A DNA stretch of 43,184 bases from Eubacterium sp. (GTDB taxonomy: Bacteria; Bacillota; Clostridia; Lachnospirales; Lachnospiraceae), in the NCBI GenBank assembly GCA_017477505.1, contig JAFUVQ010000022.1, forward strand, positions 1 through 43,184, read 5' to 3'. How positions within the stretch are numbered: the stretch's first letter is position 1; every line of letters begins with the position of its first letter. The notes under the pieces are model-generated. The model saw only the letters and a list, made by a program, of their open reading frames with translations. It had not been told where the DNA came from and searched no databases. Of the stretch, positions 1 to 43,184 are shown in pieces. Made by a program: the position numbers and the translations under genes.

Positions 1-606
1 AGTAATGTCCTTACGAGAACCGACCGTGATTACTATGCTCCCGGGTATACTCTTTTCTGGACTAAGATTGTTCCTGCCATAAACATTCTGGCCGTTATCG
101 GTCTTGTACTCTTCTTCATTTTTTCCGAAAAGAAAAAAAATGAGAATCAATACAAGAATCTCATCGCCTCCAGGCTCACCGAAAGAGGCAACTCCAATAA
201 AGAGATCAATCTTTTTCTTGATGATGAATTAAATGTATATCTGAATGACAGAGTCGGCCGCCTCAAAGAAAGCGGTACAGCCGTCGACGTCATATCATAT
301 ATGTCGGAGAAGATAAATTCTCCCTTGCAGAATGAAGTATTAATTCATATACTGGATGAAATCTTCACCGGCATTGACAACAGCCGGAACATGAAGCAGC
401 CGTTCACCATAATCTGTTTCAAAAAGCAGGCAGGTGACATGGTCATTCATTTTGAATACAGCAAATCGGCAAAGTTTAACACTCTCAAGAAAATCTTCAC
501 GCGTGAGTATCTATATATCTATAATGATTACTACAGACTTGATGAGATCGGCCTTATGCGTGATGAGGTCACTCTTCTTTTCAGATATAATAAAATGCCC
601 AGCTGA
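1..606 (+). CDS. Membrane sensor with eroded GHKL kinase tail (5' partial)
   Basis: The reading frame is open from base 1, so this is the C-terminal 201 residues of a longer protein cut by the window edge. One membrane helix is visible at about residues 20-40 (FWTKIVPAINILAVIGLVLF), followed by a cytoplasmic tail that is closely similar to the tail of the next gene (shared SNKEI, LFLDDELN, AVDVISY, FEYSK and SREYLYIY-like stretches). The tail has the general length and order of an AgrC/GHKL kinase, but there is no histidine in the helix where the phosphoacceptor should be, and no glycine-rich ATP boxes. The N-box asparagine also appears lost. I infer a pseudokinase sensor that arose by tandem duplication. 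It is probably co-transcribed with the next gene (42-nt gap) and perhaps with the LytTR regulator. It could instead be an unrelated membrane protein family. Confidence 0.6.
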   Translation, partial: SNVLTRTDRDYYAPGYTLFWTKIVPAINILAVIGLVLFFIFSEKKKNENQYKNLIASRLTERGNSNKEINLFLDDELNVYLNDRVGRLKESGTAVDVISYMSEKINSPLQNEVLIHILDEIFTGIDNSRNMKQPFTIICFKKQAGDMVIHFEYSKSAKFNTLKKIFTREYLYIYNDYYRLDEIGLMRDEVTLLFRYNKMPS

Positions 607-648
607 TGACAGGAACATACGACATCACAGGCATACCCGGAGACCTAT

Positions 649-1776
649 ATGTTCATTATTTGTTACATTATGATTCTTTCTGTTCAGGCAGTGAACCTCA
701 CTCTGATCACAGCACTGGTACTGCCCTATAAAAGGAAGATAAGCATCCTTTATACATTTCTCACTCACATCAGCATCATTCTGACCATAGATTTAATGAG
801 GCTGATCACAGATGGCGAAACCTATGCACTTATATTTATTGCCGCCAATCTTATAGACATTCTGGTTCCTTTTATATTTGCAAAGCATTTTGTAAAAAGC
901 CTGCTCTGGAAGAGTTCTTTATGCTACCTTCTGACCGGCATACTGAGCAACCTTGCATTTCACATCATACTTATGATGATACCTTTGGGTAACGATACTC
1001 TTACGGCATATCTAAGCGAAGACTGGCATAGTTTCACGCTTCCGGGTGCACTTATCTATGTTGCTGCATCCCTGGCCGGTTTCTTTTTGGTCTCTCTCAC
1101 AGCCCGGAAATTTATCAGAACCGACAGACAGTCCGCGGAAAAATTCTACAAAATCATTTATATAGCCATAGCCATCATCCTCATCGTGAGCGATATTATC
1201 ACCAGATTGAACCAGGGCTACTCGGGAGAAAGATATGCTATTTTCTGGACAATAGTCATACCGGTCATATATATACTTGCCATGGCCGGAGTTATCGTTT
1301 TTTTCATTTATTCAGACAAGAAGAGAAATGAAGAGCTTTATAGAAAAGCATTTTCATCCGAAAAAGGCGAACGCGGTGATTCCAACAAAGAGATACGTCT
1401 TTTCCTTGACGACGAACTAAACAGATATCTCAATGAAAAAGTAAAGGCACTCAAGGATTCGGGAAAAGCAGTGGATGTCATTTCATATATTTCCGACAGA
1501 ATATCCGCACCGATAAATGTATCGGCCATGATAAGCCTGCTTGACTCTGTTTTTGACAATATCATTCAAAGCAAAGTCACGCACAGCCCCTATGCCATAA
1601 TATGCTTCAGGCTGCAGAATGACCGACTTGTAATTCACTTTGAATACAGCAAGGCTTCCTCGATAAGCCTTATAAAAAAGCTCTTTTCAAGGGAGTATCT
1701 GTACATTTATGATTACTATTACAGACTGGATGAAACAGGAATCCTCAGGGACGAAACAACTCTCCTGTTCCAGTAA
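649..1776 (+). CDS. Multi-pass membrane sensor with eroded GHKL kinase tail
   Basis: 375 residues. About seven hydrophobic segments fill residues 3-222, followed by a cytoplasmic tail of about 150 residues. The start ATG has GGAGA five bases upstream (639-643). The tail resembles AgrC-type GHKL kinases: a helical segment (LFLDDELNRYLNEKV), an N-box-like stretch (SLLDSVFDNIIQS, asparagine kept), a strand (RLVIHFEYS) and a final strand (TTLLF). The phosphoacceptor histidine is absent (the segment has none), and neither DxGxG nor GxGL glycine boxes can be found. It is a clear tandem paralogue of the preceding partial gene and is followed after 146 nt by a LytTR regulator. I infer a ligand-sensing pseudokinase that may control the regulator by binding rather than phosphorylation. 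The GHKL assignment is by eye and moderately sure. Confidence 0.6.
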   Translation: MFIICYIMILSVQAVNLTLITALVLPYKRKISILYTFLTHISIILTIDLMRLITDGETYALIFIAANLIDILVPFIFAKHFVKSLLWKSSLCYLLTGILSNLAFHIILMMIPLGNDTLTAYLSEDWHSFTLPGALIYVAASLAGFFLVSLTARKFIRTDRQSAEKFYKIIYIAIAIILIVSDIITRLNQGYSGERYAIFWTIVIPVIYILAMAGVIVFFIYSDKKRNEELYRKAFSSEKGERGDSNKEIRLFLDDELNRYLNEKVKALKDSGKAVDVISYISDRISAPINVSAMISLLDSVFDNIIQSKVTHSPYAIICFRLQNDRLVIHFEYSKASSISLIKKLFSREYLYIYDYYYRLDETGILRDETTLLFQ

Positions 1777-1922
1777 CAATACCTGATATACGATAAATAT
1801 ATCACCCGGTTTCACTTCAATAATGCAGACTGCTATGCAGATTACGCATTTAGAATTATCACTTTACTCTTTAGTGTTATTATGCATATTGCTAAACATC
1901 CCAGGCAGAAGGGAGAATTCTT

Positions 1923-2627
1923 ATGAGAATGATCATATGTGATGATGAACAAAAAGATGCTGAACTCACCAGGAACACCATTGACGGGTACAGAGGAATC
2001 ACGGATATTAAAGTCTGCACCCCTGAAGAAACTGTTTTTGACATTGAAGAAGGATACTTCGACTATGATATAGCCATACTCGATATTGAATATCATAAGG
2101 ATATTAACGGCATCGATGTGGGGCATCTTATCAATAAACGTTTCCCTGCATGTCAGATCATTTATCTGACAAAGATAACCGATTATGCTTCAGACGTGTA
2201 TGAAACCGAGCACGTATATTTTGTAACAAAACAGAACATGCAGACTACGCTCTATCGTGCCATCGATAAGGCTATCGATATGCATATATCAAATGAAAAA
2301 TATGAATATATAGAACTGTCAGTCAACAAGAAGAAACTGGTGCTCCTGCAGAAAAGCATCATGTATCTGGAGCGTCTTGACCGGAAGATATATATTCACA
2401 CGATAGACGGTAAACTGGAAACCTATAATTCCCTGTCCGAATATTCCAAACGGCTTTCCGAAGACTTCGTAAGATGCTACGGAAGCTTCATCGTGAATCT
2501 GAACTATGTAAATAATGTCGGAAGAGAAAAAATCGTAATGAAAAACGGCGAAGAGATTCCCGTTGGCAGAACCTACAGGAACAGCATGATACGATCATAT
2601 ATGAAATTTTTATCGCGGAGACTCTAA
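1923..2627 (+). CDS. LytTR-family response regulator
   Basis: 234 residues. The N-terminal receiver domain (about 1-120) keeps all phosphorylation-site residues: Asp7 and Asp8 (CDDE), acceptor Asp54 (ILDIEY), Thr83 (LTK) and Lys103 (VTKQN). The C-terminal LytTR DNA-binding domain (about 133-232) shows the usual pattern, including YLERLDRKIYIHT, a conserved FVRCYGSFIVNLNYV block and EIPVGRTYR. The family binds paired direct repeats upstream of target promoters, typically under a GHKL kinase partner. The start is supported by GGGAG seven bases upstream. The two neighbouring sensors look kinase-dead, so either another kinase phosphorylates Asp54 or the receiver is regulated by contact. A terminator closes the unit directly at the stop codon. 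Confidence 0.9.
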   Translation: MRMIICDDEQKDAELTRNTIDGYRGITDIKVCTPEETVFDIEEGYFDYDIAILDIEYHKDINGIDVGHLINKRFPACQIIYLTKITDYASDVYETEHVYFVTKQNMQTTLYRAIDKAIDMHISNEKYEYIELSVNKKKLVLLQKSIMYLERLDRKIYIHTIDGKLETYNSLSEYSKRLSEDFVRCYGSFIVNLNYVNNVGREKIVMKNGEEIPVGRTYRNSMIRSYMKFLSRRL

Positions 2628-2643
2628 GGTCTCCGCTCTTTTT
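2615..2643 (+). terminator. Rho-independent terminator after LytTR gene
   Basis: Arms GCGGAGAC (2615-2622) and GTCTCCGC (2629-2636) pair perfectly across a six-base loop that contains the stop codon of the regulator gene. A TCTTTTT tail follows. Confidence 0.9.
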
Positions 2644-2682
2644 ATGTCTATACTTTCATTGTTCAAAATCCCACAAAACCGA

Positions 2683-2711
2683 TAGACTAAAAGTCCTCAA
2701 TATGGTAAAAT
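2683..2711 (+). promoter_or_regulatory. Predicted sigma-A promoter for the epimerase gene
   Basis: TAGACT (2683-2688), a 17-base spacer, then TAAAAT (2706-2711) preceded by TGG, giving an extended -10. It lies after the previous terminator and about 60 bases before the next start codon, which has a strong AAGGAGG ribosome binding site. Confidence 0.5.
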
Positions 2712-2771
2712 AGCCTTGATTGTTTGTAGGGATATGCAATTCATATGCCCTATCTATAAGGAGGCTTTATT

Positions 2772-3782
2772 ATGTCTTTAGTTGCAGAAGTAGTTAAGTA
2801 CAAAGGTAAAGATGTTATATCTCTTGCCTGCGGACGCTATACAGCTACAATCGCTCCATTTCTCGGGAGCAATATCATGAGAATGCAGGATACGGAAAAT
2901 GAGATTGATTTCTTCAGAAATGACGAAAGTCTTTCTCCTGAAGAATTACAGGAATCCGCTGAAGTATACGGTTTCCCTACACTGTATCTTCCGAACAGAC
3001 TCAGCAATGGCATTCTCAAATGTTCCGATCACACATATCAATTCCCGATCAACGATCCGCTGGGTAACAGCATCCACGGTTTTCTTCACAAGAGAGAACA
3101 TGAGATTGTTTCCGCAGAAACTGTTGACGGAAAAGCAGTTGCCAGGACAGCTTATACATACGATGAGAAGGATCCTTTCTTCGAAACTTATCCTGTAAGC
3201 TTCAAAGCAGAGTTTACATTTACTCTTTCCGAAGAAGGCATGGACTATGAATTCACCATGACCAATCTTTCAGACCGCCAGCTGCCTTATGGTGTATGCA
3301 ATCATACGGCATTCAACGGTCCTTTTGTAAAGGGCGCTGAACCGCTTGATACAAGAATCTATGTTCCTATCGGTGACAAATGGCAGCTTTCGGCCAAGTG
3401 CATACCGACTCTGGATTTCACAGAACTTGATCACCATGACAAGCAGTATCTGACAGGTTCCATGATTCCTGTTAAGCATATCATTGACAATGATGTTTAT
3501 TATGCCGAAGAAGGCGAGGTTGATGATAAACCATTCTATGGTGCCCTCGTCAGTGATCTCGGCAGCGGCAAGCAGATTCGTTACGAGGTATGCAGAGACT
3601 TCAAATACTGGATCATCTGGAATGACCGCGGAGATAAGGGCTACTTCTGTCCCGAACCATCAACCTGGATCATTGATGCTCCAAATCTTCCGCTTCCGGC
3701 AGAAGAAACAGGATACGCTGAGCTTGCTCCGGGCGAATCCAAAACTGTTACAGAAAAGATTTACAGCTACACCGAATCATAA
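2772..3782 (+). CDS. Aldose 1-epimerase family protein
   Basis: 336 residues, the usual size for galactose-mutarotase-fold proteins. These interconvert the alpha and beta anomers of free sugars in the cytoplasm. Visible family motifs are the sugar-entry stretch PTLYLPNRLSNGIL, His102 in HGFLH, His178 in NHTAFN (general acid position) and Glu295 in CPEPSTW (general base position), followed by the typical LAPGES end. The start is fixed by ATAAGGAGGC eight bases upstream. The next gene, 86 bases downstream on the same strand, is cellobiose phosphorylase, so the natural substrate may be glucose or cellobiose anomers released in cellobiose breakdown; that link is inference from position. Substrate specificity cannot be read from sequence. 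Confidence 0.85.
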   Translation: MSLVAEVVKYKGKDVISLACGRYTATIAPFLGSNIMRMQDTENEIDFFRNDESLSPEELQESAEVYGFPTLYLPNRLSNGILKCSDHTYQFPINDPLGNSIHGFLHKREHEIVSAETVDGKAVARTAYTYDEKDPFFETYPVSFKAEFTFTLSEEGMDYEFTMTNLSDRQLPYGVCNHTAFNGPFVKGAEPLDTRIYVPIGDKWQLSAKCIPTLDFTELDHHDKQYLTGSMIPVKHIIDNDVYYAEEGEVDDKPFYGALVSDLGSGKQIRYEVCRDFKYWIIWNDRGDKGYFCPEPSTWIIDAPNLPLPAEETGYAELAPGESKTVTEKIYSYTES

Positions 3783-3794
3783 TAACGCATACTT

Positions 3795-3828
3795 GTAACC
3801 GTTCCGATTTTTTCATTTGAACAGTTAC
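3795..3828. repeat. Inverted repeat between epimerase and cellobiose phosphorylase
   Basis: GTAACCGTTC (3795-3804) and GAACAGTTAC (3819-3828) form an inverted repeat with one mismatch and a 14-base AT-rich centre. It could be an operator or a processing hairpin for cellobiose phosphorylase expression. No good promoter was recognised here, so the two genes may share the upstream one. Confidence 0.3.
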
Positions 3829-3868
3829 TTGATATAAACCATAAACACTATTAAGGGAGGTACACTAC

Positions 3869-6319
3869 ATGAAATTCGGTTACTTTGATGACGCCAATAA
3901 AGAGTATGTCATCACATCACCAAAGACTCCGTATCCATGGATCAACTATCTTGGTACTGAGGCATTCTTTTCACTGATTTCAAATACAGCAGGAGGATAC
4001 AGTTTCTACAAAGACGCACGTCTTAGAAGAATCACCCGTTATAGATATAACAATGTTCCTGTTGATGTAGGCGGAAGATATTTCTATATCAATGAAAATG
4101 ACACTGTATGGAATCCGGGCTGGTCACCGGTTAAGACAAAGCTCGATTTCTATGAGTGCCGTCATGGTATGGGATATACCATCATCACAGGTAAGAAAAA
4201 TGAACTCAGAGCCGAAGTTACTTTCTTCGTACCACAGGGCGTAAGCGCTGAGATTCAGAAGGTTGTTCTTAAGAACGAAGGAACATCACCTAAGGAGTTC
4301 ACACTCTTCTCATTCCTTGAGTGGTGTCTCTGGAATGCAGAGGATGACTCAACCAACTTCCAGAGAAACTTCAGTACAGGTGAAGTTGAGGTTGAAGGTT
4401 CAACACTCTTCCATAAGACAGAATACAAAGAGCGTCGTGATCACTTCGCATTCTATACAGTAAATTCCGATATTGACGGTTATGACTGTGACCGTGAATC
4501 CTTCCTTGGACTTTATAATGGTTTCGACAGACCTGACGTTGTATTCGCAGATAAGTCATCCAACAGCAAGGCTGACGGATGGTCTCCAATCGCTTCTCAT
4601 TCAATCAAGATGAAGCTCGCTCCGGGTGAGGAGAAGGCTCTCGTATTCATCCTTGGTTATGTTGAGAACGGTGAAGACAAGTGGAATGCTGACGGCAGCA
4701 TGAACAAGTCTAAAGCATATGATCTTATAAGCAAATTTGATACAGCAGAGAAGGTTGATGCTGCATTTGCTGCAAACAAGAAGATGTGGGATGATCTCCT
4801 TTCCAAATACGCAGTTAAGACTCCGGATGAGAAGGTTGACCGTATGGTTAATATCTGGAATCAGTATCAGTGTATGGTTACATTTAATATGTCACGTTCA
4901 GCTTCCTACTTCGAGTCAGGTATCGGCCGTGGTATGGGCTTCCGTGATTCTAACCAGGATCTTCTCGGTTTCGTTCATCAGATTCCTGACAGAGCACGTG
5001 AGAGAATCCTTGACCTGGCTGCTACACAGTTTGAAGACGGTGGATGCTTCCATCAGTATCAGCCACTTACCAAGAAGGGTAACGATACTCTCGGCGGTAA
5101 CTTCTCAGATGATCCGCTTTGGATGATTCTTTCAACAGCAGCATACATCAAGGAAACAGGCGACTACTCAATTCTTGATGAAAATGTTCCGTATAGAAAT
5201 GATGAATCTCTGGCTCAGTCAATGATGCATCACTTAAAGCAGTCCTTCTACAAGGTTGCTAATTCGGTAGGTCCTCACGGACTTCCGCTTTCCATGAGAG
5301 CTGACTGGAATGACTGTCTCAACCTTTCATGCTGGTCTGATACTCCGGGCGAAAGCTTCCAGACATATACATCTCCAAAGTATGGTGATAAGGGCTTCTC
5401 AGATGTTGCCGAGTCAATATTCGTAGCTACCCTCTTCACATATGCAGGTCCTGAATATGTTGCTCTCTGCAAGTATAAGGGAGACGAAGAAGGCGCTGCT
5501 GCTGCTCAGGCAGAAATCGACAAGATGAAGAAGAATATCATGGACTTCGGCTGGGACGGCGAATGGTTCCTCAGAGCTTATGATGATCTCGGAAGAAAAG
5601 TCGGTTCAAAGGAAAATGAAGAAGGTAAGATCTTCATCGAGCCACAGGGATTCGGTATCATGTCAGATATCGGCAAGGACGAAGGCTATGCTGAGAAGGT
5701 TCTCGACGCTGTTGAGGAGAGACTTGGCTGCAAGTACGGACTTGTACTCAATAACCCTGCATTTACAAAGTATTATATCGAATATGGTGAGATATCCACA
5801 TATCCTGCAGGTTACAAGGAGAATGCCGGTGTATTCTGCCATAACAATGCATGGATGATCGCTGCTGCTGCATATGCCGGACAGGGCGACAGAGCTTATG
5901 ACTGGTATTCACGTATAGCTCCTGCATTCCTTGAAGACATTTCAGATCTTCACAGAACAGAGCCATATGTATATGCTCAGATGGTTGCAGGTAAGGATGC
6001 AGGACGTCAGGGTGAAGCTAAGAACTCATGGCTTACAGGTACAGCTGCATGGAACTTCGTAGCAATCAGCCAGTACATCCTCGGTATCACACCTGACTGG
6101 AACGGACTTTCAGTTGATCCTTCAATCCCAAGCGCTTGGGACGGATTCACAGCAACACGTCAGTTCCGTGGTGATACATATGAGATCACAGTTACAAATC
6201 CTGATCATGTATGCAAGGGTGTTAAGAGCATGACTGTTGACGGCAAGGCTGTTGATGGAAATGTAATCCCTGTAATAGGTGATGGTGCTGTTCATAAGGT
6301 TGAGGTAGTTCTCGGCTAA
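3869..6319 (+). CDS. Cellobiose phosphorylase (GH94)
   Basis: 816 residues, matching the roughly 811-residue clostridial cellobiose phosphorylases. It splits cytoplasmic cellobiose with phosphate into alpha-glucose 1-phosphate and glucose, saving one ATP. The N-terminus ([15 protein letters not shown], then [12 protein letters not shown]) and the central [20 protein letters not shown] block, which lines the sugar and phosphate site, are close to known cellobiose enzymes rather than to chitobiose or laminaribiose relatives. The catalytic acid lies in the [10 protein letters not shown] motif (Asp479 and Asp482). Start: GGGAGG eight bases upstream. The codon choice is strongly biased and uniform, as in highly expressed genes. 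It follows the epimerase gene and is closed by a terminator. Glucose 1-phosphate from it joins the pool also made by glycogen phosphorylase encoded at 8.3-10.8 kb. Confidence 0.95.
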
Positions 6320-6336
6320 TTAAACAGATTATAGAT

Positions 6337-6374
6337 GAGGTCAGACCACCGAAAGGTGTCTGACCTCTTTTTTT
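6337..6374 (+). terminator. Rho-independent terminator after cellobiose phosphorylase
   Basis: GAGGTCAGAC (6337-6346) pairs with GTCTGACCTC (6358-6367); three further pairs after a one-base bulge close a GAAA loop. Seven T residues follow. Confidence 0.95.
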
Positions 6375-6396
6375 CGATGAAATAGCTTTAGTTTTA

Positions 6397-6405
6397 TGAT
6401 ATAAT
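6397..6405 (+). promoter_or_regulatory. Extended -10 promoter for the GLUG surface protein
   Basis: TGATATAAT gives a perfect TATAAT (6400-6405) with the TGN extension. The -35 region is poor. It sits between the terminator and the start codon at 6461, which has AAGGGG seven bases upstream. Confidence 0.6.
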
Positions 6406-6460
6406 GTGCGCCGGGATGTAATTACATACCCAAATCTCCGTAATAAAAAGGGGCAACAAG

Positions 6461-7921
6461 ATGAGTTATTATTCTAAAAACAAAAGAATCAGGGTTATCG
6501 GATTACTTTTACTGCTTCTTCTTGCAGTGGCTGTCACAGCACCACGAATCGCTGCAAAAGCAGACGAAGGTGCCAAAAAGATTTATACAGCCGAAGATAT
6601 GCTCAAAATAGCTGATGACAGCTCAGCTGACTATATCCTTATGAGTGACATCGATATGAAGGATGTAACCTGGAAGCCTGTAGACTTCAGGGGAACATTT
6701 GATGGTAACGGATATGCTATCCTCAACCTTAAAGTAACCGAAACATCCGACAATATAAGAACCACCTACGACGGAAATTACAAAGAATATGATACTTACT
6801 TTGCAGGATTGTTCGGTATCCTCGAAGGTTCAACCGTTAAAAATCTTACACTGAAAGGTCTTGATGTTGAAGTAACTAAAGACGCCCCATGTTTCGCAGG
6901 AACCATCGCCGGCTTTGCTGAGGACAGTAATATAGAAAACTGTGATATTGAAGGCACTGTAAGACTTGATGCCAATTCCAAATGCTTCGGCGTAGGCGGT
7001 ATTGTCGGGTACGGCGGAAAAGGCGCAATACTTGAAACCGATACAGACATTACTCTGATCTGCATTGACCATGATAAAGAAAACAGAGATGAGCAGTTCC
7101 TGGGCGGCGGCTATGCCGCAGGCTACCTTGATGTAGATAAATGCAATATCAAGATTGAAGGCTACGATTCAGATCATGGATATGTACATAACGGCGGACT
7201 TGTGGGAATGTATATTCTATATCCCCAGGGAACCGTATATGAGGGTTATATCAACAATACTTATGTTGAGGGTATCATAACCTTCTTTGAGGACAACACA
7301 GACCGTAGAGCTTACTGTAAGGACTTCTGCGGCGAAGTAATGCAGTGGACCTACGAATTTGTAGGATGCTCTTCCGCTTTCACTCCAAATGAGATATTTG
7401 ATTATTCAAAGGATCTCCTTCCCCATGACTGCTCAGGTGATAATTATACTTCCAAAGTTACCGAACCCACATGCGATGAATTTGGTTACACTGAGTATAG
7501 CTGTAATGAATGCAATGATTATACCTATATCGCCGACTATACCTTAAAGAATCATACTGTAGATGAATGGTCGGTAATCTCTGAAACCCCTGATGAGATA
7601 AATTACGAAAAGATAAGTCTTGAGGAAGGAAAATGTTCCAAATGCGGTGCTACTGTTTACAGACAGACCCGCGTTGCAGTAGAAGAAACCACCGAAGAAG
7701 CAACTGCCGACGATAAAACAGATAAGACAGACAAAGACAGTAAGAAGACCCCATCCGATAAAAAGGAGTCATCCGGCAAAGGCGTACTTACAGTAACCAT
7801 AGTTATAATAATCATACTTGTCATACTGATAATAATTGTGATGTCATACCTGAATAAGGTAAAGAAAGAGCGGGAACGAAGAGCCCGCAGATATAAAAAG
7901 CAGGCCGGAAGACGTGACTGA
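6461..7921 (+). CDS. Surface-anchored GLUG-repeat protein with Cys-rich stalk
   Basis: 486 residues. A signal peptide covers about residues 1-33 (basic start, then a leucine-rich core, cleavage near AAKADE). Residues about 40-290 contain GLUG-type beta-helix repeats (FAGLFGILEGSTVKNLTL, FAGTIAGFAEDSNIENC, GVGGIVGYGG), a fold seen in bacterial surface adhesins. Residues about 340-405 carry two CxxC-type pairs (SCNECND, KCSKCGA) in a block of the kind found in Lachnospiraceae surface proteins. A charged Lys/Asp/Thr-rich stalk follows, then one membrane helix (about residues 443-465) and a basic cytoplasmic tail. No LPXTG sorting signal is seen, so anchoring is by the membrane helix. The ligand is unknown; adhesion or polysaccharide contact is a guess from fold. 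It is a single-gene unit. Confidence 0.8.
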   Translation: MSYYSKNKRIRVIGLLLLLLLAVAVTAPRIAAKADEGAKKIYTAEDMLKIADDSSADYILMSDIDMKDVTWKPVDFRGTFDGNGYAILNLKVTETSDNIRTTYDGNYKEYDTYFAGLFGILEGSTVKNLTLKGLDVEVTKDAPCFAGTIAGFAEDSNIENCDIEGTVRLDANSKCFGVGGIVGYGGKGAILETDTDITLICIDHDKENRDEQFLGGGYAAGYLDVDKCNIKIEGYDSDHGYVHNGGLVGMYILYPQGTVYEGYINNTYVEGIITFFEDNTDRRAYCKDFCGEVMQWTYEFVGCSSAFTPNEIFDYSKDLLPHDCSGDNYTSKVTEPTCDEFGYTEYSCNECNDYTYIADYTLKNHTVDEWSVISETPDEINYEKISLEEGKCSKCGATVYRQTRVAVEETTEEATADDKTDKTDKDSKKTPSDKKESSGKGVLTVTIVIIIILVILIIIVMSYLNKVKKERERRARRYKKQAGRRD

Positions 7922-7942
7922 TGGCCGATAGTTCAATATAAT

Positions 7943-7981
7943 AAAAAAGTTCCCGGAACATATCGTTCCGGGAATTTTTTA
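7943..7981. terminator. Bidirectional terminator between surface protein and acpP
   Basis: TTCCCGGAAC (7950-7959) and GTTCCGGGAA (7965-7974) pair perfectly around a five-base loop, with an A run on the left and a T run on the right. It can therefore serve the plus-strand gene ending at 7921 and the minus-strand gene ending at 8013. Confidence 0.95.
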
Positions 7982-8012
7982 ATTTTTTATAAAGTTCTGA
8001 ATATGCAGAGTC

Positions 8013-8249
8013 TTAATCCTCAACGCCCAATTCCTTAAGGATCCTTATGAGATCCTCAACGGTTTCAACCTCTCCGGTCTCCTCCTCAGCAACTTCGACA
8101 TTGAATTCTTCCTCTATAGCCATAACCAGATCATAAAGATCAAGCGAATCCGCTGCAAGGTCATCCTTAAATGAAGTGTCAAGTGCTATATCCTGGCGCT
8201 GAACTCCAAGGTGCTCAGCTATTATCTCTACAAGCTTATCGAATATCAT
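8013..8249 (-). CDS. acpP: Acyl carrier protein
   Basis: 78 residues, very acidic, the standard size and composition of a fatty-acid acyl carrier protein. The phosphopantetheine attachment motif is ADSLDLYDL, with Ser35 as the attachment site. The family shuttles growing acyl chains between the soluble type II fatty acid synthase enzymes. The start is supported by GGAGGA seven bases upstream and by a promoter at 8282-8310. No fab genes lie beside it in this window, so it is transcribed apart from the fatty acid cluster, and a role in another acyl or peptide pathway cannot be excluded. The LDLYDL form in place of the common LDxVEL is a small variation. Confidence 0.92.
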   Translation of the reverse strand: MIFDKLVEIIAEHLGVQRQDIALDTSFKDDLAADSLDLYDLVMAIEEEFNVEVAEEETGEVETVEDLIRILKELGVED

Positions 8250-8281
8250 GAATCATTCCTCCGAATCATTTATCGCTTGTA

Positions 8282-8310
8282 ACTGTACACCACACATATT
8301 CATATGTCAA
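8282..8310 (-). promoter_or_regulatory. Predicted sigma-A promoter for acpP
   Basis: On the minus strand TTGACA (8310-8305), a 17-base spacer and TACAGT (8287-8282). The -35 is perfect and the -10 matches four of six. It lies in the gap between glycogen phosphorylase and acpP. Confidence 0.6.
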
Positions 8311-8332
8311 TATGATTTTAATACGGAAGTCT

Positions 8333-10783
8333 TTATGCCTTAGGCAATGTTACCTTAACCTTCTTAAGCTTCCAGATATCCTTTACATATTCCTCAATAG
8401 TTCTGTCTGATGAGAACTTACCTGCACATGCTGTATTCATCATGGCCATTCTAGCCCAGCCTGCTTCATCTCTGTAAGCCTCATCAACACGTCTCTGAGC
8501 ATCTGCATATGAATCGAAATCTTTAAGGATGAAGTAAACGTCTTCCTTTGTAAGTGAATCATAGAGATCTCTGAAGAGCTCTGTATCATCATTTGAGAAC
8601 TGACCGTTGATTAGCTGTGTAAGTACACGTCTAACGTTCTGGTTTGAATTGAATACATCCCAAGGATTGTATCCGCCCTCACGCTCATATCTCATAACTT
8701 CATCAGCTGAAAGTCCGAAGATGAATGCATTCTCAGCTCCGACTTCCTCAACTATCTCTACATTTGCACCATCCATGGTACCGATTGTAGGAGCACCGTT
8801 AAGCATGAACTTCATGTTACCTGTACCTGAAGCTTCTCTTGATGCAGTAGAAATCTGCTCTGAAAGATCAGCTGCAGCAACAAGGATCTCAGCATTTGAA
8901 ACTCTGTAATCCTCGATAAATACAACCTTGATCTTACCGTTGATGGATTCATCATTATTGATTACTTCAGCAACCGAATTAATGAGCTTGATAGTAAGCT
9001 TTGCTCTCTTATATCCCGCAGCAGCCTTGGCACCGAAAATGAATGTTCTCGGATACATATCAAATGAAGGATTCTCCTTCAGCTCGCTGTAGAGATGCAT
9101 TACATGAAGTATATTAAGAAGCTGTCTCTTGTACTCATGAAGTCTCTTAATCTGTATATCATAGATTGAATGAGGATCGATATCGATGCCGTTATTCTCC
9201 TTGATATATTCAGCAAGGCGAACCTTGTTCTGGAACTTGATATTCATGAATTCCTGCTGATACTTAGGATCATCAACATGAAGTGCAAGCTTCTTGATCT
9301 TGGAAAGGTCTGTGATCCAGTCATCACCGATCTTCTCATTCAGCCAGTTTGCAAGAAGGGGATTACCGTGAAGAAGGAATCTTCTCTGTGTAATACCATT
9401 TGTCTTATTATTGAATTTCTCAGGACTCATCTCATAGAAATCCTTAAGCTCTCTCTTCTTAAGAATCTCAGTATGAAGTCTCGCAACACCATTAACTGAG
9501 AAGCTTCCTGCGATAGCAAGGTGAGCCATCTTCACCTGACCATCATAAAGGATAGCCATAGCCTTAACCTTCTCAGGATTATTCGGATAACGCTTCTCTA
9601 TCTCTATAATGAATCTTCTGTTGATCTCTTCAACTATCTGATATACACGTGGAAGAAGTCTGCTGAAGAGCTCGATAGGCCACTTCTCAAGAGCTTCCGA
9701 CATGATTGTATGGTTTGTATATGCACAGGTCTTTGTTGTGATCTCCCATGCCTCATCCCACTCAAGTCCTTCCTCATCCATAAGGATTCTCATGAGTTCA
9801 GCAACACATACTGTAGGATGTGTATCATTGAGCTGGAAAGTAACCTTGTCAGGAAGAGTTCTGATATCATCATTGTTCTCCTTGAACTTAAGGATTGCTC
9901 TCTGAACTGAAGCGGAAATGAAGAAATACTGCTGCTTCAGGCGAAGCTCCTTACCTGAATAATGATTATCATTTGGATAAAGAACCTCAACTATAGTACG
10001 TGCGAGGTTAGCCTGCTCAACAGCCTTCTCATATTCACCCTTGTCAAATGAATTGAGGTTGAATTCCTGTGTTGCCTCAGCATCCCATATACGAAGTGTA
10101 TTTACAACGTTATTGCCATAGCCTACGATCGGAAGATCATAAGGCACAGCTCTGACTTCCTGATAGCCTTCCTGTTTGAATACATTCTTGCCATCAATAT
10201 TCTCAACCTTTACATAACCGCCGAACTTTACATTTACGGCATACTCAGCACGCTTAACCTCGAAAGGATAACCGTTCTTAAGCCAGTCATCCGGCTCCTC
10301 ATACTGATAACCGTCCCTGATAGCCTGCTTGAACATACCATAGCGGTAACGGATACCGCATCCGTATGCAGGATAACCAAGTGTTGAAAGTGAATCAAGG
10401 AAACAAGCTGCAAGACGTCCGAGACCACCATTACCGAGAGCAGGATCTCTTTCCTGATCTTCGATGAAGTTAAGGTCAAATCCCATCTCCTTAAGAGCTT
10501 TCTTGATCTCATCGTAATATCCGATGTTGATCATATTATTTCCCATAAGTCTTCCGATAAGGAATTCCATAGAAAGGTAGTAAACCTTCTTAACATTCTG
10601 CTTCTTATAAACCTTGTGTGTTGCTATCCATCTGTCGATGATATCCTCCTGAACTGCATGTGCTACAGCCTGATATACCATCTGAGGTGTTGCTTCGTCT
10701 AAGGTCTTTCTGTAAAGAGTCTTAATATTTGCCTTGACTTCTTTCTTGAAAGCTTCCTTGTCGAAATCTGCCATCTTTGCCAT
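8333..10783 (-). CDS. glgP: Glycogen/maltodextrin phosphorylase (GT35)
   Basis: 816 residues. It releases alpha-glucose 1-phosphate from the non-reducing ends of glycogen or maltodextrin, with pyridoxal phosphate as cofactor, in the cytoplasm. Visible family blocks: KKVYYLSMEFLIGR near the N-terminus, LGNGGLGRLAACFLDS, the NDTHP block in the middle and the PLP site EASGTGNMKFML with Lys658 as the Schiff-base lysine. Full length for the family. GGAGG lies seven bases before the ATG. It follows ileS with 55 bases between; no terminator is seen, so it may partly share the ileS transcript, and a hairpin (10804-10830) sits in its leader. No glycogen synthesis genes are nearby in this window. Confidence 0.95.
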   Translation of the reverse strand: MAKMADFDKEAFKKEVKANIKTLYRKTLDEATPQMVYQAVAHAVQEDIIDRWIATHKVYKKQNVKKVYYLSMEFLIGRLMGNNMINIGYYDEIKKALKEMGFDLNFIEDQERDPALGNGGLGRLAACFLDSLSTLGYPAYGCGIRYRYGMFKQAIRDGYQYEEPDDWLKNGYPFEVKRAEYAVNVKFGGYVKVENIDGKNVFKQEGYQEVRAVPYDLPIVGYGNNVVNTLRIWDAEATQEFNLNSFDKGEYEKAVEQANLARTIVEVLYPNDNHYSGKELRLKQQYFFISASVQRAILKFKENNDDIRTLPDKVTFQLNDTHPTVCVAELMRILMDEEGLEWDEAWEITTKTCAYTNHTIMSEALEKWPIELFSRLLPRVYQIVEEINRRFIIEIEKRYPNNPEKVKAMAILYDGQVKMAHLAIAGSFSVNGVARLHTEILKKRELKDFYEMSPEKFNNKTNGITQRRFLLHGNPLLANWLNEKIGDDWITDLSKIKKLALHVDDPKYQQEFMNIKFQNKVRLAEYIKENNGIDIDPHSIYDIQIKRLHEYKRQLLNILHVMHLYSELKENPSFDMYPRTFIFGAKAAAGYKRAKLTIKLINSVAEVINNDESINGKIKVVFIEDYRVSNAEILVAAADLSEQISTASREASGTGNMKFMLNGAPTIGTMDGANVEIVEEVGAENAFIFGLSADEVMRYEREGGYNPWDVFNSNQNVRRVLTQLINGQFSNDDTELFRDLYDSLTKEDVYFILKDFDSYADAQRRVDEAYRDEAGWARMAMMNTACAGKFSSDRTIEEYVKDIWKLKKVKVTLPKA

Positions 10784-10803
10784 ATTGTTTCCTCCTGTCT
10801 TTC

Positions 10804-10830
10804 AGATAACGGGCCGTCAGTCCGTCATCT
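10804..10830 (-). other. Hairpin in the leader of glycogen phosphorylase
   Basis: AGATAACGG (10804-10812) and CCGTCATCT (10822-10830) form nine pairs (one G-U in the minus-strand RNA) around a nine-base loop. In the direction of glgP transcription no T run follows, so it is not a terminator for this strand. It may stabilise or separate the ileS and glgP messages. Confidence 0.4.
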
Positions 10831-10838
10831 TTTTATTA

Positions 10839-13800
10839 TTACTCGTTTACTTTTACTCCGAGTGTTACATCCTCGCCATTAATATTCCAGTCTCTGGTGA
10901 AGCCGTCTGCTTCTCCGACTACCACTTCATCTGCGAGAACCGCTGTCTTGATCTTGTCTTCATTTGCTGCGATTATGTCTGCGATCTTATCGCTGTCCTT
11001 GACATAAAGCTTTATTCTGTCCATAACGTTGAAATCTGCTTCCTTACGCATGGACTGAATCTTTGAGATAATCTCTCTTACGAAACCTTCTTCGATGAGT
11101 TCCGGAGTAAGTCTCTTATCGATAACAACTGTTACAGTGTTATCTCCTTCAGATACGAAATCTTCGGATTCCTTTGTTTCTATAAGAAGGTCTTCCTCTG
11201 CCAGGACTACTTCCGTGTCTCCGACTGTAAATGTAATGTTTCCTTTTTCCTTCAATTCTGCCATTGCAGCAGTTCCATCGATATTTGCAAGGTATTCTCT
11301 GATACCGCCGAGAGCCTTACCGTACTTAGGTCCTACTGTCCTCAGCTGAGGCTTGAAGATATATGTTGTAAATCCGGATACATCATCCTTCCATTCAACA
11401 TTCTTGATATTAAGTTCGTCCTTAATTACATCAACGAAGTACTGGTCGAGCTGCTTATCTGACTTAACGAACATATTGGCTATAGGCTGTCTGTTCTTTA
11501 AGCTGGATGCATTTCTGGCAGCACGTCCCATAACAACTATCTTAAGAACGCTGTCCATGCTTGCCTCAAGTTCCTCATCAATGAGATCCTCATTTACGGA
11601 AGGATAATCACAGAGATGTATACTTATCGGCGCATCCTTGTCAATGTTACGGACTAAGTTCTGATATATGCTTTCAGCCATAAAAGGAATCATAGGAGCT
11701 GAAACTTCAGCGATTGTTACAAGTGCTGTATAGAGTGTCATGTATGCGTTGATCTTATCCTGAGGCATATCCTTTACCCAGTAACGCTCACGACATCTTC
11801 TTACGTACCAGTTACTCATGTCATCCACGAACTCTGAAAGCACCTTTGCAGCCTCAGGAACCTTGTATGCTCCCAGATTCTCATCGAACTTTCTGACTGC
11901 TGTATTGAGCTTACTGAGAAGCCACTTATCCATAACGGAAAGCTTTTCAGGTTCAAGCTCGTACTCGAGAGGATTGAACTGGTCAATCTCAGCATAGAGT
12001 GTGTAGAATGCATATGTATTCCAGAGTGTTCCCATGAACTTTCTCTGGCCTTCTGTAATGGCATCTTCATGGAATCTGTTAGGAAGCCATGGTGCCGAAT
12101 TAGTGTAGAAATACCATCTTATGGCATCAGCTCCGTACTTTCCGAGAGCCTCCATAGGGTCAACTGCGTTGCCCTTGCTCTTGCTCATCTTCTGCCCATC
12201 CTTATCAAGAACGTGACCCAGAACTATGACATTCTTGTATGGAGCTTTATTGAAGAGGAGTGTGGATTCTGCCATCAATGAGTAGAACCATCCTCTTGTC
12301 TGGTCAACTGCTTCGGAAATGAAATCTGCAGGGAAATTATCCTCAAAGATTTCTTTGTTTTCAAATGGATAGTGCCATTGTGCAAATGGCATTGCTCCCG
12401 AATCGAACCAGCAGTCTATAACCTCAGGTACTCTCTTCATGTCATGACCGCAGTCAGGACACGGGATAAGGACTCCGTCAACATAAGGACGGTGAAGTTC
12501 TATGTCATCAGGACAATTCTTACCCTTCTCCTTAAGTTCTGCGATGCTGCCGATGGAAATCTGCTTGCCGCAGTCCGGACATTCCCAGATATTAAGAGGA
12601 GTTCCCCAATAACGGTTACGTGAGATGCCCCAGTCCTGAACATTCTTAAGCCAGTCACCGAAACGTCCCTTGCCGATACCTTCAGGTATCCAGTTAACCG
12701 TATCATTATTCTTAACCATATCCTCTGATACGGCTGTCATCTTGATGAACCATGACTCTCTTGCATAGTAGATAAGAGGTGTATCACATCTCCAGCAGAA
12801 TGGATAGTCATGCTCAAATTTAGGAGCCGAGAAAAGAAGTCCTCTGGATTCAAGATCAACCAGAATCTTCGGATCGGCATCCTTAACGAAGAGTCCTGCG
12901 AAAGGAGTCTCTTCCGTCATATTACCCTTGCCGTCAACGAACTGTACAAACGGTGAATCGTACTTACGTCCCACACGTCCATCGTCCTCACCGAAGGCAG
13001 GAGCTATATGAACTATACCTGTACCATCTTCCATGGTAACGTAATTATCACATACTACGAAATGAGCCTTCTTATGCTGCTTCTCAGCCTTCTCTCCAGC
13101 ACACGCGAAGAGCGGTTCATATTCTCTGTATTCAAGATCTGTACCCTTGTACTCTTCAATAATGGTAAATGCAGAGCCATCCTCATTTGCGGTAAACTTT
13201 GCATTTCCATCCTTGTCCTTCTCAGAAAGAAGTCCGCCAAGAACCTTCTCGGTAAGAGCCTTTGCCATGATATATGTATATCCGTCAACTGCCTTAACCT
13301 TTACGTAGGTCTCATCCGGGTTAACGCAGAGAAGTGTATTACTTGGAAGTGTCCATGGAGTTGTGGTCCATGCCAGGAAGTAATACTGTTCTTCACCTTC
13401 TGCAACCTTAGCCTTGAATCTTACAACTGCAGAACGCTCTTTAACCGCCTTGTATCCCTGAGCAACCTCATGGCTTGAAAGAGGTGTACCGCAGCGAGGG
13501 CAGTATGGAACTACCTTGAATCCCTTATAGAGAAGACCCTTGTTCCATATCTCTTTAAGAGCCCACCATTCTGACTCTATATAATCATTATGATATGTTA
13601 CATACGGATCGTCCATGTCTGCCCAGAAGCCGACTTTGCCGGAAAACTCTTCCCACATGCCTTTGTACTTCCATACAGACTCTTTACATTTGCCGATAAA
13701 AGGCTCGATTCCGTATTCTTCTATCTGCTCCTTGCCGTCTATGCCCAGGAGTTTCTCAACCTCAAGCTCAACAGGAAGTCCGTGAGTATCCCATCCTGCC

Positions 13801-14045
13801 TTACGTATGATCTTGTGACCTTTCATAGTCTGATAACGTGGAATCATATCCTTGATAACACGAGTCAGAACATGTCCTATATGCGGAGTACCGTTTGCTG
13901 TCGGAGGTCCGTCATAAAATGTATATGTCGGGAGATCCTTCTTCTCCTCAATACTCTTTTCAAAAATCTTGTTCTCATTCCAGAAATCCAGAACCTTCTG
14001 CTCATTTGTCACAAAGTCCAGTTTCGGAGAAACCTTGTCGTACAT
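10839..14045 (-). CDS. ileS: Isoleucyl-tRNA synthetase, type 2
   Basis: 1068 residues from the start chosen here. It charges tRNA-Ile with isoleucine. Class I signatures: HIGH at residues 55-58 (NGTPHIGHVL) and KMSKS at 619-623 (DGQKMSKSKGN). The editing region and anticodon-binding domain follow the usual order. Blocks such as GWDTHGLPVELEVEK and KGLLYKGFKVVPYCPRCGTPLS and the C-terminus without the type 1 zinc finger place it with the eukaryote-like IleRS2 group, which is generally insensitive to mupirocin (known for the group, not tested here). The frame is open further upstream to a TTG at 14078, but GAAAGGGAC seven bases before the ATG at 14045 and the family-typical MYDKVSPKLDF start decide for 14045. 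The promoter leaves only about 48 bases of leader, so no T-box control. Confidence 0.95.
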   Translation of the reverse strand: MYDKVSPKLDFVTNEQKVLDFWNENKIFEKSIEEKKDLPTYTFYDGPPTANGTPHIGHVLTRVIKDMIPRYQTMKGHKIIRKAGWDTHGLPVELEVEKLLGIDGKEQIEEYGIEPFIGKCKESVWKYKGMWEEFSGKVGFWADMDDPYVTYHNDYIESEWWALKEIWNKGLLYKGFKVVPYCPRCGTPLSSHEVAQGYKAVKERSAVVRFKAKVAEGEEQYYFLAWTTTPWTLPSNTLLCVNPDETYVKVKAVDGYTYIMAKALTEKVLGGLLSEKDKDGNAKFTANEDGSAFTIIEEYKGTDLEYREYEPLFACAGEKAEKQHKKAHFVVCDNYVTMEDGTGIVHIAPAFGEDDGRVGRKYDSPFVQFVDGKGNMTEETPFAGLFVKDADPKILVDLESRGLLFSAPKFEHDYPFCWRCDTPLIYYARESWFIKMTAVSEDMVKNNDTVNWIPEGIGKGRFGDWLKNVQDWGISRNRYWGTPLNIWECPDCGKQISIGSIAELKEKGKNCPDDIELHRPYVDGVLIPCPDCGHDMKRVPEVIDCWFDSGAMPFAQWHYPFENKEIFEDNFPADFISEAVDQTRGWFYSLMAESTLLFNKAPYKNVIVLGHVLDKDGQKMSKSKGNAVDPMEALGKYGADAIRWYFYTNSAPWLPNRFHEDAITEGQRKFMGTLWNTYAFYTLYAEIDQFNPLEYELEPEKLSVMDKWLLSKLNTAVRKFDENLGAYKVPEAAKVLSEFVDDMSNWYVRRCRERYWVKDMPQDKINAYMTLYTALVTIAEVSAPMIPFMAESIYQNLVRNIDKDAPISIHLCDYPSVNEDLIDEELEASMDSVLKIVVMGRAARNASSLKNRQPIANMFVKSDKQLDQYFVDVIKDELNIKNVEWKDDVSGFTTYIFKPQLRTVGPKYGKALGGIREYLANIDGTAAMAELKEKGNITFTVGDTEVVLAEEDLLIETKESEDFVSEGDNTVTVVIDKRLTPELIEEGFVREIISKIQSMRKEADFNVMDRIKLYVKDSDKIADIIAANEDKIKTAVLADEVVVGEADGFTRDWNINGEDVTLGVKVNE

Positions 14046-14079
14046 CGAATTGTCCCTTTCTTGTTTCATATTATTCAAA

Positions 14080-14141
14080 AACGCCCATAGACGCTACAAA
14101 TTATACCATTTTTAACAGGTAATGTCTAGCATCTGGGCGTT
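14080..14141. repeat. Inverted repeat enclosing the ileS promoter
   Basis: On the plus strand AACGCCCATAGAC (14080-14092) matches the reverse complement of GTCTA (14124-14128) plus TGGGCGTT (14134-14141), interrupted by five bases. The minus-strand right arm is followed by a T run, so readthrough RNA from the HAD gene could form a terminator-like hairpin with the -10 box in its loop. Confidence 0.4.
14100..14128 (-). promoter_or_regulatory. Predicted sigma-A promoter for ileS
   Basis: Minus strand TAGACA (14128-14123), 17-base spacer, TATAAT (14105-14100) preceded by TGG. A strong match with an extended -10. Expected start of RNA is near 14093. Confidence 0.75.
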
Positions 14142-14228
14142 CTCATTGTGTTATTTAGCTTTTATCTTTGTTTATAGCCGTCTTTTTCCGGCTTTTTCTT
14201 GTGGTTTTTTCCTGATTTCAGTCCGGTT

Positions 14229-14864
14229 TTACTTAAAAACCTTCTCGACTGCCTCCGGCAGTTCGGCAAAGCTCTGTATAGTTACCACATCGGCATCTAT
14301 GGTACCAAAGCCATATGCGGCATGAATGAAATCAACACCCGCCTCACAGCTAGATACATAGTCTCCCATAATATCACCGACATAAACCGCTCTGTCCAGA
14401 TTATTACGTTCGCATACGAGACGTATATTATCGCCTTTAACAAGATTGTTGTTGCCGAAGCATTCTATATCCTCGAAATATTTCCCGAAATCATAGTATT
14501 CAAGAAATGCCTCGATATATCCGCTCTGACAGTTGCTGACTATGTAGAGATGATATTTCTCCTTAAGCTTTGCCAGAGTCTCCTCAAGTTCAGGATAAAG
14601 AATACCGCCATGCTTCCTCAGATAATCATTTTCAACATTACCGCAATCATCCAGGAGCTTCATTCTCTCTTCGGGCGGGAGCTCTGGAAAGAGCCTGTCC
14701 GCTATCGTATCCATGGTAAGGCCCATGATATTATGAATATCCTCAGTCGTAATGACTCTGTCCTTATCATGTTTTTCATTTACAACCTCTGTCCAGCTTT
14801 TTGCAACGCCGTCAGCTGAATCCCAGAGGGTTCCGTCCATATCAAATATTATTCCTGATTTCAT
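14229..14864 (-). CDS. HAD-family phosphatase (phosphoglycolate phosphatase-like)
   Basis: 211 residues. HAD motif I is FDMDGT with Asp8 as nucleophile and Asp10 as acid; motif II is the serine in IVSN; a lysine in the NLVKGD stretch serves as motif III; motif IV is VGDIMGD. A helical cap of about 60 residues lies between motifs I and II (C1 cap), as in Gph/PGP-like enzymes that hydrolyse small phosphomonoesters. The ribosome binding site is weak (ACAGG). It lies downstream of the ABC-2 permease gene on the same strand, 172 bases away, with a gene remnant in between. The substrate cannot be told from sequence. Confidence 0.85.
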   Translation of the reverse strand: MKSGIIFDMDGTLWDSADGVAKSWTEVVNEKHDKDRVITTEDIHNIMGLTMDTIADRLFPELPPEERMKLLDDCGNVENDYLRKHGGILYPELEETLAKLKEKYHLYIVSNCQSGYIEAFLEYYDFGKYFEDIECFGNNNLVKGDNIRLVCERNNLDRAVYVGDIMGDYVSSCEAGVDFIHAAYGFGTIDADVVTIQSFAELPEAVEKVFK

Positions 14865-14888
14865 ATTATACCTGTCTTTTCTATCTGA

Positions 14889-15020
14889 TTAATCTTTATA
14901 CAATTCCCGTCCACGATACCCGGCCCGTGATTCATGGCAGACATCTTCATAACCGGACCCTCTGTATCCTCGCAGAGCTTCAGACCTACTTGATACCGTC
15001 AGCTTCTCCACTTTGTTCAC
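14889..15020 (-). pseudogene. 3' remnant of a second ABC-2 permease gene
   Basis: Directly behind the permease gene a second copy of its 3' end occurs 58 bases away. Both code for VNKVEKLTVS, with four synonymous codon changes and no amino-acid change. This copy then reads through SRSEALRGYRGSG and further to a stop at 14889-14891 (43 codons plus stop). It has no start codon and is in a different frame from the intact gene. The all-synonymous pattern suggests it comes from a related, separately evolved permease gene, left by recombination or deletion, rather than from a recent slip. Confidence 0.55.
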
Positions 15021-15036
15021 CGAACAGATACAGAGA

Positions 15037-15837
15037 TCATGCATTACGTGACACTGTCAGCTTCTCCACCTTATTCACTGCCCATATGTATGTAAATGCA
15101 AGGGTAAGTATGTTGAGAAGGAGCGGTCCGATGAGTTCTCCGAAGCCGCCTCTCGAATCATAAACCATGGAGAGCATATGTGTCGGAAGATATCTTCCAA
15201 ATGAAAATACTCCCAGTATATCCGGTCCCACCATTACAGTCGCTATCATTGAGATTGCCCCTATGATGCTGTGTTTAAAACAGACAGAGAGCAGCAGGGT
15301 AAATGCAATTATGAAGAACATATTGAGTCCCTGCACAAAAGCATAGAAGAATGCCTGTCTGGTCATAAAGTTTCGTATCATAAATGTATTTGCCACGGCG
15401 AAGTAAATCATATAACCTGTCATTACAGAAACCGAAGCCAGTAATCCATAAACGATACATTTGGAAGTAACAAAATCTTTTCTGGTATATCCCTGTTCTA
15501 TAGGAAGAACCCATCTTCCCTTCTTAAGTTCCTTAGGAAGAAGATTATGCGTAAGTATTATTACGACCAGCGAGAAGAATACACCTATGTAATATGAGTA
15601 AACTCCGACACTCTGGGCAACCATCCTCGGATAGAACTGTGTGATCATTCCTTCAAGTGCTTCTATATCTACCCCCGGGAGCTGACTGGTCAGTTCATCC
15701 GGAATATTCGTAAATAAAAATGTGAACAATATGATGAATACACCTATTCCCAGCGAAAGCGCAAAGAAAAGTATAAGCTTTCCGGTACGCAGTACTTCTT
15801 TGATATCCTTTTTGATACAGCATTTTATACCCGTCAT
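15037..15837 (-). CDS. ABC-2 type transporter permease
   Basis: 266 residues with about six hydrophobic segments: near residues 22-45, 85-100, 128-150, 165-185, 195-215 and 240-255, with a large outer loop after the first. This is the layout of ABC-2 permeases that export drugs, peptides or lipids. The start at 15837 overlaps the stop of the ATPase gene by four bases (ATGA) and has GGGAGG seven bases upstream; an ATG two codons earlier would sit directly on the ribosome binding site. It forms a transporter with the ATPase encoded at 15834-16682, downstream of a clostripain-like lipoprotein. Substrate unknown. Confidence 0.8.
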   Translation of the reverse strand: MTGIKCCIKKDIKEVLRTGKLILFFALSLGIGVFIILFTFLFTNIPDELTSQLPGVDIEALEGMITQFYPRMVAQSVGVYSYYIGVFFSLVVIILTHNLLPKELKKGRWVLPIEQGYTRKDFVTSKCIVYGLLASVSVMTGYMIYFAVANTFMIRNFMTRQAFFYAFVQGLNMFFIIAFTLLLSVCFKHSIIGAISMIATVMVGPDILGVFSFGRYLPTHMLSMVYDSRGGFGELIGPLLLNILTLAFTYIWAVNKVEKLTVSRNA

Positions 15838-16682
15838 ACACATACCTCCCTGAATATATCATCCAGTGAGATCTTCACTGTATTTACATAGCTTATCTCC
15901 TGAGGTACTGCAGCAAGGGCTTCAAATATCTTCTTCTGGCTTTCCGACCTGTTCTCCTGATCTATACTGAGCTTTACAGTAAGCGGATCCGCGATGAAGA
16001 TTTTCTTCACATACTGATACATCAGTTTGAGATCCGGCTCTGTCTTAAAGCCTACGATCATTTCCTCCGAATTCTTAGTCATCTCAGCCACGTCAACTTC
16101 TCTTGCTATGACTCCTCCGTTGAGGAAACCTGCCCTGTCACAGATACTGTCCATATCAGCAAGAATATGGGTGGAGAGGATTATGGTCTTCCCCTCATTT
16201 TTAAGCTTCATAAGTATATTCTTAACATCATTTCGTCCCGAAGGATCCAGTGCCGAGGTTGGCTCATCAAGAAGTATAACATCCGGATTATTGACAAGAA
16301 CCGCAGCTATACCGAGCCTCTGCCTCATACCTCTGGACATGGTCTTAACCTTGACGGATGAAGGGAGCCCCACTGTCTTCAGAAGCTCATCTCTTCTCTC
16401 AGGCTTTCTTTCCATAAGAAGGAAATCCAGGTATTCATCGGTAGTAAGGTACTCGAAATAATTCGGAAGATCCGGAAGATATCCGACTCTGCCGTTCCCA
16501 CCGAAAGCAACCTCTCCGCCGTCCTTCTCGCTGAGTCCTGCCATGATATTAAGAAGCGTAGTCTTGCCGGCACCGTTCTTTCCTATCAGTCCATATATGC
16601 TTCCTTCGTCTATATGACACGTCACACCCGTAAGAACATTATTCGTGCCGAAGCTTTTTTTGATATTCTCCAGTTTGATCAA
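15834..16682 (-). CDS. ABC transporter ATP-binding protein (ABC-2 partner)
   Basis: 282 residues. Walker A GKNGAGKTT (about 34-42), signature MSRGMRQR, Walker B VILLDEP, and the switch histidine in LSTHILADMD, followed by a C-terminal extension of about 75 residues as in the CcmA/DrrA-like exporters. It drives the permease encoded next, with which it overlaps by four bases. The start is TTG, preceded by GGAAGGGA; no ATG fits. It begins only 29 bases after the clostripain-like gene, so the three genes look like one operon from the promoter at 18902-18930. Confidence 0.9.
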   Translation of the reverse strand: MIKLENIKKSFGTNNVLTGVTCHIDEGSIYGLIGKNGAGKTTLLNIMAGLSEKDGGEVAFGGNGRVGYLPDLPNYFEYLTTDEYLDFLLMERKPERRDELLKTVGLPSSVKVKTMSRGMRQRLGIAAVLVNNPDVILLDEPTSALDPSGRNDVKNILMKLKNEGKTIILSTHILADMDSICDRAGFLNGGVIAREVDVAEMTKNSEEMIVGFKTEPDLKLMYQYVKKIFIADPLTVKLSIDQENRSESQKKIFEALAAVPQEISYVNTVKISLDDIFREVCV

Positions 16683-16711
16683 TATCTTATCCCTTCCTGT
16701 GCCTGCCGGTA

Positions 16712-18856
16712 CTAGAATGAAACTTCTCCGTCTTCTGAAACTGTAAATTCAACATACTCAGTAACATAATAGTCACCATAGATATCATCGATGCAGAATG
16801 AATAGTCATAAGAACCTGCTTCCATGATATCGTAAACAATCTCAAATTCTCCGGACACCGTAAATTCAGCACCTTCATACTCACCTATGTCTTCACCGTC
16901 CATATTGAGTGAATAATAAACCGGAGTTATAACATCGCCATCCTTGATCTTGATTATATTTCTGTCAGCAGCACCGCATTCATCAATACCGTTCCAGGCA
17001 CCCTCTATTGTGATCTCATCACTTCTGTAGTCGAGTTTTATACGAAGGTTGGTTTCCTCTCCGTTAAGAAGGATAGGTGATGTATAAATGACATAATTAC
17101 CGCTTGATTCAACAGGATAGATAGCAAGATTCTGTCCATCCGGAAGTGAGAGCCAGTAGCCGTTGAAATCATCCTTAAATGTTCCTGTCTCCCAGTCTCC
17201 GGATATTTCAAGAGTCTCCCCGAGCTCGATAAGACTGTTGCCATCCTGGGAAACTTCATATACAAGTGCGGAAACGCCTGCCGCATTACTAAGTCCTTTT
17301 TCATCGAGTGTGAAGCCGAAATATCCTTCTTCATCTACATCAGGATCGGCTTCAAATGTGATGTATTTACTCTCGCCGGTCTGTTCATAATTATCTGCGT
17401 AATCCCAGTAACTGTCATCATCGGATTCGCCCCATTCCCATTCACCTTCGTCTGAGAACCACTGATCATCATTGTATTCTTCAAATGTTTCGTCTGTTGC
17501 ACCGGTCTTGTTCTGTCTGTCAACAAATGAAACGTAGTACGGACTTACCGAAACTTTACCGAAAACCGAAAGTTCATTTGAGCCCTGTATGCAGAGCGGA
17601 TAATACATAGAAAGTCCCATAGCTTCAGGATGTGTTGAACCGCTCACCTTATAAACTACAGCATCATTAAGTGCCTTGATAGCTGCATCAGAACCTTCAA
17701 CATAGTTACCGCACGCGTTGATGACTCCACCGAGATCCACCATGTTTGTGTAACCCTCAGACTTATTGTTACCGCCAAAGTTATCAGCCTCCTGAATGCC
17801 TCTGATCATGTCAGCCACCTGTGAGCTGTCAGATCCGGCCTCATACATTTTCTTTGCAAATGTATTGAATTCAGTAAGCAGGTTATCTACCTTGGAAAGA
17901 TCTATAACGGAAAGTGTGGTGATATCTGAATCACCCTCTCTCTCGCAGGAAGCAAGGAAGCTGTCGCATACAACCTTACCGAGATCGGCTCCGTTTGCAT
18001 CCGGATTATCTGCAAGGTATGAACCGATTGCCGCATAATCCCATCCGCTTCCCGGCTCGCTCTCTTCCGAACCGTACATATAAGCAGAATATGTAGCAAG
18101 AATATTTGCACATTCAACAGAGCCCATAAGGCAGGCATCAAAACCAATGAAATCAAACTTACGTCCTGACTTCTCTGCACATGCAAAAAGTGAAGTATCA
18201 AGCTCCATAAGGTCTATGGAGTCATTGTCATGCATTTCATCAAAGCAGACACCTGTGATGGAACCGCCTCCATGATTCCACATAACAAGTCCCATATGCT
18301 CGGAAGAATAGTTTTCCACACCCCAGGTAAGGAAATCCGTAAGGGTATCCTTTGCACCCATATTTGCAAGAGACTGTTCATCAACAAGACTAATCTCACT
18401 GTTCTGAACAACAAATCTCTGAATCTTACTGCTGTCTACATCGCTGTTGTTCCACTGATTTGTACCGCCTGTCTCAACAACGAATCTTACGTTGTCACTC
18501 GGACTTGCTTTCATCATCTCATCAAGATCTCCGGTACCTGCGCTTCCGTCAGATTCAAGATCTGTACCGCAGAGATATACGAAGATTGTCCAGGTGTTAT
18601 CATCTGTCACATTATCTCCGGGAGAGAGACTCATACGCTCTATACTAAGTTCTCCGGAATCATTATTTACACTCATACTGAGGCCTTTAACGCCATCAGC
18701 AGTACTCGGAGGTGTTTCCACTTCCTCGTATTCATATTCCTCCTCACCATATTTGTCATCATAGCCTTCCTCATCCCACTCATCATCAGCACAGCCTGTA
18801 AGCAGCGATGTTGTCATGGCAGCCGCCAGCATAAGCACAAAAAACTTCTTCTTCAT
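16712..18856 (-). CDS. Clostripain-family (C11) cysteine peptidase lipoprotein
   Basis: 714 residues. A lipoprotein signal ends in LLTGC with Cys22 as the lipidation site, followed by a very acidic Asp/Glu/Tyr-rich spacer. The peptidase domain starts near residue 90 (TWTIFVYLCGTDLESD) and has the family's dyad: His195 in MWNHGGGS and Cys242 in GFDACLMGS. Clostripain-type enzymes usually cut after basic residues. Beyond about residue 470 comes an acidic linker and a beta-rich C-terminal region of about 230 residues that I cannot assign. It is likely an outer-surface protease. It has its own promoter and leads an operon with an ABC-2 exporter, which hints at processing or immunity to an exported product, but that is inference. 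Confidence 0.88.
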   Translation of the reverse strand: MKKKFFVLMLAAAMTTSLLTGCADDEWDEEGYDDKYGEEEYEYEEVETPPSTADGVKGLSMSVNNDSGELSIERMSLSPGDNVTDDNTWTIFVYLCGTDLESDGSAGTGDLDEMMKASPSDNVRFVVETGGTNQWNNSDVDSSKIQRFVVQNSEISLVDEQSLANMGAKDTLTDFLTWGVENYSSEHMGLVMWNHGGGSITGVCFDEMHDNDSIDLMELDTSLFACAEKSGRKFDFIGFDACLMGSVECANILATYSAYMYGSEESEPGSGWDYAAIGSYLADNPDANGADLGKVVCDSFLASCEREGDSDITTLSVIDLSKVDNLLTEFNTFAKKMYEAGSDSSQVADMIRGIQEADNFGGNNKSEGYTNMVDLGGVINACGNYVEGSDAAIKALNDAVVYKVSGSTHPEAMGLSMYYPLCIQGSNELSVFGKVSVSPYYVSFVDRQNKTGATDETFEEYNDDQWFSDEGEWEWGESDDDSYWDYADNYEQTGESKYITFEADPDVDEEGYFGFTLDEKGLSNAAGVSALVYEVSQDGNSLIELGETLEISGDWETGTFKDDFNGYWLSLPDGQNLAIYPVESSGNYVIYTSPILLNGEETNLRIKLDYRSDEITIEGAWNGIDECGAADRNIIKIKDGDVITPVYYSLNMDGEDIGEYEGAEFTVSGEFEIVYDIMEAGSYDYSFCIDDIYGDYYVTEYVEFTVSEDGEVSF

Positions 18857-18901
18857 CTTAAATCCTTTCTGTTAAAAGCGTGTGTTACTTGCTCCGTTTA
18901 T

Positions 18902-18930
18902 TTTATACTCGAATTCAGGTCTTACGTCAA
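18902..18930 (-). promoter_or_regulatory. Predicted sigma-A promoter for the clostripain-ABC operon
   Basis: Minus strand TTGACG (18930-18925), 17-base spacer, TATAAA (18907-18902). Each box matches five of six. AAAGGA lies seven bases before the start codon at 18856. Confidence 0.7.
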
Positions 18931-18934
18931 GAAA

Positions 18935-19225
18935 TTAGCTATCGGTGTCCCCGTCACCTGAAGACATTTTTTCATCAGTTGCTTTTTCACCCGACTCCTG
19001 CTCTGAAGCCTTCATTTTCTTATAGTTTTCAACATCAGCTCTGGTCGAGAAAACTTTTCGCAGCCACATGGCGACGTACAGGACGACGGGATATATTATC
19101 AGTACGAAAAGCATAGGAACTATCCATTCGGTTTTAAATATAATGCAATAAAAGAACAATCCCAGTAGTACTGCAAATATAAGGACGAGCATCATCGCAA
19201 CTATACGTTTCAATAATTCTTTCAT
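18935..19225 (-). CDS. Small two-helix membrane protein, unknown function
   Basis: 96 residues. Two hydrophobic helices (about 8-29 and 34-54) with a short basic loop, then a charged, Glu/Lys/Ser-rich tail ending in several acidic residues. No known family was recognised. GGGAG lies eight bases before the ATG. Its leader overlaps a terminator hairpin of the upstream operon and a predicted promoter, so expression could come from that promoter or from readthrough. It is separated from the clostripain gene downstream by a promoter and 78 bases. Confidence 0.65.
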   Translation of the reverse strand: MKELLKRIVAMMLVLIFAVLLGLFFYCIIFKTEWIVPMLFVLIIYPVVLYVAMWLRKVFSTRADVENYKKMKASEQESGEKATDEKMSSGDGDTDS

Positions 19226-19240
19226 ATAACTGACTCCCGA

Positions 19241-19275
19241 AAAAAAGTGGCAGTCTGACCTTAAATCAGACCGCC
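19241..19275 (-). terminator. Terminator of the export/transport operon
   Basis: TCAGACCGCC (19266-19275) and GGCAGTCTGA (19249-19258) pair over ten bases (one G-U in the minus-strand RNA), loop of seven, followed on the minus strand by a run of seven T. It ends the eight-gene unit that stops at 19311. Confidence 0.85.
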
Positions 19276-19278
19276 ATC

Positions 19279-19308
19279 ATTATAACACAGGAATTTCTTC
19301 GCTGTCAC
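19279..19308 (-). promoter_or_regulatory. Predicted promoter for the small membrane protein
   Basis: Minus strand GTGACA (19308-19303), 18-base spacer, TATAAT (19284-19279). RNA would start near 19272, inside the first arm of the terminator hairpin, so promoter and terminator share bases. Confidence 0.5.
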
Positions 19309-19310
19309 AT

Positions 19311-20408
19311 TCATTTATTACCCGTTTTGACAGTAAACTCCAGCCTGTTCACTTTTAGTTCCTTATCATAACTGTATTCAGTACTGCCTGCCATACCATT
19401 TATCATCATAAGAGAAATCTCATTGTCCGTATCCTTTATGTCAAAAGCTTTTCCCTTGTAAATGATAGTAACAAGACAGCTTCCGTCCTGAACGGAGTAT
19501 TCTGTCTTAACATTTATATCAGGCTTCTTATACTTCGGAATCAGAATCTGCTGAACAGTTTCCTCGATAACAAGTTTGATACGTGTTTTATCTGAAGATG
19601 GAACATCATTCTGCATAAAATACTGATCAAGACGTGCAGCGAATCCGATAAAGTCATAATCCCTGTCTTTAATATCCTCCTCGAATATCTTCAGCTTCTT
19701 AATAAATCTTCTGGTCAGTTCCTTCTTTGGATTTTCAAATATTTCTTCCGGTGTACCCTCTTCATAGATACCGCCTTCATCCATATAAAAAACCCTGTTT
19801 GAGATAGCTTTTGCAAATGACATCTCATGCGTGACAATAAGCATGGTCTTTCCGCTTTTGGAAAGTTCTCTTATAACCGCCTGCACTTCATATACCATAG
19901 TCGGGTCCAGTGCGGAGGTCGGTTCATCCAGAAGCAGGACTTCAGGATCCATGCAGAGCGCTCTGGCTATGGCCACCCTCTGCTTCTGTCCGCCTGACAA
20001 CTCATCGGGATAAGCAAGCATTTTGTCTGCAAGTCCCACTCTCTTAAGATATTCCACAGCAGTCTTATAAGCTTCATTTTTGCTCTTCTTAAGAAGGTCC
20101 ATAGGAGCAAGCATCAGGTTTTCTATTACAGTAAGATGCCCGAACAGATTAAATGACTGGAAAACCATTCCCATCTTCTGTCTGATCTTTCCGGCGTCCG
20201 CACCCTTCGCCGTGATTTCCTCTCCATTCAGAGCTATCACACCCGAGGTTGGCTTCTCCAGAAGATTAATACACCTCAGAAATGTGGATTTGCCCGTTCC
20301 CGACGGTCCGATAACAGATATCACATCACCGTCATTTATAGTTACATTTACATCCTTAAGAGGTGTTACTCCGTCATATTCTTTCTTCAGGTTCTTAATC
20401 TCAATCAT
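19311..20408 (-). CDS. Amino-acid-type ABC ATPase fused to an RsbW-like domain
   Basis: 365 residues. Residues 1-240 are a complete GlnQ/HisP-type ATPase: Walker A GPSGTGKS (34-41), Q-loop FQSFNLF, signature LSGGQ (137-141), Walker B LLLDEP (158-163), switch His194. Members of this family normally end here. About 120 extra residues follow (243-365). They resemble the anti-sigma kinase (RsbW/HATPase_c_2) fold: helix IKLVIEETVQQILIP, strand GSCLVTIIYKGKAFDI, then ISLMMINGMAGSTEYSY and a final strand. The N-box Asn is Gln and the G1 Asp is Tyr, so ATP binding there looks lost. The start at 20408 has GGGGGTGG upstream and overlaps the permease gene by eight bases; a start further upstream is not supported. 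A terminator follows. Confidence 0.85.
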   Translation of the reverse strand: MIEIKNLKKEYDGVTPLKDVNVTINDGDVISVIGPSGTGKSTFLRCINLLEKPTSGVIALNGEEITAKGADAGKIRQKMGMVFQSFNLFGHLTVIENLMLAPMDLLKKSKNEAYKTAVEYLKRVGLADKMLAYPDELSGGQKQRVAIARALCMDPEVLLLDEPTSALDPTMVYEVQAVIRELSKSGKTMLIVTHEMSFAKAISNRVFYMDEGGIYEEGTPEEIFENPKKELTRRFIKKLKIFEEDIKDRDYDFIGFAARLDQYFMQNDVPSSDKTRIKLVIEETVQQILIPKYKKPDINVKTEYSVQDGSCLVTIIYKGKAFDIKDTDNEISLMMINGMAGSTEYSYDKELKVNRLEFTVKTGNK

Positions 20409-22014
20409 CTGTATCCACCCCCTTAAGAATGTCCTCTCTCTTTCGTCTCTTCGGGTCGATTCCAATCTCCAGTTTTCCTATGAGGAAGGTCATCAGAGCC
20501 CCGAGTATGAAGTAGATCACAGCAACTGATATAAGTGGAAAGAAAGGTTCATAGGTACGTCCTCTCACTATATCTCCCATCTTTGTAAGATCCTGCACTG
20601 CGATATATCCTACGATGGCAGTTGCTTTTACAAGAGAGATCATTTCACCCTTATAAGCAGGAAGAAAATGAGGCACTGCCTGCGGAAGTATGATCCTGAA
20701 GAAGCTCCTGATATCACTGTAGCCGAGTGCCAGAGCCGCTTCCTTCTGCCCCTTATCGACAGCGCCCACACCTGTCTTCAGCATTCCGAAAACTCCCGCG
20801 CCGAAGACAAATGAAAATGCAACGATGGAAACCACCGTACCGCTTATTTCCGTCTTTCCGAATATGACATAGTATAAGATCATCAGGAGCACTACGACCG
20901 GCATTCCCTGTATGAGCCATACAAAAAACTTTGCGAATATGTTTGCCGCTTTATTACCGTTTCTGCATGCCATATAAAGAAGAAAACCGAGTACTGTTCC
21001 GAATACTATAGAAAGAACAGTTATCAGGATTGTTGTCAGTATTCCCGAGATAAAAAGCTTATATCTGTCCTCACGTATGAAGGTCTTATCAAAGCTTGAC
21101 TTTACTGCACTCCAAAGGGAAGCATCTTTAGCTTCCGCTTTCGCGGAACGGACAATAAGGACAAAGGCTGCAGGATAATAGTCCACGAAATCCATCTTTT
21201 CCTTACGTTCGTCGGTTACAACGATGGAGCCGCAGGCCATATCTGATTTGCCGGACTCAACCGCAGCGAGGGCCGCTGCAAAATCCATCCCGGTAAATGT
21301 AACGTGAATATCAAGTTCCTTTGCCATAAGGAGTATTATCTCACAGTCAAAACCGCAAAGTTCTCCGTCTTCACCCACATAACTCATGGGCTGCAGTGTA
21401 TCACAGGCCGCAACAGTTACTGCCCCGGCTTCTCCCGGCCAGTCCTGCTCCATCATGACTTTAACGCTTTCATCGGCACCGGTCCATTTGTCCCAGAGCT
21501 CATCTATGGTTTCCTTAGGAATCTTCTCATAGGCAGTCTGCCAGTCAGGGCATCTCTCATCTCCCTTTTTGAAGGCTATACCAAATGTACTCTCTCCAAG
21601 ATTCTCCGGGAAGAGAGCAAGTCCGGAATCTTTATTTATGGCCAGAGCAGCAACTGCATTATTTATCAGCCCTGCATCCGTTTTGTGGGATTTCAGTCCC
21701 AGGAGCATATCCGCCATTGATGTATAGTATGTAAATTCCTTCACGTCCGGTGCTTTTGAAGATATCTTTTCTTCAAAAGGTGCGCCCGTAAGCATGGAAA
21801 CGGTTTTTCCGTTCAATTCATCAAAGCTCGCAAGCTCGGGCTGCCCCTTTCCATTCTCATCACCATCTCCGGCATCAGTAACTCCATTCTCTGCCTCAGT
21901 AACACCTTCAGCATCATTACCTGCTGCCGCAACGCCGACAGGCGCAAAAATAACAGCTGCTATAAAAGCAGCTATTATTAAAAAGGATACATATTTCATA
22001 TCAAATCTTTTCAT
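20401..22014 (-). CDS. Amino-acid ABC substrate-binding/permease fusion
   Basis: 537 residues. A signal/anchor helix (about 8-30) is followed by an Asp/Glu/Gly-rich spacer, a periplasmic-type binding region (61-290) and a HisM/GlnP-like permease (about 320-515) with the EAA loop at 422-445 (GQKEAALALGYSD, then LPQA). The binding region seems to have its lobes in swapped order: residues 61-180 look like the usual second lobe (LNGKTVSMLTGAPF through DELWDKW), residues 198-290 like the usual first lobe (GFDCEIILLMAKEL, MDFVDYYPAAF). With the ATPase encoded next it makes a complete importer for a polar amino acid or similar solute. GAGGG lies about eight bases before the start. It sits 25 bases after the double-glycine peptide gene. 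Confidence 0.85.
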   Translation of the reverse strand: MKRFDMKYVSFLIIAAFIAAVIFAPVGVAAAGNDAEGVTEAENGVTDAGDGDENGKGQPELASFDELNGKTVSMLTGAPFEEKISSKAPDVKEFTYYTSMADMLLGLKSHKTDAGLINNAVAALAINKDSGLALFPENLGESTFGIAFKKGDERCPDWQTAYEKIPKETIDELWDKWTGADESVKVMMEQDWPGEAGAVTVAACDTLQPMSYVGEDGELCGFDCEIILLMAKELDIHVTFTGMDFAAALAAVESGKSDMACGSIVVTDERKEKMDFVDYYPAAFVLIVRSAKAEAKDASLWSAVKSSFDKTFIREDRYKLFISGILTTILITVLSIVFGTVLGFLLYMACRNGNKAANIFAKFFVWLIQGMPVVVLLMILYYVIFGKTEISGTVVSIVAFSFVFGAGVFGMLKTGVGAVDKGQKEAALALGYSDIRSFFRIILPQAVPHFLPAYKGEMISLVKATAIVGYIAVQDLTKMGDIVRGRTYEPFFPLISVAVIYFILGALMTFLIGKLEIGIDPKRRKREDILKGVDTDD

Positions 22015-22039
22015 TTAAGTTATCCCTCAACCAAATAAC

Positions 22040-22333
22040 CTACCATTTAACATCATCGCCGTATACAATAACACCATATTTCTTGCACTTTGGATTGGTG
22101 CATTTAAACATTCCTGTGTTCCCACCAATTTTTCTGACCTGGTCAATAAATCTGAGCGGGAAGTTACAGGTTGTACAGTATGCTAATGGAATATTTCCTG
22201 TCGAACTTGCGGTCGAGGACGAGAAAACCGCTCCGGTTCCCTTGTCTAAAGACTTACCTGAAGTTCCTCCGGACACTCCGTCAAGACTTTCAAGGTCAAT
22301 TTCAGTATCAATTCTTTCATTTTCATTTGCCAT
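22040..22333 (-). CDS. Double-glycine leader peptide with zinc ribbon (putative export cargo)
   Basis: 97 residues from the ATG at 22333, chosen because GGGGAG lies seven bases upstream; the frame is open further upstream, but that part overlaps the exporter gene and has no ribosome binding site. Residues 1-23 are a polar, acidic leader ending in LESLDGVSGG, the classic double-glycine site cut by C39 peptidases. The predicted mature part (24-97) has a Ser/Thr/Gly-rich stretch, then a compact C-terminal unit with C53-x2-C56 and C78-x4-C83, a zinc-ribbon-like arrangement. It lies 49 bases after an exporter gene and two genes from a C39 peptidase exporter. I infer a secreted peptide, possibly a bacteriocin or signal, of unknown activity. 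No modification enzyme is visible nearby. Confidence 0.75.
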   Translation of the reverse strand: MANENERIDTEIDLESLDGVSGGTSGKSLDKGTGAVFSSSTASSTGNIPLAYCTTCNFPLRFIDQVRKIGGNTGMFKCTNPKCKKYGVIVYGDDVKW

Positions 22334-22382
22334 AATCATTCTCCCCTTCTTTAAGTATTCGTTTTTTAAAAAGAGCAACACT

Positions 22383-24572
22383 TTATACTGCGCTGTCCAG
22401 CCTCTGTCTTTCCACAAGTTCTGAAAAAACCCCATTTTTCTCTATCAGCTCATCATAAGTTCCGTCCTCGACTATGCGGCCGCCATCCAGTACAACAATA
22501 CGGTCACAATGCCGTATAGTAGACAGTCTGTGGGCAACAACAATCCGGGTGCAGCCCATAGAATCAAGTGCATCGGAAACCTGCTTCTGCGTCTTGTTAT
22601 CGAGAGCTGAAGTTGCTTCATCAAAAATAAGCAGTTTTGGTTTTGGCGCTATGGCACGGGCAATCATAAGTCTCTGTTTCTGACCTCCCGAAATACCGCC
22701 CTGTCCTTCCGATATCATAGTATACATACCCATAGGCATTTCACGGATATCATTAGCTATACTTGCCTTCTCAGCCGCTTCCCAGGCATCATCAAGAGAG
22801 AGGTTTGGTACAGTGATGGATATATTGGAATAGATATCTCCCTGAAACAACCCTCCATCCTGGGTAACACTTCCTATCTTTCGCCGGAGAGATCCGACAT
22901 CAATTGTGTTAATATCTTTATTATCATAATAAATGGCGCCCTTCTCAACAGTTTCAAAGCCGAGAAGAAGTCTTATAAGCGTGGACTTTCCGCATCCTGT
23001 ACGCCCGACTATCGCCACATATTCCCCCGGTCTTACCTTCAGGCAAAGATCATTTAGTATATACGGGCTGCCGGTATTATATCTGAAATAAACATGATCC
23101 AGTTCTACCCTTCCGGAGATTTCGGTTAATATCTCTCTGTTCTCTGCCGTTTCGGGAGCAGTCTTCAGGAATGGCTGTGCCATCTCAAGTATAGGTCTTA
23201 TCTCAGCAACCGAAAGAGCGATTCCGGAAAGAGATGAAAACGCCCCCATGACTGCACCGTAGGATGCGATAAACGCAAAGTACGATGACTGATCCACACC
23301 ATTCTTCACCGCCAGATAATACAGTATGATAGTTGAGAAAAGATTAATTGCCAGAGTGATAACATCACTCATATTAAGAAATACAGGCGGGTTATATACA
23401 AGGTCCGCACCTTCAGAGTAAAGGTTGAGCCATCTGGCAAAAACTCTTTTTTCAGCTCCGGCAAGCTTAATCTTCTGAATACCCGTTATCATGGAATAAC
23501 TCAGCCCGGATTCTTTTGCACTTATCTCCCTCTGTTTTCTGCTGATACCTGTCTGAAGCAGTGTTACAATAACCGAAAAGCCTACCGTAACAAGTATTAT
23601 AAGTATAGAGGGCTTAAAAAGAGCAGGTGCAAACTGAAATATCTGGGTTATATACAAAAGCGACCCCAGGGATGTGAGCCCCATCGTCAGAATCATATTC
23701 AGAAAATATGAGCAGAGCTCATTTACTGCCATGGATCTCGTCTTCAGTTCACCGGGACTGTGCTCCCTGAAAAAGCTGACCGGCAAAGACATAATACGGA
23801 TCATCATTGATGATTCAACCGCAAGAGAAATCTTAAACTGAAGCCTTTTGTTGAGCAGAGTGCTTATAGAGCCGATAAGATGTGATGATAAAGACACACA
23901 TACCAAAAGTATGGCAGCTCCGATAAGTGCCATATTCCTTCCACTGGATAAAACAGGCCCTGTCACAGCTGCTGTTGTACGAGGAATCAGAAGCCCCACG
24001 AGTGACACGGCAAAAGTTGACAGCAGAACAAAAAGAATATCAGTCTTCGATATACAGGAATACATATAAATGAGAAGATCGGATATACTTAGTTCCCTCT
24101 GGGGCATCGGCTTATAAAAACAGATGGCATCAAGTTCGATCAATTCCGCCGTTTTTTTGTCGAGCCGGACTTTTTCTCCCGTTTCATGATTTATATAGAA
24201 ATAGCCATATAAAGGATTAGGAATAAGTGCTACCGGAGTAACATTTTCCTTCAAAAAGCCGAGAAGCGGTCCATAGGAATCCTTATACCAGCCCTCTGTG
24301 AGTTCCACATTACGGCGCATCATGCCATAGCGTCTGAGACAGTAATCCATCTGTTCGTCAGCCGTATCAAGCGATTCAGGCACTTCCACAGGCTTCAGAT
24401 GATAGAATTTCAGAACCTCATCTATCGCCTGCTTGGTAACTATCCTGTCATCATTGAGACGCTGGGCAATCCTCTGTCCCAGCACAACTCCCGCTATCTT
24501 CTGAAAGGAATCCTCCAAAGCTTCTAAGTCGGCTTCTCTTCTTTCATTTATTTGTTCCTCAAACCAACCCAA
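22383..24572 (-). CDS. NHLM-type peptide exporter, ABC transporter 2 (no peptidase)
   Basis: 729 residues. An N-terminal region of about 150 residues precedes a six-helix ABC exporter membrane domain and a C-terminal ATPase: Walker A GRTGCGKST, signature GGISGGQKQR, Walker B LLIFDEATSALD, switch His in VAHRLST. The N-terminal region (WFEEQINERREADLEALE, later VALIPNPLYGYFYINHETG) is like the second ABC protein of NHLM (nitrile-hydratase-leader microcin) export cassettes and has no C39 active site. Start is TTG with GGAGGA seven bases upstream. It most likely pairs with the C39 exporter encoded 54 bases upstream to move the leader peptide across the membrane. Confidence 0.9.
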   Translation of the reverse strand: MGWFEEQINERREADLEALEDSFQKIAGVVLGQRIAQRLNDDRIVTKQAIDEVLKFYHLKPVEVPESLDTADEQMDYCLRRYGMMRRNVELTEGWYKDSYGPLLGFLKENVTPVALIPNPLYGYFYINHETGEKVRLDKKTAELIELDAICFYKPMPQRELSISDLLIYMYSCISKTDILFVLLSTFAVSLVGLLIPRTTAAVTGPVLSSGRNMALIGAAILLVCVSLSSHLIGSISTLLNKRLQFKISLAVESSMMIRIMSLPVSFFREHSPGELKTRSMAVNELCSYFLNMILTMGLTSLGSLLYITQIFQFAPALFKPSILIILVTVGFSVIVTLLQTGISRKQREISAKESGLSYSMITGIQKIKLAGAEKRVFARWLNLYSEGADLVYNPPVFLNMSDVITLAINLFSTIILYYLAVKNGVDQSSYFAFIASYGAVMGAFSSLSGIALSVAEIRPILEMAQPFLKTAPETAENREILTEISGRVELDHVYFRYNTGSPYILNDLCLKVRPGEYVAIVGRTGCGKSTLIRLLLGFETVEKGAIYYDNKDINTIDVGSLRRKIGSVTQDGGLFQGDIYSNISITVPNLSLDDAWEAAEKASIANDIREMPMGMYTMISEGQGGISGGQKQRLMIARAIAPKPKLLIFDEATSALDNKTQKQVSDALDSMGCTRIVVAHRLSTIRHCDRIVVLDGGRIVEDGTYDELIEKNGVFSELVERQRLDSAV

Positions 24573-24626
24573 TACTTATTCCTCCAAGCCTCACCCGGGA
24601 TAATTATAGTGAGATTTTACCTTAGC

Positions 24627-26828
24627 CTACTCATTTGCTACAAGCTCGGCATAAAATCCTTCACGTTTCATCAGTTCATCATGTGTGCCACTCTCAACAA
24701 TTTTGCCATGATCCAGCACGATAATATTGTCGCAGTCCCTGACCGTAGACAGTCTGTGAGCAATCACCAGGCAGGTGATTCCCCTGTCTTTTATGGAATT
24801 AACCACATCATATTCTGTTCTCGCATCAAGAGCACTTGTTGCCTCATCAAGAATGATTATGGTAGGATCCTGAGCCAGAACTCTTGCAATCTCCATACGC
24901 TGTCGCTGACCTCCCGAGAGGTCTTTTCCACCGGATGCCAGCTTATGCTTATAACCTCCCTGCATCTGAAGTATATCATCATGAAGCTGGGCATCTCTTG
25001 CAGCCATTATGACTTCAAAATCCTTGATGGACTCATCCCACATACGTATATTAGCTTCTATAGTATCTTCAAAAAGTATAATATCCTGATCGACTACAGC
25101 AACCGATCCGGTTACCACATCTCTCGGAAATGAATTTCTCGGTCTTCCGTCAAACTTCACCTGCCCGCTCCATGGCTGATAAAGTCCCGAGATCAATTTT
25201 GAAAGCGTAGACTTTCCACAGCCGGACGCACCTACTATGGCAACTCTTTCGCCGGGCTCTATACTGAGTGAAAAATCCTTTATAAGCGGCGGCTCCAGCC
25301 TTGAATATCCAAAGGTAATATTATCAAGCTCGATTTTTCCGCTTAGTTTATATATATCCCCTTCGGATTTGTCATTTTCGGAGACTGCGATATCCAGCGC
25401 CGGATCATCCGGATATTCCATAACATCCTCAACTCTTTCCATCTCGGTGTGCATCTCCTGAATATTCTGTCCCGCCCTTATAAATGTAGTAGCCGGAGTC
25501 ATAAATGAATTGAGAAGCCCCTGGAACATAAGAACCCCGCCAAGGGTAAAACTTCCTCTCATAATCATATAAACACCGAGAATCAGAACGGTATAATCCG
25601 CCATCAGACTGAAGAAGACAGGAAGGTTGCCCAGATACATCTCAGTCTTGGCGCTTCTGGAATTCTGAAGATTTACAGACGCCTGGTAGCCAGACCATTT
25701 CTTAAAGAAACCATTTTCCGCTCCACTGGCCTTGATGGTTTCGATCATCTCTATTCCTGTAACAGTAGCCGACTCAAGTTTTCCCGCATCTCTCATCTCA
25801 ACCCTGGCTATACTCACGTGCCTGGCGGAAATAATACCGGATATGAAGAAATTCAGCATCAGCGTCGTCAGTCCTACAACCGTCAGGAAAGCACTCTGCT
25901 TCAACATAAAAAACAGATAGAATATAACCATAAATGAATTGAGCAGGAGAGGCGCAAATATATTTACCAGAGTTTCCGCAACCGAGGCATTCAGATAAAG
26001 TCTGCTCTGAATATCTCCCGCAAGTCTCTGGGAATAAAATTCTACCGGAAGTCTCAGTAACTTCCACATATATGTGCAGCTGCCGATAGCGGCCATCTTG
26101 CCATTTATCCTAATGGAATAAACAGTCTTGGCCCATGCAATTATAAGCTGGATGATTGCAAACAGAATCAATATATAAATAAAAGGATTAAGCCATTCAC
26201 GGTTAAGGCCTGTGAGCAGCCTGTCCATAAATATACTTGATGTCACGGAATCGATAATTCCGAAAAGATAAGAAATGGCTGTCGTTATCATGACAAATGC
26301 CACAGCGGCACCTGCTCCGACCAGCCTCTTTTTTGCAAATGAAATTGTACTCTTGGGTTTTCCTTCGGGTTTGAAATCCTCCGAAGGAACAGGCACAATA
26401 CAAACACCCGTGAAAGCCCTGTCAAACTCTTCCCAACTGACAGTGATATTTCCACGGGCAGGATCATTTATATAGACTTTTTTACCACGAAACCCTTTCA
26501 GAACCACAAAATGATTCATGTTCCAATGAATTATACAGGGGAACCGGCCTTCATCCCTGACAACATCCGGACTCCTCTTATATGCTTTAACATCAAAGCC
26601 GTAGTTCTGAGCAGTCAGATAAATATTTTTTGCTTTAGAGCCATCTCTGGAAACGCCGCAATCTTTCCTTACCTTTTCCAGAGGTACCCATTTGCCATAA
26701 TAAGCCATGATCATCGCAAGAGCCGCCGCGCCGCATTCCAACGATTCAAGCTGCATGACAACAGGTACCCTGGCCACTCCTTTAGCAACCGGCTCAGGTG
26801 TTTTTTTCCTGTTTCTCATGATGCTCAC
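24627..26828 (-). CDS. NHLM-type peptide exporter with C39 leader peptidase
   Basis: 733 residues. The N-terminal C39 peptidase domain (about 20-150) has all catalytic residues: Gln26 and Cys32 in QLESLECGAA, His106 in WNMNHFVVL, Asp122 in INDPARG. It cuts leaders after Gly-Gly on the cytoplasmic side. The membrane domain (about 170-460) and ATPase follow: Walker A GASGCGKST, signature DLSGGQRQR, Walker B IILDEATSALD, VIAHRLST. The GTG start at 26828 overlaps the stop of the HlyD-like gene (GTGA); an ATG three codons later (26819) with AGGTGAG upstream is an equally good start. Its likely cargo is the double-glycine peptide encoded at 22040-22333. Confidence 0.93.
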   Translation of the reverse strand: MSIMRNRKKTPEPVAKGVARVPVVMQLESLECGAAALAMIMAYYGKWVPLEKVRKDCGVSRDGSKAKNIYLTAQNYGFDVKAYKRSPDVVRDEGRFPCIIHWNMNHFVVLKGFRGKKVYINDPARGNITVSWEEFDRAFTGVCIVPVPSEDFKPEGKPKSTISFAKKRLVGAGAAVAFVMITTAISYLFGIIDSVTSSIFMDRLLTGLNREWLNPFIYILILFAIIQLIIAWAKTVYSIRINGKMAAIGSCTYMWKLLRLPVEFYSQRLAGDIQSRLYLNASVAETLVNIFAPLLLNSFMVIFYLFFMLKQSAFLTVVGLTTLMLNFFISGIISARHVSIARVEMRDAGKLESATVTGIEMIETIKASGAENGFFKKWSGYQASVNLQNSRSAKTEMYLGNLPVFFSLMADYTVLILGVYMIMRGSFTLGGVLMFQGLLNSFMTPATTFIRAGQNIQEMHTEMERVEDVMEYPDDPALDIAVSENDKSEGDIYKLSGKIELDNITFGYSRLEPPLIKDFSLSIEPGERVAIVGASGCGKSTLSKLISGLYQPWSGQVKFDGRPRNSFPRDVVTGSVAVVDQDIILFEDTIEANIRMWDESIKDFEVIMAARDAQLHDDILQMQGGYKHKLASGGKDLSGGQRQRMEIARVLAQDPTIIILDEATSALDARTEYDVVNSIKDRGITCLVIAHRLSTVRDCDNIIVLDHGKIVESGTHDELMKREGFYAELVANE

Positions 26829-27244
26829 CTGCTTCCCAGAAGAAAACTGATAGGATGTATCTCTTCAACTACTATCTCCGCATCATAAGTACCGTCCGGA
26901 AGAGATACCTGGGCAACAGCAACAGTCCTGCCGTAGTCATCTTCTTCAAGTTCTGAAATAATATATTCTCCGGAAGCCACACGCAGTGTCATTCCTGTCT
27001 TCAGTTCCTCATCATCCGAGGATATAACGGCTACAGAAGCTCTCCCATCCGATACAACCGCCTTCGCTTCTTTAGTGGTTTCAAGAACACCGACAGCAGA
27101 CCAGACAAGAATGCCTGTAAGTAATAGGACAATCGATGCAAGAACAATCCAGATACCGGGAGTAGTTACCCTCAGATATTCTGAAAGCTGTTCCGGCGAA
27201 GATATTCTGTCCATAGCTTTTTTTCTGAAGACACTTTTTGCCAT
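26825..27244 (-). CDS. Short HlyD-like secretion protein of NHLM systems
   Basis: 139 residues. The N-terminus (FRKKAMDRISSPEQLSEYLRVT) is characteristic of the NHLM-system membrane fusion protein. One membrane helix follows (about 33-55), then a small beta-rich outer domain. Full-length relatives are roughly 250-400 residues with a long coiled coil that is missing here, so this is a short form that could act as a periplasm-free adaptor or chaperone for the exporter. GGAAAG lies before the ATG, two bases after the stop of the phosphatase gene, and its own stop overlaps the start of the C39 exporter gene, which indicates translational coupling. Confidence 0.75.
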   Translation of the reverse strand: MAKSVFRKKAMDRISSPEQLSEYLRVTTPGIWIVLASIVLLLTGILVWSAVGVLETTKEAKAVVSDGRASVAVISSDDEELKTGMTLRVASGEYIISELEEDDYGRTVAVAQVSLPDGTYDAEIVVEEIHPISFLLGSR

Positions 27245-27246
27245 AA

Positions 27247-28701
27247 TTACTTTCCTTTGTATTCAAGACACAGCATAGTCAAGTCATCAAACTGCGGAGC
27301 TTCCTTTACAAAATCATCAACAGCAGCACGAACAACACCCAGAACATCCTTTGGAGAATCGCCTCCGGATATATTAAGCGCATCGATCATTCTGTCTGTT
27401 CCGAAAAGTTCATCATCAGAATTCATTGCTTCAGCAACACCGTCTGTGTAAATAAAGAGCTTTGAACCCGGATCCATTTGAAGCTCATACTCTGTATATT
27501 TTGCCAATTCAAATGCACCTACAACAAGTCCATGCTTATCCTTAACAAGTTCAAAAGGACCATCCGGCTTCTTTATAGCAGGATATTCATGTCCGGCATT
27601 TGCGGCAACAAGCTTTCCCGATGAAAGATCAAGGCAGCCGTACCACACCGTTACGAACATTTCTTCAGGATTATTGGCGCAGATCTGTCGGTTAGTTGAC
27701 TCAAGAACCTCTTTAGGGCTGAGACCCATCATGGCATAGTTCTGCACAAGTATCTTTGAAACCATCATGAAGAGAGCCGCCGGAACGCCCTTTCCGGAAA
27801 CATCCGCCATTACTATCCCCAGATGTGAATCATCAATAAGGAAGAAATCATAAAAATCCCCACCGACTTCCTTCGCAGGATTCATGGACGCATAGATACT
27901 GAACTCCTCCCTTTCAGGAAATGCAGGGAAAATATTCGGCAGAGTATCAGCCTGAATCCTTGTTGCCATGGAAAGCTCGGTATCCAGTCTTGCTGTCTCC
28001 TTCTGCTGTTCCTCATATCTCTTGGTCTGAATACTGATAATGACATAACTCAGATAAGCCGCAGATAGTACAGTTGAAAGTATTATGAACTGTACTTCAG
28101 AGAAAAACAACTGAAGAATTATAGCTCCGAAGGGAGCCAGCATATATCCCCACAATGCTGTGGCAAGCTTAAAATCAAACTTGTCTCTGTACCTGATAAG
28201 AAGGAATATATTCTGAATGATCATAACAACCTGAACAAGGTTTGAAAGAGCATATGTGCCTGCACGATGATATACATTTGCATCATCAAAATAATAGTAC
28301 AGATTGGTATACTGAGCCAGAATCAGCATGGCTACATGAATACCAAGGAGCACCAGGAAAACTATCCCCACAACCTTACTGGTTTTTCCGGGATTGGCCA
28401 CATAAAGAATCATCAGCGAGATCATGTAGATCATAAATCCGGTTACCAGGAACTCTATAAAAGTTACTGCTCTGATACCTATGTTTATTCCTAATCCCGG
28501 CTGCCCTTCAAGCATGATTCTTGTAAGGTGCATAGTTATATAAATGATAATAAAGCTGAAGAAAACCTGGAAATAACGTTTTATATCTTTGTTGATATGC
28601 ATTCCCGCACTTACCTGCATAAGACTCATACTACAGATTCCTACACCGGCAGATATAAACATGACATTTATCAGATTTCCCCAGGAAATGCCAAATTCCA
28701 T
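27247..28701 (-). CDS. Membrane-bound SpoIIE-type PP2C phosphatase
   Basis: 484 residues. About six to seven membrane helices (residues 10-225) are followed by a linker helix (RYEEQQKETARLDTELSMA) and a PPM/SpoIIE phosphatase domain (about 245-482). Metal-binding motifs: Asp282 in VGGDFYD, Asp300 in MADVSGKG, FIYTDGVAEA, and the final DDLTM. Enzymes of this type dephosphorylate STAS anti-sigma antagonists, and the gene for such a protein lies directly upstream (45 bases). The membrane part probably senses a signal or the exporter state. It is followed without a gap by the export genes. Confidence 0.9.
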   Translation of the reverse strand: MEFGISWGNLINVMFISAGVGICSMSLMQVSAGMHINKDIKRYFQVFFSFIIIYITMHLTRIMLEGQPGLGINIGIRAVTFIEFLVTGFMIYMISLMILYVANPGKTSKVVGIVFLVLLGIHVAMLILAQYTNLYYYFDDANVYHRAGTYALSNLVQVVMIIQNIFLLIRYRDKFDFKLATALWGYMLAPFGAIILQLFFSEVQFIILSTVLSAAYLSYVIISIQTKRYEEQQKETARLDTELSMATRIQADTLPNIFPAFPEREEFSIYASMNPAKEVGGDFYDFFLIDDSHLGIVMADVSGKGVPAALFMMVSKILVQNYAMMGLSPKEVLESTNRQICANNPEEMFVTVWYGCLDLSSGKLVAANAGHEYPAIKKPDGPFELVKDKHGLVVGAFELAKYTEYELQMDPGSKLFIYTDGVAEAMNSDDELFGTDRMIDALNISGGDSPKDVLGVVRAAVDDFVKEAPQFDDLTMLCLEYKGK

Positions 28702-28746
28702 TAATATTCCATTTCTCCCAAAATCTAAGGGTTTACTGATTGACTG

Positions 28747-29046
28747 CTACTCTATTGTAAGAATATCCGAAAAACCTGTAACCTCAAATATCTCAAGTAT
28801 TTCACTAGTACAATTCTTAACAACCATACTTCCCTGCTTATTCATTTTCTTCTGAGCTGAAAGAAGAACTCTGAGTCCTGCAGATGATATATATGAAAGC
28901 TCTGCAAAATCAAAAGTAAGTGCCGTTACACCATCAATACTCTCGTTGATTGACTGCTCAAGTTCAGGTGATGTTGTTGTATTGAGTTTACCTGAAACCT
29001 TGATATCGAGATTACTTCCATCCTGTTTCTTTTCGATGTTTAACAT
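28747..29046 (-). CDS. STAS-domain anti-sigma factor antagonist
   Basis: 99 residues, the size of SpoIIAA/RsbV-like proteins. The conserved phospho-serine region is SYISSAGLRVL (Ser54/Ser55), and the fold pattern (IKVSGKLN, LTFDFAEL, VVKNC, FEVTGFSDIL) is complete. The start at 29046 has GGAGGG seven bases upstream; the frame extends ten codons further, through the ribosome binding site, and that start is rejected. Such proteins bind an RsbW-type kinase when unphosphorylated. No free RsbW kinase is encoded beside it; the only candidate partner in the apparent operon is the RsbW-like tail of the ABC ATPase at 19311-20408. It is the first gene of the eight-gene unit. Confidence 0.9.
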   Translation of the reverse strand: MLNIEKKQDGSNLDIKVSGKLNTTTSPELEQSINESIDGVTALTFDFAELSYISSAGLRVLLSAQKKMNKQGSMVVKNCTSEILEIFEVTGFSDILTIE

Positions 29047-29093
29047 ATTAAAGCCCTCCTGTTTTTTTTTAATCATGTAGGTTCTTATATCAT

Positions 29094-29122
29094 ATCATAA
29101 AACATGAATAAAAGCGAAACAA
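29094..29122 (-). promoter_or_regulatory. Predicted promoter of the peptide export operon
   Basis: Minus strand TTGTTT (29122-29117), 17-base spacer, TATGAT (29099-29094). The -10 is good, the -35 matches only the TTG. It is the only promoter-like pair I found before the STAS gene. Confidence 0.45.
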
Positions 29123-29142
29123 AACTCTTATTATTTTAGAAA

Positions 29143-29200
29143 AAAAGAGCGAAAAAGAGCGCTGAGGAGCAGTAATCCTCAACGCTCTCAACGCTCTTTT
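29143..29200 (-). terminator. Nested terminator after the type III glutamine synthetase gene
   Basis: Inner arms AGAGCGCTGAGGA (29156-29168) and TCCTCAACGCTCT (29176-29188) pair with one G-U; an outer pair AAAAGAGCG (29143-29151) with CGCTCTTTT (29192-29200) repeats the same base. T runs follow the inner arm on the minus strand. The stem base is duplicated, so two alternative stems can form. Confidence 0.85.
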
Positions 29201-29209
29201 CATTTGTTA

Positions 29210-31312
29210 TCAGTTTACACTGAAAAGCAGCTGTCCGTAGCTTGGGAATGGCCAGTCTCTCTGTGATGTCAGCATTTCCGCTTCATCAACATACTTACGG
29301 AGTGAATCCATTGCAGGAAGCATCTCATCTCTTACATAAGCCGATGACTTAAATACATCATCAATGGTCTTAAACTCTGCAAGAACATCTTCAAGCTTCA
29401 TAACTGCCTCAAGAATACAATCTGTAAGTTCAGAAAGTCTTTCCATAGTGGTCACTTCATAATTGCATTTTACTTTATCACTTACTTCTCTCATAAGTTT
29501 GGTCGTCTCTGCCAGTCTGAAAAGATATCTCTCTATTGCAGGAAGGTAATTCTTACGAACCATATCAACCATGGTAAGGCCTTCGATATTAACCGTCTTC
29601 ACATAGTTTTCAAGCATGATCTCGCATCTTGACTGAAGCTCTGCCTCTGTGAATACCTTATGAGCCATAAGCATATCCATATTATTCTTATCAAGAAGAT
29701 GAGGCATTGCATCTGCTGTAGTCTTAAGATTGGAAAGTCCTCTTACTTCCGTAGCCTCTTTTATCCATTCATCACCATAACCGTTTCCGTCAAAGAGTAT
29801 CCTCTGATGCTCTGTGATGACTCTCTTTATAAGGTCATGAAGTGCGGTCTCAAAATCAGCTGCGCCTTCAAGCTCATCTGCATACTGACGAAGGCTCTCT
29901 GCCACTGCTGCATTCAGCATGATGTTGCAGCATGCGATACTGTTTGATGAACCGAGTGATCTGAACTCGAACTTGTTACCTGTAAATGCAAATGGCGAAG
30001 TTCTGTTTCTGTCGGTAGTATCTCTGCTGAATCTTGGAAGACTGTGAACTCCCAGCTTCATGATAACTTTTTCGGTACCCTCATATGGCTTGTCTTCTCT
30101 TATGGCGTCAAGTATGCCTGTAAGTTCATCGCCGAGGAAGATTGAAATGATTGCAGGAGGCGCTTCATTTGCACCGAGTCTGTGGTCATTTCCGGCGGTT
30201 GCAACCGAGAGTCTGAGGAGGTCCTGATAATCATCGACCGCCTGAATTACTGCAGCAAGAAACAGGAGGAACTGAGCATTTTCATAAGGTGTCTTGCCGG
30301 GTGAAAGAAGATTCACACCTGTGTCTGTTGCTATGGACCAGTTATTATGCTTACCGGAACCGTTTACACCTGCAAATGGTTTTTCATGGAGCAGACATTC
30401 CATACCATGTCTTGCTGCAACCTTCTTCATAATCTCCATGGTAAGCTGATTACTGTCTGTTGCGACATTTGTCGTTGAATATATCGGAGCAAGCTCATGC
30501 TGTGCCGGAGCAACCTCATTATGTTCTGTCTTTGCAAGTATTCCCAGCTTCCAGAGCTCATTGTTGAGGTCTTCCATAAATTCAGTTACGCGAGGCTTGA
30601 TGACTCCGAAATAGTGATCATCCATTTCCTGACCTTTAGGAGGCATAGCTCCGAAAAGGGTTCTTCCGGTATATTTAAGATCCGGTCTCTTGTTAAACAT
30701 TTCCTTGTCAACCAGGAAGTATTCCTGCTCCGGACCTACTGAAGTTCTTACATATTTCACATCTTCATTTCCGAAGAGTTTGAGGATTCTTTTCGCCTGT
30801 CTGTTGATGGCCTGCATAGAGCGAAGAAGCGGTGTCTTCTTATCCAGTGCCTCACCTGAATATGAGCAGAAAGCTGTTGGAATGCAGAGTGTATGATCCT
30901 TTATGAATGCATAGGATGTAGGATCCCATGCTGTATATCCTCTCGCTTCAAATGTAGCTCTGAGCCCTCCCGAAGGAAAACTTGATGCATCAGGCTCACC
31001 CTTAATAAGCTCCTTACCTGAAAACTCCATCAGGACTCCACCATCCGGTGAAGGGGATATAAAACTGTCATGCTTCTCGGCTGTAACACCTGTAAGAGGC
31101 TGAAACCAGTGAGTAAAATGAGTAGCTCCGTTTTCAATGGCCCAGTTTTTCATCTCCTCAGCAACTGCATCTGCAACCGCATCATCAAGCCTTGCATTTT
31201 CATCAATGGTCTTCTTGAGTGATGAATAAACCTCATCCGAAAGCCTTGATCTCATTTCCCTGTCATCAAACACCAGTGAACCAAAAAGCTCAGGTACATT
31301 CTTCTTTTCCAT
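29210..31312 (-). CDS. glnN: Glutamine synthetase type III
   Basis: 700 residues, the size of GS III (type I is about 440). It joins ammonia to glutamate using ATP. Family blocks visible: [53 protein letters not shown], the [10 protein letters not shown] block with its histidine, [15 protein letters not shown] (catalytic flap), [18 protein letters not shown]. Start 31312 has GGAGGA seven bases upstream; the frame extends upstream to 31426 but through the leader hairpin, so that is rejected. It has its own promoter and a terminator hairpin in the leader, which suggests attenuation by nitrogen state. It is followed by a terminator. Confidence 0.96.
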
Positions 31313-31343
31313 AATGTGAGTCCTCCATATCCAAAATAACAAA

Positions 31344-31380
31344 AAAGGCGTCTCAGAGGATAATCCTCTAAGACGCCTTT
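31344..31380 (-). promoter_or_regulatory. Leader terminator (attenuator) of glnN
   Basis: Two 17-base arms (31344-31360 and 31364-31380) pair fully, with one G-U in the RNA, around a three-base loop; six T follow on the minus strand. It lies between the promoter and the start codon, ending 31 bases before the ATG, so it must be bypassed for expression. Stem base AAAGGCG is shared with the pyrG leader. Confidence 0.75.
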
Positions 31381-31397
31381 GTCTTCTACAGTCACGT

Positions 31398-31426
31398 ATG
31401 ATACTCCTTGAAAATAAGATTGTCAA
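31398..31426 (-). promoter_or_regulatory. Predicted sigma-A promoter for glnN
   Basis: Minus strand TTGACA (31426-31421), 17-base spacer, TATCAT (31403-31398). RNA would start near 31391, about ten bases before the leader hairpin. Confidence 0.75.
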
Positions 31427-31450
31427 GGATTTTTTTGTGGTTAAATCCGT

Positions 31451-31479
31451 TTGACCTCTTTTATTTATAATGCTAAAAT
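31451..31479 (+). promoter_or_regulatory. Predicted promoter of the DUF4143 ATPase gene
   Basis: TTGACC (31451-31456), 17-base spacer, TAAAAT (31474-31479) preceded by TGC. The -10 box overlaps the left arm of the first palindrome, so a protein bound there would block it. Confidence 0.65.
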
Positions 31480-31498
31480 ATGCACAAATGCATATTTT
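31475..31498. repeat. Palindromic operator, copy 1
   Basis: AAAATATGCA (31475-31484), four bases, TGCATATTTT (31489-31498): a perfect inverted repeat overlapping the -10 box. Confidence 0.65.
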
Positions 31499-31507
31499 AA
31501 GTGGGTT

Positions 31508-31531
31508 AAAATATGTATCTATGCATATTTT
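31508..31531. repeat. Palindromic operator, copy 2
   Basis: AAAATATGTA (31508-31517), four bases, TGCATATTTT (31522-31531): the same palindrome with one mismatch. Its centre is 33 bases from that of copy 1, about three helical turns. It ends directly at the ribosome binding site GGAGG. Confidence 0.6.
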
Positions 31532-31543
31532 GGAGGTTTTTCT

Positions 31544-32866
31544 ATGAGTGCTATCGATTTAAGACGTGAAGTCACTGATAAATTTAAAGAATGGAAGACT
31601 GCACAAAATCACAAATGTCTGCTTGTCAGAGGTGCAAGACAAGTAGGTAAAACCTACGCTATAGAACATTTCTGTAAAGAAGAATATGATTCTTTTATTG
31701 AAATTAATTTTCTTGAAAGTCCCTCTATGAAAATGATTTTCTCCGGAAACCTTGATGTCAAAACTATAAAAACTAATATTTCTCTATATATTCCAAACAG
31801 CAGGTTTATTCCCGGAGCAACATGTCTTTTTCTTGACGAAATTCAAGAGTGCCCTGAAGCAATCACTGCACTAAAGTTTCTCGAAAAGGAAAATGATTTT
31901 GATATAATCGCATCAGGTTCAATGCTTGGGATTGACTATAAACGACCAGCATCTTATCCGGTTGGGTCTATCCAATATATTGATATGTTTTCTCTAAGCT
32001 TTAGGGAGTTTTTATATTCAATCGGAATAACTGATGACATTATTAATACTTTAAAAGAGTATTATGACAGTAAATCTATCGTGCCATGGGCAATACATGA
32101 CAAAATCATGGAATATCTAAGACTTTATATGATCATTGGAGGTATGCCGGAAGTTGTAAAGGTTTACTCCGAAACTGCTTCTTTTACAGAAGCAGACAAA
32201 AAAGTTCGAAACATCCTGAATGACTATCGATATGATATAGCTCATTATGCATCTGCAGATGTGAAAATCAAAGCTGAATCCTGCTACTTCTCTTTATCCA
32301 GACAGCTCTCAAAAGAGAATCATAAATTTATGTATTCGAATGTTGAAAAAGGTGGAAACGCCAGAAAATACGGTTCTAGTATTGACTGGCTGGAAGGCGC
32401 ATACTTAATCAAAAAAATACATAACATTTCCGGATATGATATCCCTCTGGTCAGTCAAAGAATCGATGACAATTTCCGTGTTTACCCTACCGATATAGGT
32501 CTTCTCCTGGGAATGTATGATCATTCGGTAAAGGAACTTATACTTCATCCTGAAGATAACAAAATAAACCCGATGTTAAAAGGCGGACTATACGAAGCTG
32601 TTGTGGCAGATATGCTTATCAAAAACGGACATAATGACATATATTTCAGAAAAGACGAATCCTCTACATTTGAGATTGAATTCTTTATTGAAAATAAAGG
32701 AAATGTTCTTCCCATTGAAGTAAAATCCGGCAGGAGCAGAGCCAAATCCTTGGATAACCTTTTAAAACGGGATGAAATTCCGTACGGATACAAGCTTATT
32801 AACGGAAATACAGGGGTATCTGACAAAAAAATAACAATGCCCCTTTATATGGCAATGTTTATTTAA
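31544..32866 (+). CDS. AAA ATPase with DUF4143 domain
   Basis: 440 residues. P-loop RGARQVGKT at 29-37 and Walker [10 protein letters not shown] at 94-102 belong to the AAA_14 group. The C-terminal DUF4143 region ends with FEIEFFIEN and [11 protein letters not shown] (about 385-410), which resembles a PD-(D/E)xK nuclease core. Such proteins are common single accessory genes in anaerobes, with no well-established function; stress, mobile element or toxin-like roles have been proposed. Start 31544 has GGAGG seven bases upstream; the frame extends upstream into the operators but has no binding site there. It is the only plus-strand gene in a minus-strand nitrogen cluster, AT-richer than its neighbours, with its own promoter, operators and terminator, which suggests later insertion. 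Confidence 0.85.
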
Positions 32867-32868
32867 AA

Positions 32869-32897
32869 AATACCAGAGAGAAAGCCTCTCTGGTATT
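32869..32897. terminator. Bidirectional terminator between DUF4143 and ANTAR genes
   Basis: AATACCAGAGAG (32869-32880) and CTCTCTGGTATT (32886-32897) pair perfectly over 12 bases around a five-base loop, with A run on the left and T run on the right. It touches the stop codon of the ANTAR gene. Confidence 0.85.
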
Positions 32898-33470
32898 TTA
32901 ATCTATGATATCCTCTGCAACCTGACGTTTTGTAAGACCGTTGTTCATAGCCTCGCGGATTATATATTCGTGTGCTTCCTCTTCGGTCATTCCTTTCTCG
33001 ATAAGCTTTATCTTGGCGCGGCTGACTACCTTCAGCTCGTCCATCTTATCCTCAAGGGTCCGGACCTGTTTTCTCATCCTGGAAACCTTACGGTTAATTG
33101 CAAGGAACAGCCTTATGCTCTTCTCCAGATCACCCTTCCTCATGGGCTTTGCCATGGCGATAACGCCGTAATCGATGAGGTGATTCATCACATTTGTCTG
33201 AATCTCAGCAGGCACTACGATTATTACTCCGGAGCTATGTTTCTCGGCTACATCAAGAACAAAGTCCGTCCCCATTCCGTCCGAAAGGGGCGAATTAACC
33301 AGCACTATATCGTACTCTCTGATGAGCAGCTCCCGACGCGCAGCCGAAGCACTCTTCCTGAATTCGATGGTACTGAATCTGTTATCCGGAAGAGCCTTCT
33401 GGGCTATTATATTGAATTGTTCAGATGACGATACTATAAGTATCGAGCTCATATCTGATTTGTTGCTCAT
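32898..33470 (-). CDS. ANTAR-domain antitermination regulator with pseudo-receiver
   Basis: 190 residues. Residues 8-125 have a receiver fold, but the acidic pocket reads IVSSSE and the acceptor aspartate is Asn59 (VLVNSPL), so it cannot be phosphorylated in the normal way; Lys108 is kept. A coiled coil (about 125-148) leads into an ANTAR domain (about 136-190: VSRAKIKLIEKGMTEEEAHEYI, then AMNNGLTKRQVAEDII). ANTAR proteins bind paired hairpins in leader RNA and prevent termination, often at nitrogen genes in clostridia (established for the family). The start at 33470 is chosen for GAGTGG upstream; an earlier GTG has no binding site. It follows the GS-like gene by 86 bases. Likely targets are nitrogen-gene leaders such as that of glnN. 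Confidence 0.88.
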   Translation of the reverse strand: MSNKSDMSSILIVSSSEQFNIIAQKALPDNRFSTIEFRKSASAARRELLIREYDIVLVNSPLSDGMGTDFVLDVAEKHSSGVIIVVPAEIQTNVMNHLIDYGVIAMAKPMRKGDLEKSIRLFLAINRKVSRMRKQVRTLEDKMDELKVVSRAKIKLIEKGMTEEEAHEYIIREAMNNGLTKRQVAEDIID

Positions 33471-33556
33471 TTTACCACTCTCGAATAAAACCACGTAAAC
33501 GAATAGTATTAATTACGAAATCCCGTCGGAGCTTCCACAGGAACGCTTACCGGGGC

Positions 33557-34726
33557 TCAAATGTATTTATCAATAATCGCCTTGGGCAGTATAGATTTTA
33601 CAAAGTCACTTGTCTCTGCGATGGACTTTGCTTCCTTCCTTGATTTTGGAAGAAGCGCACTTTCTTCATCCATTTCCTTTGGAAGTTCAAGTTTTTTCTC
33701 AATGCCATAAAGGCCGGCATATATAAGAAGCGCATATGCAAGATACGGGTTGCTGAGTGCATCGGGTGAACGGAGCTCCACCCTGGTCTTTCCATAAATC
33801 TCATCGATATGCATCAGCTCTGATCCGCTGGCACTTGACCAATTGACCTTGCTCGGAGCAGTACCTGTACCAAACCGGTTATATGAGCCGTCAGTAGGGT
33901 TGAGGAATATAGTTATATCCTTCATTTTCTCCATAATTCCGGCAGCTGCGTATTTTACAACATCCTCGCCATTCCTGTCCTTGGCATAGATATTGATATG
34001 ATATCCATTTCCCGGCTTGTCAGAGATCGGCATAGGTGAAAAGTCGGCATAAAGTCCGTTTCTGTCCGCAACAGTAGAAACAACCATCTTAAATGTAGTC
34101 ATCTGATCTGCAGCCTTAAGCGGCTTTCCATAGTGGAAGTCGATTTCATTCTGTCCAGGTCCTCTCTCATGATGAGACCTCTCCGGTGCAAGCCCCATCT
34201 CTTCGATGATAAGGCATATCTCTCGTCTTATATTCTCGCCTCTGTCAAGCGGCGCGATATCCATATAGCCGGCATTGTCATACGGAATCCTGGTAGGCTT
34301 TGCCTCATCGTCAGTCCTGAAAAGATAGAATTCAATCTCTGAACCGAACTTAAATTCTATGCCTGCATCTTCCGCTGCCTTAACCGCATTCTTCAGAATA
34401 TTTCTTGTATCTGCTTCAAATGGAGTGCCATCTGCATGGCATACGTCACAGAACATCCTGAGAACCCTTCCCGAATCCGGTCTCCACGGAAGAACTGACA
34501 GAGTCTCCGGGTCCGGTCTCAGGTAAAGATTCGCTTCCTTTGTTCCTTCGAATCCCCTGATAGCTTTGGCATTAATAGCTATGCCATCTTTAAAAGCCTT
34601 ATGAATCTCACTCGGCATTACAGAAATATTCTTCTGAATTCCATATGCATCTCTGAAGGCCAGACGTATAAACTTCGCGTCTTCCTCCTCGATATATTCC
34701 ATTATTTCCTGTTCCGTGTAGATCAT
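33557..34726 (-). CDS. Divergent type I glutamine synthetase homologue
   Basis: 389 residues against about 440 for type I GS; the C-terminal 50 residues are missing. The beta-grasp start (KFIRLAFRDAYGI) and many site residues are present: Glu130 and Glu132 (GSEIEF), Glu194 (NEIDF), His243 (GNGYHIN), Arg284 (GSYNR), Glu317 and Arg319 (RVELRSPD). However, the catalytic flap glutamate of the usual G-x-E-A-P is Thr289 (GTGTAP), and the NRS arginine motif is replaced by SGSELMHID. So it may make a related gamma-glutamyl product, or act as a sensor, rather than make glutamine. It sits upstream of the ANTAR gene and downstream of carB, with weak promoter boxes in the 141-base gap. AGGTAGGA precedes the start. 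Confidence 0.85.
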   Translation of the reverse strand: MIYTEQEIMEYIEEEDAKFIRLAFRDAYGIQKNISVMPSEIHKAFKDGIAINAKAIRGFEGTKEANLYLRPDPETLSVLPWRPDSGRVLRMFCDVCHADGTPFEADTRNILKNAVKAAEDAGIEFKFGSEIEFYLFRTDDEAKPTRIPYDNAGYMDIAPLDRGENIRREICLIIEEMGLAPERSHHERGPGQNEIDFHYGKPLKAADQMTTFKMVVSTVADRNGLYADFSPMPISDKPGNGYHINIYAKDRNGEDVVKYAAAGIMEKMKDITIFLNPTDGSYNRFGTGTAPSKVNWSSASGSELMHIDEIYGKTRVELRSPDALSNPYLAYALLIYAGLYGIEKKLELPKEMDEESALLPKSRKEAKSIAETSDFVKSILPKAIIDKYI

Positions 34727-34823
34727 ATTCCTACCTCATCACTTCTATCTTTTTACTTTTTCTATCATCCGAACACCTTACCAGTCCTGACCATCCCATA
34801 ATACTGAACTGTTTCTGTAACAT

Positions 34824-34853
34824 ATCATAGCATCGGACTGTCAGGTAGAACAA
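34824..34853 (-). promoter_or_regulatory. Possible promoter for the GS-like and ANTAR genes
   Basis: Minus strand TTGTTC (34853-34848), 18-base spacer, TATGAT (34829-34824), about 100 bases before the start codon. The long leader contains no terminator I can recognise. Weak -35. Confidence 0.35.
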
Positions 34854-34867
34854 TTTAGTAACCTGCA

Positions 34868-37800
34868 TTATATCGTCGAAATTCTCGGTGTAATATCCTC
34901 AAGTACATCCAGCAGTATCCGCACTGTATCAAGGGATGTAAATATTGTCACACCATTCATAATGGCCGCCCTTCTGATCTCTGCTCCATCCTCAAAATGC
35001 ACCCCTGAAAGAATGGCTCTGGTATTGATAATATAACTTACATAACCAGCCTCAATGGACTTAATGACCTCGTCACTTCCATCGCTCATCTTGCCCCTTA
35101 TTCTGGTTCTGATCCCATGTTCCTTCAGAAACTCTCCTGTCCCGACTGTAGCCTCGATATTAAAACCGAGTTCATAGAAACGGCGGACCATAGGAAGCGC
35201 TTCTTCCTTATCCTCGTCTGCCAGGGTAACCATTACGGTACCGTATTCCTTCATCTTGATACCGGATGCCTGAAGTGCCTTATAAAATGCACGCTTAAGG
35301 CTCCTGTCATAACCTATGGCTTCACCCGTAGACTTCATTTCAGGTGAAAGATAAGGATCCATTCCATTCAGTTTTGCAAATGAAAATGCAGGCGTCTTAA
35401 CATACCATTTCTTTTCTGTTTTTCCGCCCATCCTGGTATCTGGAAAATCGATTTTATCTGCCACAGCAGTTTTCTCAGTCGGATACAGTTTCTCGCCGCC
35501 CTCAGGTGCGGTTCCAGTGTATCCCTGCTCTGCAAGGCTCTCACCGAGCATAGCCTTAACAGCTATATCAACCAGTGAATAACCCGTTGATTTGGAAAGG
35601 AACGGAACACTTCTGGAAGCTCTCGGATTTACTTCTATGATATAAACACTGTCATCTTTATCTACGATGAACTGTATGTTATACAGGCCTACTATTCCTA
35701 TACCGAGGCCCAGCTTCTTCGTATAATCGGCGATGGTTTCTTTTACTTTTTCGGAAATGGAATACGGCGGATATACACTGGTGCTGTCACCTGAATGCAC
35801 GCCTGTTCTCTCAACAAGCTCCATGATCCCCGGAAGGAAAACATCCTTTCCGTCACAGACAGCATCCACTTCGACTTCTTTTCCGACTATATATTTATCA
35901 ACAAGAACCGGTCTGTCTTCATCAACTTCAACCGCATTCTTAAGGTAATGGCGGAGCATCGTTTCATTTGCAACAATCTCCATGGCACGTCCGCCGAGAA
36001 CGAAACTCGGGCGCACAAGTACAGGATAGCCTATTCTTTCAGCCGCAGCCGCGCCGCTTTCTATATCGGTAACGGCTTCTCCCTTCGGATGAGGAATTCC
36101 AAGTGTCATGAGTACATTTTCAAATGCATCTCTGTCCTCTGCCCTGAATATTGCTTCGCAGTCTGTTCCTATAATCTTGACGCCGCGCCTGGTAAGGGGC
36201 TCGGCGAGATTGACTGCCGTCTGACCACCAAGGGTTGTGATGACTCCCTCAGGTTTCTCAAGGTCAATGATATTCATGATATCCTCAACCGTAAGCGGTT
36301 CGAAATAAAGCTTATCCGCAGTTGTATAATCCGTTGAAACAGTCTCCGGATTGTTATTTATAACTATAGCCTCGTAGCCTAGTTCATGAATGGTCCTTAC
36401 GGCATGAACAGTGGAATAATCAAATTCGACGCCCTGACCTATACGGATAGGGCCTGAGCCAAGAACAATGATCTTCTTTTTATTGGAAACTATCGATTCA
36501 TTTTCATCCTCATAGGTTGAGTAGAAGTATGGAACATAGCTCTCGAACTCGCTGGCGCAGGTATCGATCATCTTATAAACAGGCTTGATACCGAGCTTCT
36601 TACGGAGCTGCCAAACATCATCCTCGCTGAAGCCTGTCATTTCAGCTATATATGAATCAGAGAATCCCATACGCTTTGCCGCATAGAGAAGTTCTCTGTC
36701 CAGCACTTCTTCCAACCCGGAATTTTTCCCGGAGCCTTCTCCATCGGCAGAATTCTCAGCTTTCTCTCTGAATTTCTTCGCACTTTCCTCAATACGTTTC
36801 TCAAAGTCAACAATGTTCCTGATCTTATCAAGGAAGAACATATCTATACCGGTTCTCTCGGCGATGACCTGAAGGTCGACTCCGAGCCAGATAATCTGGG
36901 AAAGTGCATAAATACGGTCATCAGTTCCTTCTTCGATGTACTTAAAGAGCTTGTCTATAGCCTCTTTCTTGTTCTCAGGTGCCGGCTTATCCGAAAGACT
37001 CTTCACATCGAACTTTTCCAGATGAATATGGTTCTTTCCATCTTCCAGCGAACGTATGGCCTTAAGAAGACTCTCCTCTGCGGTACGTCCGACACTCATA
37101 GTTTCACCTGTAGCTTTCATCTGAGTAGAAAGTACATTTGAAGCCAGGGTGAATTTGTCAAATGGGAAGCGGGGCATCTTCGTCACTACGTAATCTAGAG
37201 ACGGTTCAAAGCATGCCGGTGTATTTGCCAGCTGAATCTCATCCAGAGTCATACCAACGGCAATCTTGGCGGATACTCTCGCGATAGGATATCCGCTTGC
37301 CTTTGATGCAAGGGCAGATGAACGTGATACCCTCGGATTGACTTCTATTACATAATAGTCAAATGACTGCGGGTCCAGCGCGAACTGGCAGTTACAGCCA
37401 CCCTCTACTCCAAGTGCTCTGATGATACGGAGGGCACTGTCACGAAGCATATGATATTCCTTATTGGTAAGTGTCTGGCTCGGTGCAACAACTATGGAAT
37501 CGCCTGTATGGATTCCCACCGGGTCAAGATTCTCCATATTGCAGACAACGAGGGCAGTATCATTTGCATCCCTCATTACCTCATACTCAATCTCTTTGTA
37601 ACCCTTGATACTCTTCTCAACCAGAACCTGATGCACCGGTGAAAGCGCAAGGGCATTCTTCATCATTTCCGCCATTTCCTCAGGGTTATCGGCAAAACCG
37701 CCGCCGGTACCTCCCAGTGTAAATGCAGGTCTGAGAATAACAGGGTATCCAATCTTTTCTGCAGCTTTGAGTCCCTCCTCGATTGTATAAGTGATTTCAG

Positions 37801-38236
37801 ACGGAACGACCGGCTCGCCGAGTCTCTCACAGAGTTCCTTGAACTGTTCTCTGTCCTCTGCGCATCTTATACTTGCGGCATCTGTTCCGAGAAGTTCTAT
37901 CTCACATTCATCCAGAACCCCTTTATCATTTAACTGCATCGCAAGATTAAGTCCGGTCTGGCCGCCTATTCCCGGAACGATAGCATCCGGTCTCTCATAA
38001 CGGCATATTCGAGCCATATATTCCAATGTAAGCGGTTCCATATATACTTTATCCGCTATCATATTGTCTGTCATGATCGTAGCGGGATTCGAGTTTGCAA
38101 GTACAACCTCGTAACCCTCTTCTTTAAGTGCAAGACAGGCCTGTGTTCCCGCATAATCAAACTCGGCCGCCTGACCGATAACTATCGGGCCCGAACCTAT
38201 AACTAATATTTTATGTATATCTTTTCTCTTTGGCAT
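34868..38236 (-). CDS. carB: Carbamoyl phosphate synthase large subunit
   Basis: 1122 residues, somewhat longer than the usual 1060-1070. It makes carbamoyl phosphate from bicarbonate, two ATP and ammonia passed from CarA, for pyrimidines and arginine. The two homologous halves both start with the IGSGP/LGSGP nucleotide motif ([19 protein letters not shown] and [19 protein letters not shown]), each with an ATP-grasp domain and its EVNPR motif. The C-terminal methylglyoxal-synthase-like allosteric domain is complete. Extra length lies in an acidic linker in the middle (about 505-525) and an insertion near 935-965 ([18 protein letters not shown]). AAGGA precedes the ATG, 12 bases after carA. 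Confidence 0.97.
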
Positions 38237-38248
38237 GATATATTCCTT

Positions 38249-39334
38249 TCATCGATTCTTTGACATATTTGCGATAAATCTGTCAAAGAGATATGTGCTG
38301 TCCTGAGGTCCCGGTGCACTCTCCGGATGGTACTGAACAGAAAATACATTTCCATCCTCAGATGTGAGTCCTTCTACTGTGTTATCGAGAAGGTTGATAT
38401 GCGATACCTTAAGTCCCGTTCCTGCAAGCGTCTTCTCATCTACCGCATAGCTATGATTCTGACTCGTAATCTCTATCTTTCCTGTGGCCAGATTCTTGAC
38501 GGGATGGTTGCCGCCCCTGTGACCGAATTTAAGCTTGTAGGTCTTTGCTCCATATGAAAGCGCTATAAGCTGATGTCCGAGACAGATTCCGAACACAGGC
38601 ATTTTGCCGCGAAGTGTCCTCAGTGTTTCTATAACTTCCGGAACGTCTTCCGGATCTCCCGGTCCATTTGATATAAAAAGACCGTCAGGGTTCATCGCAA
38701 GTATCTCTTCCGCGGTTGTATCAAAAGGAACCACCGTAACATTACAGCCATGGCGGTTAAGTTCTCGCACTATATTCATCTTCATTCCGCAGTCGATGGC
38801 AACCACACTGTATCTATGATTTGCAGTTCTGCTGTACCATTTCTTCTTCGGACTGCAGCGTTTTACCTGGTCATGAGGAAGCTCAGTCTCTTCCAGCTTC
38901 CTGATGCCCTCTTCTGTGTACGTATTTATACCGGTCAGAAGAACCTTTCTTGAGCCTTTGTCCCTTATGCTTCTTACAAGCTTCCTTGTATCCACTCCGT
39001 AGATTCCCGGAACATTGTACTCCTCCAGAAGCTCCGAAAGGGTTCTTGTGAAACGGAAATTGGATGGCAGTTCATTTATCTCTCTTACTATAAGAGCTCC
39101 GAGGTTCAGCATCCTGCTTTCAAAATCCTCATCCGTTATTCCATAATTACCTATAAGCGGATACGACATCACAATAGCCTGATCCGTATATGAAGGATCA
39201 GAGATAATTTCCTGATATCCTGCCATGGATGTATTAAAAACTATCTCACATACGGCATCTCTTTCTGCACCGAACCCATATCCGGGGTACTCGGTGCCAT
39301 CTTCAAAAATTAGTTTTCTGTTGTAGTCTGACAT
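38249..39334 (-). CDS. carA: Carbamoyl phosphate synthase small subunit
   Basis: 361 residues. It hydrolyses glutamine and hands ammonia to CarB. The N-terminal CarA domain (FEDGTEYPGYGFG, VFNTSMAGYQEIISDPSY) is followed by a class I glutamine amidotransferase domain with Cys251 in FGICLGHQ and the His-Glu pair in QYHPES. Its stop is 12 bases before carB, so the two are co-transcribed. The ribosome binding site is poor: the 26 bases before the ATG are a purine repeat (39335-39362) with GAGAG but no clear GGAGG. It is 68 bases downstream of pyrG. Confidence 0.96.
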   Translation of the reverse strand: MSDYNRKLIFEDGTEYPGYGFGAERDAVCEIVFNTSMAGYQEIISDPSYTDQAIVMSYPLIGNYGITDEDFESRMLNLGALIVREINELPSNFRFTRTLSELLEEYNVPGIYGVDTRKLVRSIRDKGSRKVLLTGINTYTEEGIRKLEETELPHDQVKRCSPKKKWYSRTANHRYSVVAIDCGMKMNIVRELNRHGCNVTVVPFDTTAEEILAMNPDGLFISNGPGDPEDVPEVIETLRTLRGKMPVFGICLGHQLIALSYGAKTYKLKFGHRGGNHPVKNLATGKIEITSQNHSYAVDEKTLAGTGLKVSHINLLDNTVEGLTSEDGNVFSVQYHPESAPGPQDSTYLFDRFIANMSKNR

Positions 39335-39362
39335 AATTCTCTATTCTCTCTATTCTCTATAG
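39335..39362. repeat. Short repeat before carA
   Basis: On the minus strand a run of near-identical TAGAGAA units (three copies, spaced 7-9 bases) fills the place of the ribosome binding site of carA. Copy number could vary by slippage and change carA translation; that is inference. Confidence 0.4.
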
Positions 39363-39402
39363 AAGTATTTTTTCTCAAGTGATAATACCGCTTTTAAGTT
39401 CT

Positions 39403-41076
<1,674 letters not shown>

Positions 41077-41092
41077 TCATTTTTTGCTAAAA

Positions 41093-41127
41093 AAAGGCAC
41101 TTCGAGCATAATACCCGAAGCGCCTTT
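41093..41127 (-). promoter_or_regulatory. Leader terminator (attenuator) of pyrG
   Basis: A stem from AAAGGC (41093-41098) to GCCTTT (41122-41127) on the plus strand, with CTTCG/CGAAG inside and a loop around TATTAT on the minus strand, followed by seven T. It ends 31 bases before the ATG, the same as in the glnN leader. A smaller hairpin (AACGAAA/TTTCGTT) precedes it and might be part of an alternative fold. Confidence 0.7.
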
Positions 41128-41190
41128 GCTTCCAAAACAATCATTCATAAACGAAAAGAATGTATTTCGTTAAAAAATTAAACTGATAAC

Positions 41191-41218
41191 AGTATATTAC
41201 TTTCGAAACAAAAGTCAA
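41191..41218 (-). promoter_or_regulatory. Predicted sigma-A promoter for pyrG
   Basis: Minus strand TTGACT (41218-41213), 16-base spacer, TATACT (41196-41191). RNA would start near 41184. Confidence 0.6.
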
Positions 41219-41232
41219 GTATAAATATTATC

Positions 41233-41256
41233 TGATATTCAACTTTTGATATTCAA
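41233..41256. repeat. Direct repeat behind the Amt-PII gene
   Basis: TGATATTCAA occurs at 41233-41242 and 41247-41256 (14-base period), and a third partial copy runs into the stop codon region of the upstream gene. No terminator hairpin for that gene was found here. Confidence 0.5.
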
Positions 41257-43020
41257 TTATTCAACATCCTGAAGCGCATCATAATCTTCTTCACCTGTTC
41301 TGATCTTTACTACTCTGCTTACAGGATATACGAAAATCTTACCATCGCCGATCTTGCCGGTGTAAAGTGTTTTCTTCGCTGTTTCGATAACACTGTCTAC
41401 AGGGATTCCGCTTACTACTACTTCAAGCTTGATCTTCGGAAGGAGTGTCATATCCATTTCTACTCCACGGTACATCTCTCCGGTACCCTTCTGTATTCCG
41501 CAGCCGCTTACCTGTGTTACCGTGATACCCGTTACACCGAGTTCGTTAAGTGCTCTCTTAATCTTATCGTATCTTGAAAGCTTGGTAATGATAACCACCT
41601 TGTTAATTCCTGTCTCTGTTACGATACCGTTCTGTCTCATTTCCTTAGCCGCATCAACTACAGGAACTGAAGCCTTCTTCTGTGCTTCACTTGCTTTATC
41701 ATATTCTGAAACGCCAAGGTTGGTATTCTCATTTGCATCCATCATGGCACTTGACATATCCACGATACTGAAACCTGAATAAGCTGATGCAAGACCATGC
41801 TCTTTAAGATCGAGGCCTTCGATTTCTTCTTCCTCTGAAACACGAAGTCCGAAGATAGCCTTAATGATCGTAAATACGATTATCATCGTGATTGTTGCCC
41901 ATGCTGCAACTGACGCAAATCCGAGTAACTGAAGTCCTAACTGATGGAAACCGCCGCCGTAGAAAAGACCTACTACTGAATCATTTCCCGGTGCTGATGT
42001 TGTTGCAAAAAGTCCTGTTGCTATGGTACCCCAGATACCATTCATCATATGTACTGCTACTGCACCAACAGGATCGTCGATGTGAAGCTTGTAATCAAGG
42101 AGCCATACTCCAAATACTACGAGAAGTCCGGCAACCGCACCGATTATGATCGAACCGAATGCATCTGTTACATCGCATGGAGCCGTGATTGCTACGAGAC
42201 CTGCGAGTGAAGCATTGAGACACATTGAAACATCGGGCTTACCATATTTGATCCATGTAAATACCATACATACTACAGTTGCTATTGATGGTGCTATGGT
42301 CGTTGTTACAAATACTGATGCGAGCTGATCTGTTGATGTACAGGCTGCGCCGTTGAATCCGTACCAGCCGAGCCAGAGGATGAATACGCCGAGTGCTCCG
42401 ATAACCAGGTTATGTCCGGGGAAGGCATTAACCTTAACAACCTTACCGTTTTTATCTCTTTCAAACTTACCTATATGAGGTCCTACCATCTTTGCTCCGA
42501 CAAATGCTGCGATACCGCCTACCATGTGGATTGCACATGAACCTGCAAAATCGTGGAACCCAAGCTGTGCGAGCCATCCGCCGCCCCATATCCAGTGTGC
42601 TTCGATAGGATATATAAGTGCTGAAATGATTCCTGAATATACGCAGTAGCTGAGGAACTTTGTTCTCTCTGCCATGGCACCTGATACTATGGTTGCCGTT
42701 GTTGCACAGAACACCAGGTTGAAAATGAAATTCGACCAGTCAAAGTTCTGATAACTTGTGAAAATGTCAAATCCCGGTTTTCCGATGAATCCCATCAGAT
42801 CCTCTCCGAGGAGAAGGCCGAAACCTATAAGAATAAATACACAACATCCTATACAGAAATCCATAAGGTTCTTCATCAAAATGTTACCTGCATTCTTGGC
42901 TCTTGCAAAGCCTGACTCAACCATTGCGAAGCCTGCCTGCATCCAGAAAACAAGTGCGGCACCTATAAGAAACCATACCGCAAAAAGCTCGCCGTTCATA
43001 GCGTTCATAATCTCATCCAT
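41257..43020 (-). CDS. Ammonium transporter fused to a PII signal domain
   Basis: 587 residues from the ATG at 43020, chosen for GGAGGA eight bases upstream; an ATG five codons earlier overlaps that site. Residues about 1-410 are an Amt/AmtB channel: 11 helices, the pore histidines in AIHMVGG and AVHMMNG, and MQAGFAMVESGF near the start. A linker of about 60 residues follows, then a complete PII (GlnB/GlnK) domain at about 473-587. Its T-loop (QKGTGEMYRGVEM) keeps Tyr517, but the site that is uridylylated in proteobacteria (Tyr51) is Met522. PII normally binds Amt from the cytoplasm and blocks it at high nitrogen; here the blocker is built in, controlled presumably by ATP, ADP and 2-oxoglutarate. 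Confidence 0.95.
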   Translation of the reverse strand: MDEIMNAMNGELFAVWFLIGAALVFWMQAGFAMVESGFARAKNAGNILMKNLMDFCIGCCVFILIGFGLLLGEDLMGFIGKPGFDIFTSYQNFDWSNFIFNLVFCATTATIVSGAMAERTKFLSYCVYSGIISALIYPIEAHWIWGGGWLAQLGFHDFAGSCAIHMVGGIAAFVGAKMVGPHIGKFERDKNGKVVKVNAFPGHNLVIGALGVFILWLGWYGFNGAACTSTDQLASVFVTTTIAPSIATVVCMVFTWIKYGKPDVSMCLNASLAGLVAITAPCDVTDAFGSIIIGAVAGLLVVFGVWLLDYKLHIDDPVGAVAVHMMNGIWGTIATGLFATTSAPGNDSVVGLFYGGGFHQLGLQLLGFASVAAWATITMIIVFTIIKAIFGLRVSEEEEIEGLDLKEHGLASAYSGFSIVDMSSAMMDANENTNLGVSEYDKASEAQKKASVPVVDAAKEMRQNGIVTETGINKVVIITKLSRYDKIKRALNELGVTGITVTQVSGCGIQKGTGEMYRGVEMDMTLLPKIKLEVVVSGIPVDSVIETAKKTLYTGKIGDGKIFVYPVSRVVKIRTGEEDYDALQDVE

Positions 43021-43047
43021 AGTTTTTTCCTCCATTATTTTTTTGGT

Positions 43048-43065
43048 AGTGTCAAGCCTGACACT
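43048..43065. repeat. Palindrome in the Amt-PII leader
   Basis: AGTGTCA (43048-43054), AGCC, TGACACT (43059-43065): perfect seven-base arms about 30 bases before the start codon. On the minus strand it is not followed by T, so it acts as an operator or RNA hairpin rather than a terminator for this gene. Confidence 0.5.
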
Positions 43066-43094
43066 CCTTTTTTGTTCCTAAATCCTTTATTTTC

Positions 43095-43133
43095 GGGAGG
43101 TTTAAATAAAAAGAGCATTGACCTCCCTTTTTT
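43095..43133 (+). terminator. Plus-strand terminator-like hairpin near the window end
   Basis: GGGAGGT (43095-43101) and ACCTCCC (43121-43127) pair perfectly over a 19-base loop, followed by six T. No plus-strand gene lies upstream, so it may insulate the promoter that follows, as at some mobile element ends. Confidence 0.45.
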
Positions 43134-43141
43134 GGTATAAT
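43133..43141 (+). promoter_or_regulatory. Extended -10 promoter of a gene leaving the window
   Basis: TGGTATAAT carries a perfect TATAAT (43136-43141) with the TGN extension. The -35 region is poor. RNA would start near 43148. Confidence 0.5.
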
Positions 43142-43181
43142 GTCAATCGCCAAACCGACATCCAGAAAGGAGCCAATGCTC

Positions 43182-43184
43182 ATG
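43182..43184 (+). CDS. Start codon of a gene continuing beyond the window
   Basis: GAAAGGAG (43165-43172) stands nine bases before an ATG at 43182-43184; another ATG at 43176 is too close to the ribosome binding site. With the promoter at 43133-43141 this looks like the start of a plus-strand gene. GAGCATTG at 43113-43120 is inverted as CAATGCTC at 43175-43182. Nothing can be said about the product; a transposase is one possibility. Confidence 0.35.

What the first reader, a model, noticed from the sequence alone, without database searches (positions are those of the whole stretch)
19311..29046. Eight-gene unit joins a partner switch, an NHLM-type peptide exporter, its cargo and an amino-acid-like ABC transporter
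Seen: STAS, SpoIIE-type phosphatase, short HlyD-like protein, C39 exporter, second exporter, double-glycine peptide, binding/permease fusion and ABC ATPase follow each other on one strand with gaps of 54 bases or less or overlaps, one promoter-like site before and one strong terminator after. Known: NHLM cassettes pair two ABC proteins and an HlyD-like protein. Inference: the switch regulates export or transport directly. A complete importer as part of a peptide export operon, perhaps for resorption or sensing of a product or precursor, would be a new type of system.
Basis: partly seen in the sequence, partly recalled or inferred. Interest (0 to 1): 0.8.

Follow-up and report, generated by a model that had tools for sequence, protein, structure and literature searches.

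The report
Partner switch coupled to two transporters
A gut-type bacterium carries one gene unit in which a protein switch normally known from controlling gene expression is packed together with a peptide exporter and an amino-acid importer, and the importer's motor protein carries a disarmed copy of the switch's kinase, which suggests that the switch may control transporters directly.

Summary
As one system the octet is not conserved: no such importer lies within 10 kb in 40 NHLM2 exporter loci, and an exporter lies near only 3 of 120 importer loci. But both transporters are separately enriched for STAS and SpoIIE neighbours. The window's phosphatase type occurs with the importer alone, with the exporter alone and here with both. 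Complete kinase-STAS-SpoIIE sets flank an importer (L177) or follow an exporter (L149).
Best reading: a partner switch acts on transporters through STAS binding. Binding itself is untested. New variant of a known kind; interest 0.74.

The parts
28747..29046 (-). STAS-domain protein (anti-anti-sigma type) with intact phospho-Ser motif YISSAGLR
   Evidence: PF01740 1.7e-16; YISSAGLR invariant in 7 aligned STAS proteins, the others 51-73% identical to it
27247..28701 (-). SpoIIE/RsbU-type PP2C phosphatase with a multi-span membrane N-terminal half (residues 1-~225)
   Evidence: N-terminal half has relatives of 54% identity or more in 10 of 60 other genus genomes (9 over the whole query, one over 170 residues), an eleventh over 73 residues
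26825..27244 (-). short HlyD-like membrane protein with one membrane span, next to the NHLM-type exporter
   Evidence: TIGR03794 32.5 bits, model 1-79 of 421; relatives precede NHLM1 in many NHLM loci
24627..26819 (-). NHLM exporter subunit 1: C39 peptidase-permease-ATPase
   Evidence: TIGR03796 above cut-off
22383..24572 (-). NHLM-type exporter subunit 2: permease-ATPase without C39
   Evidence: TIGR03797 668.6 bits, below cut-off 709.4
22040..22333 (-). putative cargo: double-glycine leader peptide (97 aa) with a CxxC...CxxxxC zinc-ribbon-like core
   Evidence: matches in 4 other of 61 genus genomes; GG and three cysteine columns invariant in 6 aligned peptides
20401..22014 (-). PAAT-type amino-acid importer: binding domain fused to permease
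   Evidence: PF00497 and PF00528
19734..20408 (-). importer ABC ATPase domain (residues 1-225), GlnQ/TcyN-like
   Evidence: PF00005 6.6e-37
19314..19703 (-). C-terminal anti-sigma-kinase-fold pseudokinase domain of the importer ATPase (residues ~236-365)
   Evidence: fold; profile comparison; ATP-site residues lost
19248..19276 (-). intrinsic terminator, 13 pairs

Best explanation
A partner-switch operon whose targets are transporters. SHOWN by sequence or model: a membrane SpoIIE-type phosphatase and a STAS protein with an intact phospho-serine site are encoded in one unit with an NHLM-type peptide exporter, a double-glycine zinc-ribbon-like peptide and an amino-acid importer; the importer's ATPase ends in a domain with the fold of SpoIIAB/RsbW that has lost its ATP site. 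INFERRED: the phosphatase senses a signal and dephosphorylates STAS; unphosphorylated STAS docks on the pseudokinase domain, as SpoIIAA docks on SpoIIAB, and raises or lowers the ATPase's activity or assembly; a true kinase encoded elsewhere in the genome (three candidates) re-phosphorylates STAS and releases it. Co-transcription with the exporter, and perhaps direct contact of STAS with the exporter (STAS genes abut NHLM genes in several relatives), would place amino-acid uptake and peptide export under one switch.
Against: No binding was tested. Most importers with the domain have no partner-switch gene within 10 kb (91 of 120), among them the two loci whose ATPase is 77-80% identical to the window's (L018, L019), so the switch would have to act in trans or the domain serves something else. 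Of the relatives of the window's phosphatase type in the genus, several (L284, L289-L292) have none of the profiled genes around them. No kinase lies in the window's operon. The ATP lid, part of the STAS-binding face in SpoIIAB as I recall it, is missing from the domain. Nothing shows that STAS acts on the NHLM proteins themselves. Poisson tests treat loci as independent although some are related.
Confidence: 0.45

Rival explanations
1. Reverse flow: the importer is a sensor. Its pseudokinase domain binds or frees STAS according to transport state, and the freed STAS informs a kinase/sigma circuit that sets expression of exporter and peptide.
For: The domain has lost catalysis but keeps the fold, as expected for a titrating module; transporters as sensors are known (recalled).
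Against: No sigma factor in the operon; exporters in 40 of 40 NHLM2-chosen loci lack this importer nearby.
Confidence: 0.2
2. Purely transcriptional switch: STAS and SpoIIE act on an anti-sigma kinase elsewhere; the GHKL-like domain on the ATPase is only a dimerisation or stability module, like other C-terminal domains of ABC ATPases.
For: Three stand-alone RsbW-like proteins elsewhere in the genome; GHKL anti-sigma proteins dimerise (recalled); most domain-bearing importers have no partner-switch gene nearby (91 of 120).
Against: Repeated operons pairing partner-switch genes with GHKL-tagged transporters of unrelated families: ABC, SDF, MATE; enrichment of STAS next to transporters.
Confidence: 0.22
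3. Chance or island-driven juxtaposition: two independent modules, exporter plus switch and importer plus switch, met in this strain and share only a promoter.
For: The octet has no full match among the loci studied; each half exists alone.
Against: The same phosphatase type links both halves; two other loci join NHLM2, importer and STAS in other orders (L193, L237).
Confidence: 0.1
4. One reading: a dedicated export plus resorption or sensing machine for one peptide product.
For: Genes are contiguous.
Against: Importer is a PAAT amino-acid type by its matches, with no oligopeptide-type match listed, and is absent near 40 of 40 NHLM2-chosen exporters.
Confidence: 0.03

Closest known systems
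MlaFB (STAS protein MlaB bound to ABC ATPase MlaF)
   Same: a small STAS protein associated with an ABC ATPase that has an unusual C-terminal extension; phospho-site at the interface is discussed (PMC7367683, abstract and passages)
   Different: phospholipid transporter; whether MlaB is phosphorylated is open in that paper; no GHKL domain on the ATPase; its authors found no other STAS-ABC pair in their PDB set
RsbU-RsbV-RsbW / SpoIIE-SpoIIAA-SpoIIAB partner switches
   Same: PP2C phosphatase, STAS protein, GHKL fold; domain superposes on RsbW and SpoIIAB
   Different: GHKL domain has lost its ATP site and is fused to a transporter; no sigma factor and no intact kinase in the unit
SiaABCD pathway (SiaB fold match; partner switch with an enzyme target)
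   Different: target is a diguanylate cyclase (recalled), here a transporter carrying the GHKL fold itself
NHLM/NHLP export cassette (TIGR03794/03796/03797)
   Same: C39 exporter, second exporter, HlyD-like protein (PMC2887384 passages)
   Different: HlyD-like protein covers only the start of the model; second exporter below cut-off; cargo matches no NHLP or Nif11 model
GlnPQ/TcyJLN-type amino-acid importers
   Same: binding domain fused to permease, PAAT ATPase
   Different: C-terminal pseudokinase domain; binding-protein lobes in swapped order

Membership tests
NHLM export cassette | C39-permease-ATPase subunit TIGR03796 over cut-off | tested here: met
   882.9 vs 853.3 bits
NHLM export cassette | second permease-ATPase TIGR03797 over cut-off | tested here: not met
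   668.6 vs 709.4 bits, though it is the best family
NHLM export cassette | HlyD-like protein TIGR03794 over cut-off | tested here: not met
   32.5 vs 156.2 bits, positions 1-79 of 421
NHLM export cassette | NHLP or Nif11 leader on the cargo | tested here: not met
   no NCBIfam match to the peptide at E 0.1
Partner-switch module (RsbU/V/W type) | SpoIIE-type PP2C phosphatase | tested here: met
   PF07228 1.1e-50
Partner-switch module (RsbU/V/W type) | STAS protein with phospho-acceptor Ser | tested here: met
   PF01740; YISSAGLR invariant in 7
Partner-switch module (RsbU/V/W type) | intact GHKL serine kinase in the unit | tested here: not met
   none in the operon; three stand-alone candidates elsewhere in the genome
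Partner-switch module (RsbU/V/W type) | phosphorylation-dependent exchange of STAS between partners | not testable with these tools
   needs biochemistry
GHKL anti-sigma kinase family (HATPase_c_2) | GHKL anti-sigma fold | tested here: met
GHKL anti-sigma kinase family (HATPase_c_2) | ATP-binding residues: N-box Asn, G1 Asp, G2 glycines and lid | tested here: not met
   Asp replaced and G2/lid deleted in 105 of 105, Asn replaced by Gln in 90 of 105
GHKL anti-sigma kinase family (HATPase_c_2) | Pfam PF13581 gathering score | tested here: not met
   no match for the window domain; 2 of 9 relatives match weakly, best E 0.012; MATE-fused relatives in L193 pass it at 33.9 and 30.8 vs 27.4, those do not
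PAAT amino-acid importer | SBP_bac_3, BPD_transp_1 and ABC_tran domains | tested here: met
   the substrate-specific equivalog cut-offs listed were all missed (best 25 rows each)
MlaFB-like STAS-regulated ABC transporter | STAS protein bound to the ATPase | not testable with these tools
   no complex prediction available

The most novel reading that the evidence does not exclude
A class of partner switches whose output is transport itself. Gut and rumen Clostridia tag unrelated transporters (amino-acid ABC importers, SDF symporters, MATE exporters) with RsbW-fold domains, catalytically dead in the importers, as docking ports for STAS proteins, and attach STAS subunits to NHLM peptide exporters, so that one dephosphorylated STAS protein co-ordinates nutrient uptake and peptide export without any change in transcription. 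The window is a case with both an importer and an exporter under one switch.
Probability: 0.3. Interest if true: 0.88.

Novelty: new variant of a known kind. Interest (0 to 1): 0.74.

Why it matters
Partner switches are known mainly as controllers of sigma factors and gene expression (recalled). It also gives a candidate for how NHLM-type peptide exporters in Lachnospiraceae are controlled.

Tried and rejected
Pfam and PDB sequence searches with the domain alone: no significant family; PDB profile hits were chance-level (AcrIIA4 E 0.035) and were dropped in favour of the fold search. Idea that the domain is an active kinase: not supported by the residue census. Idea that the eight genes are a conserved system: rejected. 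First neighbourhood counts used a greedy ORF choice that hid some STAS genes behind antisense ORFs; one search repeats them with all ORFs and supersedes them (for the statistics).

Rows dropped: of 143 loci fetched for the importer, 124 hold a recognisable ATPase with the domain; 119 are distinct, plus the window. The other loci hold MATE, AMP-ligase or SDF fusions, contig-end fragments or frames below threshold. Counts near contig ends are lower bounds. The 40 exporter loci are the best NHLM2 hits (20 each), not all hits listed there. The 12 genomes used for STAS and SpoIIE density were chosen among NHLM2-bearing ones, partly after seeing neighbourhoods; that should raise the background. Their sizes are rounded in the output, the density came from Pfam models and the locus counts from the session's own profiles, and the same density was applied to importer genomes from other families: approximations.

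The session's GHKL profile was seeded with the L025 and L116 symporter domains and with MATE and AMP-ligase domains, so that finding those again with it is circular. Independent support: the first domain profile (A1) had found L116's symporter and the MATE and AMP-ligase proteins on its own, at E 4e-8 to 6e-4, and 8 symporter domains alone compare with the 10 intact kinases at probability 97.5 and with the importer domains at 97.5. The set of 24 fused domains holds one protein twice.

Literature: searches in the open-access library; no listed paper was on STAS or SpoIIE with NHLM exporters or on GHKL domains fused to transporters. Two returned nothing; five listed only part of their hits (66, 74, 75, 76, 93; e.g. 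12 of 181). Passages were read in PMC8256260, PMC2887384 and PMC7367683 (its abstract too). Subscription papers are not covered.

Substrate of the importer and role of the peptide: not resolved. The peptide was searched for in the genus only.
Full report
WHAT IS THERE. The unit lies on a 43,184-base contig (C57) that is the whole window, in a genome of 3.22 Mb. A same-genus genome (G766) holds a 5,917-base contig that shows the same genes, lengths and mirrored coordinates as a named record, uncultured Lachnospiraceae bacterium RUG12891, from which I infer that the family is Lachnospiraceae. Eight genes run on the minus strand from 29046 to 19311 with gaps of at most 54 bases. A 13-pair terminator follows (19276-19248) and a strong hairpin separates the unit from glutamine synthetase III upstream. 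The consensus scan did not find a promoter before STAS.

THE DOMAIN IS A PSEUDOKINASE. On a joint alignment, the Asp of the G1 box is Tyr (94) or Trp (11) in 105 of 105 distinct domains, the window's included; the G2 glycines and the ATP lid are deleted in 105 of 105; the N-box Asn is Gln in 90 of 105. All 10 intact kinases keep Asn, Asp and the G2 glycines. The window's unit therefore has no kinase of its own; three stand-alone HATPase_c_2 proteins over Pfam's cut-off lie elsewhere in the genome, one of them beside another SpoIIE gene and one beside a STAS gene (C65).

RELATED DOMAINS ON OTHER PROTEINS. The domain profile also found, at E 4e-8 to 6e-4, proteins that prove to be MATE transporters and AMP-binding ligases with a C-terminal GHKL-like domain and an SDF symporter with an N-terminal one. 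Their HATPase_c_2 matches are below Pfam's cut-off or absent, but two MATE fusions in L193 pass it. Eight symporter domains compared alone with the intact kinases give probability 97.5, seventeen rows of the others 98.3. In the fused domains other than the importer's the ATP-site residues are partly kept (G1 Asp in 11 of 24 rows). In four genomes of another family of the order the operon reads STAS - SpoIIE+GHKL - [GHKL-SDF symporter] - importer with the same domain, with no NHLM gene in the stretch held; in one of them (L078) the importer is split in two frames (L025, L074, L077, L078). In the order sample 56 of 392 genomes match the domain profile at E 0.001, the weakest of these being short RsbW-like frames and other proteins; in a phylum-wide sample 8 of 398, the own genome included, match at E 1e-6.

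IS THE OCTET CONSERVED? No. Among 120 distinct importer loci, the window included, NHLM2 lies within 10 kb in 3 (window, L193, L237) and any STAS, SpoIIE or further GHKL gene in 29. Among 40 loci chosen only by NHLM2, the importer lies within 10 kb in none, but STAS in 14, SpoIIE in 10, GHKL in 12, any of them in 18. The two importers closest to the window's (ATPase 77-80% identical, L018 and L019) have neither switch nor exporter in 15.7 and 11.3 kb. Background density in 12 genomes is 75 SpoIIE and 44 stand-alone STAS genes of 68 STAS matches in 39.6 Mb. Expected counts are 0.68 STAS and 1.15 SpoIIE for the exporter loci (P 2.8e-14 and 4.0e-7; for the 20 loci outside the genus 6 against 0.35 and 5 against 0.59), and 1.79 and 3.03 for the 119 importer loci (14 and 17 seen; P 7.5e-9 and 2.5e-8; with six loci of one clade removed 11 and 14 of 113, P about 2e-6 each). 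These tests ignore remaining relatedness.

ONE SWITCH, TWO CLIENTS. The window's phosphatase has a distinctive membrane half (residues 1-~225). In the genus 10 of the 60 other genomes carry a relative of 54% identity or more, an eleventh only a 73-residue piece. The nearest are in G759 (63%) and G766 (62%), followed by G011 (61%) and G026 (60%). Over the full length, among the loci compared, they are L177 (= G766, 70%), where the order is kinase-STAS-importer-SpoIIE on a 5.9-kb contig, and L136 (= G759, 72%), where it is kinase-STAS-SpoIIE-two cNMP/cyclase genes-HlyD-NHLM1-NHLM2-GHKL-like protein-zinc-ribbon peptide. G766 has no NHLM2 match at E 1e-110 (69% complete). L287 (G026) has kinase-STAS-SpoIIE, followed on the same strand by a second, longer STAS-containing frame and others, one with a weak symporter score; L296 has STAS-kinase-[GHKL-SDF]-SpoIIE, the last apparently split in two frames. 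Several others have none of the profiled genes around them (L284, L289-L292). So the same phosphatase type is found with the importer, with the exporter, with an SDF symporter and, here, with both. L149 carries HlyD-NHLM1-NHLM2-STAS-kinase-SpoIIE as six neighbouring genes on one strand; in L139, L142 and L146 a STAS gene directly precedes the exporter genes and in L156, L171 and L175 it directly follows them. L193 (Lachnospiraceae RGIG4995, roe deer rumen) has HlyD-NHLM1-NHLM2, three double-glycine peptides (one with a sub-threshold zinc-ribbon match, one CxxC-rich), the importer, two MATE-GHKL proteins and STAS on one strand, no SpoIIE in the stretch held; L237 has an NHLM2 gene cut by the contig start, double-glycine peptides, the importer's permease and ATPase, STAS and SpoIIE+GHKL.

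MECHANISM. The simplest reading is that STAS proteins, set by phosphatase and kinase, dock on transporters that carry a dead copy of the kinase fold. MlaB-MlaF is a solved case of a STAS protein bound to an ABC ATPase, and its authors ask whether phosphorylation controls it (PMC7367683, abstract and passages). Here the phosphatase is in the operon. Whether STAS raises or lowers activity, whether it touches the NHLM proteins, and whether information flows from switch to transporter or the reverse is not known.

CARGO. In relatives from three other same-genus genomes the peptide keeps a GG leader and a CxxxxC motif; the first cysteine pair is CxxC in two of them and a variant in the third (L297). 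A fourth relative, in L286, has an internal stop and was left out. L193's peptides share the leader and a CxxC more loosely. No modification enzyme is among the eight genes, so an unmodified zinc-ribbon miniprotein is the likeliest product; this is inference.

NOVELTY. The parts are known; the fusion of an anti-sigma fold without its ATP site to transporters, and the recurrent link of partner switches to NHLM exporters, did not appear in the papers listed by nine literature searches, several of them capped lists. New variant of a known kind.

Noticed in passing
window 21148-21870: The importer's binding domain has its two lobes in swapped order (residues 49-179 match the C-terminal half, 197-289 the N-terminal half of ordinary binding proteins). 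Of 108 related permease proteins 56 carry two binding units, 14 three or more, 38 one; the window carries one.
   Followed up: partly
window 22040-22333; L136:7661-7924; L193:6189-6428, 7485-7724: Double-glycine leader peptides with zinc-ribbon-like cores as likely exporter cargo; no Pfam or NCBIfam family over its cut-off.
   Followed up: partly
L136:8016-8642; L164:8284-8916: A soluble ~208-residue protein with a weakly GHKL-like N-terminal half sits beside NHLM2, and in L136 also beside the zinc-ribbon peptide; a frame of the same length and weak score lies near the peptide in L286; no Pfam match for the L136 protein.
   Followed up: partly
L112:718-2718; L114:5974-7977: AMP-binding ligases with a C-terminal HATPase_c_2-like domain below Pfam's cut-off, so the tag may not be limited to transporters.
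   Followed up: no
window 19279-19308: A near-perfect promoter-like site (11 of 12, TG before the -10) lies just before the unit's terminator, so that a start there would fall inside the hairpin.
   Followed up: no
window 29210-43035: The unit sits beside nitrogen genes: glutamine synthetase III (PF12437 and others) and, by eye from the start of the translations, a second glutamine synthetase, carbamoyl-phosphate synthase and an ammonium transporter. The importer's relatives were not checked for such neighbours.
   Followed up: no
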